64,000 nt of DNA from positions 7,150,668 to 7,214,667 of the forward strand of contig SMSO01000032.1 in the NCBI GenBank assembly GCA_004764695.1, read 5' to 3'. The notes under the pieces were generated by a model. That model worked only from the letters and a program-made list of their open reading frames with translations, searched no databases and was not told where the DNA came from. Source of the DNA: Schizochytrium sp. TIO01 (lineage: Eukaryota > Sar > Bigyra > Thraustochytrida > Thraustochytriidae). The translations under genes and the position numbers were made by a program. Shown piece after piece: positions 1 to 64,000 of the stretch (within the stretch, counting starts at the first letter, position 1; each line of letters starts with the position of its first letter).

Positions 1-374
1 TTTCATGAAATGCAATCAATCATTCATCGCCATCGCAGGCAATCAATCAATGTTGTCCAAAGGAAGACGCCCATCTGCCTCGCAAATCGCACCAGCTGGC
101 CATCGCCCTCTTGGCAGCGCAAAGGCTTGCTTAAAGCAGTGCCGAAGGCAAGGGAGTCCAGCACAACCTGAGGTTGGAAATGAAATCTGTACTATGATGT
201 ACTGGATGGTGGGTGCAATTGGACAACTTAGATCGATATAACCTAATTCTATAGCTCTGTGATAACCTTTGGAGTCAAACTTAAGGGTCGCACCAGAGCC
301 GGTGCGGAGAAGCCGTGGAGGCGCCTTCTGCTTGAATTGAAGCCTGGAAATTTTGCAACGCATACAATAAGTAG

Positions 375-395
375 GTATGTATGTATGTATGTATG
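375..395. repeat. (TATG)n microsatellite
   Basis: About five tandem copies of a 4-base TATG unit lie in non-coding DNA. A similar tract occurs near 22118-22145. Confidence 0.9.
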
Positions 396-1403
396 CAAGG
401 AAACCTCGCGGGGAAAGGGGTTAGGAACACACTGCGAAGGTAGCACACGGGGGTTCTTATGTTTCTCCAGTGGCTGCTCCTTGGCCCCCCAAATCGCCAA
501 ATTTGCGCCAAGATTCTTGCGACCACCTGACCAATAGATCCCTCTATCGTGAGCTTTCCAGCAGCATCAACAGGTTCTAGACCTACTCATGATTCTATTA
601 CTAGAAATATATCAAAGTCATGGTTTCCTCAAGAGCAATTGATTCTTAGCGGTCATTCCACGGTTGCTGCGTTGTGTGACATAGCGAAACCTCGTATCTT
701 GATCAGGCTGCCATGTGTCAGCATACTGGGCACTATAGTGATCATTATATGGCTAAGGCGGATGACCGTTGAAGGAGATCGAATTCGTCCTGGTTAGGGA
801 GCTCTTCTCTAAGCAATTGAGTCGGTGAGACTTCTGATAAGACCCTAATATCAGCGCAGGCAGGAATATGAGAGGCAGCAGCAGACACACTTAGCAATAA
901 ACGACTCCATAAACCCAGTTTAGGCGATGTCAGGGCTTAAAAATACTTGCAAAGCTTTGGAATGGAAAAGCTAGAAAAAGAAAAAATAGGAGCTAGATAC
1001 TCTTAGTCTAAGTTCCAAAGATTGAAGATACCTTGGACAACTCGATTGCATTTTCAATCGAATTGAATAAATTCATAGCAGAAACTATCCTTATAATTTC
1101 TTCACTTGGGTAAGAACTCTTTACTGTTTCTCAACTTGAGCACTCTCCTCTCCGCAACGTGCAATCGCACCCAAAGCACTTACAGTGAAAAAAAAAAAGT
1201 TTTGGAAATTCACACAAATTAAAATACAGCACAACCTGACTCTACGGAGACTAGTTGTTTTCGGTTGTATCGTTGAAAGTTGCAGCTCGAGGCAACGAAG
1301 GTTACCTAAGTAAGCTCTGGCACGTCATCTATAGTTGAAACTAAGTTTCCCTAGTCGTGTTGCAGAAACTCGACGAGAAGGATAGGGGAAGAGAGAATTT
1401 AGG

Positions 1404-1487
1404 TTATTAAAAATTATTAAAAATTAATAAATAATTTTAAAAATTTAAATTTAAATTAAAAAAGATAAATTAATAATATTAAAAATA
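1404..1487. repeat. AT-rich low-complexity tract
   Basis: About 80 bases are almost purely A and T, with repeated TTAAAAATTA-type words. No coding potential is visible. It may be an easily melted spacer. Confidence 0.8.
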
Positions 1488-2787
1488 AGGATATTGATGC
1501 TCAACAAGTACTATCGGTTCTGCTCTGCTCACAACTCTCCACCAGAGGTGCCTTCTTAAATGCATGTACTGGTCTCAAGCGCATTGTGATTGTCACAAGT
1601 TCGCAACCTCCAGCACTCCTCAATTGACGGGCTTAATGGATTGAGCCAAGGATAAATGCCAAAACATAGTTTCACACAGCCCAGTCTAGCGGCTGCGGTA
1701 AAGGGTTTGCAGGTGAATACTACCAGTGCCTCTGGTAACACATAGACTTCCAAAATTGCAATGAGTATTCCTACCAAGGAGAGCTTGTACCTTGCTGCGC
1801 TTGACATCAGGCGAACAACTTTGGCCTTCCTTAGAAAGTAAACACACGGTTTCCGTTGAAGGGCACAAGATCGCTATATATGTTGGTTCCAATAGAGGTC
1901 GTTCATGCTTAGACTCAAGGACAGTGAGTTTGCTAATTGATTCTCTCATGTGCATGACTGTGTCTGCAATAAATATTTGAGTTTTCTACAGCACACTCTT
2001 TCAATTTCACCATCGTTACTTTGGAGGATAACTTCAAGCCAAACGCTATATTGACAATTTACTTAGTATGGTTGACAAGTCAAATAAATATTGTTCTCTC
2101 TTCAGATGTAGCTCGCTTGGCCACCGGAAACAATTGGAAAGCTTAATAATTTGTTGCAAATTGATTCTTTGAGTCTGTGTTTGAAAAGTTTTATGATCAC
2201 ATAGTTAGGATAGTTCTGGTCAAATATCCGTTTATAATTATTCACTTCGATATTCATCTTATCTTCCTCGTCGTGCTTTCTTGCCACGGCCCTAGCGTGA
2301 AACCTAGAGAGGAAGAGACCAAGGTCCCAAGTTCGTTTTCTAACGGAACAATTATAAACTGTAATGTTTGGGTACTTTGAATTATACCAAAAGTGAGTAA
2401 AGCACTCGTTTTTCTACTTATGAGTGAGTTAATTTGGATTCTCAGAGAAGCCCTCTGCTATACTATTCAGAGTCTATTCAAATCCCAAGATGTACTACCG
2501 TATTTACATTATGTAAATGGTTGTAGGTACTCTCAATCTAGAGGTCAAATTAGTAAAACACAATTAAAACAAAAAATCCACTCTCCTCTTGAGCCTCCTA
2601 GATATGAGTATAAGACGTATTCGTAATTTGAAGCCATGTAAATCAGAGTTTACGGCTAATTTGCAGTATTTTAATACTTACTTAAAAGATTCTGACTTTA
2701 CTTCCTGCAAACCCATACCACAAACAGCCAGTATCAAATGGATGCAGCATACCTCAAAAGACATAGTAAATTTGCAAATTCAACACC

Positions 2788-4707
2788 ATGAGCTCGGTGA
2801 ACTCATCCAGACCGCCTTCCACCTACAACTCTACGGCGAACTCGGGTGGAGAAAACCGAGATGCGTTCGGAAATCGTGGCCGTGCACGAAAAAGGGCAGC
2901 ACTCATAACTAGTATATATTCCAAATTTCTTTGTCTTGTCAATGCATTCCTGCTTATTCTTGCCATTGTCATGTTTGGTCGAGCGTTTGCATTTCAAGCT
3001 GGTTTTCGTGAGGCTCGCTCTCAGAAAACAGTCGAACTCTCGTTTGGGGCGGAAGATGCAATCCATTTAGAACAAGAATTAACCCTGATCCAGGCGTACC
3101 GGACAGCGAGTGACTTTGGGGAATTTTTATGGTTTAATTCCAGCACAAACGGAATATACGGAATATCCATTAAATCAATCGATACTGGAATGAGCCATGT
3201 CCTTGGTGTTCAAACCTTGGATAGAGCTATCTTTTTCTTGAGTCATGCATGTGTTGTTGAGTCGTCCGAAAATGTAGGTATATTAGCATATTCGTGTGCT
3301 TTGACCAGAAACGTCGATGATGATTTAACTCATGATGATTGTGGAGAAAAATGTGTCGTTTCTACCGACGCTTATGGCACAACTTACACCCCATTGGAAT
3401 ATCATGACAATTTCGAGCTCGATGAATATTACCGGACAAAGAATAGCATCGGATTCGGTGTTACTTACACTGAAGAACATATTCTCGATATCAGTTATTC
3501 TGAAAACCAAACCTATAATCTTGTTATGGAGCTTCGGTCGAATGCAAAGTCAAATGCACAAGAAAAGTACGGTATTCCATGGCAAGATATTCTTGTTTGG
3601 TTCCTCATGATAGACATCACCACAAATACCCTAGGCAGGCTTATGACATGTCCTGTGTTATGGGGGGGTATCCTTATTCGTAAGACAAAGGTTTTGGTGA
3701 AAGCAGACTTGCCAGGTGGGATGTTCACCTCGCCAGGAAGGGGATTTATCTTATTTATCATGACTGTAGTCTGCGGCGCACAGAATTTTCTGTTCTTAGA
3801 CGTAGGACAATACCCTCATTCTTTCGATTCCCACTTTTGGTGCATCTCAAGTATAGCGTCGATGACGAGTGTTATGCTCACAATGTTGTTTGCCCATTCA
3901 GAATTTAGATTCTATGCTACAGGGTCAATGCTATTTTTTATGGCGGCCCTTGCAAGGGGTCTGACGTTTGAAACCATTCAAGATTCTGCACAGTCTGAGT
4001 TGCGTGGCCTTGGTCAAATTTTGGAACGAGAATGCACTTTGTTCTCTGCCAATGGGACCGTAGTAGGGGCGGCTATGTGCAATATCGCAGACGGGTGTGG
4101 AATGTCTGGTCTTGAAATATTCTATGTTATCCTGTTTGAGCCTTTGTTTGTCACTTTCTTTCTTCTATTTGCATTTGAACTCTTCATCAACGTGGCGAGA
4201 AGAATGAAAAACCTTGTTCACAAACTTCATTTAACAAAAGTAGAGGTTGCCTCTTCATCGAGATCATCTACTGGTAAATCCAGCTCTACGAAGAAAAAAT
4301 ATCAGAATAATACTCTTACAACGGTTTTTGGAGTAAGTGACTACGACAAATGTGTATTTCTCAGCAAGCGAGGAAAAAGTGTGTTTAGCCGTGCGTGGGC
4401 TAGCCCAATACATACCATCCTTGGCAAGTTTACTCACGCTAGCACCTTGATTGAGGACGATCTTGTCATGTACGGGCCTATTTTGATGCGCATGAACACT
4501 TTTCCAATACTAGCAGTGTTGGGTAAAATCTTTGGCAAGAAAAGAATCGTCGAGATAGTTATTTCAAATAAGCTATACGTTGGAGTTCTTGCAGATAGGT
4601 CAAAGTTAAACTCGCATCTTGAGAACGGAGTGGTAATTTCAAACTTCATGGCTGAATATGATTATACTGAAATGCCAGATCTCTTGAATGGAGAACCATT
4701 GCAGTGA
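2788..4707 (+). CDS. Multi-pass membrane protein, paralogue 1 of a three-gene family
   Basis: The 639-residue product belongs to a family I do not recognise; two more members lie in this window. A basic, Ser/Asn-rich N-terminus contains a conserved GNRGRARKRAAL-type motif (about 28-40), followed by a membrane segment near 43-65. Residues 70-260 form a probable non-cytosolic domain with conserved cysteines, N-glycosylation-type sites and the motif RTKNSIGFGV. The segment SNAQEKYGIPWQDIL (about 256-270) opens a cluster of about five membrane spans between 267 and 468. The C-terminal region of about 170 residues has a block near 516-570 (SDYDKCV, FSRAWASPI, LGKFTHAS, EDDLVMYGP) nearly invariant in all three paralogues. 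This suggests a surface or endomembrane protein with a cytosolic tail; function is unknown. ATG at 2788 is the first in frame and has a good context. It is convergent with paralogue 2. Confidence 0.9.
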   Translation: MSSVNSSRPPSTYNSTANSGGENRDAFGNRGRARKRAALITSIYSKFLCLVNAFLLILAIVMFGRAFAFQAGFREARSQKTVELSFGAEDAIHLEQELTLIQAYRTASDFGEFLWFNSSTNGIYGISIKSIDTGMSHVLGVQTLDRAIFFLSHACVVESSENVGILAYSCALTRNVDDDLTHDDCGEKCVVSTDAYGTTYTPLEYHDNFELDEYYRTKNSIGFGVTYTEEHILDISYSENQTYNLVMELRSNAKSNAQEKYGIPWQDILVWFLMIDITTNTLGRLMTCPVLWGGILIRKTKVLVKADLPGGMFTSPGRGFILFIMTVVCGAQNFLFLDVGQYPHSFDSHFWCISSIASMTSVMLTMLFAHSEFRFYATGSMLFFMAALARGLTFETIQDSAQSELRGLGQILERECTLFSANGTVVGAAMCNIADGCGMSGLEIFYVILFEPLFVTFFLLFAFELFINVARRMKNLVHKLHLTKVEVASSSRSSTGKSSSTKKKYQNNTLTTVFGVSDYDKCVFLSKRGKSVFSRAWASPIHTILGKFTHASTLIEDDLVMYGPILMRMNTFPILAVLGKIFGKKRIVEIVISNKLYVGVLADRSKLNSHLENGVVISNFMAEYDYTEMPDLLNGEPLQ

Positions 4708-5463
4708 TTCAGCAGTAGTAGGTGGTTGCTGAAATTTCCAACCAAAGGAACTAATGGATAACGCATTGTCAGCGTTCCAGACGTTCCATTGTAAGACCTC
4801 AAGGATTTAGAGCTTACATAGAAACATAAGTAGATAACCAGACTTGCGTGATTAAGAAATCAAGAACCAAAAGTGTACATATATATTTCCTAGAATCAAG
4901 TATGGGGGAATCTGAATCGATGATGATTGAAGAAACAACTAACCTAACCTTAAATCGTCAATTATGTTTAGCACAGATCAAGTGTGTCTTAGTTTCGTAG
5001 TAATGTCATGGTTCAGTCTGTCTTAGAATCCGATTTCAATAACAGAAGATCACTAACTCTTAAAGCCAACCTTCACCGCGATTCTTGCCTTCAGCTTTAT
5101 AGTCAACCTCTAGCTGACTATCGTCATATTTAGCCGCAGTAGAAAGTCGAAAAGATCTTAGAAGATTTTGCCTTCCATCTATCTGCCTAGTATATCCTTA
5201 GCAAGTTAAGCTTCAACAGCCACTAGAACCCGAAGAACTCGCTATAAGTTACGATCTACCATTATCAACTAGTTTCAAAGGTTGTAAGCTTAACACTTGA
5301 TGAATTAGAATAAATAACGCAACACTAATTTTGTAAGAAAAGGGAAAGAAGCAATTTGTACCTAAGTGCCACAGGGGCTGCTTTTAAGAAGAAGCACTGC
5401 TCTTCTAACATAATGTTCGCCAGAATCAGTTTACAATTATCCATGACAAGGTTCTTCCGTGGT
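4708..5463. other. Spacer between convergent paralogues
   Basis: This is the shared 3' flank of two convergent membrane-protein genes. It is AT-rich with short stop-interrupted frames. Nothing else is recognised. Confidence 0.6.
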
Positions 5464-7374
5464 TTAATGCAGTGGCTCTCCATTGATAAAAGTAGGCATA
5501 TCCTTGTAATTATATTCCATCAAATATGGGTTGAGCGTAGCTCCATTCTCAATGCGAGAAGCAAGCCTTCCCTCGTCCACAAGAACGCCTAGGTATGCTC
5601 TGTAATGCACCAATGTCTCTACAACCTTTCGCTTGCCAATCAATAATCCCAAGATCGAAACGAAGAAGAAGCTGTTGATTCGAATGAGAAGTGGCCCATA
5701 CATGACAAGATCATCCTCAATGAATGTACTGGCATGCGTAAACTTTCCAAGAACCGTATAAATCGGACTGGCCCAAGCGCGACTAAATACACTATTGCCA
5801 AGTTTCCCTAGAAGAATACATTTGTCATATTCACTGAGGCCCTGGATAGTAGTCTTCCCGGAGGATTTGCGACTTGATTTATTCATTATGCCACTGAAAC
5901 GGTTTCGTCCAGAGCCTGAACGAATGGATGACAAACTGCCAACTCTTGCTGGGTTACGATATTTTAACTTCATCAGGGCACGGAATGCTGCAACGAGTAG
6001 TTCGAACGCAACCAAAAGCATCATTGTTATGAAAAATGGCTCGAAAAAGACCACATAAAAGATTTCAAGACCAGACATACCTACGCCATCCGCGATATTA
6101 CATGTGACAGTTCCAATAAGATCTCGCTCGATGTCATAGATAGCGCAATCGCGCTCAACAACCTGTCCCAAAGATCTTAGTGCAGATTGAGCAGATGTTT
6201 GAACAATATTGAACGAAATAAAACGCGCAGCTGTAGAAAGTACAAGCAAGATCGTACCGGTTGCATTAAATCGAAATTCGGACTGCCGAAACATTAAAGT
6301 AAGTATCAGGCTCGAGAAGGATGCAATCATCGCTGTAGACCAAAAGTCAGATATTGATGTATGTGGGTACAAGCCGACATCTAGAAATAAAAAACTCTGT
6401 GCACCTGTAAATACCGTAAATAGAAACATAATGAAGTTCCGCCCCGGAGATGTGAATAAACCACCGACAAGATCTGCTTTTACAAGCACACGTGTTTTTC
6501 TAATCTTGACCCCGCTCCAAAGAGTAGGGCAGGCCATAAGACGGCCACACGAGTTGATAAGAATGTCAATTAGCAGATAGTATGAGATAACATCTTGCCA
6601 AGGTATGTAATACTTTGTTTGGGCGTTTGATTTTGCTGATGAGTGTAGCTCTAAGTCAAGTTCGTACGTACTGTTTCTAACGAAGCGAGCATCTACAATA
6701 TGTTCCTCAGTGTATGTTACGCCAAAACCAATACTGTTCTTGGTTCGATAAAATTCAGTGATGGAAACTACTTCCTCTGCCTGAAAAGAAACAAACTGAA
6801 GTCCAAATATGTCGTTGGAAGTAACGCAAACTTCTTTACAACTGTGAAGCTTTTCGTTTGAATAGACTTGGCACATATATACCAACAAACCTTCTTTTCC
6901 AGATTCTCCTTCACAAGCATGACTAGCGAGAAACAAAACATGACTTTTAGAGCGAATGCCAACGAAATGGCTCATACCTGTATCTATCTCCGCAATTGCT
7001 ATCTCGGAAGTGTTAAACCAGAGAAACTCGCCGTAGTCATTCACCGATCTGAAAGTCTGTATCATTATCTCCTGATCATAAATGTGGATCGAACCTTCCT
7101 GATTAAAATCCAAGACCTTGGATTTGTAAACGACTTCTGGATGACCCCCTGTTCGAAAAGTAAATGCTCGCACCAAAAAGTACAAAGATGCAAACAAGGA
7201 CACAATGTTCCCAATGCATAGTATCTTAGAAAAATACTTGGTCTTCAGGGCAGCGAGCTTCTTCGCTGAGCCTTTGTTTCCCATAGCATCTCGCCCTGAT
7301 GTTCCAGACTGAACTGAAGAGGTGACATACGAAGTGGGACGTGTTGAGGGTAGTGTAGAGGTAGGTGTTGTCAT
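5464..7374 (-). CDS. Multi-pass membrane protein, paralogue 2
   Basis: The 636-residue product is collinear with the genes at 2788 and 11142. It has the same Ser/Thr-rich N-terminus with GNKGSAKK, one N-terminal membrane segment, and a cysteine-containing ectodomain with RTKNSIGFGVTYTEEHI. These are followed by SNAQTKYYIPWQD, several central membrane spans, and a C-terminal block with SDYDKCILL, FSRAWASPI, LGKFTHAS and EDDLVMYGP. I start it at the ATG at 7374. The reading frame is open 13 codons further, but that extension begins with TTG, and the ATG gives an N-terminus matching paralogue 1 in length and composition. It is oriented opposite to both relatives, so the cluster is not a simple head-to-tail array. 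Function is unknown; a lineage-specific membrane protein is the safest description. Confidence 0.9.
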   Translation of the reverse strand: MTTPTSTLPSTRPTSYVTSSVQSGTSGRDAMGNKGSAKKLAALKTKYFSKILCIGNIVSLFASLYFLVRAFTFRTGGHPEVVYKSKVLDFNQEGSIHIYDQEIMIQTFRSVNDYGEFLWFNTSEIAIAEIDTGMSHFVGIRSKSHVLFLASHACEGESGKEGLLVYMCQVYSNEKLHSCKEVCVTSNDIFGLQFVSFQAEEVVSITEFYRTKNSIGFGVTYTEEHIVDARFVRNSTYELDLELHSSAKSNAQTKYYIPWQDVISYYLLIDILINSCGRLMACPTLWSGVKIRKTRVLVKADLVGGLFTSPGRNFIMFLFTVFTGAQSFLFLDVGLYPHTSISDFWSTAMIASFSSLILTLMFRQSEFRFNATGTILLVLSTAARFISFNIVQTSAQSALRSLGQVVERDCAIYDIERDLIGTVTCNIADGVGMSGLEIFYVVFFEPFFITMMLLVAFELLVAAFRALMKLKYRNPARVGSLSSIRSGSGRNRFSGIMNKSSRKSSGKTTIQGLSEYDKCILLGKLGNSVFSRAWASPIYTVLGKFTHASTFIEDDLVMYGPLLIRINSFFFVSILGLLIGKRKVVETLVHYRAYLGVLVDEGRLASRIENGATLNPYLMEYNYKDMPTFINGEPLH

Positions 7375-10300
7375 TGTGTTTGTGTGTTGCGTAGATTTCT
7401 GAAAACTTGCCAAGGCACAGGCTAATTTATAACGAGCTCAAGAACAAAATAAATTGACCCTGATCGCTATAAGAAAAAGACACTGCCCTTCAAGATTGGC
7501 AGATCTGATTAATATTGATAGAATTGATGCCAGTGCTTGAGTGCGCCTTGTTTGGTTTGTTTCTACCTGAGCTAATCAAGTCCAGATGTAGATGTTTGAA
7601 AGATGATTGATTGTATGCTACAGTTTGGCGTCTTCCACAAAGACTGTGTTTACAATTGGCGATTTCCTTTGTTGCTCCCCTGTTATTTGCACCTGTGTAG
7701 CACGATGGGTCTGATTCGAAGGCACGAATTCACTTGGATCCCTCCAAAAATGAAATTGAGCACTGCGAAGAATGTCTCCCCTTATTCTAAAAAACATACT
7801 TAAATTATAAATCGTTAAGGTGTACTAGCATTTACATTATTTTTTATCCTCTTTGTTGTGAAAAATTAAAAGATTAGAAAAGAGTTTAGCACTAAACAAC
7901 TTAATATAAAGAACCTATTAAAGTTCCGTTGAGACATCTAGCGTTTGACTTAATTTGAGACATTATGTTACGAAACGTGCTGCAAAGCAATAACATATCG
8001 TTCTTCATATCGTGTGAAAGTATAAAAATGAGATCATCAATAAGCGCAGAAGAAAACAGAGAACGAGCGAGAAGAACGATGACATCCATGTATGAATTTT
8101 TTAATACATAATGAATAATGTCAATATGCTTGGCGTGTAGGACTATTAAAACAACCTCATTATTTTTAAAATGGCCCATCCCAGGCAAGTATTACGTGGG
8201 TGTTATGTAACGCATACATGTACTCTTTTTCAAGATTTTATCGCAAGCTCTTTTTACTTGACACCGAATCAAACAGATTTGGACTGACCCACCATATAAT
8301 CTCTAAAATAATGCTTATGTAACCCCCAAGGCTGTTACAACTTTGATAAAAGTGATCAACTACAAAATATTAGGTGAAAGCATTAGTGCGTCATAATAGC
8401 CTTTCTGCGATTAAAACCTCTTGCTTCAATTTCTCTTTGCAGTCCTTGGCTCCAGTATACCCCTCGAAACCATCGCTGAGAAATCACGCGAAAAACGGCA
8501 GTATCTAACAACATACTCCATTGGCCTGTTTTTCTCGTTTATGCTCATGTAAAGTATAAAATCAGATCACTCTTGCTGTGGGCAATTCTTATTTTGTGCG
8601 ACAGAATCAATGAGTATGCGTGGTAGCATTCAGGCAACTTGCAATTTAACAAGAGTTGTGTTGCAGTGTAATTGCTTCGTCTAATATGTAGCCTACAAGG
8701 TTCCATTTTCGAGCTGGGTAGTGTGCAAGAAATCTAGATAATGCACCTGGAAGTTGGGTTTTTGACTTTCTGGAGCTGTTTGGGGCATACACACTAACAA
8801 GTAGATACGCGGGTAGCTGCAAGACTTACATGGCGTCCAAGCAAGCAAGCAAACAACTGCATAGCGAAATTAATTGTCTGATATAAGAGCTGGTGATGCA
8901 ATGCGAAGTTTACCTCTTACTAGTTTAGGCGAGGGCTGTTTTGAAGAAGAAAACTAATAGATAACATCACACACCCAAGAAAGAGTCAATCAAAACCTTA
9001 CGTATACGCGGCGAGAAATATTTTTCATAGGTTAGAAATCAGCTTGCTGAATATGGTACTCTCTCACTTTCATCAAAGCTCTGCATTCAAGCAATGCTAA
9101 TAGGTGTCTTTTCAGCAGAAAACATCCATAGCAGGCGCAGAACGCTTTCATATGGCCTTTGCTAAACTTTTGTTCATTGATATCACTGCCTGTTACTTAT
9201 AAAATTTTGTTCTAAAGCTTACCAAACTTTAATGGACATTGCTCACATATGAACTATACTCAGCCATGTCGTTCCAATTTGTAATTCATTTGCTCGGAGT
9301 CGGGAAGTGAGAAAATACAATGGACCTTTCAGATAGCTATATTATATGATGATTTTGTGTTGTGACGAAACAAGAGTATGCTAGAAACCATGAATAACAG
9401 TCGTAGGATTTAAATCAGTTTGGTGGTCACAGCATACATCTTTTTAGTAAATTGCTTTCAAACGATCAGCCTTCCGCGCGACCGAAATTGATTCTATCCT
9501 TGTTGCTGCTCGGTGAAAGTTTAAAACACATGAAGCTTATCATAGGAACCACTCCAAATAGCTGTAAAAATAACACCCTAATATAGTAGGACATTCAAGA
9601 TTGAATAAACCTTGACTTTTATCTCAAACCATCTCTCCAAAAGATTGGATAAGACTGTAAAAACGTCAAATGGAATATTTTGAGCCATCTTTGTGAAAAA
9701 CATGAAAGCACTAGTCAGGGCATTGCCGATTGCATTTTTTTTTCACGCCCCCAAAAAATTATACGATTCTCGTATTCGAAACGATCGATTGCTGCGTAAG
9801 GTACTAATCCCTGTACACACTTGACAATCTTGGGCATTACGAAAAAAACATACTAATATTAAAAATGAAAACCCATGAACGACTATTGCTTGTCAATATG
9901 TACAATGGTAACATAAAGATTTTTGTCTGAATGAAGTTCTTCACATTTGCAGAGATAGGAATGTGCTCATCGATTCCCTTTGCGAACTACAGTTCGTTAT
10001 CTCGTTCAAATTGCATCAACGCGCTTTCTCAGAAAAATAAATAAATAAATAAATAAATAAAAAGGACCCTATGAGTTGGATTGTTCTCCTCCTGCGCCAC
10101 AAAGTCGAAGCCGCATGAGGATAGTTGGTGGAGAGATTAAGAGAGGCATTCGTATCAGGGGGCGTCTAACGGTATCGTACTGTTGCCATGTGAAACTATC
10201 CGTTTTGACCTGGTGTACAACTTTAAAAAAGATGAAGTGTAGGAGTGAAATTATCATACCTATTTAATTAAAAAAAGTATACTTTCCTTTCATGAACTTA

Positions 10301-11141
10301 TTCAGACAAGCTCCACCCGTATAGCTATGCCACTAATGTTTTATAGCCAGAATCAAGTCTCCATCAATCAGTGATGGTCTCGTGTGGAGGTATACAGGGC
10401 ACATCACAGTTTTTCACATTTAAAAATGAATAAAAATGAACAGTAATGTATATTACTCGAGTTCCCAGTAGAAATAAGGTTGTTCGATGAGTAGCCTATT
10501 GAGAATGTTTCTAACTGGTTCCTTGCATACATATACCACTTTTACAGCGTCCTAATAAGAACAAACATAACCAAGCATTTGGCAATATGAAACATCGCTA
10601 TTCACCCTTTGTGTCATGCTTTAGAATGCGTTGGTCCTTAGTGTGGCTATTCGGCATACGTTGGCATATTGATGAGTTACTACGTAACATACATTCCATC
10701 TACAAATGTGTTAAGTCGAAATCACATGCTTGATTAGAAAAGAGATTGGCTTGTTATGAGAAGGAGTTAGTAGGGTCAGATGAAATTTATCGGCCTACTA
10801 ATCCGTTGAACGTTTTCATACAGATAGAATATTTTTTCACTAGAAAAAGAAGAAAAAAAGAAGAGATGCTCTCACAGCTGCGATATGATGTAAAGGAGTC
10901 GCCTACAAGTTCTCCACGGTACGAAAAGTATTTTTTATTCAAGGTAAGAATTGACAATGGCGATTGTGCATGTCGTTTCCAGGGACGCCTAATAATATAT
11001 CATTAGGAGGAATAAAAGAAAAGAATCCGAACAGGTTCTTGTAGGCAAATCGGGATCAAGAGCATCGAGGCGAACTTTCGAGGCCATAGCCAAGTTGAAT
11101 GGCTCGAAAATTAGCCAACACAGACTATAGAGTATTGTGCA
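7375..11141. other. 3.8-kb gap between paralogues
   Basis: No supportable gene is seen in this long AT-rich stretch. The longest frames (for example 7901-8188 minus and 10746-11006 plus) are short and AT-driven, and the first lacks an ATG at its start. A (TAAA)n microsatellite sits near 10033-10062. No remnant of a fourth family member was spotted by eye, but a translated search would be needed to exclude one. Confidence 0.5.
10033..10062. repeat. (TAAA)n microsatellite
   Basis: About seven tandem copies of a 4-base AT unit lie in the gap between paralogues 2 and 3. Confidence 0.9.
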
Positions 11142-13172
11142 ATGAGTAGCGCTGATGCTCTGGAGCTTGATGTGAGCAGGACACGATCTCAAGACCTTCG
11201 AGTTATTCGAAAGCCTAGCAAGAAGAAATTGTCACAGAGACTACTACAGAACGGAGAAAATGGAAACTCGACAATTGTTTCGACTGCGCCGTCATCTGCT
11301 TTTTCCACTGTTCAGTCCTCCGCCGTGGATGAATCAACAAGTACTAGTGCAGATATTCTTGGCAACCGCGGCAAGGCCAAAAAAAGAGCAGCGCTTCTAA
11401 CTCGGGTTCGATCCTACATTTTTACTCTTGCCAACATCGTATTTATTTTGGTGCTGGTTCAGTACTTGCTGCGTGGCTTTGCTTTCCAAACTGGGCACTA
11501 TGATGAAGTTGCATATAAAATTAAAAACATGAAATTCAAGGGGAACCATACCTTACACCCCGAAGAAGACGTCGTCACACTTCAGCTTTTTCGTAATCCG
11601 GAAGACATTGGCACATATTTCTGGTTTTACTCATCAGAAATACGAATCGCCCAGGTTGACTCGGGTATGAGTCACTTCGTAGGTGTCCACACTGAAGATA
11701 TGTTACTGTTTCTTTCAAGTCATGGCTGCTTTGGAGTTGCAAAAAGTACTGAAGGTTTACTTGGACTTCACTGTGATGTAGACTATGTCCAAAATCCTAT
11801 TAATTGTACTCAAGTTTGTGTCGAGTCTAACTCAGACTATGGGATGATAGAATCGGAGCTTCAGTACGATATCAATTTTACTGTTCAGGAACTATACAAA
11901 ACACAGAATAGTCTAGGTTTTGGCGTTGTCTCTGTGGAAGAACATCTTGTTGGCGTATCAAAACTCGCCACTGACAATGAGACTTACCAGATGAAATTGG
12001 AATTGAGAGCCCATTCCCGCTCTAATGCGCAGGACACTTATGGAATTCCCTGGCAGGATATTCTTGTATACCTTTTTGCGTTTGATCTATGTATGAACGT
12101 TTTTGCAAGACTAATGACGACACCAGTGCTCTTAAATGGAGTTAAAATCCGTAAAACAAAAGTTTTGGTGAAGGCAGATCTAGCTGGTGGTTTATTTACA
12201 TCACCTGGGCGTTATTTTTCTATGTTTCTTCTTACGATTGTTTTTGGAGCACAGAATTACGTATTTTTAGATGCAGGGCATTACCCACATTCAATGGTAT
12301 CTCATGTATGGTCTATTGCAGGTATTACCTCAATGTCGGGAATGCTTCTCACGATCCTCATGACGGGCACTGAATACAGATTTTTCACCACAGGTACTAT
12401 GTTGTTCTTCCTTGCCGGATTTGCTCGGGCAATCTTGTTGCAGCTAGTGATGGACAATGCGCAAACTTCCGTACGCAAGATTGGTCAGGTGCTGGAAAGG
12501 GATTGTACCCTCTTTGATGAAGAGCATATGCACCTTAGTGAGATTCGTTGCAATGTTGCTGATAGTGTTGGAATGTCTGGATTGGAGGTGTCCTATAAGA
12601 TTTTCTTCGAACCAGTTGTAGTTACGATACTTTTGGTTTTCGCTCTTGAGATTATTGTAATTTTGTTCCACATTTCATGGTTTTGTATTAAAAAACGCGG
12701 GAAAGTTAACCCATCTACTATGTCACACTCCTCCGGTACCATGTCCATAAACAGTCGGCACAGATATCGCGTGAGCGCACAGTCGACTATTCAAGGTGTC
12801 AGCGATTATGACAAGTGCGTTCTTCTCAGTAATCTTGGACACAGCCATTTTAGTCGTCAATGGGCAAGCCCAATCAACACGGTCCTGGGAAAGTTCACGC
12901 ATGCCAGTACATCAATCGAAGATGACCTAGTAATGTACGGGCCAGTCCTAATTAAGATGAATTATTTCCCTTACGCAGCAATAGCAGGGCGGATTCTAGG
13001 AAAGCGAGAAACGGTCGAGTGGATTATTCGGAATAAATTTTATGTTGGTGTATTAGCTTCAAATGGAAAGTTAGCGTCGAAACGTGAAAATGGCATCAAA
13101 GTAAGCAACTACATTTCTGAATATAAATTTGACGAAATGCCTTATCTGCTGAGCGGGGAGCCACTGCAGTAA
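11142..13172 (+). CDS. Multi-pass membrane protein, paralogue 3
   Basis: At 676 residues this is the longest of the three paralogues, the extra length lying mostly in its N-terminal tail before the GNRGKAKKRAAL motif. The shared layout follows: an N-terminal membrane span, an ectodomain with paired cysteines and N-glycosylation-type sites, RSNAQDTYGIPWQDIL, about five central spans, and the C-terminal block (SDYDKCVLL, FSRQWASPI, LGKFTHAS, EDDLVMYGP). The segment VRIRKTKVLVKADL-like motif (KIRKTKVLVKADLAGGLFTS) after the second span is also shared and may form a loop with a functional role. Divergence is highest in the N-terminal tail and the ectodomain and lowest in the C-terminal block. This pattern fits variable external parts with a conserved intracellular function. 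Function is unknown. ATG at 11142 is the first in frame. Confidence 0.9.
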   Translation: MSSADALELDVSRTRSQDLRVIRKPSKKKLSQRLLQNGENGNSTIVSTAPSSAFSTVQSSAVDESTSTSADILGNRGKAKKRAALLTRVRSYIFTLANIVFILVLVQYLLRGFAFQTGHYDEVAYKIKNMKFKGNHTLHPEEDVVTLQLFRNPEDIGTYFWFYSSEIRIAQVDSGMSHFVGVHTEDMLLFLSSHGCFGVAKSTEGLLGLHCDVDYVQNPINCTQVCVESNSDYGMIESELQYDINFTVQELYKTQNSLGFGVVSVEEHLVGVSKLATDNETYQMKLELRAHSRSNAQDTYGIPWQDILVYLFAFDLCMNVFARLMTTPVLLNGVKIRKTKVLVKADLAGGLFTSPGRYFSMFLLTIVFGAQNYVFLDAGHYPHSMVSHVWSIAGITSMSGMLLTILMTGTEYRFFTTGTMLFFLAGFARAILLQLVMDNAQTSVRKIGQVLERDCTLFDEEHMHLSEIRCNVADSVGMSGLEVSYKIFFEPVVVTILLVFALEIIVILFHISWFCIKKRGKVNPSTMSHSSGTMSINSRHRYRVSAQSTIQGVSDYDKCVLLSNLGHSHFSRQWASPINTVLGKFTHASTSIEDDLVMYGPVLIKMNYFPYAAIAGRILGKRETVEWIIRNKFYVGVLASNGKLASKRENGIKVSNYISEYKFDEMPYLLSGEPLQ

Positions 13173-13723
13173 GACGTAAAGAACCTTGATCAATCGATAT
13201 GCTACTTGTGATGCAAATATCAGCTCGGAGCATCCTACGAGGCGCAGCATGTGACATTAAATTCGACTTGACAGTTTATAGTCAGAGGTCCCATTCGCTC
13301 AGGTAAATATTTCAAATTGCATATTTTTATTTGCGATTCATAGCTGATCCTGCTCAGTCCTCTAATTAATTTTGTGGACTTAGAGTTATGAGGCTATACA
13401 AGCGATTCTACTCATATAGGCTTGGAGTCTTTGCGGGAAGCGCTGTTGCTTCCAAGTTTATATGTATTATATTTTAATCATACAAGAAAATGTATCTCTC
13501 AACCCTTCCCATTTTTTTTTTTTAAAGTTCATGCAAAATCTACTAGTATCAAAACAAATTAACCAAATTGATTAAAATTTTAACCAAGAAGGAAACAGAA
13601 GCAAGGTATCATATGGATCTAAGCGAGGGAACTTAATCGTTGGTCAACAATAAAATTTAATTTCTATCTATCAGAAACCTCTCATACAGTATCCAAAAAT
13701 AGCTCAGAACTCATACTGGGTTT
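13173..13723. other. Spacer between convergent genes
   Basis: This AT-rich 3' flank lies between membrane-protein paralogue 3 and the carnitine acyltransferase. It contains T-runs near 13510. No gene is recognised. Confidence 0.6.
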
Positions 13724-15625
13724 TCAATATTGGTCCAGCTGGACCCCACCCAAGGAAGCAACTTCTTTTAGTGCTTGCTCTACTTCGTAAGCAAACTCTT
13801 CTGAGTCGGTGTCTGAACTGCTGCGTTTCGACTCAACGCATAAAGTAACCTCGTCTTTGCCAGGGATATAGCATATCCCATATCCATTAGAAATTGCGGC
13901 TCCAAATAGACCACCAACAAATGGTCTTGAAATATAGGAGTTATTGGACGTCGATAAAATGAAGTTGGTAGCTTTGGCAAAGACAGGGTGACGAAATAAC
14001 TCTGGTGTTGCTCCTTCAAACCGAAGACCAAGCAAATGTCGATCAATACCACGCCCGATTTGCCCTTTTTGAATATACTCTACATGCATATCGCATGCTT
14101 TCCGTAGATACTCGCCGGCTTGAGGAGATTTCGAAAGAGCTGCATTCACGAATTTTTCACTTGCAGTAGACACGACTCGACAGGTTTCTGTTCTTCCCTT
14201 GAAGAATTGCACCATACCAATAGTTGCATAGGTAGGTGGAGGCAAAGTTGAGCCTGTTCTACGGCGCCATGCAAGTTGCATTGCCATGTGCACTGCAGCA
14301 TCGGGGCTAATTTTCGCTTCTTTCCAAACCTGCCGGCCAAGTCCGTAGCATTGATGAACAAAGACATCAGAATCAGCTATTTCAATGTCAATAATACGCT
14401 CAGCTTCTCGAATCCAGTCAAGAGATTTCTCATCTAAACTAAATTGGACTCGCTGGAACGGAAGAACAGCTCCTTTCGACATTGAGTCGTTCTCTTTCGT
14501 TGCTTCATCCTCAGCATATGGGAGTGCATGATCGAGAAACATTCCCAAGGGAACAGGGGCATCAGCCCAACTATGCTCTACATTAATGGATGGATTGCCA
14601 TCTTCTTTGATTCTCAATTGAAAAGATTTATCAAACCAAGAAGAACGCCCATCTCCAACAAGACCACTCTTGGCACATTCAGAATTGGTCGTGTCAATTC
14701 CATCTTCCAGCGAAACAGCAAAAATGCTTGATTCAACTAAGTGCAACGCATCAACATTAGAAACAGAATTCAGCATGTGAGTTCGTGCTTGTGCCCATTG
14801 TGTCCGTGGAAGACTTGTTAAAACCGGAACTGGGTTGGGATCATTTCCTAGAGTTTTAGCTTCCTTTTGAATAGCACTAAATGTGGCTTTCAGATCCTTT
14901 AAAGAAACCACCTCGCGGCCTGAGAGGACAGGAACCGCATACAATCGCCTACCAGCAATAACAATAACGTGCTTGGAATCTTGCTCTTGATATTTTTCGA
15001 GGTGGTCCTCCTCGATGCCAGGAACTCTGTTCAGCGAAAACATACGTTTATATTGCTCCATGCATTGTGGCGCGCCTCCACGGCCTTCGGACGCTGGAAC
15101 CTTTTCCTTAAGAAGCTGGATATGATAAAGTAAAGCGCCCCGAGTTAACGCGGCTGCAGAGAAACATTGATTCCATTGCTTTCGTGCATCACCAAACAGG
15201 TAGCCCGCTACATTACTGTGAATAGGCAACCCTACGCGCCATTGCATGTATGCACCTGGAATCCAGATATGATCAAGCCAGTTGCGATCCCTTTCAGCAT
15301 AAGCCTCCAACTTGGCATGTGCAGCAGCAACACTGGGGTCCTTTTTTGCTTCTTCAACAAGATGTGCGACTTCTTGTATATCACTCTCTGTCTGCAAATA
15401 TGGCCGAACGGTTTGCAAGAATTTGTCTAAGGTATCTTCAACCTTTGGCAGTGGAAGTTGAGGTAGGCTGTCCTGGTTTGCATATGTCGATGCAAAACGT
15501 TGACCTACATCTTGCGAACGAGGTCGCGCGATCGTAAAAGCAAACGAATAGGATGGAGACGCCCCAGCACTCAGCAATTTTAGGTTGCCATGATAAAATG
15601 TCCTCCGCAACATCTGGCTCCGCAT
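13724..15625 (-). CDS. CPT2: Mitochondrial carnitine O-acyltransferase, CPT2-like
   Basis: The 633-residue product matches the choline/carnitine acyltransferase family, which moves acyl groups between carnitine and CoA. The first 45 or so residues are basic and hydroxylated with few acids, like a mitochondrial presequence. The mature part opens with the family's LPQLPLPKVEDTL-type segment (about 54-66). The active-site histidine is H351 in EHSWADA, close to the EHSWGDG form of CPT2. WFDKSFQLRI (330-339), the GRTETCR segment (about 477-483), the IDRHLLGLR segment, and an LSTSN motif near the C-terminus are other family landmarks. Length suits CPT2 or carnitine acetyltransferase (about 620-660), and the motifs favour CPT2; substrate chain length cannot be proven by eye. 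It would deliver acyl-CoA in the matrix to beta-oxidation, where the thiolase at 62688 acts. Confidence 0.9.
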   Translation of the reverse strand: MRSQMLRRTFYHGNLKLLSAGASPSYSFAFTIARPRSQDVGQRFASTYANQDSLPQLPLPKVEDTLDKFLQTVRPYLQTESDIQEVAHLVEEAKKDPSVAAAHAKLEAYAERDRNWLDHIWIPGAYMQWRVGLPIHSNVAGYLFGDARKQWNQCFSAAALTRGALLYHIQLLKEKVPASEGRGGAPQCMEQYKRMFSLNRVPGIEEDHLEKYQEQDSKHVIVIAGRRLYAVPVLSGREVVSLKDLKATFSAIQKEAKTLGNDPNPVPVLTSLPRTQWAQARTHMLNSVSNVDALHLVESSIFAVSLEDGIDTTNSECAKSGLVGDGRSSWFDKSFQLRIKEDGNPSINVEHSWADAPVPLGMFLDHALPYAEDEATKENDSMSKGAVLPFQRVQFSLDEKSLDWIREAERIIDIEIADSDVFVHQCYGLGRQVWKEAKISPDAAVHMAMQLAWRRRTGSTLPPPTYATIGMVQFFKGRTETCRVVSTASEKFVNAALSKSPQAGEYLRKACDMHVEYIQKGQIGRGIDRHLLGLRFEGATPELFRHPVFAKATNFILSTSNNSYISRPFVGGLFGAAISNGYGICYIPGKDEVTLCVESKRSSSDTDSEEFAYEVEQALKEVASLGGVQLDQY

Positions 15626-16693
15626 GATGCCCTCTCTTGTTGACCTCAGATACCAGAATACTCAATTTAGGATCTGATTTGGGTTAAGGGCGCATTTGGT
15701 CGACCTGGATATCAGATTTATAAATAAAAAAGTAAAAATAAAAAACTCATAACCAACCATAATAATAATCTACTAGCCTTAGGAAGGAGGAGAGAAGAGT
15801 ACTAATAGGAGTATATAAATGTTTATCCTTTCCAATTTTTCAATCTGTTCTTTTCAATTCAAAAATAAATAAATAATACAGTAAAAGATCGGAATGGAAA
15901 TGCGTGCAGAGACATTTGAAATTCACAATAAATACCTCTGGGGTCCCTACTTTGCGAAACAAGGTGCGCTATTACAGCGCGCATGGCTCTGATAGGCTGC
16001 GTCTATAAATAAATTGTAATTGATAAGGCATTGTTTTGATTTTTTTTTCATGCAAGCAAGAACAGTTTGACCAAATAAATGATTAATTAGAGCCCTACAT
16101 TGGTTGGGTTTAATTGATGTTTCATGATTAAGACAGGCAAACTCAAACTAACCTCATCTTAAATAATGAGAATATGAACTTAAATCGTGGAGCAACAGGA
16201 TTCGTTCTTAGAATATCCTTGTAATATATCAGACACTTGACTCGTGAGAGGCACTCCAAGCTAATGTTTCGAGGTCAACATTATCGAACATGTGTGCAAG
16301 CATCACGTCTATAGTGCATCTTTAAATCAAGAGAGTGGAAAGGATTAAGATCACCATGGTACGTACTCTGTTTTTTTTATTTAAAAAAAAGGAGAAATGA
16401 TTAGTTGCGAGATGTCGCCGAAAAGGCACAATTTCAAGTACATACCTAGGCTCATCTGCTGCAAACCAAAGATGGGCACGTGCGACGAAAACATTGCGTA
16501 TCGTATAGATCTGATAATGACATAAATCACTTCTTTTATAGGTTGGTATGGAACTGTTCACTTAGTGGGAAAATACAATCTTCATTTCAATTTGAAGAAG
16601 TCAGCTGGCATTGTCACTGGAATCCATAAAATCCCAAGTTGTCCCTGTTCGGACAGTAGCTTCAATAGTGTTGTCTTGAGATGCGATCATTCC
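15626..16693. other. Spacer upstream of the carnitine acyltransferase
   Basis: This 1.07-kb AT-rich stretch holds the probable promoter of the carnitine acyltransferase and the 3' flank of the TTK kinase gene. A 79-codon frame at 16322-16561 (minus) has no recognisable motif and I do not call it. Confidence 0.5.
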
Positions 16694-19600
16694 TCATTTT
16701 GATTCAAGCCCTTTGCGCAGAATGGATGCCAAATCGCCATTATTTTCTGGAGTACTACTTTTCGGACGCATGTATCGCGGGGAATCAGATTGCCCAAGAG
16801 GTTTCAAGGTTGCTCGGCCAGGTACAATGGATGTTTGCAAATTCGTAGGAAGGTGTGAATCAGGAGGCGATGGCGCTGGCTTTGGTGGGCGAGGTGGTGC
16901 GGAAAATGATGATTCTTCTGAAGCAGTTGGCGCTGCACGAGATGGTCGAGAGAATTGACGATCATGCACATATAAACTTTGAGAATCGGTATCGTCATCA
17001 AGATCTGCGGTGGACTCCTCCTGAACTCGCGGCATATTAGGCGGCACCGAGGTTCTTCGTTGATGAGAAGGAGGAGGGCGAGACTGTTCAATCGTATCTG
17101 GTGCAGAAGGTGCCATATCCTCTATGATATGGTTCACCAAGTTGTCAACAATCTGCTCCATTCGACCAGGATCTTCATTGCAAACCTGTTCAATCTTTGC
17201 AGCATTTTCACAAACCTGTTCCACTATTCGGTGAAGTTTTTGGCGTAGTGCCTTGGTTGAAGAACTGTTCGTGGTTGCAGCAGCTGTTGGGGTACACGCA
17301 TTGGGGTTTAAAAAAGGGTGTGATAAAAGTCCCCGGCGGCCATTCTTGTCCACGATTGGCGACCTTCTTGCTGGATCAAATTGCAAGCATTCTTTGATGG
17401 AGTCGACCATGTCAGGATAGGGTACTTCGAGCTCCGGAAATGCAATCTTATAGTTGGGATCCGAAATGCAATGGATTTTTTGAATAAGTTTCAGCTCATG
17501 AAATGGCGTCTGTCCATAGACCAACAAGTACAAAATACATCCCATAGACCAAATATCACTTGCCCGGCCTTGCTTGAGCTTCATCCCTGGCGCGCCAATT
17601 TTGGGTCGGGAACCTGGAGCACTATTGATATCAATAATTGATTCAGGGCTCATAAAATTAAGAGTTCCAACCTGGGTGTCGCGCATGATATTAGTTGTGT
17701 CATTGGAGATTGCTTTTGCAATGCCAAAATCAATAAGCTTGAGTTTGCCTTTCACGAACAAAAAGTTTGCAGGCTTTAGATCGCCATGAACAATCCGCTC
17801 TTCATGAATCGCATGCACGGCTTGCAGCATATTCATCCACACTAGCCGAATGAAATTCACAGAGAGATTGCCTACCATTCCTGGTTCTGGTTTTGCTGCT
17901 CGCTGCTGTTGTAGCATAAGATTCAAATCTATCTCTCCATGTTCCATAACAACATAAATGACTTTTCGTGAATGGTCAATCTCAGAGTCAATCAGAGTAA
18001 TAATATGCGGATTTCCACGAAGTCGTTCCAATAGAGAAATTTCATTCTTGAAGCTGCTCAGCGCGGATGCGTCCGATCGAGAGAGTTTGATACGCTTCAA
18101 TGCGTATATTTGGGGTTCATCCTCCCCTATAGCGAGAACCTTGAAGACTTTACTTGATCCACCACGTCCAATTACTGCGAGGCGTAAATAAGGACGACCA
18201 TTTACCATGAATAAGTTTTTGTTTGAAAACATAGAGTCATGAAACCCCCGCGCCTCTACAGGGAGACTGTCTCTTCTGTCGCCATGTTGCGCAATTCCAG
18301 AAGTGATGCTCGCATTTGCTGATAGGCGAGGTTCCTTCGCAGCAGAGCCTTCCAATCCAGAATGCGTCCTGCGTAGAACTACTGTGGGAGGCTTGTCATC
18401 AACAAGTGGAGCTCTTACCGTAGGTTTTGCAGGAGCATCTTTATCTTCTTGATCTCCAATCGGCATTGTCTGGGTTGGCTCGTTTTCCTTGAGCGGTTCC
18501 GGGTGTGTGTCCTGATTGGGGGATCGCAAAGCATGTTCTGGTTTCCAATTTTTAATGTAACTCAAATCTCCTATCCTTTCCTTAATTGAACTCTTGTCTG
18601 AAGAAGGTGTCAGAACACTTCCTGTTCCCGTACTTGAACCATCACCTTCAGCAATTACGCCCAGTGAAGAGTCTGGAGAAGATTGTGGATCTCCCGAGTT
18701 GGAAGCTCCTGGACTTAACACCGTTTCGTTTTGGTTTGGCACAGTTAGCCCTGTCTCTTCATCCTTGAGCACTACGCGTTGAGCACGACCAATCTTTGTG
18801 AGCTTCGTTTGCTTACTGAGCAACCCAGTACGCTTTATTGAACTGCGCAGGGCCGTTGATCGCACACCTGTGCGACTGGAGTTCAACACTACGGTAGGCT
18901 CGGCTTTTGCAGGTGTCGCTGATAGCTCATTCTCTCTTGAAGATATTGTTCGCACTTTACGTGAGGCTGCGCCTCCTGAATCGCGACGCTTCTCAGAATT
19001 ATCGTTAATGTTTGTTGGGCTAGTTACGCCTTGTGATCTAGAAGACCCAGATGACCCTGATTGAAAGGCGACTGTTACATCACCGTCGACTTCTGTTTGA
19101 CTTTTCGCGAGCCATGATTTAAGAATTGAACTTTTCTGGTTTGAATCAATGACTTTACTCTTCACAGCGTAGTCAATTACTTGAGCTGCCTCATCTATCG
19201 AGTAGTTCCGGGCCGCGAAACCAGACCATTGCTCATACAGCTCCTTGTAGTACTTGGCAATTCCACACTTGAACATGTGTTGGTAAACCAACCGAGCACA
19301 CTTGGGCATGCCTGATTTTTCCACAAATTGTGCGAGGGAAAGCCATATTCGGAGTTTGCTGTATGAGGCATTTTGCAAGTCCTTTGTATCCTGCTCGAGA
19401 AGTTTGATTTGTGCTTGAGTGCTAGCCTCCGGAGACAAATGCACGAGACAGGCGGCATCGTGCTGGAACAGAGCCTCGCAAGATTTGGTCTCAGTGCTTT
19501 CTTTCTGCAAAGCGGCATTCACTAAAGAACGCCGCGCAGTACTTGCAGGCGAGCAGAGCTCGGAGATCTCCTCACTCACATTATCAATATTGGAGGTGTC

Positions 19601-19705
19601 AAATGCCAGTTTTCGGTTGCGATCAATGGAGCGCTGTGTCCTCAATTTAATAGAATTAATACCACCACTGTCTGGGACAAGGTTCTCCTTGTCTGGAATC
19701 GTCAT
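16694..19705 (-). CDS. TTK: Dual-specificity protein kinase TTK/MPS1
   Basis: The 1003-residue spindle-checkpoint kinase phosphorylates kinetochore proteins to delay anaphase until chromosomes attach. An N-terminal helical region (about 110-200) looks like the TPR domain of MPS1/BUB1 family members, with the SKLRIWLSLAQFVEKSG helix. A long Ser/Pro-rich linker follows. The kinase domain spans about 505-800: glycine loop IGRGGSSKVF, lysine K537 in YALKRIK, glutamate E555, catalytic loop HGDLKPAN (D642), DFG as IDFGIAK (D659). The activation/P+1 segment TQVGTLNFMSPE strongly resembles the SQVGTVNYMPPEA of TTK, which is the main reason for the assignment. The C-terminal 200 residues are Pro/Ser-rich and probably disordered. 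ATG at 19705 is the first in frame. No intron is needed. Confidence 0.93.
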   Translation of the reverse strand: MTIPDKENLVPDSGGINSIKLRTQRSIDRNRKLAFDTSNIDNVSEEISELCSPASTARRSLVNAALQKESTETKSCEALFQHDAACLVHLSPEASTQAQIKLLEQDTKDLQNASYSKLRIWLSLAQFVEKSGMPKCARLVYQHMFKCGIAKYYKELYEQWSGFAARNYSIDEAAQVIDYAVKSKVIDSNQKSSILKSWLAKSQTEVDGDVTVAFQSGSSGSSRSQGVTSPTNINDNSEKRRDSGGAASRKVRTISSRENELSATPAKAEPTVVLNSSRTGVRSTALRSSIKRTGLLSKQTKLTKIGRAQRVVLKDEETGLTVPNQNETVLSPGASNSGDPQSSPDSSLGVIAEGDGSSTGTGSVLTPSSDKSSIKERIGDLSYIKNWKPEHALRSPNQDTHPEPLKENEPTQTMPIGDQEDKDAPAKPTVRAPLVDDKPPTVVLRRTHSGLEGSAAKEPRLSANASITSGIAQHGDRRDSLPVEARGFHDSMFSNKNLFMVNGRPYLRLAVIGRGGSSKVFKVLAIGEDEPQIYALKRIKLSRSDASALSSFKNEISLLERLRGNPHIITLIDSEIDHSRKVIYVVMEHGEIDLNLMLQQQRAAKPEPGMVGNLSVNFIRLVWMNMLQAVHAIHEERIVHGDLKPANFLFVKGKLKLIDFGIAKAISNDTTNIMRDTQVGTLNFMSPESIIDINSAPGSRPKIGAPGMKLKQGRASDIWSMGCILYLLVYGQTPFHELKLIQKIHCISDPNYKIAFPELEVPYPDMVDSIKECLQFDPARRSPIVDKNGRRGLLSHPFLNPNACTPTAAATTNSSSTKALRQKLHRIVEQVCENAAKIEQVCNEDPGRMEQIVDNLVNHIIEDMAPSAPDTIEQSRPPPSHQRRTSVPPNMPRVQEESTADLDDDTDSQSLYVHDRQFSRPSRAAPTASEESSFSAPPRPPKPAPSPPDSHLPTNLQTSIVPGRATLKPLGQSDSPRYMRPKSSTPENNGDLASILRKGLESK

Positions 19706-21020
19706 GCTGCAAGCCAGACCTTGGCACTTCAGAGGGCAACGTTAATTTCAAGAAGCGCGCCTGGTATCTGGTCCGAGTTGCAACCAATATCGCTGCAACC
19801 CCGGCTTCCGTTGCAAGAGCCAGAACTGATAATCTCAGTTTCAACCAGCCTTTAAGCGCAACAAAGTCGTTTTAATATCTTTGGCCTTGTCACAGTCGAG
19901 GTTTGAGCTGCACTACTTCAGACCTTCGGTTGCTCAATATTATGTAGTGAAAAAGGTGAAAACTGCCCAATGTAAAAAACCGCCCTCGCGTCCCACCTTG
20001 ATCAGACGAATTCCCCTCTTCGTTCAACAAAGCAGAGCTGTTAGACAAAGCTAAAGCTAAGTAAGATCGACTGAGCAGCCTGTTTCCCCTGCCTTTCTTG
20101 CCCTTTGATCCACAGATCGTGATCTTCTTGTGCCGCGAAGTGGTTATTAGTAAGTGATTGGAGTTTGTTGCGTTGTTTCACTGTTGCGGTTTGCAAAATC
20201 GTTTACTTATATGTTACTATAAGACTACCATAGGATTGTTCTCCCTTACCAGCTCTCGTCATTTGCGACCTCGGTCTGAGTATAATATTAGTTCTCGCGC
20301 TGGGTCATAATATTACACAAGTCACTTCATGGTGTATCTAAAACGAAGGGTCTACTCAATTGGTTAGCCAGCAACGAGACTGTTAAATGTTGAGCTAAAT
20401 TTCATTCACCATCTATCGTGCAGACGAAGGAATTTGCTTTAGAATGAGTTATACTAACTTATGGCAGGAACGATCTGAAAGTCAAGTGAGCGACTGCAGT
20501 GCATCGATGAAAAGGAAAGATGGAGCGCTTGATGCTTGCGCACTGTTGGTTATTTACTCAAATAATATAGAGGATATGGCTATACTATTTGTTCTTTCCT
20601 TTGAATGATCTGGTTCATCATTTTCATTTCTCCTTCTTCGTTTTTCTACCCCTGTTTTGTGTCCTTGAGTTCCGCCTTGAATAGTGCACCAAATTTCTTG
20701 TATGCATTCCTGATGAAAACGTTAAAGTTCTGCATGATTCTCAAGTTCTCTAGAACTTGAAGGAAAAAATGATTCTTACATAGCAAAACAATGAGTATTG
20801 GATTTATTATTTTTTTAACAATCTGCAATTGGAAAGGAGCAACCATTGCCGTCCTATCGAGTGGGAACATTTTTATTAGCTTATATCTCCAACTTAAATG
20901 TCATGAAAAGTCCAATGTGTATGTTTCATGTAGATGTTTTTGGCAATACCCAGATGTTTGATGTCTGATCTGGTCACAATCAAGGGCAGTTCTGTGACTT
21001 TCTATTTGAGATATTGATCG
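19706..21020. other. Spacer upstream of TTK
   Basis: This stretch of 1.3 kb holds the 5' flank of the TTK gene and the 3' flank of the small helical protein. Short frames only (for example 20646-20870 minus); nothing is supported. Confidence 0.5.
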
Positions 21021-21470
21021 TCATTTCCGGTGTCGGCGATGACCTCTTGTGCCTGTAAAACATTCACAAAAGGCCTCGAAATCTTCAATAGCAAGAAGTA
21101 AATCAACAAACCAGTGGTTGATATCTTCTTCAAAAAGCGCACAGTATTTTCCGTCGAGGCTTTCCCTACACTCTTGAAAGAAAGTTGTTCGCTCGGCGTT
21201 GTTTTCTTCGAGAAACGTTTGAAGCATTCTGTCTGAATTCTTGACGTATTTCATATGTGCTTCCGTCTGCTCCAAAGAGTGTTCGGCAAGTTCTTCGAAT
21301 GCATCTCTGTACTCCTCCAAGATATCTTCTCGTAGGTTCTTTAGCTGAGGTGCGAGCTCCTGGCTTGCTCGGTACAGCAACGTCCATGATTTTTCATCTG
21401 ATACCCGAGACGGCCTTGGCGATTGTGACTCCCACTCCTTTCCTTCAATTGTTCTTGACTTGCTCTCCAT
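21021..21470 (-). CDS. Small helical protein of unknown function
   Basis: This 149-residue acidic product is predicted by eye to be almost all helix. Heptad-like spacing runs through about 35-110 (LKNLREDILEEYRDAFEELA and following), and a basic tail ends HRRHRK. Residues about 110-140 (EEDINHWF, LLLAIEDFEAFCECF) weakly resemble the end of the BART/ARL2-binding domain (LLTFTDFLAFKEMF in ARL2BP), but the expected upstream part of that domain does not align clearly. The resemblance is a hint, not an assignment. A real gene is likely: it has an ATG start, balanced amino-acid use, Trp and Cys residues, and a separate position between TTK and the divergent pantothenate kinase. An additional upstream exon is possible. 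Confidence 0.55.
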   Translation of the reverse strand: MESKSRTIEGKEWESQSPRPSRVSDEKSWTLLYRASQELAPQLKNLREDILEEYRDAFEELAEHSLEQTEAHMKYVKNSDRMLQTFLEENNAERTTFFQECRESLDGKYCALFEEDINHWFVDLLLAIEDFEAFCECFTGTRGHRRHRK

Positions 21471-22117
21471 CGTCGCTTCCCTTTTGACCTAGTGCAGTTA
21501 TGCTTGGTGCATCTTGTCTCAGTGTTTCCCCACTTTAATTCCGCATCACTTACTTCAAGTTGTACTAGTACCGGCACCACAATTATACAGCTAGCCGTTC
21601 TCGGCAAAATCGGCAAATCATTACTTCCACTTTTGATAAATTAAATACTCCGGTCTTTGCGAGAGTACATAAAATAGTTTTAATATTGGTAAAGAAAACC
21701 AAAAACCAAAACTCAGTGTGTGACTTACTTTAGAAAAATGTCAACAACTGGCAGTCGAATCTATGCATCGAGCCCATCGTCGAGCTGTTATCTTCTCTTA
21801 CATTGTAGAGTTGACGAGCTGGCCGCTCGCTCACGACACATCACGCGGAGCCTTTTATCTTCAACACTTTGCCATTTGTTATTTGTTCCTATTATAATAA
21901 AAGCATAATATCATCATCGACGTCAACAACATCACCAACAGCCTAACAATAGTCCAGAGAACCCCATTCTTAAAGTTCAATCAGAAGTCATGCACGCTCC
22001 CAGCATAAAGGACCTAAAGCGTGGCGACCAGAACCTTAGGGAACCTACATTCCACCTCCTCTGGCGCTAGGGTTTCGAGCGGCTGTATTACAATGTCAAC
22101 CAACTTATACCGTGCAG

Positions 22118-22149
<32 letters not shown>

Positions 22150-22169
22150 ATACGTACGTACCTACCTAG
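22118..22169. repeat. (TATG)n tract with adjoining TACG/CTAC words
   Basis: About seven TATG units are followed by ACATACGTACGTACCTACCTAG. The CTAC/GTAG word at its end recurs in other gaps of the window. Confidence 0.85.
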
Positions 22170-22574
22170 CGATCACAAAGTTAGCTTGTTCCCATATCGC
22201 GCATCAACAATGTCCACAACCCTTTTGTGAATTCCCTGCAGCCTCCACATCTCTCAGCCCTTGTGTATGCATGTGCTGGCAATGTCCTTGCCCCTCGAGC
22301 CAGCATATAACACGCACGGAGGGATGAGCGCCGTGGTAAATTGTGAATTCATTCCTTTAGCTTCGAATTAGCGCATTCTCTATCTCTCCATCCATCTTGA
22401 GGCTTTGGTAACGAGGAGCTGTTCTGTTCATTTCGTCTAATTCCGCCATCCAGCACACCAACAAAGAAGCAAGCACTCGAGAGGCCCGCCCAAGCTGCAA
22501 ATCTCGCACCAGAGGTGGCTTTTATTGGCGCTCCGCATAAATTGTCGCAGGGCTTTTGGCGTTTTGCGAACCGT

Positions 22575-22609
22575 GGATGGGATGGAATGGAATGGAATGG
22601 AGCGGAATG
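22575..22609. repeat. GGAAT-rich tandem tract
   Basis: Imperfect pentamer copies of GGAAT/GGGAT occur in non-coding DNA. The likeness to vertebrate satellite pentamers is presumably coincidental. Confidence 0.75.
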
Positions 22610-23531
22610 TTTGTACCTCCGTCAATCCCTCATGAACTGCATAAACTCCTAGCGTTTAGGCTATCTGGGGGTAGCGCGAAGTAAAACTCAGAGAACACGA
22701 GTAGAAATAAGGAACAAATAAGATTAAAAGCGAGAGCAAGGAAAGCAAAGCCGAGACCTCGAGGGGTCCTAACGGGGCCGTGGGTCGACCTTCCTCTCGC
22801 AAGCTCCGCTCTTCTGCGGCGCAGAGGCGTCGCCAGAAAGACGCCTGTCTCGCGTGCCTGGCCGTCTGCCTCGGAACCTTGGGTCCGCCTTTCTTGCGCC
22901 GTCTGTACTGCTGTTGATTGCGTCGTCCCTACCGCGCTTCTCCATTTGCCGACGTCCTCGTTCCGTAGTCCATCTCCTCGAGACTGCGCAGCTTCTCCGC
23001 ACTGATTGTTTTTTGGCTAGCTGCTGGCACAGCTGTGAAGGGGGATCGTGATACCACTACGTGCTCGCGAGCCTCAATAAACGAGAATCATCAATATAGA
23101 GAGGTACAAAAGTGTATATATATACAATATATACAGAACAGAGGCACGTATTTTCGAAGGTTTTCCTGGGCGCTGTAGTGGATTTCTGAGCATTTTACAA
23201 GTTTCCTACTCCTCGACATCAGCAGACAAAGCTCAAAGGAAAGAGTTGACTCAGGTTCAGATCTGCTGGGCTGGTGTTGTAGAAAGTCTGGGCGAAACAT
23301 TTATAACTAGACGCGTGGCGGGCTCTTCGAGATCGCTTCAGTCCGTTGCAGCTTACAAGACCTTGTAATTTCTCTGCTGGTCTTTAATTGTTGCTGCTCT
23401 GGAGCTGAGGATCATTCAATAACGTCTGTCGAGAAGTGGAATCTCAAATTTTAGGATTTTAAATTTTGGGAGCGGACAAGACAACACTGTAAAAAGGGAT
23501 TACGAAAGGTTGCGGGCTGTAGTTTGATACG

Positions 23532-25415
23532 ATGAGCTCTCCATCTCGAGAAAAAGAAGGTCCCATGAAGAAAGACAGACCAACGTCTGATGAGGATCAT
23601 GCTGCAGATGACCATGACGAGGAGGATACGTATGATGATGCCGACCCAGGTGAGCGTATGATACAGAGTCGAGACACAAAGGGGCGAAAAGAAGGGGATG
23701 ATGAGGATGAAGAAGATGATGGAGGCGTGACTGGAACTGATGATGAGGGGACTTCTCCACAAAGCAAGTCACCCGTACGCCGACGGCCCTACTCTTATAG
23801 TGATCTCGGCTTTAGCAGCTGGGGCGAACGGCCTTTGCAGTGGGATGCCGGCACTTGTCTTGGTGTGGACTTTGGAGGCACATTATCCAAGATTGTGTTT
23901 TTTGAGCCCAAGGAAGTGCCAGGGTATGCGAGCCCCCTTGCAGAGTATTTGCTGAACAAGACAACATACGGTAATTCCGGCGTTCGTGATTCACATTTAT
24001 CATTTTTCTCAGACAAGCTTGGTGGGAGACTCCATTTTATCAACTTCGAGACGTCTCATACACATGGAGCTATAAAGGTGTTGAAGAACATGGGAGTACA
24101 CAACATCCGCCGTGTCCATGCTACTGGAGGTGGCGCATTCAAATTTAGCCAACTCATTAAAGATGAACTTGGTATTCGCCTTTTGAAGCAGGACGAACTG
24201 GAAACAGTTGTGCGTGGTATTATCTTCACCCTTCTTGAGCATCCAGATAGTGAGTGCTACTCGTATGAGCCCGATCTCGAAGGCCTCACTGAATCTGGCC
24301 AAAAGGGTCGCCACCATGGTGTATCGCACGACGCACTTTCTTATGAAATGCGTAAGGTTCCGCGGCCAATGCCTGTGTCTAAGGGATCATTTTTCCCACT
24401 TTTGGTGGTCAACATCGGTTCTGGTGTTTCAATCATCAATGTCACGTCCCCGACTACGTTCAAGCGTGTCAGTGGTACTGCCGTAGGAGGTGCTACATAC
24501 TATGGCTTGTGCAAGCTTCTCTGCCGATGCGACTCTTTTCAAGAGGCCATGGATCTTGCCGAGCTTGGCGATTCACGCGATGTAAACCTTACAGTGCAAG
24601 ATATCTATGGTGGATCCTACGACCAAGCAGGCCTTGGTGCGGAAGTCACCGCTTCCTTCTTTGGTAAAGCAGCTGCCGCACGAGGTCGCGTACGAACGAA
24701 GCGCAGTCGGAAGCGTCGTTATATTTCCTATCTAGAGCGCCTTGCACTTGTAATTCTCTCTCTTCTTACAGCAAATCTTCTCGTTGGAGCTTATGTGTCA
24801 ATCGGTTCTGGGGAATTCGGATTACGAGATATTGTGTTTATGCTCCTTCCCATCGGTATTGCATACCTCGTGTTCTGGTCGAATGAAGCCAAGTTAACTT
24901 CTTCTCATCCGCCAGATGATTTAGCGGTAATGGCAGGGCCCCTTCATGCAAAGCGAAACAGCGGAGACAAGGCAACTCTATTCGAAGAGGCAGATATTGC
25001 GCGCGCACTAGTAGTCATGGTTGCTCAGAATGTCACTCAGGTAGCTTTTTTGAATGCAAAGGTACACAAGTCGCAACGTGTTCTATTCACTGGTAATTTC
25101 TTGCGACACAACCGCATTGCCTTGCGTGCGCTTTCTTCAATGATGCAGTTATGGTCTCAAGGCAGTATCCAAGCTCTTTTCATGGAGCATGAAGGCTACT
25201 TCGGTGCAATTGGAGCTTTTCTGTATTCAATTGATAAAAATGCCCAACGCCATCCAGACGATGATACAGATGATCCAGCTGAATCTGTCACCAGTAGCGA
25301 GCCAAGTGATGATGAAATTGATGTCATTCAGGATCTCTTGTTCCGGGGCGGATTTCCACGTCGACGAACAACGCATATGGACAATTCAGAGGGCCACCAA
25401 ACTACAGCTCAGTAG
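23532..25415 (+). CDS. PANK: Type II pantothenate kinase with an internal membrane hairpin
   Basis: This 627-residue enzyme phosphorylates pantothenate, the first and usually limiting step of CoA synthesis. After an acidic, disordered N-terminus (1-100) comes the ASKHA nucleotide fold: phosphate 1 motif GVDFGGTLSKIVFFEP (111-126), HATGGGAFKF (196-205), the DELETVVRG segment (221-229) matching the family's DELDCLVKG catalytic region, NIGSGVSI (294-301), GTAVGGATYYGL (315-326), DIYGGSY (357-363), and a C-terminal GNFLRHN and FMEHEGYFGAIGAF (about 549-563). Between FFGK (about 376) and the FEEADIARALV helix (484) there is an insertion of about 100 residues absent from human PANK. It holds a poly-basic segment (about 384-397) and two hydrophobic spans (about 402-424 and 430-449). 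The enzyme is therefore probably anchored to a membrane. It is convergent with the Pumilio gene. Confidence 0.92.
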   Translation: MSSPSREKEGPMKKDRPTSDEDHAADDHDEEDTYDDADPGERMIQSRDTKGRKEGDDEDEEDDGGVTGTDDEGTSPQSKSPVRRRPYSYSDLGFSSWGERPLQWDAGTCLGVDFGGTLSKIVFFEPKEVPGYASPLAEYLLNKTTYGNSGVRDSHLSFFSDKLGGRLHFINFETSHTHGAIKVLKNMGVHNIRRVHATGGGAFKFSQLIKDELGIRLLKQDELETVVRGIIFTLLEHPDSECYSYEPDLEGLTESGQKGRHHGVSHDALSYEMRKVPRPMPVSKGSFFPLLVVNIGSGVSIINVTSPTTFKRVSGTAVGGATYYGLCKLLCRCDSFQEAMDLAELGDSRDVNLTVQDIYGGSYDQAGLGAEVTASFFGKAAAARGRVRTKRSRKRRYISYLERLALVILSLLTANLLVGAYVSIGSGEFGLRDIVFMLLPIGIAYLVFWSNEAKLTSSHPPDDLAVMAGPLHAKRNSGDKATLFEEADIARALVVMVAQNVTQVAFLNAKVHKSQRVLFTGNFLRHNRIALRALSSMMQLWSQGSIQALFMEHEGYFGAIGAFLYSIDKNAQRHPDDDTDDPAESVTSSEPSDDEIDVIQDLLFRGGFPRRRTTHMDNSEGHQTTAQ

Positions 25416-26260
25416 TCAAGTGGATTTAATCTTTATTGCATTTAGGATAAGGATAAACTGGAGAGTGGATGGTACGAGCAATAACAGCATGTTAATGGAA
25501 ATAGTGACAATTTGCTTTTTAATTTCATTATATATTTCTCCTTTATTTTTATTTATTAGTCTTGTCTTAACCGTTTGCTCTTTGCATGCTTGTTTGTATG
25601 ACTTTTTTTCGTAAACTTATCCTGGCCGTAATCATCTACATCAAGAAATGCTGATGTAATTGCTCAGGCTGTAAGATCTTTACAGATTACCCCAGGTGAT
25701 GTATGTTCGTCTATATGCCGTTTTCACAATTTCGAGCTCTCCAAATTTCACTTCCCGTAGTGACAGCTGTATCGTGGAGGGGAGCAAAGTTGTAGTAACG
25801 ACAATGGGAAGGGGGCTGGGTGAAAGTCGAAGCTGAGGGCGCGTCCATCGAAATGATGGGTGATGTGTTAACTAAATAAAACAGAGATATTGGTGGGGCA
25901 CATTTTCATAGTCAGCGCGCCATAAACTTTTTCGAATGGATAGTTCACAAGAGACAGCGTAGGTAGTAGTAGTAGTAGATAATAAAGACACAAACAGGCA
26001 TTCGGGAATTGTTGGAGTATATGTAAACAGTCTCGTGCATCTGGCTGCCAAGTAGAAAATGAGCACAAAGGGGCATCGACTTGTCAACTGCCAAAGTGAT
26101 GAAAAGGAAGAATGGGCACCAGAGAGAGATACAACTTTAAGTTGTAGCGAGACTGTAGTGGAAAGAAGCGAATGGTATTGAAAGGATATGGGGAGACTGA
26201 TAAGCAAAGCAAACGTCTCTCGGAGAAGACAACGTCGCACATGCGACGAGGGCTCTATGT
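25416..26260. other. Spacer between convergent genes
   Basis: This is the 3' flank of pantothenate kinase (plus) and Pumilio (minus). A short (GTA)n run lies near 25966-25979. No gene is recognised. Confidence 0.6.
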
Positions 26261-29200
26261 TCATTTGTTCACATGGTTCAAAATGTGGCGCCCGTACGTG
26301 AAGCGTGATAGCACAGCGTTGCGTGCATTAACTTCCTTGAAAAGACGCTCGCGCAAGGATCCCGTGGCCACTTCGTACGCCTTGGAAACTACAAAGTTTC
26401 CGTACGGATCTTTAGCAAGGTGCAAGATGATAGATCCATCAGACTCAGGTGGGTTTGGCTTGAGGCCGAGCTGTGCAGCATGAGCTCCATCTGCGTCGAG
26501 GATGGGAACAACAAGCGCTTCTAGCTGGGCCTCCGTTGCGCATTTAAGGGCCTTCTCGACCAGATGACTTCCAAACTTGTGTTTAGCAAGCTCGAGGACG
26601 TGCACAGCTACGACTCTTTGCAATTTATCCTGCTGGGCGGGAGTGCCATAAGCAAGAACGTGTCCAGCAGCAAATACACCATGCTGATCCCAGACAAGGG
26701 ATCCGTAGGAACTCTCGAGACTTTTCATAATTGTAGAAATGTACGAGGAGCGGTGTGTATCGCAGTCACCAAGCACCAAAAGCACAAGTCGTGAAGCATG
26801 TTGGTTTCTGCTCAAGGAGACCGTGTCTGCTGCAATGGCGTGCTCAAGACGAGTCATCAAGGCCTCATCCTCCTTATCAAGCTTAGGGCGAGGACGCACG
26901 GGACTGCTGCCTCGGCGGCTGCCACTACCATTGCTGCCGCCGGCGCGTCCTCCGCCTCGAGATTGACCTGCACCAGACCCGTTGCGCTGCGGTTTGTCAC
27001 CTCCGTTACGAACGAGCAGGTCGACAATGCGTTGGAGAACATGCGTCGCGTTTGCATCACAAGCTGTGCGACGAATGAGGTCGTCATCGGTACAAAGCTC
27101 CGCAACAAGATCTCGGCGCCACGCGGGGCTTGCGACTTCAAGAGCACGCTGCACGACACGCGTGCCGTATTGATCGAGAGACAGTGCAAGGACCTGACCC
27201 TTCATTTCTGCAAGAAGCTTTAGTCGTTGTTCTCCACTGCAGTGGACGAGAAGGTTCTGTACAACGTAATTAGCAAACACATCTTTCATGAGCTTTTGGA
27301 GATCCTGAGTTGCCTCCTCAATGAGAATGTCTCGGTCTTCGCTGGTGGCGCTCTCATTAAGGAACTGGATATGGCGGGAGCCATGACTATCGCATGCGAA
27401 CTCCACCACGTGGCCCTTGAGTTCCTGCACGGAGGGTCGAAATCCTGCGTGTTTGTGTTGCTGGAGCAAGGTGGAAAATGTTTTGCCATCGAAGCTGCTG
27501 CTATCAGATCCCTCATAAGATTCCGGAGACATCATCATATCAGATGAGCACTTGCTCCCAAGTTTCTGCTGGTGGTTTGGAGTGCTGGTGTTGTGTCCAT
27601 GCATGGCAGGATTCGAGGAAGTAATTCCACTGTTGCTGTTATGGCCTTGGTTGCGTGGGTTGCGACCATTACAGTTGTTGCCACCATTGTTGCTCTGGTT
27701 ACGACCTCCACGGCTGCCACGGGCACGCCCAGAGTTGCGGCTACCGCTTGAGTTGGTCGGAGACTGTGCACCACTGTTTGATCGAGTAGGAGGTACAGCA
27801 GTCTGGTGTTGCCCAGAGTTAGACGTTGGCGATCCGAGCCCCCCATTTGGCATGTGGTGTCCCATCATTGTTGGTGACATTTGAACCGGGCTTGGCGCAT
27901 GCTGAGGAGGTGCTGAGTAATAAAGGTTATTTGCAGCTGCTGCAGCAGCTATTCTCTGCTGCTCGAGCATGATGAGTCTTTGCTGTTCTTGCATTTGCAT
28001 CCACTGCATCATTACCTGACTCTGCATTGTCTGGATGGCGCGAAGCTGCTCCGCCGTTGCCATGGAGATGCCTGCCGGCACGTTAGCTCCCATGGGAAAA
28101 CCATACTGGCCTGCTCCGGGATATACCATACCCATCGGAAAAGCGCCGGGCATCCCGGCAGAAGTGGGTGCAGAGTTGAGCTGGCTGTAAGCCTGAGAAT
28201 CGTAATGCTGCGAATACATTGTGGGGTCATGCAATCCCATCATGTGCTGCGGCTCGCCGCCGCTCATTGGTGCCACAGAAGCTACATGCTGGCAGGGCTG
28301 CTGTTGCGAATATTGATGTTGTTGTTGTTGTTGTTGCTGCTGCTGGGGCTGAGAGTTACGATGGTTCGACTGTCTGCTCTGGGCATCAGATGCTTCGTTA
28401 TCGTGGCCACGCTGCGCTTGGGTTTGCGGAGACACTGTAGATGAGCGAGTGTCGATAGGGCCAGACTCAATGCCACTGGTTTGGTGCTCTCGAGAAGATC
28501 CCCGTTTGGTGAGCACTTTGTCGTGCGCTCTGCGGAGCGAGGCTTTGTCTTCGAGATCCCAGTCCAAGGATGATGATGAGGAGGAAGTGGTAGAAGCAGC
28601 GGACGAAGACTCATGCGAGGTCTTGCTTTCTAGAGGCAAACGAGGAGAAGCAGGAATTGCGGGAAGGCCTCCGAAGTTTCCGCCCAAAGACGAGAGTGAC
28701 AGAAACACAGCAGATTCCGAGGTAGCGCGTTGATGGCCACGAGCGTGGTGGTGACTAGCATGCGAGGGAGATGACGATGTTGAAGAAGAGTTGTGACTCG
28801 ATTCAGCACTGTCGAAGATCGTGGGCGGAAAGGCTTTGCGAAGAGTATTTTCAGAAGAGTGAAAAATAGAATCATCATGACTTCTCATGGGCTTGCCTGC
28901 GTCGTTGGCAGCAGCTGCGGCAGCTGCAATCGAATCAAGCGGGCCAGCAAATGTGACGCTACGGCGCTTAACGTAGTGAGATCGATCAGGTCCCGAATTG
29001 CCCAAGTGCGACTCTCCACCAAGTTCCGGAATTCGCTCATCTGCATCGTGAGGGCTGCTGTTGCCCATGTCGGGTTCTTCAACTGGCTCGCGTGACAAGA
29101 GCTGATCAGGGCGTGGATCATAAAATGAGCCTGAAGAAGGTGAAGACGCTGAAGATCCACCAAAGAGCATGGAAGGGTCTCCAACAGTGACCTTGAGATC

Positions 29201-29575
29201 ATCTGCAGCATAGCTGGGTGAATCAACAACAGGGTCGCTGAGCCAGTCAGAATAACTTTGAGACTTGAGTTCAAGACCCATAAGGCTTGTATGACGTGCA
29301 TGGCGGGTGGGCGGATGGGATGCAGGTGACTCTGCCGGCATAGCCAGGGCACTCATTGAAGATGTAGTCTGGTCTGCCTGGTCGAAGCCATCACGCAGCG
29401 CAGCGGCGACATCCAGCTCATCGAGCAGGTTCGGGAGGCCCATGTCATTCCATGTGGTCTGGTCCCAGGTCTTGCATTTCTTGCTGCGCTCTCTGGAGCT
29501 GCGGCTAAAGCCGGGAGGTACCACGGGGGTCGGCGCGTCGAATGCGCTACGCTCGCTTGCAGAATGCTCGTACAT
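26261..29575 (-). CDS. PUM: Pumilio-family (PUF) RNA-binding protein
   Basis: The 1104-residue product should bind mRNA 3' UTRs and repress translation or promote decay. Residues 1-700 are low-complexity: Ser-rich, a glutamine run near 410-430, Asn/Gly/Arg-rich near 610-660. The PUF domain covers about 700-1104 with eight repeats. Their RNA-facing cores read GSRHIQ, ANYVVQ, GTRVVQ, ATHVLQ, ASRLVL, GVFAAG, GSHLVE and GNFVVS. Repeats 1, 2 and 7 look close to canonical. Repeats 5, 6 and 8 have unusual residues at the base-contacting positions. An Arg/Gly/Ser-rich insertion of about 45 residues (about 855-902) separates repeats 4 and 5. The C-terminal half-repeat ends FTYGRHILNHVNK. ATG at 29575 is the first in frame. 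Confidence 0.92.
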   Translation of the reverse strand: MYEHSASERSAFDAPTPVVPPGFSRSSRERSKKCKTWDQTTWNDMGLPNLLDELDVAAALRDGFDQADQTTSSMSALAMPAESPASHPPTRHARHTSLMGLELKSQSYSDWLSDPVVDSPSYAADDLKVTVGDPSMLFGGSSASSPSSGSFYDPRPDQLLSREPVEEPDMGNSSPHDADERIPELGGESHLGNSGPDRSHYVKRRSVTFAGPLDSIAAAAAAANDAGKPMRSHDDSIFHSSENTLRKAFPPTIFDSAESSHNSSSTSSSPSHASHHHARGHQRATSESAVFLSLSSLGGNFGGLPAIPASPRLPLESKTSHESSSAASTTSSSSSSLDWDLEDKASLRRAHDKVLTKRGSSREHQTSGIESGPIDTRSSTVSPQTQAQRGHDNEASDAQSRQSNHRNSQPQQQQQQQQQHQYSQQQPCQHVASVAPMSGGEPQHMMGLHDPTMYSQHYDSQAYSQLNSAPTSAGMPGAFPMGMVYPGAGQYGFPMGANVPAGISMATAEQLRAIQTMQSQVMMQWMQMQEQQRLIMLEQQRIAAAAAANNLYYSAPPQHAPSPVQMSPTMMGHHMPNGGLGSPTSNSGQHQTAVPPTRSNSGAQSPTNSSGSRNSGRARGSRGGRNQSNNGGNNCNGRNPRNQGHNSNSGITSSNPAMHGHNTSTPNHQQKLGSKCSSDMMMSPESYEGSDSSSFDGKTFSTLLQQHKHAGFRPSVQELKGHVVEFACDSHGSRHIQFLNESATSEDRDILIEEATQDLQKLMKDVFANYVVQNLLVHCSGEQRLKLLAEMKGQVLALSLDQYGTRVVQRALEVASPAWRRDLVAELCTDDDLIRRTACDANATHVLQRIVDLLVRNGGDKPQRNGSGAGQSRGGGRAGGSNGSGSRRGSSPVRPRPKLDKEDEALMTRLEHAIAADTVSLSRNQHASRLVLLVLGDCDTHRSSYISTIMKSLESSYGSLVWDQHGVFAAGHVLAYGTPAQQDKLQRVVAVHVLELAKHKFGSHLVEKALKCATEAQLEALVVPILDADGAHAAQLGLKPNPPESDGSIILHLAKDPYGNFVVSKAYEVATGSLRERLFKEVNARNAVLSRFTYGRHILNHVNK
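28313..28345 (-). repeat. In-frame glutamine-coding trinucleotide repeat
   Basis: On the minus strand a CAA/CAG run codes a polyglutamine stretch within the disordered half of the Pumilio protein. Such runs often vary in length between strains. Confidence 0.8.
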
Positions 29576-30059
29576 ATTGATCAGCCTACGTTTAAATTAA
29601 GAATGCAGAGTCTATTCTTCAACGAATCACAGGACGTTTTAATCAATAAGATTATGATTGTCCGAATTTATTGTTCTTTTGTAAATCTGCCGTACTTGAG
29701 TAGAGTCCTATTGGAAAAGAAAGCTCAAGGAAACAAAGACCTCAAGCGTCTTCAGCCCCGCGATAAGCGTTCTTACTGACCGAGCAGATTCAACCCAGCA
29801 GTACTGCCAGACAAGAACCCACGAGGGATGGGAAGTACGACCCTGCAACCAAGACGAGTTTTACAGGTTTAAAGTATAGCGTAAGTCGAAGTGATTCTCA
29901 ACTCTGCAAATTGCATGAGCTACTGATCAAAGCGCCGTGTAACGAAAGGCAAACAAACAGTCACCTTCGCTACCGCAAACCTGGCCACGCAATGGCCCCC
30001 AGTTGCCCTGCGAGGATTCTTTGGCCTTTTCAACACGAGCCAAGTGGCCTGCGTCTCCT

Positions 30060-30123
30060 TCGATCGCTCAATCGTTGAGCGATCGATCGATCGATCAGTC
30101 TCCGTCGAGTGATCGATCGATCA
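30060..30123. repeat. GATC-rich palindrome cluster upstream of Pumilio
   Basis: A perfect 12-bp stem with a 3-base loop (TCGATCGCTCAA / TTGAGCGATCGA, 30060-30086) runs into four GATC units. A second perfect palindrome TGATCGATCGATCA follows at 30110-30123. It lies about 490 bp upstream of the Pumilio ATG, so a regulatory role is possible but unproven. Confidence 0.75.
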
Positions 30124-30468
30124 ATTCATGTTTGCTGGCGAAAGGCTGCTGGCGCGCGTGCCGCCAATAGCCTACTTACAGGCGCGTATTATCTACTTGC
30201 ATTTCCATTTGTTTCACTTGTGGCCCTCCATACACTGTCAACTATCCCATTTCTCGAGGGAGCTAAAGGCGCACACCCGGTGCCCTGGGCTGTTCAGCCG
30301 AAGGCCGCTGCTGGGGAGGTGTGCGCTCACCTGACAAGGTGTATCCGGAGGAAGACCTAAATAGTAAAGTGTGAGTACACACCAATGTCTGTTAAGGTCT
30401 GCACAGGAAAGTGCGCGACGCCTGGCGTGTTAACAGAAGAGACACTGAGAGGGGTTTTCCTTTAAATT

Positions 30469-30482
30469 CTCTCTCTCTCTCT
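30469..30482. repeat. (CT)n microsatellite
   Basis: A short CT dinucleotide run in non-coding DNA. Confidence 0.85.
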
Positions 30483-31522
30483 GCTTTATCTGTTCTTTGG
30501 AAAAGAGAAAAAGAAATACCAAAAGACTTTTTTGTCATTCCCCTTTTTTTTTAATTTAATGTTTTTTTTTGTGATGGTATGATAAGATCCGGTAGCTAAT
30601 GAATAAACTAGACAGGGAAAGAAAAAAAGAAAGAAAGAAAAAATACTTACAATCCTTTTCAGAATTACTAACAAAAGTTATTAATTAAAATATAAACTGC
30701 CCAGCACGATCAGTGATTAACATGAATCGAAGCGGGGAACTCTTTGGAAAGTCTATTATGCCAAATTTAGGTTTCTGCTCATCATTCACCCACGAATTGA
30801 GCTTCGACAGGTAAAACCACACTAGTTTTGAACAATCAAAAACTGAGGCTACGAACGCATGTCGCGGCTTGGCAAGTTAATCTCCTCCGCCATCGAGCTT
30901 TGATCTTCCTTTTCCAATCAGCGAAGCTGACAATTCACAATAACCTGATAAATAATTCCATCATGAAAGTACTCTTTCCAGCAAAAACAAACAAACAAAA
31001 ACAGAAAGCGAGGCCATGGAAGCAACGAGGTTAAGTAGTCGCGAAGGGATCACGAGTAGGCAGAGCAGACATTCAAGAATCGACGTGAATTATGCATGTC
31101 TTCTCCAGTTCTTTCTCTACGCCGTACTGCTGATGTCATGTCGCTCCTCAATTTCTTGCCTTTCTTTCGTTGGTATTTCTTTTTTTAAAGCTATCCATTG
31201 AGTTATACATATATATATTTATTTTTTTACTAAAACAGATGATGGTCTATTTCTGTGATAGTTTATTCATTCAGTTTGAGAAAAGCACTCCTCTCCTTTC
31301 TCCGTGCGACAGTTTCAGAGAGTCATCCGAAGATCATCACCACCAGAGTCTCAGTCGTCAGACCCAGCTTGAAACTTTTTAATAATTGGTAATGAATCGA
31401 CAAACAGCCAATCACCCGTGCCCATAGAGCGAGCAAACTACGTTATGCATTTCATTTCTTCCTGCCTTCCGTGATTCTGCATGGTTCACCAGTTTCCCGC
31501 AAACCATGTCCTCGAATTGAGC

Positions 31523-31570
31523 AATGAGTGAATGAGTGAATGAATGAATGAATGAATGAGTGAATGAATT
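31523..31570. repeat. (GAAT)n/(GAGT)n microsatellite
   Basis: About eleven 4-base units, mostly GAAT with GAGT variants. Confidence 0.85.
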
Positions 31571-32330
31571 GCGACCGCCTTCAAATTCCGCCTTTTTTCC
31601 TCGATTTCTTCCTACTGATTCCTCCTCAGTTTCTTTTGATTGAGTTTAATTAATTACTTCGTTCTTTCTGGCTCAATCTTTAGTCCTACTGCGAAGGTAG
31701 CTGTGGCTAGTAGCGCGACCGTAGTACAGTGCTACAGTGAGGCCGAAAGGGAGCGAAAGAAAGAGGAAGCAGTAACCCAGGAAATCTTTTCGCTTCTTCT
31801 TTGCTCGTCTCAGTCAGTCTCAAGGCTCGTGACCCTTACATGAAGAGTCCCTGTTTGTTTGGAGCCCTTCTTTATGCATCATTGCAGCGGTAGAAGTAAA
31901 AGGTAATAATCCAACTCACGCATTCTCATCTGTCCTTTTTCTTACAGCAAAAAGAATGAATGATCACTTGTCAGCTGTCATTTTCTTTTTCTTAAGTTAA
32001 TTTTAATTAAAATAACAATAATTACTACTAAAAGTTATTTAATTTTAATAAAAATGGTAAATAGGTAAATTTCATCGTCGAATGCTTCGAAGAAGTTGCT
32101 CATGATGATCGTAGCCGCCTCATCCATCGTCCTGGTCTCCTCGCGTATCAGCAAAGGATGCCTGAGATCTTCTCGGCATTCATTTTTCCTCTCGCCTGGC
32201 AAGAATACCTGCTATATGGCATGCCTGATCAGTCACTTGCTCAAATTCTGTCCAAGACTAACCTGTCACGACCCCCAATACCTCTCAAGGGGAAGAAACA
32301 CGTGAAGGCGGAGACAGAACAGAACGTATT

Positions 32331-32376
32331 AGAACAGAACAGACAGAACAGACAGAACAGACAGAACAGACAGTCA
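32331..32376. repeat. 9-bp tandem repeat (AGACAGAAC)n
   Basis: Nearly four perfect copies of a 9-bp unit occur at 32341-32373, with degenerate copies before. The units are contiguous and have no spacers, so this is not a CRISPR array. Confidence 0.85.
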
Positions 32377-33155
32377 GGTCAGAACGGCTGAAGGCGGCTG
32401 CTGGAAGCGCCACGGGTAGGCACGCGACTGACTCGCTCGCTGCAGCTCCTCCTCTCCACGCCCAGCAGAGCTTTTGACAACTGTCAATCGCTTCCCGTAT
32501 TCTGATCAATCAAGGCATGGGTCAATCAATCAATCGATCGATTAGATCAGTTCTGCGTCATTGAGATCAAGTCACTCCAAGATTGATCTTGCCGTTAATA
32601 AGAGATAGATTGATCAGATACATATACATACATTCATGGCATATACTTCGAAGTTCGAGGGTCTTTCCGCGTGTGTGAGTGAGTGTGCGCGCGTGAAGAT
32701 GTGATAAACTGCCCAAGTATCGATGAGCGATCGCTGCGACGGAGCCGAGGTCGGGAGAAGACGCAGGCACAGCTGAGCCAGCGAGGCCGCCTGTCGTGTC
32801 TTACGAACGCAACTCACATATTTTGTCACAAGTTAAGCAATGATTGGAATGGGATGAACAATCATGGAGATCGACCGTCATCTCTGTCAATTCGCTACAT
32901 TCATTCATTCCGGAGGACCTTGATTTGTCACGTGCCAGCCACTTCAAGCAAGCAGAACGAGGATAAGTCTGCCCTTGAAGAAGCAGGTCGCATCGTGCCG
33001 CTTGCACGCGCTCCCAGCCAAGGCGTGGGCTTTCAAAGTCCAACCCCATTACGATAAGCTCCGCAATCAATCTGGCTTCATGCGTGCAAGCGAACTGCGC
33101 TATCGGCTGGTCCCTTCTCCAATTTATTCAGGATTGGCCACGATCGATGCATGTG

Positions 33156-33179
33156 ATTCATTCATTCATTCATTCATTT
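33156..33179. repeat. (ATTC)n microsatellite
   Basis: Five to six ATTC units in non-coding DNA. Confidence 0.85.
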
Positions 33180-33374
33180 GTTCTGTTGACAGCAGATTCC
33201 ATCATCTGTTTTGCTGTCTACGAATTTTAGAAACCCACAGATATTTTATGACGTCTTTTATTTTGTCTTTTATTGTAAAAGGGAAACGACCAACGGAAAG
33301 AAAGTCCTTTCAGGATGATGTTGAGATCCTTCTGCAAACTGCGAATGAAACTTGGGCGTGCGCTCAGTTGACGG

Positions 33375-33425
33375 GCGAGCGAGCGAGCGAGCGAGAGAGA
33401 GAGAGAGCGAGCGGGGGAGCGGGGG
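33375..33425. repeat. (GAGC)n/(GA)n/GCGGGG purine tract
   Basis: A purine-rich strand of GAGC units passes into a GA run and then GCGGGGGA words. It could adopt non-B DNA. Confidence 0.8.
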
Positions 33426-33576
33426 AGGCCATGCATGCATAGCAGGAGCTAGCTAGCTACCTCTTGCGAGCTGAGCAGCCCCGAGGGAGGCAGGCACGCG
33501 GCGGCAGTCGAGGTGCGCTCGCGGGCTCGTGGAGCAACGCAGCTCTGCTGTTTATCGCAAGCCAAAGCAGAGCAGC

Positions 33577-33592
33577 TTTCTTTTTTCTTTTT

Positions 33593-33632
<40 letters not shown>

Positions 33633-33640
33633 TTCCCCTT
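33577..33640. repeat. (TTTC)n pyrimidine tract
   Basis: About 60 bases of TTTC units form an almost pure pyrimidine strand. Confidence 0.9.
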
Positions 33641-33909
33641 TTATTATATTTTACGCAAGCAAGCTTTAGGTTGGTTTTAATCAACTTATTGATCAACTTA
33701 CTTCGTGCAAAGCGGAGAGAGAACTCGCAGAAAGCATTTCTAGTTACTGCAACGCCATCATTCGCTTTCTCGATCCTCGAAGAAGACTATGTATGAATTG
33801 TGTGACTCTTTCGCCCGTTCTGCGTAAAGAAGAACCGGCACGAGCACGAATAGTGAACGGAAAGTGAAAACGAATGTGTAACAACTTTTGCATGGAAGCA
33901 CTCCTTCAT

Positions 33910-33998
33910 ATTCATTCATTCATTTATTCATTCATTTATTTATTTACTTATTGATTTATTAATCGATTTATTAATCGATTTATTAATCGATTTATTTG
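33910..33998. repeat. (ATTC/ATTT)n passing into a 12-bp (ATCGATTTATTA)n repeat
   Basis: The 4-base repeat degenerates into three copies of a 12-bp unit containing ATCGAT. Confidence 0.85.
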
Positions 33999-34555
33999 TA
34001 AAAGCGCGGCTGCAGAGAACGGTCTCCTCGACGTGGAGGTATGAACGACTCGCCTTGATTGCACACGTCTGAGACCATGAGACCATGGCCGTGCCCATGA
34101 TTTATTGCATCATGATCTTGAGTTCATTATTGTTGAGCCTCGGTAGGTATGATCTTGTCGGCTCACGGGTCATAATGGTTTCATTTCGTGTGCATTCATT
34201 CCACTCTTAGTTTCAAAGCTGGCAGTTCTGACCCTTTTTTAAAGGAGAAGAAGTGATGCATTGCCCGACGCCGTTGATTGGTCAGCCGATGCTCATCGCC
34301 CACACTCCATCAGCGGTCCTGGCCGTATGTCGATGAGCGAGATGAGCATGATCACTGGCAGCTGCAATGCTTTCCGTTCTACCCTCGAGGGCGCATGGCT
34401 GCAGCTGGGCTCCTCAATCCTGAATCACCGCCAGAATCCCAGATCTTCATCCTCTTTAGTTGTAAACAGGCCTTTCTACTCTTCTTTGTTATTGTTATTT
34501 GTTTACCTGTCTATCTTTTTTTCTTTTTTTTTAAAGTAATTTTTTTTAAAGTAAT

Positions 34556-34559
34556 ATAA
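34556..34559 (+). repeat. Target-site duplication ATAA, left copy
   Basis: ATAA directly precedes the left terminal repeat CCCTGGCTA. The same four bases follow the right terminal repeat at 39049-39052. This is the duplication expected from transposon insertion. It differs from the TTAA usual for piggyBac. Confidence 0.75.
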
Positions 34560-34568
34560 CCCTGGCTA
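34560..34568 (+). repeat. Left terminal inverted repeat
   Basis: CCCTGGCTA is the perfect inverse of the right end at 39040-39048. Similarity stops after nine bases. Confidence 0.8.
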
Positions 34569-34800
34569 AATTCAAAATGTCCCGAATTATGTCCGCAAAA
34601 TATTTTTGACTAAAATCGCCAGAAAACCCTGTAAAGATCTAAAATCGTAAATTTGATTGTATGATCATGTTGAAACAACTGTTTCCCTAAACTGAGCACG
34701 ATTTCTTTGCAGAAGCAAGCGTATTGAGCTCACGCTACTCGTCCAAAAATTGGCTCACAACCTCGATAAAACGGCCTAATAGGGCAAATAGGCCTTTAGA

Positions 34801-34827
34801 TTTTCAGGACGTAATACGTCCTGAAAA
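34801..34827. repeat. Left subterminal palindrome
   Basis: A 27-bp palindrome, TTTTCAGGACGTA around a central A, matches the right-end palindrome 39010-39040 at most positions. It lies about 240 bp inside the left end and is a likely transposase-binding or recombination-enhancing site. Confidence 0.75.
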
Positions 34828-35020
34828 ACTGAACTTTGCATTAGCGAAAACGTATAAGAGTTTGGGTATTTTGGTTAGTTTAATAGTTTAGTTAATATAA
34901 ACAATAGTAGTTTATTTTTGCGTTGCTCAAGTCGGAGAAACATCTAAAGATGAAGATTTCGCGATAAATGAAGATTTTATATAAGCTAAATGTAATATTA
35001 ATTTTTTGTGTGGATAATTT

Positions 35021-38000
35021 TTATGTATGGAAATGAGGAATCGTAATTTGCTCCTCGCTATGAAATTTGATATTGCAATGCTTACAAATGTAAGCATTGC
35101 AAGTTTGGCACCATCGAGTGGTCTTCCGTGGATTACGATATGGATGGTCTGGCGCCGATCCCCGTTCGCAATCAACACAACACATAATGCAGGCTCCCCT
35201 CTTCTTGAACTTGCCCACGCATTCATGCTGTCCAACTAAACGAGTTTGTAGAAGTTCTGGGAGTCGTGACTTACTGTATTGATACTGTTGCGGCGATTCT
35301 AGCGAGGCTGTAGAAGTAGGCGAAATGGTGTTATCAGTTGCTCTCCAGCAGAATTCTATGTCAGACATGGAACAAGTATTGTCAAATGGGTAAAGGGATT
35401 CCATTGAGACAACCCTAATTTCTTCTGCGAGACTACTTAGATAGCCTCTATAGCAGCACAGATTTTTGCGTAGCATTGACCATTCCGTAATTGTTTTACA
35501 CTTCGATGTGAGGTTCCGATGCTCCATTGAGAGGAGCTGATACGCTCGAAACGAGTTGTATAAAATATAGTCAATGAATGTTAAACAAACCAAAGCATTA
35601 GGAGTCAGCTTTGAAGTACGAATGCTCGCTCCATTGATAGTTTTTCTAGTGATATCAACTCCGCCCATCATCTTATTCCAGACACTAACAGTCAAAGGCA
35701 GTAGGCGTTTGCAAGGCGGTGGGGTTCCGTTGACCAGCACGTCGTCACTATGCCTCCGCCAAAGCTGCAAAGCGAGTTCGGCACTGTGTAAATCCACAGC
35801 ATAACCCCAGTCTGGTGATTGGTCTGGTGCAAAACGAGGAAACCTACCAAGTTGATTGCCATAAGCAAAGCCCATGTATTCATCACTCAACGCTTTGAAA
35901 TACTCACGCCATGACTGGCGCTGGGCACATGAGACTTTGATTAGCACTCCTTGCATGATTTCCTCAGTTGTGGCATATATAAGGAGGGTGTAAGGGACAT
36001 CTAAAGTAGCTGCATGATGGATACACTGAGTTCGAAACGACGGATTTGGGACTAACGACTCGAACTCACTTGTTCCACATTTGCATTCGTGCCACGCACT
36101 CTGACCAGCAACTCGAGACTTTAACTCATCTATAGTTTTGGCATTTGTACTTGTTTTGATTTCTAAGGCAAATACATCATCTATAACAAAATTGTTTCCT
36201 TCTAGCTCTGTATTCCTCAAAAGAACAGCTGCACCGTCGGGTGAGTCTGCTACAAATTGGACTTCCCGATTAATAATCAGACCATATTTGCGTAGCTGGA
36301 GAATACAGAATTTATTGGAACTTGCTTTCTTAACCCATCTGGAAAGATCTTTCGCCACGTCTGCCTCATTTTCAATCCCCAAAGCCAGTGGGTTTTTATG
36401 ATTCGAAAACCCATTTTGAATAGGCTTCATAAACCAACTTGGTGTGATTGTTCTAAGAAATGATTTCTGGCGTTCCTCGAAAGTGCATGTATGGTTATCA
36501 TCAATCGTTTCAGAATTGTGCAAGGGAAAGCTGTCCCCAATGTCACTACTGTCACTCATTTCCAGCAGGTCTTGAGTAGTGGACTCCTGAGATGCATGCT
36601 GAGGGTGTATGTCTTCCTGTAAGGAAGATAGTTCTCCGTTTGAGACCGTTTCATGATCTATAGTTCTTGATAGGATGTCTACGATCCGCTTGGCTAGTTC
36701 GATCTTTTTGCCATCAGTCTTTGCACCTACATCCAAAGAAAGTAACTTTTGGATAAGCTCATTTTTGTTCATACGTTGCATCCAGTATGTATATTCAAGA
36801 ATAAGACCCTCCCCTTGACGCTTCCTTTTATATTGCTTCTGAGCTCCTTCAGATGAATAAGAAGAACGCTTATTAGGACGGGGGAATAATGAGATAATTC
36901 GTTGCGGGTCAAGACAAGCGAACGATTTCACATCGTGGTGTAAGGCCATAAGCTCATCCGAATGAACGAATGGAGCATTTTTAAAGTTGATACAGGTAAA
37001 AGCACCGGTGCTTGTAATTCTAAATTGCCGAGCCATAAACCAGTCAGGTGTTCTTTGGGAAATTGTCATTGAGAAGATATTGGCGTTCACAAGGTTAATT
37101 TTATGATTAGCTTGTGCCTTCATCTTATATGTACTCATGTCACACGGCTCTATCTCAATCTCAGCATGTGGAACGCGCTTTACACCACCTGGTGAGTTCC
37201 AATCTACTCCAGCAGGAAGTACTTCGTAACTCCAAACTTGGTCAGCCAAACAACGGTCGTTCGTGATGAGTTGTGCAACTCTATGCTTTCCCGCACCGTG
37301 ACGCATCATCATCGCAGCAACAAAATCGCCATTCTGGTATCTTTGAGCGGTGTAGGTGCTTCGACGGCCATTCCTGTTAATGATAGTTTGACTTCCCCTC
37401 ACAGGCGTAGCAGGAACTGGTCCTTCAACATCTATAAACGGGAATGACGAGGTCTTGCGACAAGTTCCAAGAAATTTGACTCCCTTTGACTGAAGAATTT
37501 GAGTTATGTTTGTTGCACGATCCATATCCTGAGGTTTCGATAATGCCAGATAACCACGATCAATGAATACACGAAGCTCTGAAGACACAGACGCATCAGG
37601 GCTTTCTCCTGACTCCCCCTCATTCAGAAAATCTATTGCCTTGCTTACAATTTTATGAACAGGTGAGTGGGAAGTCTCTAACCGTGGTACTAGGAGCAGA
37701 CCTGTACCCACAGAGCACACAAGATGTATCACGGGTTTCTGTTTTTTTGTTTTCGTTGGAATGGTACGAATTCCAAAATTCTCCCACTGAGGAGAACCAT
37801 AGGGAAGCTTGTCGTCATCAAGATCGATCCAAGTGGTTTTAGGGACAAAGAACATCTTCACCCAATGGCGCTGAGCAGCACCTCCCATTTCATGGATGAT
37901 CGGACTTGAGGAGCATACTCTAGCCTCGCGTGACCCTTTTGTTGCCCGATTGGACTTGTCCAGGCTCATTGCCTTTCGAACTTTTGAATAGGATACCGTA

Positions 38001-38536
38001 TGGGCTAGATTCCAATGACCTGGTGGGTCCTCAAGACACTCCGAGAACGACTTTCCTGCAACTCGCAGAGAAATTTCAACGAGAAGGTAGGCACGGAAAT
38101 CTTGATCCGTGATAGAAAATGGCGGAGATGCGTTTGAGCTAAGACTATTCAACCATTCCTTAACTGCAATCACCCAGCCTGGCGGCAAACAAATCTTGAA
38201 ACTATCAAGCCTGGTAAATTTGTAGTTATTGTCAACACGAAGAACCTTTCGAATCCTTTTAGTAATCTCCGAACTTTCTTGTTGAACCTTGGGGAGCATT
38301 AATTCGCTTGAGCAATTGTACTTGAGTTGGACTGCGTTCATGCCAAGTTGAGACCCAGATAGGTTGCTGTGGTACTTTGCGCCTTCAGTGGAGTAAGATT
38401 GAAAGGTCCAGTTTTCATGGCCAGGAGTACTTGCCGATGAACACTCATAGAGATCGTTCTCGTCTTCATCAGAAGAAGACTCATCAGAGGAAATGTAGAT
38501 TGAGTCCTTGTCATTCTCGACGTCATCTAGAGACAT
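35021..38536 (-). CDS. piggyBac-like transposase with embedded YqaJ-type nuclease and SAP-like motif
   Basis: The 1171-residue transposase should cut and join the element's ends. The N-terminus is acidic (1-50). The DDE core shows D238/D240 in WIDLDDDKLP, D326 in FIDRGYL, and D961 in NKMMGGVDI followed by the NSFRAYQL helix as in piggyBac. The C-terminus has a cysteine-rich domain (CxxCCxxC at 1116-1123, CxxC at 1143-1146, CxxC at 1151-1154, H1159) like the piggyBac end-binding finger. Canonical spacing between the last two aspartates is about 100 residues; here it is 635. The extra part contains TPDWFMARQFRITSTGAF (496-513), a SAP-like helix pair (about 589-622), GIENEADVAKDL (720-731), SPDG (765-768), EIK (792-794) and RTQCIHHAATL (835-845). 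This matches YqaJ/lambda-exonuclease PD-(D/E)XK motifs. ATG at 38536 is first in frame; no intron is needed. Confidence 0.88.
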   Translation of the reverse strand: MSLDDVENDKDSIYISSDESSSDEDENDLYECSSASTPGHENWTFQSYSTEGAKYHSNLSGSQLGMNAVQLKYNCSSELMLPKVQQESSEITKRIRKVLRVDNNYKFTRLDSFKICLPPGWVIAVKEWLNSLSSNASPPFSITDQDFRAYLLVEISLRVAGKSFSECLEDPPGHWNLAHTVSYSKVRKAMSLDKSNRATKGSREARVCSSSPIIHEMGGAAQRHWVKMFFVPKTTWIDLDDDKLPYGSPQWENFGIRTIPTKTKKQKPVIHLVCSVGTGLLLVPRLETSHSPVHKIVSKAIDFLNEGESGESPDASVSSELRVFIDRGYLALSKPQDMDRATNITQILQSKGVKFLGTCRKTSSFPFIDVEGPVPATPVRGSQTIINRNGRRSTYTAQRYQNGDFVAAMMMRHGAGKHRVAQLITNDRCLADQVWSYEVLPAGVDWNSPGGVKRVPHAEIEIEPCDMSTYKMKAQANHKINLVNANIFSMTISQRTPDWFMARQFRITSTGAFTCINFKNAPFVHSDELMALHHDVKSFACLDPQRIISLFPRPNKRSSYSSEGAQKQYKRKRQGEGLILEYTYWMQRMNKNELIQKLLSLDVGAKTDGKKIELAKRIVDILSRTIDHETVSNGELSSLQEDIHPQHASQESTTQDLLEMSDSSDIGDSFPLHNSETIDDNHTCTFEERQKSFLRTITPSWFMKPIQNGFSNHKNPLALGIENEADVAKDLSRWVKKASSNKFCILQLRKYGLIINREVQFVADSPDGAAVLLRNTELEGNNFVIDDVFALEIKTSTNAKTIDELKSRVAGQSAWHECKCGTSEFESLVPNPSFRTQCIHHAATLDVPYTLLIYATTEEIMQGVLIKVSCAQRQSWREYFKALSDEYMGFAYGNQLGRFPRFAPDQSPDWGYAVDLHSAELALQLWRRHSDDVLVNGTPPPCKRLLPLTVSVWNKMMGGVDITRKTINGASIRTSKLTPNALVCLTFIDYILYNSFRAYQLLSMEHRNLTSKCKTITEWSMLRKNLCCYRGYLSSLAEEIRVVSMESLYPFDNTCSMSDIEFCWRATDNTISPTSTASLESPQQYQYSKSRLPELLQTRLVGQHECVGKFKKRGACIMCCVDCERGSAPDHPYRNPRKTTRWCQTCNAYICKHCNIKFHSEEQITIPHFHT

Positions 38537-38951
38537 GACACACAGCTGACGTTAAACTCAAGCGCCAATGGACCTCTTCGCTGAGGGAAGTGCTGATAGA
38601 TCCCAAGTAGACTAGCAAGTGGACGATGAAGTAAGGTATGATGTACTTTTGTTGGTACTGCTGGCACTACATGCTGGCGCAAGATATTATTGATGTTTAT
38701 CAGTATTAATTGTCTGGTAGAACAGGTACCGTGGGAGAACCTAACGACCATGTGTCAAATACCTGTTAACCTAACCACCACCTAACCGCCACTGAGAATG
38801 TCATTGTTTGGTCCTAAACTCAACTATCAATCGGAGAATCATGAGAACATGATAACATATGGACAGGTGAGGTCGGGGAGGGTAAACTAAACGAGTTTCA
38901 TCCCGAACAGAGCTAGACTGTTGAATTGATCAATGACTCAAGTAGGTACAT

Positions 38952-38980
38952 ATTTTTCGGGACGTAATAAGTCCTTAAAT
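38952..38980. repeat. Degenerate subterminal palindrome copy
   Basis: ATTTTTCGGGACGTAATAAG matches one arm of the right-end palindrome, and the second arm is decayed. It lies about 60 bp from the intact copy, in the same orientation. Confidence 0.7.
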
Positions 38981-39009
38981 ACTCTACCGGGAAAATTAAA
39001 GTTTATCCG

Positions 39010-39040
39010 ATTTTTCGGGACGTAATACGTCCCGAAAAAT
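39010..39040. repeat. Right subterminal palindrome
   Basis: A 31-bp palindrome, perfect except for the central base, has arms ATTTTTCGGGACGTA and TACGTCCCGAAAAAT. Its last base is the first base of the right terminal repeat. Confidence 0.85.
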
Positions 39041-39048
39041 AGCCAGGG
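39040..39048 (-). repeat. Right terminal inverted repeat
   Basis: TAGCCAGGG is the perfect inverse of the left end at 34560-34568. It is followed at once by ATAA. Confidence 0.8.
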
Positions 39049-39052
39049 ATAA
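39049..39052 (+). repeat. Target-site duplication ATAA, right copy
   Basis: This matches the four bases before the left end. Confidence 0.75.
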
Positions 39053-39540
39053 CAAATTAGATAACTTGAAATCAATATATTTATGTCTTATTATTCTTTT
39101 AACTAAGATATAATAGATAAGTAATACAGAACGTGTTGCTTTCCAACAGATCGTGGTAACTTGATCGATTGAATGAATGTGGTTGAAACCTTCCGCGGTC
39201 TCCGAGGTTTCCATGCAGGCGGTACTCACTATCAAGTCGGGGCGCCTTCTACGCCTTAGACGGGCGATGTGCAGGCTGGTTTTTTCGAGGCAAGCCAGAG
39301 GCTCCACCCACTTTTCAAGATCGCCAGCCCTTTGATGTCTCCGGCAGCGCGTGCAATGACAACGACACTTGTGGCGGTGCAGTGATATCATAATACCTTT
39401 AGAATAATAACAATAATAATTGTTATGCGCCCAAAAGATCATGCGTAGCTTAGTTGTCCAATAGCAAAGCGATAGGAGACTGTAATAGGAAGATAGAATC
39501 CAATTTCATTTCAGGGAACACACTTCATTACACTTTTGTT

Positions 39541-39590
39541 TATTTTACTTTTGCTTTTGCTTTTACTTTGCTTTTACTTTTGCTTTTATA
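39541..39590. repeat. (TTTTGC/TTTTAC)n tract
   Basis: About eight 5-6-base units of T-rich repeat in non-coding DNA. Confidence 0.8.
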
Positions 39591-40936
39591 TCTCTCTCAG
39601 GTGTGTTTGTTTCACTTAGCCGGGCATAGAGTAATTATGCAGTGGTAAAGAGAATCGAAAGTAGCTCGCTCAGGCTTTTATGTGTGACGCCATTAGACTT
39701 TATAAAGAGGGATGGGGCTACGTACTACTGAATGGAGGAGTTTGCGAACCATGGCGGCCTCGGTTTACTATTTATTTTATTTCCATCATGTTGTCACATC
39801 AGAGGCAATGAAACTTGCGAGTTCCTAGCGATGATGTGGAGCGCCTGAGTTGTTTATGCCCTCAGCGAAATGTAGTACCTCTGAGATCCAGCGCCGCGTT
39901 CTCTGTTCTCACCTCCTCGCGTGCCGGAAAGTCTGCGCTGGACAGCGGTGAAATCTTGGGGCTTTCAGGTTTCTTCGTTTAGTGAAGACCAACTCAAAGT
40001 GCGAGAGAACTTCAGAGCAAAACCAAACAACAGAAGATGTGTAAAGTGCACAATCGATGAGATCTTCGAAGAACGCAAATGCAAAGCTGGGCATCGAATA
40101 CTGTGGATTATGACGTTCTACATGGACTCCAAAAGCCTCACAGAGGTATTTATTTTTCTCTAAGCTTTGAGAAGAACATTGTTGGTAACGCACCAAAAGA
40201 GGTGCAAAGGAAGTCTGCACGGGTGTCATTGCATAAAGAAGGGGGAATGAGGCGCACTCATGATCATTAGCATCATCTAGAAATCGCCCGTGGCTTCAGG
40301 TCCCCTAAATCAGGTAAGGCAGTCCCAACACACCATTGAGCCGTCCAGTTAAGTTTACGCCAAGCTTCAGATCTTCGAACAGACCATTTCATAGTGGATA
40401 CGTACAGAGTTAACCGAGCAAGAAAACAACGACTATCTCACGACCACCGTGCTTTCATTAAAACACGTGCGTAAAACTAGACCCAGTGCTTGGCCGATGT
40501 CACTCTTAAGAAAACTTGGTCCCTCTCAAAGTCTGCGCTTAAGCAATCGCATCGATGATCGATCAACTGAGACTACGCCTTGAACACGTCAGTAGGCACC
40601 CTTAGCATATGACACTGACACTGGCACATCAAAGCAGCAAGGTAGTTTGATTTGAGGTGCATACACAACCTCTTCTACGGCATGTGCTTCGAAATTCCAG
40701 ATCCTGGAGTGCACAACCTTGCAATCATATGTGCAGTTTTATTCCCAATTCTTTTGAGCCTCGGGCATCAATTATCAAAGAGTTTGCAATACATATATGC
40801 ATTGCATGCATGCATGCATACACAACAGGGCAAGTACGCAAAATATGGATCTTCATTGTACAAGTCAGCCCTTTTTCATCATCTTCTTACTTCTTGTTTC
40901 TCCTAATTTCTTCTTTTTCAGTTTGTTTCTTCACCG

Positions 40937-40964
40937 AAATAATAATAATAATAATAATAATAAA
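40937..40964. repeat. (AAT)n microsatellite
   Basis: About nine AAT units in non-coding DNA. Confidence 0.9.
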
Positions 40965-41392
40965 GTTGCCTCAAGCCACAGCTGAGTGATTCAACAGCCT
41001 CTCAGAGAACTACTACACTAGCACTAACAGTACCCAAGTATGCCGGACTTGTAAGTTCTGAGAACCAGTGAGCCTCCTTCAGGGCCACCTCGGTTCCCAA
41101 AACCCATTATAAAACCATCTCCAGAGCATTTTCCGCCTGTACCTAGCTACCTATCTCAATAGCAGTAACGTAGCAGTTCTTCATCCAAAACATAATTATC
41201 GCAATGGTTGGTAGTACCTACCTACTCCTAGGTATACGCATTTGTAATTTTCTATGATGGTTTGCTAATTTTATCCTATTTAAGAAAAGATCTCGTGTGT
41301 TCTGTTCTATCGTACGAATATGATATAACATTTTAAATTTTATTTTCCACCGCTGGTAAATGACGCAGATATAACATAAAACTTTAAACATT

Positions 41393-41450
41393 AAGGAAAA
41401 ACTAAAGATGAAAAATGAAAAATGAAAAACTAAAATGAAAAACTAAAAAG
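41393..41450. repeat. (TGAAAAA)n imperfect tandem repeat
   Basis: Repeated TGAAAAA and CTAAAA words lie on the plus strand. Confidence 0.75.
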
Positions 41451-43135
41451 GTGGGCGCTTTCCAAATGATCGTGATCTCCCTCAGGTTGTGCACAAGCAA
41501 GCTCGAGACAAGAACTGGTGGCATTGGCGGTGTTCGAGGGCTTATTAGATCTCCGTGGGCCAGGCTCGCTTTCTAGATCTCGATGTTTTCTGGTAGCTGG
41601 CAACAACCATATGCGAGCCGCTCTTCGAACGGTTGTGCACACACACATTTCTTGAGGAATCGTTCTCTGGCCATGCCAGTAATGAATGGTTTTTCTTTCA
41701 TTCATCAAGCCTTTGGTTTACTTGTTTACAGTGCAATGCACTTATTTCTTTTTTCATAGTCTCCGCGGTTCACGACGACAACGATAAGTCGATCACTCTG
41801 AAGAGTATCACGATGATTGACCGTCACCAGTTTGCCAGGCATCACGATGGTGTGTAATCAACTCGCCTGTCTGAGGATAAGGTTGCGAAGCAGCATTTAC
41901 ATTCTTAATTGATTTGATCTTGAAGATTTGACCTTGGAGATCTGATCTCCAGGTTCAACTTGAACAGTTGGCTCAAGGCGCATGAACGCGCAGATTCTCG
42001 ACAACGCCGGGAATCGTGCGCCCGAAACAGATAAAATCGAGCGATCGGGACTCATTATGGTGCTTCCGCAGCTGCGCGGAAACACTTAGTTTTGGCCCAA
42101 AGGTGTTAGTGAGCAGCTCACGCTGTTCGTTATTTATCACTTGTGGCTCTGAGTGCGAGAGAATGCTATTCCGGCATTCTGAAATGAATGAGCACCGCCA
42201 TGATCATCAACTTGAAGATCATGCCGCTCAAATGCACCTGCAGTGGTCTCAGCTTCGAACTGGTAAACTCGTGGGTACGGAGGGGTAGGTAGGTACCCAC
42301 CACGTCAAAGAAGCCCTCGAAGTTTACTCTTCATTCCGCCTGTGCTAGCTAGCTTGCCAGCTACAGTGCACGTGCTCGATAGCTGTCCTGGCACCTGCAT
42401 GAAATGCAGAACGACGATAGATCGCACGACATCGAAGCGAAATGACAGATACGGGCAAAATGTAGCCACAGATCAAGTTGTCACCGATTTATCTGCTGCT
42501 TCAAGTTTGGGGAGTTCTGTTAAAGAACTCGAGGACGAAAAGAGGGTGTGCGCAAAAGAATTAACCGGCACCGAGTCGATTATGATCGTTTAGTTTTATA
42601 TGAACCATCATCGTGTGGTATTGTGGTTCAAGATGCTTGATCAAACAACGTCCGTCAGTATAAATGCAAACAGGAATACATAAAACGAGCCACGAGTATC
42701 ACCGTGTGAGGATCTACGAGCATTTTGGTGGGCAGCCAGCCTCAGCCTACTTGAATTACAACTAACTTTTAAGTTGAGAGGAAGGGAACCACTCTACTTC
42801 GTTCCTCTCCAATTTCCAAGTTAGTCCTTTTCCCTATTCGTCCTAACGTGATAGAGCACATTTTGATTTCGGATCGTGGAGACTTTTCGTGGAAACATGA
42901 ATGTTAGAATTCTATTTAATTTGCTTTGCTGTGGAAAATTCAAGAACTGATCCTGCCCTATATTAATCTTTCAAAGAACGGTTTTTTTTGTAAATATATT
43001 AACCCAGTTTCTCATTTGCAGCGCAAAGAAGCTGACCTTCGCTTTTTAATGTTTCTTGTTTCTTGTTTCTCTTTTTATTCTTTTTTTTAATATAACGGCG
43101 TTAAGGAAAATATATGATGGATAGAAAAAGCCGTG

Positions 43136-43396
43136 TTAAGTTGTGGAACTTGAGCCATTTCCACCCTCTTGATAGGAACCCGGAGAGTTCGCAAGGTTTG
43201 CCATCTTGATCGTTGACTCCAATATTGACTCCAATGCCTTAAGATGTTTTGTCAAAGGTCGCAATGACATTGCAAGTTTGAGCAAGTCTGAGCATGCATA
43301 AATTAGGATCGACACGCGGAATGTTTCGGTTTCGACTTGAAATGCAAACAGTCGAGGCAACGTTCGAGCTTTCTCACCATCATCATGAAATAGGTC
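43136..43396 (-). CDS. Tentative terminal exon of a small spliced gene
   Basis: An 86-codon open segment on the minus strand ends at a TAA at 43136. It begins right after CTAATAG, which would serve as branch point plus acceptor. The peptide has non-repetitive composition with amphipathic helices (ACSDLLKLAMSLRPLTK, ALESILESTIKMANL) and a Gly/Ser tail. It has no ATG, so it would need upstream exons. A 43-codon ATG frame at 43676-43807 (minus, containing RVAEFIDLFFKLLHPQ) could be exon 1. A 26-base exon near 43560-43585 would join both in frame with GT-AG junctions. The helix part faintly recalls Mediator subunit MED22, but I do not assign it. The whole model is inference. Confidence 0.25.
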   Translation of the reverse strand, partial: DLFHDDGEKARTLPRLFAFQVETETFRVSILIYACSDLLKLAMSLRPLTKHLKALESILESTIKMANLANSPGSYQEGGNGSSSTT

Positions 43397-44114
43397 CTAT
43401 TAGTCCTGGTCAAGGCAGTTGTCAAGGACGATCTTGATCATGCACAGGTGTGTACTACCTGCTATTTGCTCAACTCGAAGCCAGTTTTGTCACCTCATCG
43501 CCTGAATTCAGTTTTTAGATAGTAAGAAGTAGATGAAACACCTCAATCTACCAAACGGCAAGCTGAAGCGAGTTGAACTTTACAGTACAGGTAGCTAGGT
43601 ATAGGTAGTAGCTATCACGCGAATACTCTCAGATCCCATCATTTCCAAGATGCAATTCATGTCAAAAAGTTAGATTCATTTTATTCTAGCAGCCCAACCT
43701 TTCGGTGTTGTTGGGGAGTATTCAGGTCGTTGAGGATGCAATAATTTGAAGAACAGATCTATGAACTCTGCCACTCTCGCTCGATTTGGACTAGTAGCAA
43801 ATGGCATGTAGCCCAAGTGGGAGAAAAGAAAACAAGTCAAAGTCAAGGACACGTTCTCCCACCGGCAAGATCGTCAACAGTTTCTCTCGTCAATTCGCAG
43901 CAGAAGGATCGAGATATTTTTTTTCTTTATTTTCGATGTTTTCTCTTCATGTTTTTCTTCAAAAACCTAGCGAGCTAACGATTGTTTTGTTTTGGCTCAA
44001 ATTGAAATTCATGGATTGGTAGGAGTTGCTTCTGACTGGTGATAGATAGAAACAAGGCACCTATTTTTTTTCTTCCTCTTTTTTAAATCAATTCTACTTT
44101 TAAAAAGTTTAATC

Positions 44115-44142
44115 GTTCCTTCCTTCCTTCCTTGCTTCCTTC
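44115..44142. repeat. (TTCC)n microsatellite
   Basis: Six or seven TTCC units with one variant. Confidence 0.8.
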
Positions 44143-45102
44143 CAAGTCTTTCTTCATTTTTTGAGAATCAATCGTACGATCGAGCGAGGGCGCAACTTAA
44201 AGGAAATTCCGCTGAGAACCACCGTTGTGGCATGGCAGAAAAACTTAAACCCCCAGTATTCTTACTACGATACGCAGAGAATAAGCCGTGTCTTGACATC
44301 GCACTCGTTGCTCTCTCTTCGTTGGAGCTATGATAAACTATTATGTTGCAACAAATCAAGACTCTGAAACACGATACTGGTCACTTCAAGTTCATGACGC
44401 GCAAAGCTTAGTGGAAATATTTGTAATGAGTATTGTAGGGACTCTATCCAGCACGTGCACGCAACGGAAGAAATCATAACTTGCACTTGAAAACTTAGTG
44501 CTCTATATTGAGCGGCAGTTAGTTGTGGTTTCAATTCGTGTTAATGACACATAAGAACTGCCAAGATACTACTACATATCAGGTACCTGCGCCTACAAGC
44601 TAGAAAGATTAGCGGCCTCTCGAAAGACATGGAAAAGCAGTAGTTGGCTCCTAGGTTCTTTCAACTTATCCATCGAGAGCAGCAGCAAGTCTACGCTCAC
44701 CTAATTGAATTGAGCCACCAGCATTGAATCCCTTGAAGGTATTGAGCCTACTCCCGCACCCTTACACTCTGATTTGTTCGAAATTGGCTCAGCAGTTGCT
44801 TCGATTCGATAAGTAACGCGAGACACCGGAGACTGCTATGGTGCACGTGCAGGTACAACAGATCTAACGAAACGGAATGAATCTGCTTCGGCAATTACTA
44901 TAGCCATAATTGCGTACACGAGTGCCTGAGGAGAATCTCCTAATATAAAACTTGAGGTTGTTCGGTACCTAAGGTTAGTGCCTCTCTAGCTCTGAAAGCA
45001 AGGATAAAAGACCGTTCAGAGGCAAGAGGTTCAAGCTTTAAAGCAACAGAAAGAACACACATCATAAGAAAGAGAAACAAGAGTAGATTCACATGTTTAT
45101 AC

Positions 45103-47436
45103 TCAGTAGTTAGCTGAGAATCCTGCATCCTTAAGTGAAATGTAGGCCTCAGACGTCTTGATACAACTCATTGTCTCCTGCTGTGCATATAGTGAGCTTG
45201 ATTTAGGCGAACTGTCAGCATCGTCCTCGGCAACGTAGAGGTTGTTTGACTCGTAAGGGTCATCTGCAAGGTTGTATAATTCCATTTCTTTTGCGTCGGT
45301 GGTGTAAAGCATTTTCCAGTCCCGAATGTGCAATGCCCACGAGCAGTATGTATCTGGATTCTTTTTGATAGCCCTCCAGTTTTCAGTTTGCTGATCGCAA
45401 TATTCAAAATACAGGTAGCGATGCAAAGTCTGTCCATCATCGTCACCAGCAATTGAAGGAACAAGACTCACCGAATCTAATGGGCGCTTTAAACCAACAG
45501 AGCCACCAACTTCTAAATCAATGGGGCTTAAGCCTGCAACATCGCCAAACGTAGTGAAAAGGTCCACAGAAGACATAGGCGTATCCGATACCACACCGGA
45601 TGTTACACCCTTCCAGTACATGATCGCAGGCATGAGGAGTGAGCCTTCGTAAATCATGCGCTTCAAACCTCGTCTACCATTTGTGGAGTTAAATGTGTCC
45701 ACACTATGCAGGACTTTGAAACCATTTCGTACATTGACAACCAAATTCTGATCTGCTTCAACACGTTCAGGGCCATTATCACCAACAAAGATCAGCAGGG
45801 TATTAGTGAGCTGATCATATTGGTCAATCAGATCCATCAGGCGCCCAATGTCTCGATCAATATAATTTTCCATAATGCTTTTATGAGCACACTCTTGATC
45901 ATCGACTCCCCGCTCAGAGTTCTCATTATTTGGAGCCCTAACTAGGTTGTTCTTACAGTTAGCATCACTGTATGGAGCTACCTTTCTTTGTTTGTCATTT
46001 GGGTTTGAGCTCCACGAACAAACGTGAGGAATAGTTAAAGAAAGGTACACAAAAAAGGGTGTTGTCAGGTCACCAGTTTCGCTTGTGTACGTTGCAACAT
46101 GATCCTTAACATAATCAATTGCAGCATTTGTGAAAACATCTTGAACAAAATCACACTTGGTATCACTCGGATCATAGAAAGGGGCATCAAGTCCAGAACA
46201 ATAGTCTTCAGAGGCATCTTGATTTCGAGGAAGCAAATCTGAGCTCCCATATTTTTCTGCATTGTTCTTGCCGTCCACGCTGTTGTTGTAGATACTTACC
46301 GGGAAACATGCATGCGCATCCAAATGTGTGAGCTGACCGTAGAACCAGTCAAACCCTTTCTGAATGGGGTGCGATTGTTGCCCGTATTCTCCCAGACCCC
46401 ATTTGCCCACAAGTGCAGTTTTATAGCCAGCGCTCTGCAGCATGGATGCCATAGTTACATCGTCATCTGCTAAGGGGATATCATCATAAATGCCAGAATT
46501 GCCGCGGACACGGGAATGACCTGCATGGCGACCAACAAGCATAGAATACCGACTAGGTAAACAAACTGAGTTTGGAGAGTATGCGCGAGTGAAAACCACA
46601 CCCTTGTTAGCCATTCTTTGCATATTTGGCGTGGAGAGCGTGTTAAGTTTTTTGGCATTTTGGTTGATTTGCGAGACTCCAGTATCACCAACGCCAATAT
46701 CATCAGCAAGTACTAAAATTATATTTGGACGCTTGCCGTGGAGTTGATGACTGGTATCAATGCCTAGATTCTGAGCAGCCGGAAGCTCGGCGCCGCGAAT
46801 AGCAATAGAAATCAAATCGCTGGATGTTTTCCATATTTCTGCAGACATTGGAGATGTGATCAGGTCGTTGGAAAGGTCAATACCCCAGATAGCAGAAGCC
46901 TCCCGGCTTGTGGTGAGTCCACAAGTATCCTCTTCTGTAGTTTCTTGGTCCGAGCATTCCAACTGCCACGACCAGTACTTGCGAAGATTCTCGACTTGTT
47001 TCCACTTGGGCCCGTCTAGAATGGAACAAGAATACAACTGACACACAAGTTGCGACTCCCCTTTGATTCTGTACACCTCCACATGAGAACAGCTGGTGTC
47101 CTCTTCACAAGCTGCAAAACAAGCACTTGACTTCTTAGCAAGGACTTCGCTGCCAATTGCGCATGAAGTTCGCACACGAAGGCCCTGATTCCTCCATGTA
47201 TGGCACTTGCTCGTGCAGCTTGAAACTTTGGTGGTAGTACATTCTGAGCTAACAAGCAATCGATCTAAGAATGACTTCGTAGTTTGTGAACTACTAATGC
47301 GCACTGCTTCGCTTGGTGACAAGTTCGAACCAACGACTAGTGCCATGATCATCATGAAGACACCCCAGATAAAGAGCATTCGTCTTGGCTGAATGCCACG
47401 AAGCTGGTGGAGATTCGCCAAGCCTGTCGAACTCAT
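45103..47436 (-). CDS. Membrane-anchored or secreted sulfatase with N-terminal PAN/apple-like domain
   Basis: This 777-residue enzyme hydrolyses sulfate esters outside the cytosol. After a basic start, residues 20-36 form a signal anchor. A cysteine-rich region (about 65-172) with SACFAACEEDTSCSHVEVY and VCQLYSCS looks like a PAN/apple-type binding module. The sulfatase domain begins at RPNIILVLADDIG (236-248), with metal-binding D245/D246. The signature VCLPSRYSMLVGRH places formylglycine precursor C292 in CxPSR, so it is a cysteine-type sulfatase needing the formylglycine-generating enzyme. Other landmarks are ALVGKWGLG, the VGDNGPE metal site, and a C-terminal WKMLYTTDAKEMELYNLADDPYESNNL segment typical of arylsulfatase-like enzymes. 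Likely substrates are sulfated polysaccharides or glycoproteins; the exact one cannot be told. The gene stands alone with large gaps on both sides. Confidence 0.9.
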   Translation of the reverse strand: MSSTGLANLHQLRGIQPRRMLFIWGVFMMIMALVVGSNLSPSEAVRISSSQTTKSFLDRLLVSSECTTTKVSSCTSKCHTWRNQGLRVRTSCAIGSEVLAKKSSACFAACEEDTSCSHVEVYRIKGESQLVCQLYSCSILDGPKWKQVENLRKYWSWQLECSDQETTEEDTCGLTTSREASAIWGIDLSNDLITSPMSAEIWKTSSDLISIAIRGAELPAAQNLGIDTSHQLHGKRPNIILVLADDIGVGDTGVSQINQNAKKLNTLSTPNMQRMANKGVVFTRAYSPNSVCLPSRYSMLVGRHAGHSRVRGNSGIYDDIPLADDDVTMASMLQSAGYKTALVGKWGLGEYGQQSHPIQKGFDWFYGQLTHLDAHACFPVSIYNNSVDGKNNAEKYGSSDLLPRNQDASEDYCSGLDAPFYDPSDTKCDFVQDVFTNAAIDYVKDHVATYTSETGDLTTPFFVYLSLTIPHVCSWSSNPNDKQRKVAPYSDANCKNNLVRAPNNENSERGVDDQECAHKSIMENYIDRDIGRLMDLIDQYDQLTNTLLIFVGDNGPERVEADQNLVVNVRNGFKVLHSVDTFNSTNGRRGLKRMIYEGSLLMPAIMYWKGVTSGVVSDTPMSSVDLFTTFGDVAGLSPIDLEVGGSVGLKRPLDSVSLVPSIAGDDDGQTLHRYLYFEYCDQQTENWRAIKKNPDTYCSWALHIRDWKMLYTTDAKEMELYNLADDPYESNNLYVAEDDADSSPKSSSLYAQQETMSCIKTSEAYISLKDAGFSANY

Positions 47437-49791
47437 TGTGTTTGAGGTTTTAATGAAGAACGCAAGTGGCTACTTCAGATCAAAGTGCTGCCAATGGCAG
47501 CGAGAGAATTCGTCTTTCACGCAAATCTGAGTCGTTTTGAACTTTCCCTGAGTTTATTATAAAGAAAAGATTAATCTCTCATTCACCGAATTCTATAAAT
47601 GCTCAAGGTCTGTGATCAAGAAGTCGGCACTTCTCAGTACCCTTGATGCCACGTTGCAATCGTTCGTGTCCTGTCTTGATGTTTGGGTTGTCAATGAAAC
47701 TGTAATTAAACCCTAGATCCGTGCAGCTGGGGTAACTGAATAAACTGGAGAAGGCAAGCACGGGCACGGTCAGCTTGCAGGGCAACTCAAGACCAACAAA
47801 ACTTTACGTTTCTTGTAAAGCGGATGAGTTAGACCAGCAGCGAGGCCCAATCAACAAGCCAAGTGCCCTACCCCTCCCACCGCTCAAGCGTAGCTCGCTA
47901 ACGTACGAGCTCGCTCCTTGCCTTTCTGCTCTTCCACGGAGTCAGAAAAGGGTCTTGCTTCTTAGTTTTCTCTTCCTGGGCCATGCAAAGACAACCCAGC
48001 GTGATCATCTACTTGAGTTTAGCAAGAAGCGTGTCTGGTAACCTGAATACGGGGATAGGCGTAAAAGCTAAGTGCACATAGTAATGAATATGTAGCCAAT
48101 CACGGAAAGCACTTTTTCAGTACCCTGAAGTGACTTCTTTCACCATCGTTTAGTCATCCTCTCAAATGCTAAAAGACTTTCTGGGACCGCCTCCTTCAGT
48201 AACTTGCTATACGAGGAAGTCTCCCTCTAGGCGTCATTGTGCAGCTGCTTTGCGGTCTTCTACGTGTACTCGACCCCGCGCGCCAAGCTTTCCTTCATGT
48301 TTTGCAGCTTGTTCCAGATTCTAACCAGAATGAGCGACGAGACTGCCAATATGGAGCCTCGGTCAAGTTCTTGGCTGTTTTCGGCTGTCGTACTTCATCC
48401 TTCATGCATTTGCCATAGCCGCGCCAGGTACATGCAGCTGAATACACATGTACGATGTGTGCTCGAGCGGCCTCAAGCTCTTCGAGGCAGACTTGCAATC
48501 AAACGCCGACCGACGTCAGTCTTCAAACCACGCGAGCGAAGAGCTGACTTCATTATCGCAGAAATGCTTGCTTGGCGTTTGCTTCTTATCAGACACTAAA
48601 AGAGGGACACAAGCAAAAAAGAGTGCCAGAGTAGCACCAGTTAGTCATCTACGTAGCACCTAGATTGGTAAAAGCAACTGCAGGCTCCAGCGGTTGCAGC
48701 ACGAACTAGGATGATGCACCCACAGTACCAAGATCTCCTCAGATACTGCCTTCAGAGTAGTAGAGTCTACCCCCCAGAATGTCCTGTGGGGTTATCATTG
48801 CTCTCATATGTACATGCAAAATCGTCAAATGCCGTCAACTCGTGGGTTGGATATGTTTGAATAAGGAAAGAAGAAGAAAGTTAATGGAAGGCCTGTAATA
48901 TCAATACTTCGACATTATCCTCAGCGCCGTGTGCTCAGGCACAGATCTCCATTTTCGTTGGCGCTGCAAGAGTTGGGTTGAAACAGAAAAGGTAAACGAA
49001 GTAGACCAGAAGGCTAGAAAAACTAAAGTCTGAATACCGTACTAAGCTGGCAAAAACACCATATTTGTGATGTTGCAGGTTTGACACAGGAAAGAACATT
49101 AGAAGTTAAGTGCATCTCCACATTACCCCTTGTTCAACTTCAACAACTCCTTACGATTTATTAGTCTGAATTAGAGCTAAAGACAAAACAAATACTCGTT
49201 TCACTTAATTCTTATTGTTTTTTGTTTTGTGTAGGTACGCCTCATCTTGTAAAAATACTAGCTATGGCAGGAGTTGGCATCCGAGGAAGCATGGCGGTCT
49301 ATTTTCTTTTTGTTGCTGCAGGTCTGCATTGTTTTTGGGTTATAAAATCAGAAAGAAAAAATAAAATCGAAGAAGGGTGCTGTGAATGTTGCTGCTGGTA
49401 TTGTACGTTATCAGAACGCCCTCAGAAACCAATAGTACTACACATTATCGGTCGTTTTTGGAGATACGATGTTGTATCTTATTTAATCACGATTATATCA
49501 ACTATTGCCTTTCACACAGCAATTTAATAAATAGTTTTCAGGTGTTGTTAGATTGAGCGCTAATTGATTGTGGCATGGATATTCGTTCTCGAATAGGACC
49601 ATCTTTTATTTTTTTAATTAATTTCAGATCTACGTCCCAGCATAATCGTCAATTGCACAGTCAAGATACGAGTTTAAACGAGAGCTTGGATAGTTGGAAC
49701 TAGAATGCGGCAATGTAAATTTTTAAAAAGAAAAGAAAAAAAGCGATACTTCGGCGGTAGCATGACACAATTTAACTTTTTTTTTAAATCT
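47437..49791. other. Spacer with one doubtful small frame
   Basis: The 5' flank of the sulfatase and 3' flank of the IQ/WW gene. Apart from the small frame at 49264-49527 (listed) nothing is supported. Frames at 48237-48663 overlap on both strands and have no motif. Confidence 0.5.
49264..49527 (+). CDS. Possible small cysteine-rich membrane protein
   Basis: From the ATG at 49264 an 87-residue frame has a hydrophobic N-terminal stretch (VYFLFVAAGLHCFWVI), a compact CCECCCWYC cluster and a hydrophobic C-terminal stretch (VVSYLITIISTIAF). The frame is open further upstream but begins there with TTG. AT-rich DNA yields hydrophobic chance frames, so this may not be a gene. The dense cysteine cluster between two candidate spans is the only reason I list it. 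It could also be one exon of a longer gene. Confidence 0.2.
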   Translation: MAGVGIRGSMAVYFLFVAAGLHCFWVIKSERKNKIEEGCCECCCWYCTLSERPQKPIVLHIIGRFWRYDVVSYLITIISTIAFHTAI

Positions 49792-52515
49792 TCAGAAAAA
49801 TACGTTGAAGCGGGATGCAGTACTTGACGATTTAAATCTAGACGATGACGGCTTCCCGGTAAATCCACTTAGCTCATCCATATCATACGATGTAGAGTTT
49901 CTCTTTTTCCGTTGGTTTCGTCGCGAAGATGCAACTGAGCCAGCGCGGTTCGATCGGGAACCATAAGAATAGCTTGGGCCTTTTTTTCGATCGTCGCTAG
50001 CATCGCTGTCTTCTTCATTCCCGCTGTCATTGCTATCGTCTTCATCTTCGTCTTCGTCCTCATCACTGCCCTCTTCGTCCTCATCTTTAGATGAAGATCC
50101 TAGTTGGCCTTTAGCTTGTGCAAGCTGGACTTCTTTTGGCTTTTCCCATACACTCTTACCCGTGAGCCGATTGTAATAAAATTCAGTCCCATCTTCATCA
50201 TGGCAGATCTCCCAATCTCCAACGAGGGCTTTCACATTCTCTACAGTTTCTTGCGATTCTTCTTCATGAGCAAGTTCTAATAAGTCAGTTGGGACGGTGT
50301 AAAAGTAACGCAGCTTTTTAATAACTACCCTGCCATCAGACGAACATTTGCAGCGAACTCTTGTCATGCCTTGGACAAACTCAAGAAGCGTCACTTCCAT
50401 GAATGCGCCGTTGCTGCGAATCATTTGTAGCTTCACTCCTGCTTGAAAAGCAGTCAAGTCATCCAAATCTGTGAGGCAAACATATCCACTCTGACGAAGT
50501 GCATCCGCTGCCACCTCTACAGCTTCGGTCGTTGTCTCCATCCCCTGTCCTGGTTGCATTTGTGATGAAGTTGAGTCCATTTGAACTATACTTTGTTCAT
50601 ATCCATATGAAGTAGAAGCATAGTTTTCTTCTGTAGAAGGTGGAAGAGCCTCGTCTTGTGCAAAGTTAGCCGTGTTTTCTGACCAATCTGGTGGAAAAAA
50701 CACACCGCTGCCCGTAGTACCCGCTGGTATTGGTGCATATGGAGAATCAATATAGTATTGATCCTCGTAATCTTGACCTGAGCCGACATCCAGCGAATAT
50801 CTGTTTGATTTTGCGTCATCTAGTTCATAATTTTGTAATCCAGCTCCAGTATTTGCATCAAGCGAGGTGGCCAAATAATCATCATTGTTGCTTACGTATT
50901 GATTGTACTGGGTCCTCTCCCCACCTGAAGCAAAACCGTGTTGGATATTATCCTCCGGAAACACATAAAGTGACCCCAAGGAACCTCTCTCATTGTTTGG
51001 ATTTTGGGATTGAGGGCTTTTTCCTCCATCACTCCAAAAGTCCTCCCACTCGCTACGATAGTTTTTAGTATTAGGAACGACTTTGTGTCGAACTTGGTGT
51101 CCACGAAACGCTTTCTGTAAGGACACTGCAGCTTTTTCTGTCAAATGTTTTTCCATTGCAATTTGCAACTCATTTCGAACCGCAGTTGGAATTGAACTAA
51201 ATTGTGGACCTGACAATAGTGCAAGCATGTCTTGAATGTCATGGACACTGGTCGTTTGAGTAGGCTTGACATTGGGATATCGTACATGCTGAGGAAGTCC
51301 TTGTGCTCTCCGAAGGACATTCACATAATTTGAAGCCAAACTCCCACGCCATGCTGTCTGAATTGTAATCGCAGCGGCTTCTCGATATGCCACGCGAGAG
51401 AATTGCAATTCATTGGAGCGAATCATCCGATAGAAATCGCGAAGACGAATTTTGAAAAGACGTCCAATAGAGATTTGCTGGCGGGCTGCTTCCTTCAAAA
51501 TCGATTTTCGAGCTTCTTGCACCTGCAAGAGTTCTTCTTCGAGCTCTCGCTTCCGTTTTTCCAGTAGAACTGCTTGGTCACTTAATTCTTGCTCCAAACT
51601 ATCAAGTTCTTTCCTTCGAGCAAGCTCCAGGGGCAACGATCCTGTTTGTGTATGTAGCATTTTATTCAACGAGCTTCGAGCTCCTCGATTTGCCAGGATG
51701 ACATTAATTTCATTCACCTGGCTGGAAAACCGGTCCTGGCCTAAAGGATATTGACGGGCCTGTCGAGATGAATTATGATGATCAGTCTTAGCAGAGCGCT
51801 CCGATACTGCTGATCTGGGTCTTATTATCATATCTGGTTGTGAGTGCCGCCGTGTCCTATGCTCGCGCGAATGTGCAGATGTTGGCTCATTCTGATTTTC
51901 ATTCCTCACTTTATTTGGATAGTCCGAAAAAAATGCATCTGGAAGGGTATTGAGCAAAGTCTTGGTAGGCTCTTCTCCCTCGCTAAATAAACTTTCGCAT
52001 TCATCAATCTGATCATTTATTGAAACCTCACCAGGGGATCTTCCATTCTGATAGGGCTCACCTGAAGATCTAGCCCACAAAGCAGCCACAAAGTCGCGTT
52101 TCTTACGTTCCTTTTCGGTAATATGTGGTTTTCGAGCCTGAGGGTCACTTTGTGCTGATTGTGGCCTTACTGTAGCATTGACTGCAGGGAGTTGCTGAGG
52201 TCTTCTTCGCCCGGGAAGGTTTTGTCTCTGATGGATTGGTTGCTGATCATGATTTGTGGTGAGAGTAATTGAAGATTTGCGGACCCTACTAGCAGATGCT
52301 CGGCGCTGGTTGCCCTTGTCGCGATGAACGCTTTCGGGAGATGATCGATTTGCTGATTTTGCTTGACGTGCGGCTTTTGGTTCTATTGCATGTTTTTTTC
52401 CCTGAATCTCTTGCCTTTGGTGCGTTTGTTGAAGAAGTTCTTGATGGTGGCGAAGTTGTTGAATCTGCATGACCAAAGGAACATCTTCAGTTTGAGCACT
52501 TGGTCGACCACGCAT
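49792..52515 (-). CDS. IQ-motif, coiled-coil and WW-domain protein
   Basis: The 907-residue scaffold-type protein is not a named family that I recognise. The first 270 residues are polar and Gln/Arg-rich. A coiled coil (about 295-345; LEQELSDQAVLLEKRKRELEEE) follows. There are two IQ calmodulin-binding motifs, AAITIQTAWRGSLASNY (near 380) and AAVSLQKAFRGHQVRHK (near 455). A Tyr/Ser-rich stretch leads to a small beta-type region (about 680-760). A WW domain spans about 767-794 (GDWEICHDEDGTEFYYNRLTGKSVWEKP), which should bind proline-rich ligands. A long Asp/Glu/Ser run and a basic tail end the protein. The IQ and WW combination suggests a Ca2+/calmodulin-linked cytoskeletal or ciliary adaptor; this is inference. 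ATG at 52515. Confidence 0.88.
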   Translation of the reverse strand: MRGRPSAQTEDVPLVMQIQQLRHHQELLQQTHQRQEIQGKKHAIEPKAARQAKSANRSSPESVHRDKGNQRRASASRVRKSSITLTTNHDQQPIHQRQNLPGRRRPQQLPAVNATVRPQSAQSDPQARKPHITEKERKKRDFVAALWARSSGEPYQNGRSPGEVSINDQIDECESLFSEGEEPTKTLLNTLPDAFFSDYPNKVRNENQNEPTSAHSREHRTRRHSQPDMIIRPRSAVSERSAKTDHHNSSRQARQYPLGQDRFSSQVNEINVILANRGARSSLNKMLHTQTGSLPLELARRKELDSLEQELSDQAVLLEKRKRELEEELLQVQEARKSILKEAARQQISIGRLFKIRLRDFYRMIRSNELQFSRVAYREAAAITIQTAWRGSLASNYVNVLRRAQGLPQHVRYPNVKPTQTTSVHDIQDMLALLSGPQFSSIPTAVRNELQIAMEKHLTEKAAVSLQKAFRGHQVRHKVVPNTKNYRSEWEDFWSDGGKSPQSQNPNNERGSLGSLYVFPEDNIQHGFASGGERTQYNQYVSNNDDYLATSLDANTGAGLQNYELDDAKSNRYSLDVGSGQDYEDQYYIDSPYAPIPAGTTGSGVFFPPDWSENTANFAQDEALPPSTEENYASTSYGYEQSIVQMDSTSSQMQPGQGMETTTEAVEVAADALRQSGYVCLTDLDDLTAFQAGVKLQMIRSNGAFMEVTLLEFVQGMTRVRCKCSSDGRVVIKKLRYFYTVPTDLLELAHEEESQETVENVKALVGDWEICHDEDGTEFYYNRLTGKSVWEKPKEVQLAQAKGQLGSSSKDEDEEGSDEDEDEDEDDSNDSGNEEDSDASDDRKKGPSYSYGSRSNRAGSVASSRRNQRKKRNSTSYDMDELSGFTGKPSSSRFKSSSTASRFNVFF

Positions 52516-54422
52516 GGTGACGTGGGAGACAGGAAAGCGTTCCTTTATTCTGTGCAGCTAGACAAAGCGTTGCCGCTTTGTGTTTTTTCGCTGGGGAATA
52601 TCGAATTTTCAATGGCGAAGCGCAAACCAAGATGCAAAGTAGCTTATATATGTACTGGAATGTATGAGTTACTTAGAAAATCCTCTCTTGGACGGCTCGC
52701 AAGCGAGGTATATCTAATCTTGAAGGTATAGCACCCAACAAAACCGCTTGTTTCTATCAGAGGAGAACCACGAGGAGGCCAGCCGCCGCGTCGCACCTTT
52801 TTGACGCGGCCCTAGACTCCACTCCGAAAAGCCTTGGCAGGCTCGCCAGCCATACCAGCGCCGTTAGCACGCTCAGCGGTCTATCGTATCCGGTGTTGCA
52901 CGGAGTCTCGTTCTTGTGTTGGTTTGTCACCCCTTTTTTGTTCTCAAATTCTTGCGTTACTGCTTCCTTAAACAAAAAAAAAAACACAATCGTGCAGTCT
53001 ATTATTGTTATACTTCTAATTTTATTATTCTAGTTTTAAAACTTGCCACCTGGGTACCTATTTTTCCTCCTCTTACCGTGCAGGAGCCAAAACAAGGTGG
53101 CTTGACCAACGTCGTCAAATCAACTCCAAATTCCATTAACCGATGTCTGCGTTTATGGTTGCTGCTGATTGCTAGTCCACAATATATGTGACTCGCGAGT
53201 TCCCGCCCAGCTTCAATATGCTACCACTGACAAAAGTAACACACGGAGCTCATTTTCTAAGCCTTCTCAGTCCAAAGACGTGTGTACCTGTTCCTTCTCC
53301 AAATGTAAAAGTTACTACCTACCTGCTTGAATTTCGTTATGCTTCGTGACACCCTTTAGGCCTCTCCTGCTACCAATCTTGAGCTGCATGGAAGAGCGAA
53401 ATCAATGCAATATTACTGCCTGTGCTAATCTGGACTCGCTTATGATCCTTAGCCGCGAGGCTTCGTTATAAATTCAGCTTTATGTTTGCACTTACGCTAT
53501 CGGTCGGTTCCTCATCCACAAGGAGACCGCCACCGCAGAGGAGACAGAGCAAAAGGCTTATTACCGGATCTTCTAAAATAGACCACTTTCCTGGACCAGT
53601 GGAATTTGTGGAACTGAGCTCGAGAAACTCAGCACTTTTTCCACTACTTCGCAAGAATACTGCCTATTCCTTTGAAGTTTGACGCATTGCTTGCATAGGA
53701 ATTGGTTATAATTGTCGATCTTCAACATAAAATTGCGGTAGCTAGCTTGATGTCTGGCCATCTTGGTCGAGTGGCGGTGACCAGCAATTTTTTAATTAAG
53801 ACCGTCACAGGCATAGTAATCGTCTTTAAAAGGAAGTCCTGTTAGCACTGCCTATCAAATTCTAGTGCCGACGATGTGGTCCTCTTCATCTTGCAAGTTG
53901 AAGCACCCTCCGGTTCTTCGCACAACAAAGCTATAAAAGTAGGTTTCTTTGGGTTTTGCTTGAAGCAAGGGAAATGAGCTCCTGCAAAAGAGATTGAGCA
54001 GATATCGTCACAATAGTAACTAACACTGTCACTGGCGCTGGCGTTGACAATGATATTGACAAATGACAATGACAATATGATCGATCCAGTGATGAGGATT
54101 TTGCATAGGATTTCGCATACCGAATATTGGAGTTGGTAGTAGAAGAAGAAGAACTCTCTTTACCAGAGCACATGAGATGAATTCATGAACTTGAAATAAT
54201 CGAATTCAACGAGCTTTACGCGTGCCACTTCACGATATCGATCGATCGTAAGAATATATATGCTAGGTAACCTACGAACAAAAGCACTTCAGGAATTGAT
54301 GATGGAAAATGTTATATAACTTGAAAAGGAAAAGAAAGTTGTGCTTATACCAAATGGATTAAGAGTCCTACTAATTGAAAAAGAAAAGAAGAAATGAAAG
54401 GAAGAAGAAAATGAGTGATTGA
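52516..54422. other. Divergent upstream region
   Basis: 1.9 kb lies between the IQ/WW gene (minus) and the tRNA dimethylallyltransferase gene (plus). It should hold both promoters. GTACCTA words occur near 53051 and 53320, a TGACAATGA-rich imperfect repeat lies near 54046-54078, and there is an ATCGATCGATCG palindrome near 54238-54249. No gene is supported. Confidence 0.5.
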
Positions 54423-56273
54423 ATGAATGAAAGCGCTTTGGGCTCCGACGGAGCTTGCTCTGCAAACTGCAACGCCGGGCGTGAGATGAGGGCCACTGCG
54501 TCGGTCTTCGTGCGCAGCCTGCTCCGAGGTGCCAACCCGGCCCCGGCACAGCCACTTCTTCGTTCAAGTGTTGTCTCGCGCTCCGTAATCTTGTCTTCTG
54601 CACCACCACCACCACCACCAGCATCCTCCGGATCATCCTCTAGAGCGTCTTCATCTTCTACTAAAACGTCCCCAACGTGGGCGTATCCTCCAACTTCAAC
54701 TTCTTCAACTGCAATGCAGGCTGATTCCAGCGAAGGCAACTCGTCTTCCCCACAGCGAGGAGATGCAGGTGTCCAGGATGCAGGGGCAGCGCAAAAGCTA
54801 GGGCAAGACAAGGTTGATGCTCGTGGAGCACCAGAAAACTCTGGTGAATCTGATGAGGCAATTATGGCACGTGGTATTTCTGATAAAGATCTCAACGAGA
54901 ACTTAGATGAGGGCAACCCTGACAAGAAAGTTTTGGTGATTGTTGGCGCAACAGGCGTAGGAAAGTCAAAGTTGGGCGTAGAGCTTGCACTGAAGCTGGG
55001 CGGCGAGGTGGTGAACACCGACGCGGTGCAGATGTACAGGGGCTTGGACATTTCGTCCGCAAAACTGACAAAAGAGGAAATGGAGGGCGTTCCACACCAT
55101 GTGATCAATATCCTTGACCACAACCAGTATTGGACTGTCAAAGACTACCGCAATTATACTCTGCCGATTATTGAGGATATTATTGCACGTGGAAAACTCC
55201 CAATTCTTGTGGGAGGCACACTGTATTACCTGCAAAGCCTCTTGTGGCCGGCCTTGCTTGACGCAAGTAACAATGCTGATGACAACGGAGAGGAAGGGGA
55301 CGAGGAAGTTAAGATCCCTGATGGACTAACCCCACACCAATATCTGCAGCAGCTGGACCCGGAACGCGCAGACCACTTGCACCCACGCGACGAGCGGAAA
55401 GTATTGAGGAGCATTCACATCACCGTTACTTCTGGTCGGCCACACTCAGAAATCTTGAAAGAACTTAAAGAAAGCGGTATTCAAGACCAACTCCGATTCC
55501 GCACTTCGATTTTGTGGCTTCAATGCAAGAGGCACGTCCACAAGGACCGCATTGACAGGCGCGTTGAAGATATGCTCCAGCGTGGAGTTGTTGAGGAGGC
55601 CGTTCAATATATTGAAGAGCATAACTTGACAGACAAACTAATGGCGAATGACCCGTCACTCCAACATGGACAGTTTCAGGCGATCGGGTTCAAAGAGTTC
55701 CTCCCGTTTTTGCGTGCGTCGAAGAATCCAACAATGGATCCCATCAAGTTGAAGGAAATCAAACAGGAATGTATGAGTCTTCTTCAACTCCATCACATGC
55801 AATACAGCAAATACCAAACGAAATGGATCAACAAACGTCTTTTGCCACGAAATGCCCCGGTTTTTGGTCTTCCTACAGATCGCTACGAACAGGATCCAAG
55901 TAGCTGGAAAACGGATGTATTAGATCCTTCATTGAAAATCTGCGAATGGCTCATGTCCTCGAAGTCACTAGCCAATACAGAACCTGAAGGTATCTCAAAG
56001 TTGAACAAGACTATTGACTCTCAACAACTTACAACCCACTACTGCAAGGCATGTCATGTTACAATCGTTGGAGATACGCCCTGGAAGAGCCACCTTGGGA
56101 GCCATCGCCATCGGAGGCGAACACGAGACCAAAATAAGCGAAAGAGTACCTGCAGTGAATTCGCGGAACTCGTCCAAGCGGAACTCCAGCGGGAACAGAA
56201 CGGTGGGGAAGCACCCAAATCTCCTTCTTCTCCAAGTCGCAAGAAGACCCCTCAGACGAAGGATCAGGACTAA
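54423..56273 (+). CDS. TRIT1: tRNA dimethylallyltransferase (TRIT1/MOD5 type)
   Basis: The 616-residue enzyme adds isopentenyl to A37 of tRNAs reading UNN codons (i6A37). Residues 1-165 are a Ser/Pro/Ala-rich extension. The catalytic core has the P-loop GATGVGKS (175-182), VNTDAVQMYRGLDI with the substrate-binding Asp (197-210), HHVINILD (225-232), and VGGTLYYLQSLLW (263-275). Downstream come RFRTSILWLQC, the DRR..ML..G motif and QAIGFKEF. The C-terminal C2H2 zinc finger (HYCKACHVTIVGDTPWKSHLGSHRH) is the matrin-like finger of eukaryotic enzymes. Three in-frame ATGs are plausible starts: 54423, 54486 (MRATASVFVRSLLRG, mitochondrial-like), and 54714, after the presequence. That pattern would allow mitochondrial and cytosolic forms, as in yeast MOD5. 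The first ATG is annotated. Confidence 0.93.
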   Translation: MNESALGSDGACSANCNAGREMRATASVFVRSLLRGANPAPAQPLLRSSVVSRSVILSSAPPPPPPASSGSSSRASSSSTKTSPTWAYPPTSTSSTAMQADSSEGNSSSPQRGDAGVQDAGAAQKLGQDKVDARGAPENSGESDEAIMARGISDKDLNENLDEGNPDKKVLVIVGATGVGKSKLGVELALKLGGEVVNTDAVQMYRGLDISSAKLTKEEMEGVPHHVINILDHNQYWTVKDYRNYTLPIIEDIIARGKLPILVGGTLYYLQSLLWPALLDASNNADDNGEEGDEEVKIPDGLTPHQYLQQLDPERADHLHPRDERKVLRSIHITVTSGRPHSEILKELKESGIQDQLRFRTSILWLQCKRHVHKDRIDRRVEDMLQRGVVEEAVQYIEEHNLTDKLMANDPSLQHGQFQAIGFKEFLPFLRASKNPTMDPIKLKEIKQECMSLLQLHHMQYSKYQTKWINKRLLPRNAPVFGLPTDRYEQDPSSWKTDVLDPSLKICEWLMSSKSLANTEPEGISKLNKTIDSQQLTTHYCKACHVTIVGDTPWKSHLGSHRHRRRTRDQNKRKSTCSEFAELVQAELQREQNGGEAPKSPSSPSRKKTPQTKDQD

Positions 56274-56775
56274 TGTTAATGCTAATGAAGTAGGCACTGG
56301 ACATTTGATGCACAAGCAATTCGCTTGATCGGTGGACGTAGTAAATGCTACTATTCTCCGATTGTGACCCAAATCACCTTGTGTACAAATCATGCACACA
56401 AACATACACATGTAAATTCTGTTTGAAAAATTATCATCAGAAGAAAACGAAACGCGCAACGTAGCTTGCTAAACTTTTACCCTTGCCTCAGCGGCATTGC
56501 TCTTATGGCCTCTAGCGAGTTTGAGAATAACTATCAATAAAGACAATCAACATTTATTAAATTCCTAATAACAGTACTCATGGGGTGATGCAATCACAGT
56601 GAGTGATTTCTAGTTGAGATTTGCTTCTTGAAAAAAAAACACGAGTAAAACATAGACACATAACGAAAGGAGTAGGTGTTGAGAGGCACACCTTCAGAAC
56701 CATAGTCTTAACATGAAAGAAAAGGAAGCCCTGACTTCCCATACTGGCAAGAGTCAAGCATGGGGACTCTCGTAC
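56274..56775. other. Spacer between convergent genes
   Basis: The 3' flanks of the tRNA dimethylallyltransferase and SPATA17-like genes. AATAAA-like words occur but no further feature is recognised. Confidence 0.6.
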
Positions 56776-57750
56776 TTAGGGACATGGCTCGTACTCGTCT
56801 GCAATTTCATCAAACAGCTGGTTCTTGGGTAATGCTGTCTGAAAGTTTGGTTGTCCCAATGGAAGTTTACCACCGCGCATGGTTGTCTTTATTCTCCATG
56901 CATCAATAAATTCTGTGCCATTGCTTACGCTAGATTCGGGCCGTTGCTTTGACATCAAGCCCTTACCTCCTGCTAGAAAGTTGCGTTCAGATATTCTCAT
57001 TGTTCGTGAACGTCGTGACTCTGCCCTCTCTGCATCCCGGCATACGTCATACTCAGATGTTGCCTGAACGCTCTTGCGAACTCGTCGCCTCTGCTCACGA
57101 GGCAAGCGAAGACCATCTTGGCGCAAGACCTCTGTAGTGTAATTTCGTAAGTGCTCTTCCACGGGAACTCCAAATGCTGTAGGTGGTCCATCCAAGGCAA
57201 ATGGCGGATTGTAGACTCCGGGCCGGGATTTTGTTGACAAGAGATGATGCAGCTTTTGTGCTACCTTTTTGAATTCGTCTTGCATCTCACGTAGCTTGCG
57301 CTCCTGCTCCTCCTGAGCGGCGCGCTCCCGATTTGCTGCGAGCTGAAGTCGCAGTTCGCTACTTTTAGCAAGGATATTTGCAATGTATGCCTTTCGCGCT
57401 CTGAAATCATGCTTGTATTTCCGACTGTAGAAGCCACGAAACACGTGCTGAATTACAGATGCTTGATAGTGAAACATGCATTGTAAAGCTTGCTCTTCAA
57501 GAGCTTGTGCAAGTCGCTCACATTCTCTACGGCCACAATGACCTCGAAATACACGGGAGATCTGTTTACAGGCATATCGCTTGAGTTTGTATTGCTGGTA
57601 AGCAAAGTGCCGTCGCATCTGTCGCTGAATAAGCACAGTTGCTCCAAGTTCCTCTTCATAAGCGTCGTTGCGGTCTTGTAGAGCCCGTGCTACTGCGCTG
57701 GATACTGAAGACTCTGCAATTTGGCGTAGATGCAAGAAAAGGTCTGCCAT
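56776..57750 (-). CDS. SPATA17: SPATA17-like IQ-motif protein (cilium-associated)
   Basis: This 324-residue protein has three IQ-type helices in its first 125 residues: ATVLIQRQMRRHFAYQQYK, ACKQISRVFRGHCGRRE and QASVIQHVFRGFYSRKY. A charged helix (about 135-170; RAAQEEQERKLREMQDEF) follows, then KLHHLLSTKSRPGVYNPPF (about 174-192), which closely resembles KMHYLLSTKQIPGIYNSPF of vertebrate SPATA17. The C-terminal FQTALPKNQLFDEI matches the SPATA17 ending FQTVLPSFELF. SPATA17 is found in organisms with motile cilia and binds calmodulin-type light chains through IQ motifs. Its presence supports a flagellate life stage. ATG at 57750 is the first in frame. It lies convergent to TRIT1 and upstream of the WD40 gene's 3' end. 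Confidence 0.85.
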   Translation of the reverse strand: MADLFLHLRQIAESSVSSAVARALQDRNDAYEEELGATVLIQRQMRRHFAYQQYKLKRYACKQISRVFRGHCGRRECERLAQALEEQALQCMFHYQASVIQHVFRGFYSRKYKHDFRARKAYIANILAKSSELRLQLAANRERAAQEEQERKLREMQDEFKKVAQKLHHLLSTKSRPGVYNPPFALDGPPTAFGVPVEEHLRNYTTEVLRQDGLRLPREQRRRVRKSVQATSEYDVCRDAERAESRRSRTMRISERNFLAGGKGLMSKQRPESSVSNGTEFIDAWRIKTTMRGGKLPLGQPNFQTALPKNQLFDEIADEYEPCP

Positions 57751-58496
57751 TTTGCCCTAAGTTTAAGTGTTGTGAGCTCACTCCTTTGTGTGTTGACGCG
57801 CAAGTGCAACAGCCACTGCCCTGGTCTTTGTTGCAGCTGTCTTTATGCTCTTGCACTAACGTGGCCAAAACTGACACAAAGGGGTCTCGTGTAAAGAGAG
57901 AAGAATAAGGAGTGGACTACTCCTTCAGGGTTGCGAGTCTTCTCGCGTCACTGGGAGTTCCCTGTAGCCCCAATAGCGCAAGGGTGACTTCCGATCGCGC
58001 AGCTTCAGCAAGCTGCGCTCGGCTGACCTTGCTATGCGAACTCGCACCCGCACGAGCTGTGCTCTGTGCTTTGTGATTCCCATTCAGTTTTCACGTGCTA
58101 ATAGTAAACTGGGAGAAAGGTCCGTTGACAGAAACGTGCTTCCCAGCAGGAAAGAACAGAAAAAAAAAGTACCAATACACATATGCATGAAACATGAAGA
58201 CATGAGGGAGGCAGGTGTGCACGGTAGAGAACGTACTCTAGCGAGAACGCCTTCGCGCTGCGCTTATACTGTAAGATTGGGCCCAACCTTTAATTTAGGC
58301 CAAAGTCATTTTGGGGCATCAAAATGGCAACAGGAGGATACAAACACAAAGAAAGATGCTTTGCAAAATTATATTATCAGATCTTAAAAAAGATCTGATA
58401 ATTTATTGGCTTTTTTAAATTCGGCCAAGTAAAACCTTGTACCATCTAGATTTCGCGTGAATCATAAATCAAGTGTAATCATCAGCTTCTTCGGGC
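57751..58496. other. Spacer between SPATA17-like and WD40 genes
   Basis: The probable SPATA17-like promoter and the WD40 3' flank. A perfect 13-bp hairpin lies at 58373-58402 (listed). A 117-codon plus-strand frame at 58034-58387 has no motif and is not called. Confidence 0.55.
58373..58402. repeat. Perfect 13-bp hairpin downstream of the WD40 gene
   Basis: The arms ATTATCAGATCTT and AAGATCTGATAAT are separated by AAAA. It sits about 95 bp past the WD40 stop codon on the minus strand, probably within the 3' UTR. An RNA stem or a small insertion remnant are both possible. Confidence 0.8.
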
Positions 58497-60173
58497 TCAG
58501 CTCTTGACACGCTTCAACAACTTATCTTTGGGTTTTGATGGGCTTGTAAAAATTATGCGGCCATCTGAACCGCATGAAATAATTGTACTAGAATAAGCGT
58601 TTGATGGACAGCTGATAAAAGCGACCCTGTAGGCGCAACCTTCATGCAGTTTGTAATCAATCGAATCTGTAAGGAGAAGTGAGGAAATACGCACGCTTCC
58701 ATCAAAACCACAACTAGCAAGTGCTGCATGTGAGGATGACATCAGTTCTCGTTCTGATCGAGTCGAAGATGAGCAAAATTGCAGGTCCATTATCCAAGTG
58801 CGATGAGCTTGAATCTTACGGACACAAATTCCATTTTGCACATTAAGAATAGCTAAAATACCTGACTTGAAACCTGCAACAAGGACTTCTTGGGGTGAAG
58901 TCCCAGATGCTTCAAATGTGCATGTTGCCATAGCTGTTACCTCTGAACCCATATCGATTTCGTGCCTTTGTGCCAAAGGCTGGGTAGGTTCTCCTGGCAT
59001 ATTCAAATAAGTAGATAATTCATATATTTTCACCGTTCCATTTTTACACCCTACACAAAGAAAATCTTCGGATAAGGTGAGCTCTATGCGAGTCACAAAG
59101 TTACCAATCTGGTCAGCAAAAACAGGACAAGGATCGCCGGAATTCGATTGATCTGAAACTTTATTGATTTCATTCTCAGGAGAAAGTTTTGTGCGATCCC
59201 AGATGCGGTAACCTCCGTCAGGACTAACAGCAATAATCGCTTGATTCCAGCGTGAAGCTAATCTCAATTGAGAAACACCTCCAAAGTGTCCTTTTAAGAT
59301 TGCTTTGCAAGTAAAGTTTGTGAGATTCCATACTCGAACGGACCCGTCTACTGATGCAGAAATGAGTTCACTTGCACGATAAACGCACGCGATCTGAGAT
59401 ATCGGTCGGGAGTGTCCTTGAAGGGTAGCAACAACTTCAAGACAAGGGATTGCAGACGATGCACCAGATCTAGTTTCATATATTTGCTGAGAAATGGGCT
59501 TTGTCCACACCCGCAGAGTGCAGTCGTCCGAAGCGGTAGCAAAACGTTGAGCACCTAGTGCACAAGACTGGGTTATCCCAGCTCGATGACCCCAACAAAG
59601 TCCCTCAATACCTGTTTCCTTACCATTCTCACTAATGCGACGCAAGACTCCAACGCCGCCATCACAACCGGTAAATAAAAACGATGGCCATAGCAAAACC
59701 AGGCAGCGGACAGGATGTTTATGAATAAATTTCTGTGGAGGTTTCTTTGGTGCTGTGATGCTATCGGCTGCAGATTTTGCATAGCGTGAACGCCAGTAAT
59801 CCGCATCACATGCTGCCCCTCCAATGAGATATTGTGACATATCATTATAATTGACTCGGACTGATATGTTCCATCCATTGCGAGCAGATTGGACAAGTTC
59901 CGCAGTGTTGGCATTACCCACACCTTCACGATTGCTCTCACGAGATTGATTGTTCTCATTCTCTGCATTCACGTTCTTTGCCGTGCGAGCTGATTGTGAA
60001 GATCTTTGTGAAGATCTCGAAAGATCTCCTTCCTTTTGCAGAATGTGGCGTCCGGGCTTCTTGAATTCTTGAGTTCCAACTCGGCCAATTTTTAAGCGTG
60101 GCACGATACTCCCTCCGCTGCCTCTCGGTTGTGGTGGTCTCGGTCGCAGCGTCTGAGACACAGGTTCTTGCAT
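58497..60173 (-). CDS. WD40-repeat protein
   Basis: A 558-residue protein with a disordered, Arg/Pro-rich first 110 residues and a probable eight-bladed propeller. Blades by eye are about 152-180, 195-224 (GHRAGITQSCALG, TLRVWTK), 252-283 (GHSRPISQI, SVRVWNL), 294-327 (GHFGGVSQL, GYRIWDR), 360-385 (TVKIYEL), 412-445, 455-498 (AHRTWIMDL, DGSVRIS) and 505-548. The propeller is a generic protein-binding platform, so the partner cannot be told from sequence. Adjacent SPATA17-like and IQ/WW genes make a ciliary role conceivable, but position alone is weak evidence in a eukaryote. ATG at 60173. Confidence 0.85.
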   Translation of the reverse strand: MQEPVSQTLRPRPPQPRGSGGSIVPRLKIGRVGTQEFKKPGRHILQKEGDLSRSSQRSSQSARTAKNVNAENENNQSRESNREGVGNANTAELVQSARNGWNISVRVNYNDMSQYLIGGAACDADYWRSRYAKSAADSITAPKKPPQKFIHKHPVRCLVLLWPSFLFTGCDGGVGVLRRISENGKETGIEGLCWGHRAGITQSCALGAQRFATASDDCTLRVWTKPISQQIYETRSGASSAIPCLEVVATLQGHSRPISQIACVYRASELISASVDGSVRVWNLTNFTCKAILKGHFGGVSQLRLASRWNQAIIAVSPDGGYRIWDRTKLSPENEINKVSDQSNSGDPCPVFADQIGNFVTRIELTLSEDFLCVGCKNGTVKIYELSTYLNMPGEPTQPLAQRHEIDMGSEVTAMATCTFEASGTSPQEVLVAGFKSGILAILNVQNGICVRKIQAHRTWIMDLQFCSSSTRSERELMSSSHAALASCGFDGSVRISSLLLTDSIDYKLHEGCAYRVAFISCPSNAYSSTIISCGSDGRIIFTSPSKPKDKLLKRVKS

Positions 60174-61480
60174 GATGTGTGATCTTGGGAGAATCGTGAC
60201 ATAAAGTAGTGCAACTCAAAGTTACCCAGGTACCCGAGAAATTCAAAGCTACAAAATGCAATATATTGTAATGTGTCTGATCTGGTCAGATGCCACCAGT
60301 GGAGTTTCTGTACGATTCTATTGAATTTATACGAAATTATCTTCTCTGTAAATGATAGCAATTCTTCGAATTAGGTGCAAGCTCTCTGGTTTAAAGAGTG
60401 TGTCGTACCTCCCTTTGCACGCGCAAACCAAGGCACGGTGTTTCTTCACACTGGGTAGGAAGTATCTGCAGCCTCTCGATTCTCCAGTTCTTCAAGATTA
60501 CCAACTCTTGCGCCTGATTGTAATGGCTTTCTTCGTCCTTCGTTCCTGAATCTTATAATACCAGAAATCAATGAAATGATTGAAGCTACCTATTTAATAA
60601 AATGCACAGAACTTCAGGTTCCAAGTACCTACACTACCTACAGCAGCCACAGCCACAGCCACACCTGTGTCCTCAAGCGTAGAACTTCACGACAGAGTCA
60701 AGAGCAATGAGGACGCCAGTTTGTTCTCCACAACCTCGCCTGGGTGGCCACCGTTGATCCTCTTGGATGCCTGCCTGCAATCTTGAACCACCTTGTCATG
60801 GGAACGCCGCCATTGCACACCAGCATTAATCGCACCCTTTGTTACATTTGTCATTGGCTCGAAGCGCTTACACATCCCCGGTGTCTCTCTTCCTACAATA
60901 CTAGCTAGGTAGGTACCCTCCTAGGTGCTTCCTACTCGACACATCTAGGAACCCCAACCAGCCGGCGAAATGCATGACACGTGAACTTGGGGGTTACTCT
61001 GTACGTCCTTCCTCTCTTTTCCGCACAGCCCCCTTACTCTCTACAGCCGCTAATTTGCCCGATCTTGGCTTACTTTCCCTCCTTACCTCCTTCACGAACT
61101 CCTCAGGTACCCCTTGGAGTGCCTCCGTGCAGAGACGATAGTCTAATGGCTAATGGTTGTCGGGATAACTCGGGGAGATAAGCAGGGGGGCCTCGTGGCA
61201 AGAAATAGCCTGCTGAGAATTGCACCATCGACGGCGGCTTCGGTGTCACCGTCATTGTAAGAGTGGCCTAAGGAGCGCCTAAGGCAGAAAGCGCACAGTA
61301 CTTCGTTTCATCCGCGAGCTCGACGACGCTTCTGCTGCAGGCCTCCTTCGCTCTTGTCGCAGGCATTAGACCTCATGAAATGCAGGGAAACCGATGTCGG
61401 CCTCGACCAGGTGGCTTCGTGCTCCGCGTGAACTACATCGCATCGCACTGTATTGCATTGGACTTCTTTTCTTCACGATG

Positions 61481-61519
61481 CATTGCATTGCATTGCATTG
61501 CATTGCATTGCATTGCATT
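61481..61519. repeat. (CATTG)n pentamer tract
   Basis: About eight perfect copies of a 5-bp unit, with degenerate copies on both sides. Confidence 0.9.
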
Positions 61520-61755
61520 ACATCTCTTCACATTGCATTACAATGTGCCGCGACTTCGAGAAATGCAATGCGAAGGAATGTAATGTACTCTCTTGAAGGT
61601 TTCGAGGTCGCAGGACGTCAGTGTGTTGGCGGCTTAGGTGGGCTCCTTCTAAACTAAATGCAGCCCTTTGGCCTTTGGAGTTGAGTTTGTTGGATTCCAT
61701 GCCATGTGGCTGGATTTGGTGAGATCTCCTTCGCTCGTTTCTTCTTTGTTGAGGC

Positions 61756-61821
61756 TTCTTTCGTCTGTTTCTTTCGTTTGTTTGTTTCTTTTGTTTGTTT
61801 GTTTGTTTCTTTTGTTTGTTT
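61756..61821. repeat. (GTTT)n tract
   Basis: GTTT units with CTTT interruptions in non-coding DNA. Confidence 0.85.
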
Positions 61822-61841
61822 AAAGGTACATGACCATCGTG

Positions 61842-61866
61842 GGTACCTACCTACCTACCTACCTGC
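61842..61866. repeat. (CTAC)n tract
   Basis: Five or six CTAC units begin with GGTACC. The same word recurs in single or double copies in other gaps. Confidence 0.85.
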
Positions 61867-62687
61867 CTATGAGTACGTGTAATCATAGGTAAAAGTTGTT
61901 GATATTTGTTTGTTGACATTACAGAGAAGGAAGAAGGAAATAAAGAGAAAGAATCGATCAATACTTTTCATCATAGTTCGGATCCTCGTTAAATCAAGCG
62001 CAGCAAACCCTCAACGGCCTGCGGAGACTTCGGTAAGTACGCCTGGCTCTTCGAACGAGCTCCTTTGGGCTCTGGCTCGCGGCTGGCGTCGCCAGGGGCG
62101 CTACATGGTGGTGCCTGTCTTGTGCTGCGTGCCGAGGCGTGACCCAACCGTCTCATTCGTTTGCGGGGTCTTGAGGACGAATGGACGAATGAATATCCAT
62201 GCAGCCATTCAAGCTCACGGCGAAATATGACGACCGAAGGAGGCAACTTCTTCGGTGAGGCTCCGAGGGGAGGCTCATGCGACGGGGGGGTTGGATCAGG
62301 GTGTGAGAAATCCTGATGGGTACTTGACTAGATCTGAAGAACACGCGAAATACGAGGTCTGCGAGAACTGGACCCCGTGTGAGTTGGTTCGTGATTGTTT
62401 TATGCCCTGGATTCTTTAGTTAATAGGAAAGATACTCAAGGATACAAAGATCAACCTTGAAATGCCAAGTTACGAGTGCAGGGGAATATTGTGACGGGGG
62501 TGGATGTAGATGCTGCGCTTGAGTATGGTGAACTAACAAAACTAGTAAGCTTGAATTTGTATCGTTCAATGACGAACTATGGGGATTGCTCATCGACCAA
62601 TCCATGCACGGAATTTAAACAACATAGAAGGTTCAAAACTTTTGAGAGTAGCTAGTCTAAGCTAACTTCATTTGATCACTGAATACC

Positions 62688-63881
62688 ATGTTCAAGAAGG
62701 GTGCACAGCGTACCTTTGCCTCGGCGGCCTCGGCCCCGGCGGCGAAGAAGGTCGTCTTTGTTGATGGTGCTCGTATTCCGTTTGCAATGGCTGGCACCAC
62801 ATACAAAGATAAGATCTCCTACGACCTTGCTCGCATCGCAGCTAAGGGTATTGTAGATCGCACTGCCATCGACAAGAATGAAATCGACTATGTTGCCTGG
62901 GGTACTGTCGTTCAGGAAGTGCGCACCAACAACTTGGCTCGTGAGGTCACCCTTGGTGCTGGCCTTCCCCTTGGCATCCCGTCCCACACCATCGGCCAGG
63001 CCTGTATTTCTTCTAACCAGGCTATCTGTACTGGTGCTGAGAAGATTCTTTCTGGCCAAGCCGAGGTCGTTCTTGCTGGTGGCTCTGAGACCTTCTCTGA
63101 TGTCCCCATTCGCTTCTCTAAGCCAGTGCGTGAGCGTCTTCTGGTTGCAAACAAGGCTATGAAGAAGGGTCCCATGGGAATCGTCAAGCTTCTCCGTGGC
63201 CTCAAGCTCAAGGACCTTGCCCCTGAACCTCCCTCGATTATGAACTTTAGCACTGGCGAGGTTATGGGCCACAGCAGTGATCGCCTTGCCTCCCGTTTCG
63301 GTGTAAGCCGCCAGGACCAGGACGAGTTTGCTGTGCTCTCGCACGTTAACGCTGCCAAGGCTCACTCTGAGGGATTCTACAAGGATGAGATCCTGAACGT
63401 TAACGGATCGACCGAGGAGAACTGCATTCGTGGTGATACTACCTTGGAGAAGCTCCAGAAGCTCAAACCTGCGTTTGTCAAGCCTCACGGCTCCCACACC
63501 GCAGGAAATTCATCCCCTCTTACTGATGGTGCTTCTGCATGCCTTATCATGAGTGATGACAAGGCCAAGAGCCTTGGCTACACCCCTCGTTCTCACATCA
63601 AGGGATGGAACTTTGTTGCCGTTGACCCTTTCGAAGAGATGCTTCTTGGGCCTGCTTACGCCATTGCTCGCTTGCTTAAGGCGCACAACCTTACCCTTGC
63701 AGATATCGACGTCTTTGAGATCCACGAGGCCTTCGCTGGCCAGGTGCTGAGCAACCTCACTGCCCTTGAGTCTGATAAGTGGTGCAAGGAGAACCTTGGC
63801 TCTGACAAGATCGGAGCAATTCCCTTTGACAAACTCAATCAGTGGGGTGGATCCCTTTCCATTGGTCACCCCTTCGGTGCT
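62688..63881 (+). CDS. HADHB: Mitochondrial 3-ketoacyl-CoA thiolase (trifunctional enzyme beta subunit), exon 1, 3'-partial
   Basis: The enzyme cleaves 3-ketoacyl-CoA with CoA in the last step of long-chain beta-oxidation. This exon encodes 398 residues. A short basic presequence (MFKKGAQRTFASAAS) is followed by VFVDGARIPFAMAGTTYKD, matching HADHB rather than the generic degradative thiolases. The nucleophile is C106 in QACISSNQA. PIRFSKPVR, FSTGEVMGHSSDRLA, and ANSSPLTDGA-like NSSPLTDGASA follow. H346 lies in EIHEAFAGQ and H394 in SIGHPFGA. The coding sequence stops being thiolase-like exactly at a GTAAGT donor after GGTGCT. The next motif, TG.R, and the second catalytic cysteine must lie on an exon beyond the window. 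The 398-codon length puts the intron in phase 0. Confidence 0.94.
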
Positions 63882-64000
63882 GTAAGTTTACTCGTTTCTA
63901 CCTTATCTTGGTTGGCCCTAGTGTGATTTCACCCTTTGGGCTCCTGCAGACTTCACTCTTCTGATGACTAACCAGTGACCTTTAAACACAACCTCACGCC
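63882..64000 (+). other. Intron of the thiolase gene, running past the window end
   Basis: It starts with the strong donor GTAAGT. A read-through would add 14 unrelated residues and a stop. The candidate acceptor at CTCCTGCAG (about 63942-63950) would give TSLF and a stop rather than the expected TG-containing thiolase sequence, so the true acceptor is probably beyond 64000. Confidence 0.8.

Follow-up and report, generated by a model that had tools for sequence, protein, structure and literature searches.

A piggyBac-type transposase from Schizochytrium sp. TIO01 that very likely encloses a YqaJ/lambda-exonuclease-like nuclease

Overview

The window analyzed here, a stretch of 64,000 nucleotides in all, encodes a protein of 1171 residues which we hold with high confidence to be a piggyBac-type transposase carrying a complete YqaJ/lambda-exonuclease-like nuclease, probably together with a SAP-like segment, between its second and third catalytic aspartates. 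The initial observation was confirmed, and the architecture is very likely right. A literature search outside of which most subscription papers and Repbase lay yielded no description of a YqaJ domain within a piggyBac transposase, although an unreported database entry is possible. Within the same limits, nothing was found on a piggyBac protein combining a SAP domain with an exonuclease. As an explanation of the whole locus we lean, in the absence of biochemistry, towards an autonomous, recently active cut-and-paste piggyBac-type transposon whose nested nuclease is used in transposition.

The element is present in identical copies at distinct target sites

The boundaries of the element were obtained by aligning its genomic copies with their flanks. 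The following features were assigned to the element (positions in the window).

34560..39048, minus strand: the whole transposon, 4489 bp, one of seven identical genomic copies (seven copies aligned with flanks)
34560..34568, no strand: terminal inverted repeat CCCTGGCTA, right element end (seven copies aligned with flanks)
39040..39048, no strand: terminal inverted repeat TAGCCAGGG (written on the plus strand), left element end (seven copies aligned with flanks)
34556..34559, no strand: target duplication ATAA on the plus strand, TTAT in element orientation (copy-flank alignment)
39049..39052, no strand: target duplication ATAA on the plus strand, TTAT in element orientation (copy-flank alignment)
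39010..39040, no strand: 31-bp palindrome, element bp 9-39 with its center at bp 24, candidate site for a Cys-rich domain dimer (by comparison with piggyBac, PMC7351741)

A protein search of the organism's own genome (64 Mb, 37 contigs) returned seven copies with 100% identity, one decayed copy with 97% identity and several related frames. No phycobilisome linkers were found, in keeping with a host that is probably not a typical red alga. The alignment with flanks contained no base differences among the seven copies over 4489 bp. Each copy has distinct flanks, and the 4-bp duplications are ATAT, TTAT, TTAA, CTAA, TTAT, ATAG and TTAG. The element moved recently, since the copies are identical and each has its own target duplication. 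The six different tetramers among seven copies imply at least five moves to a tetramer unlike that of the donor. The inverted repeats are 9 bp long and of the CCC..GGG type; genome searches with the end sequences recovered nothing beyond the known copies, the decayed copy and two relics with a lone end.

A second family is represented by one intact copy (L030) of 4389 bp, bounded by CCCTGGATA...TATCCAGGG and flanked by the duplication CTAA, whose protein is 40% identical to that of the window element, and by one decayed copy (L031) with the duplication CTAG. At every insertion site the paired duplications agree with each other. All nine insertions of both families carry a 4-bp duplication with a central TA (NTAN). 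TTAA itself was duplicated by only one of the seven window-family copies, so the element does not keep to a strict TTAA target. The palindrome near the left end has a counterpart in the second element at bp 11-35 (center bp 23), and bp 17-33 are the binding site of the Cys-rich domain dimer in piggyBac (PMC7351741). The arm length of the window palindrome was not reached in any of 5000 shuffles. Arms of at least nine occurred in 14 of 5000 shuffles, the arm of the second element being ten.

The transposase halves resemble piggyBac

A single long frame of the element holds both domains. It had been placed at 35021-38536 by the first-pass annotation, which was silent on the strand; it is indeed present and intact there, on the minus strand. 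Its parts are as follows.

35021..38536, minus strand: transposase-nuclease open reading frame, 1171 aa, unbroken
37847..38299, minus strand: helical dimerisation and DNA-binding half, residues 80-230 (best-modelled part of the full-length model; piggyBac match from residue 85)
37247..37846, minus strand: RNase H half, residues 231-430, with D238/D240 and D326, ending in piggyBac-type insertion-domain strands (full-length model match, conservation)
36902..37087, minus strand: YqaJ N-terminal motif (QRTPDWFMARQFRITST), residues 484-545 (aligned by a YqaJ profile built in this analysis)
36641..36814, minus strand: tentative SAP-like helix pair, residues 575-632 (Pfam SAP as top match, E 0.02, below cut-off)
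35822..36481, minus strand: predicted PD-(D/E)XK (YqaJ/lambda-exonuclease) core, residues 686-905, with E724, SPDG 765-768, EIK 792-794 and Q837 (model pLDDT 81.5, fold matches, profile matches)
35402..35704, minus strand: returning RNase H helix (N954, D961) and C-terminal helical half, residues 945-1045 (full-length model match, conservation)
35024..35206, minus strand: C-terminal Cys-rich zinc finger, residues 1111-1171 (Cys/His conserved in five members; relative L027 matches zf-Tnp_2)

A chance open frame was considered and is ruled out by the seven identical copies of the 4489-bp element; it is also contradicted by the 40% identical second family, which has the same layout and catalytic residues. 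The landmarks that had been read from the letters alone were all recovered. The piggyBac aspartates lie where claimed, D238/D240 in TTWIDLDDDKL, D326 in FIDRGY and D961 in NKMMGGVD, and the C-terminal Cys-rich finger is present, as are the nuclease motifs RITST (506-510), SPDG (765-768), EIK (792-794) and RTQ (835-837).

A full-length model was generated by AlphaFold2 with five family members. Its mean pLDDT is only 37, with the N- and C-terminal helical halves modelled best, and only its match to piggyBac was used. In VIA comparisons this low-confidence model matched piggyBac (6x67) with Z 14.6 and rmsd 5.1 over 311 residues, spanning model residues 85-1047, and piggyBat (9c0f) with Z 13.6 over 290 residues. 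The next row had 6.1, and Tn5 5.6. The piggyBac match covers both sides of the insert, and a wrong fold is therefore hardly likely. The triad D238 (or D240), D326 and D961 is kept in both active families. N954 and D961 are separated by seven residues, as are N440 and D447 in piggyBac (numbering from PDB 6x67), where N440 contacts the hairpin (PMC7351741). The Cys pattern of the zinc finger is conserved in the window protein, and the relative L027 matched zf-Tnp_2 with E 1.9e-4 (22.3 bits against a cut-off of 24).

Sequence profiles did not find this relationship. Pfam DDE_Tnp_1_7 matched neither the whole nor the insert-free protein, an insert-free transposase profile gave piggyBac no higher score than it gave shuffled sequence, and single-sequence searches of Pfam, PHROGs and PDB with the 1171-residue protein gave nothing useful. 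Taken with the element ends, the target duplications and the zinc finger, the model supports a divergent piggyBac-type enzyme. We call it divergent rather than a classical TTAA element because only one of seven copies lies at TTAA.

The insert contains a predicted YqaJ/lambda-exonuclease-type nuclease

About 500 extra residues follow the RNase H strands and precede the helix with D961. The piggyBac insertion domain had been proposed to be replaced or enlarged here. Replacement does not hold, as the insert is added after the segment matching the last strands of that domain and before the N954/D961 helix.

Profile searches were carried out with the SAP/linker segment cut out, against 24,736 Pfam and 18,950 NCBIfam models. 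Neither search refuted the proposal of a YqaJ-like nuclease, and both pointed, weakly, to that family. YqaJ was the sole Pfam match for the sister element (E 0.015, 16 bits against a cut-off of 22), and the lambda-exonuclease family TIGR03033 was the top NCBIfam match for the window segment (E 0.0096, 16 bits against a cut-off of 68); all matches of the insert remained below the curated cut-offs. With hhalign, the element nuclease aligned to the YqaJ alignment with a low probability of 7.4% at best (P 0.005). A three-sequence version reached 2.8%, above 40 column shuffles (maximum 1.3%), and is unconvincing alone. Of the ten columns that do not vary across 11 aligned YqaJ sequences (W, S, G, E, P-D, E-x-K, Q), nine are present in order.

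The decisive evidence comes from a model of residues 686-905 made without templates, for which the input was limited to eight family members and contained no YqaJ sequence. The model is confident (pLDDT 81.5, pTM 0.79). Lambda exonuclease and LHK-Exo took the first six places among the PDB matches in Foldseek, the best with E 6.6e-5 and probability 1.00. In VIA, the scores were 9.2 for LHK-Exo, 8.7 for the mimivirus Cas4-like protein R354 and 8.3 for lambda exonuclease. Such Z values, of 8-9, are modest, yet every one of the leading rows is a PD-(D/E)XK nuclease. Among viral predicted structures, the model matched alkaline exonucleases and YqaJ proteins. The predicted secondary structure, from which no distances were taken, has SPDG and EIK in the PD-(D/E)XK order that had been suggested: D767 precedes a strand, E792 and K794 lie in the next strand, E724 lies in a helix and Q837 in the helix that follows the E792/K794 strand. 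Modelling and profile matches together support the reading of the insert as a nuclease of the YqaJ/lambda-exonuclease type.

The SAP-like helix pair proposed at residues 589-622 fared less well. Pfam SAP is indeed its top match, but at E 0.02 (15 bits against a cut-off of 23.9) this is the weakest part of the architecture, and here the identity with the second family is no more than 18%.

Active families retain the catalytic residues and six relatives have lost them

A comparison of the two active families gives 48% identity for the nuclease core, 48% for the RNase H half and 25-27% for the linkers. All catalytic residues are kept in both families with ends and target duplications, despite 40% overall identity. 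Six relatives (L027, L028, L029, L056, L067 and L068) keep the nuclease region and the finger, and none has the E-x-K pair: E792 and K794 are replaced or missing, save in L068, which has an aligned E without K. Most of the six have also lost transposase aspartates, while L027 keeps D240, D326 and D961. No element ends were found around L027, L028 and L029, where they were sought.

In five of these six relatives one frame, 1168-1305 aa long, covers the protein; in L056 it is divided between two. The chance of 1171 codons staying open in random sequence of 43-50% GC is about 4e-25 or less, and for this reason the long frames look selected. Judged from sequence, they are possibly domesticated, and the six may represent several host takeovers of the fusion. 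The region of the nuclease fold persists in them without its catalytic residues, so that a structural or DNA-binding role is also possible. No relatives were detected in the viral contigs, prokaryote genomes and phages searched; this search covered no eukaryote genomes and says nothing of absence elsewhere.

Two other accounts of the architecture were weighed. The transposase could belong to another DDE superfamily, with the piggyBac landmarks merely read into it. Such an assignment would fit the failure of the profiles to find piggyBac and the fact that the element does not require TTAA. We regard it as very improbable, given the scores of the full-length model for piggyBac and piggyBat against that for Tn5, the 4-bp duplications with a central TA, the CCC..GGG ends and the zf-Tnp_2-like finger; moreover, the same relaxed central-TA cleavage is known from ciliate PiggyMac (PMC3408717). 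The insert could instead be passenger sequence in a chance chimera, a host nuclease gene captured by one copy, and the genome does contain a separate YqaJ gene (L032). The same nested layout, however, occurs in two element families and several relatives, and few parts are conserved better than the nuclease core, which leaves a chimera scarcely credible.

A possible role of the nuclease in transposition

piggyBac excises via a hairpin, leaves 4-nt 5' overhangs and inserts at TTAA (PMC7351741). Inferring from piggyBac, the RNase H site of the window protein would excise and insert the element with 4-nt staggers, and the excised element would bear the 4-nt 5' overhang of its donor. A TTAA overhang of piggyBac can pair with the TTAA gap at the target. 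NTAN targets vary by site, and an old overhang would therefore misfit the new gap and have to be removed. That it was removed is inferred from the duplications, which are perfectly target-derived even though donor and target tetramers differ. A built-in 5'-to-3' exonuclease, an activity that is itself inferred, would clear the donor overhang. PiggyMac of Paramecium, at whose cuts nothing but the central TA is conserved, relies on cellular end joining (PMC3408717), showing that an enzyme of relaxed specificity comes to need end processing. Host nucleases are the obvious alternative, as they could also trim overhangs, a built-in nuclease not being strictly needed.

We somewhat favor the view that the nested domain is an active DNA nuclease used during transposition; its activity is inferred, and there is no structure with both active sites. 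As its most likely step we put forward, tentatively, that it clears away the 4-nt 5' overhang of the donor, which does not match. The fuller scheme, in which two nuclease sites act in turn and the exonuclease clears the donor overhang after strand transfer, freeing the element from TTAA, remains a rather doubtful conjecture. The hairpin-resolving role that had been suggested is unlikely, since the DDD active site of piggyBac opens its own hairpin.

The insert might alternatively serve as a structural or DNA-binding domain with a nuclease fold whose catalysis is unused. The insertion domain of piggyBac itself contacts DNA without being catalytic (PMC7351741), and the six relatives retain the fold region and the zinc finger after loss of E792/K794. 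Most of these relatives have lost transposase residues as well, though, and no ends were detected around the three examined, whereas the two families with ends and duplications keep every catalytic residue at 40% identity; we consider a non-catalytic insert unlikely, if worth keeping in mind. A catalytic domain could also act elsewhere, resecting the donor break 5' to 3' so that the 3' tails direct sister-chromatid repair, which recopies the element, so that its copies become more numerous. Degradation of 5'-phosphorylated strands is established for relatives of lambda exonuclease, and donor breaks of the piggyBac type have 5' overhangs. ISL2EU, unrelated to piggyBac, also has a YqaJ gene (PMC4482050), as would fit a general use at donor breaks. 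Against this, complementary 4-nt overhangs at the donor ends can simply be ligated, and only seven full copies were found, with no sign of strong amplification. Resection is thus quite an unlikely function in our estimate, and overhang removal is retained as the working proposal.

Significance

piggyBac is a main genome-engineering tool and is confined to TTAA sites. The nested nuclease may help the element use looser targets, and a natural piggyBac relative with NTAN insertion and its own end-processing nuclease would offer a candidate for a new tool. The combination of transposon and DNA-end processing becomes directly testable. Another group of transposons, ISL2EU, has taken up this nuclease family as a separate gene (PMC4482050). 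The function of YqaJ is unknown there, and the nested form would let it be studied inside one protein.

Comparison with known systems

The predicted transposase shares with piggyBac of Trichoplusia ni and with piggyBat the overall fold, the domain order and three aspartates flanking an insertion, as well as the equivalents of N440/D447 (N954/D961) and a probable C-terminal zinc finger. The elements share CCC..GGG ends, a 4-bp duplication and a palindrome near one end. In contrast to piggyBac and piggyBat, the window transposase is longer by about 500 residues, which include a second nuclease, its element targets NTAN instead of TTAA, and its sequence is too distant for profile detection.

YqaJ, lambda exonuclease and LHK-Exo, the best fold matches, have in common with the nested domain the PD-(D/E)XK core, the N-terminal W and R-x-T-S, SPDG, E-x-K and the conserved Q. 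They differ in that the window nuclease is interrupted by a SAP-like/linker segment, about 140 residues long, has a longer SPDG-EIK hairpin and is nested in a transposase, not a free phage enzyme. ISL2EU transposons of the PHIS superfamily are likewise DNA transposons carrying a YqaJ exonuclease. In them, however, YqaJ has its own gene, whose function is unknown, beside a Harbinger-type transposase, with an AT duplication and GG ends (PMC4482050, PMC9179366), whereas the window element has YqaJ inside a piggyBac-type transposase and an NTAN duplication. PiggyMac of Paramecium is also of piggyBac type, makes 4-nt staggered cuts centered on TA and does not need TTAA (PMC3408717). Unlike the window protein, it is a domesticated host protein for which no nested nuclease is described, and the processing of its overhangs is attributed to host end joining (PMC3408717).

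Relatives and remnants of the fusion element

Six relatives of the fused protein with long reading frames were found, at the following positions within loci extracted from the same genome:

L027 2101-6018, fused-protein relative
L028 890-4588, fused-protein relative
L029 3309-7043, fused-protein relative
L067 970-4476, fused-protein relative
L068 668-4366, fused-protein relative
L056 735-3996, fused-protein relative

Each was found at a single location and does not have its catalytic sites intact. They are candidates for domesticated genes descended from the piggyBac-nuclease fusion.

Shorter remnants lie elsewhere in this genome (contig:positions):

C33:399352-399516, lone element end
C31:2011616-2011811, lone element end
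C10:83331-84255, decayed fragment, second element family
C24:5775107-5776029, decayed fragment, second element family

The lone ends (85-88% identical) are remnants of earlier copies or non-autonomous derivatives. The decayed fragments match almost identically at two places, which points either to segmental duplication or to a duplicate in the assembly.

Other features of the window

Three related membrane-protein frames (639, 649 and 676 aa; one inverted) at 2788-13172 share motifs including SNAQ..Y.IPWQD and LVKADL.GG.FTSPGR, and make up a local gene family whose role is unknown. Long open frames at 54371-56273 and 62676-63926 run antisense to two genes named by eye, one a probable tRNA isopentenyltransferase and the other a thiolase; these antisense frames are probably a by-product of codon usage.

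Ordinary piggyBac-related frames and a free-standing YqaJ gene

The same genome also carries:

C31:7606601 (L033), ordinary piggyBac-related frame
C13:2563422 (L034), ordinary piggyBac-related frame
C13:6427843 (L035), ordinary piggyBac-related frame
C36:4088765 (L032 1285-2508), free-standing YqaJ gene, 407 aa

All three piggyBac-related frames match Pfam DDE_Tnp_1_7 (E 5e-32 to 2e-9), and the matches of L033 and L034 leave no space for a large insert. Judged by eye, catalytic aspartates appear altered. The free-standing YqaJ protein closely resembles YqaJ exonucleases of phages, matching LHK-Exo at E 1.9e-14.
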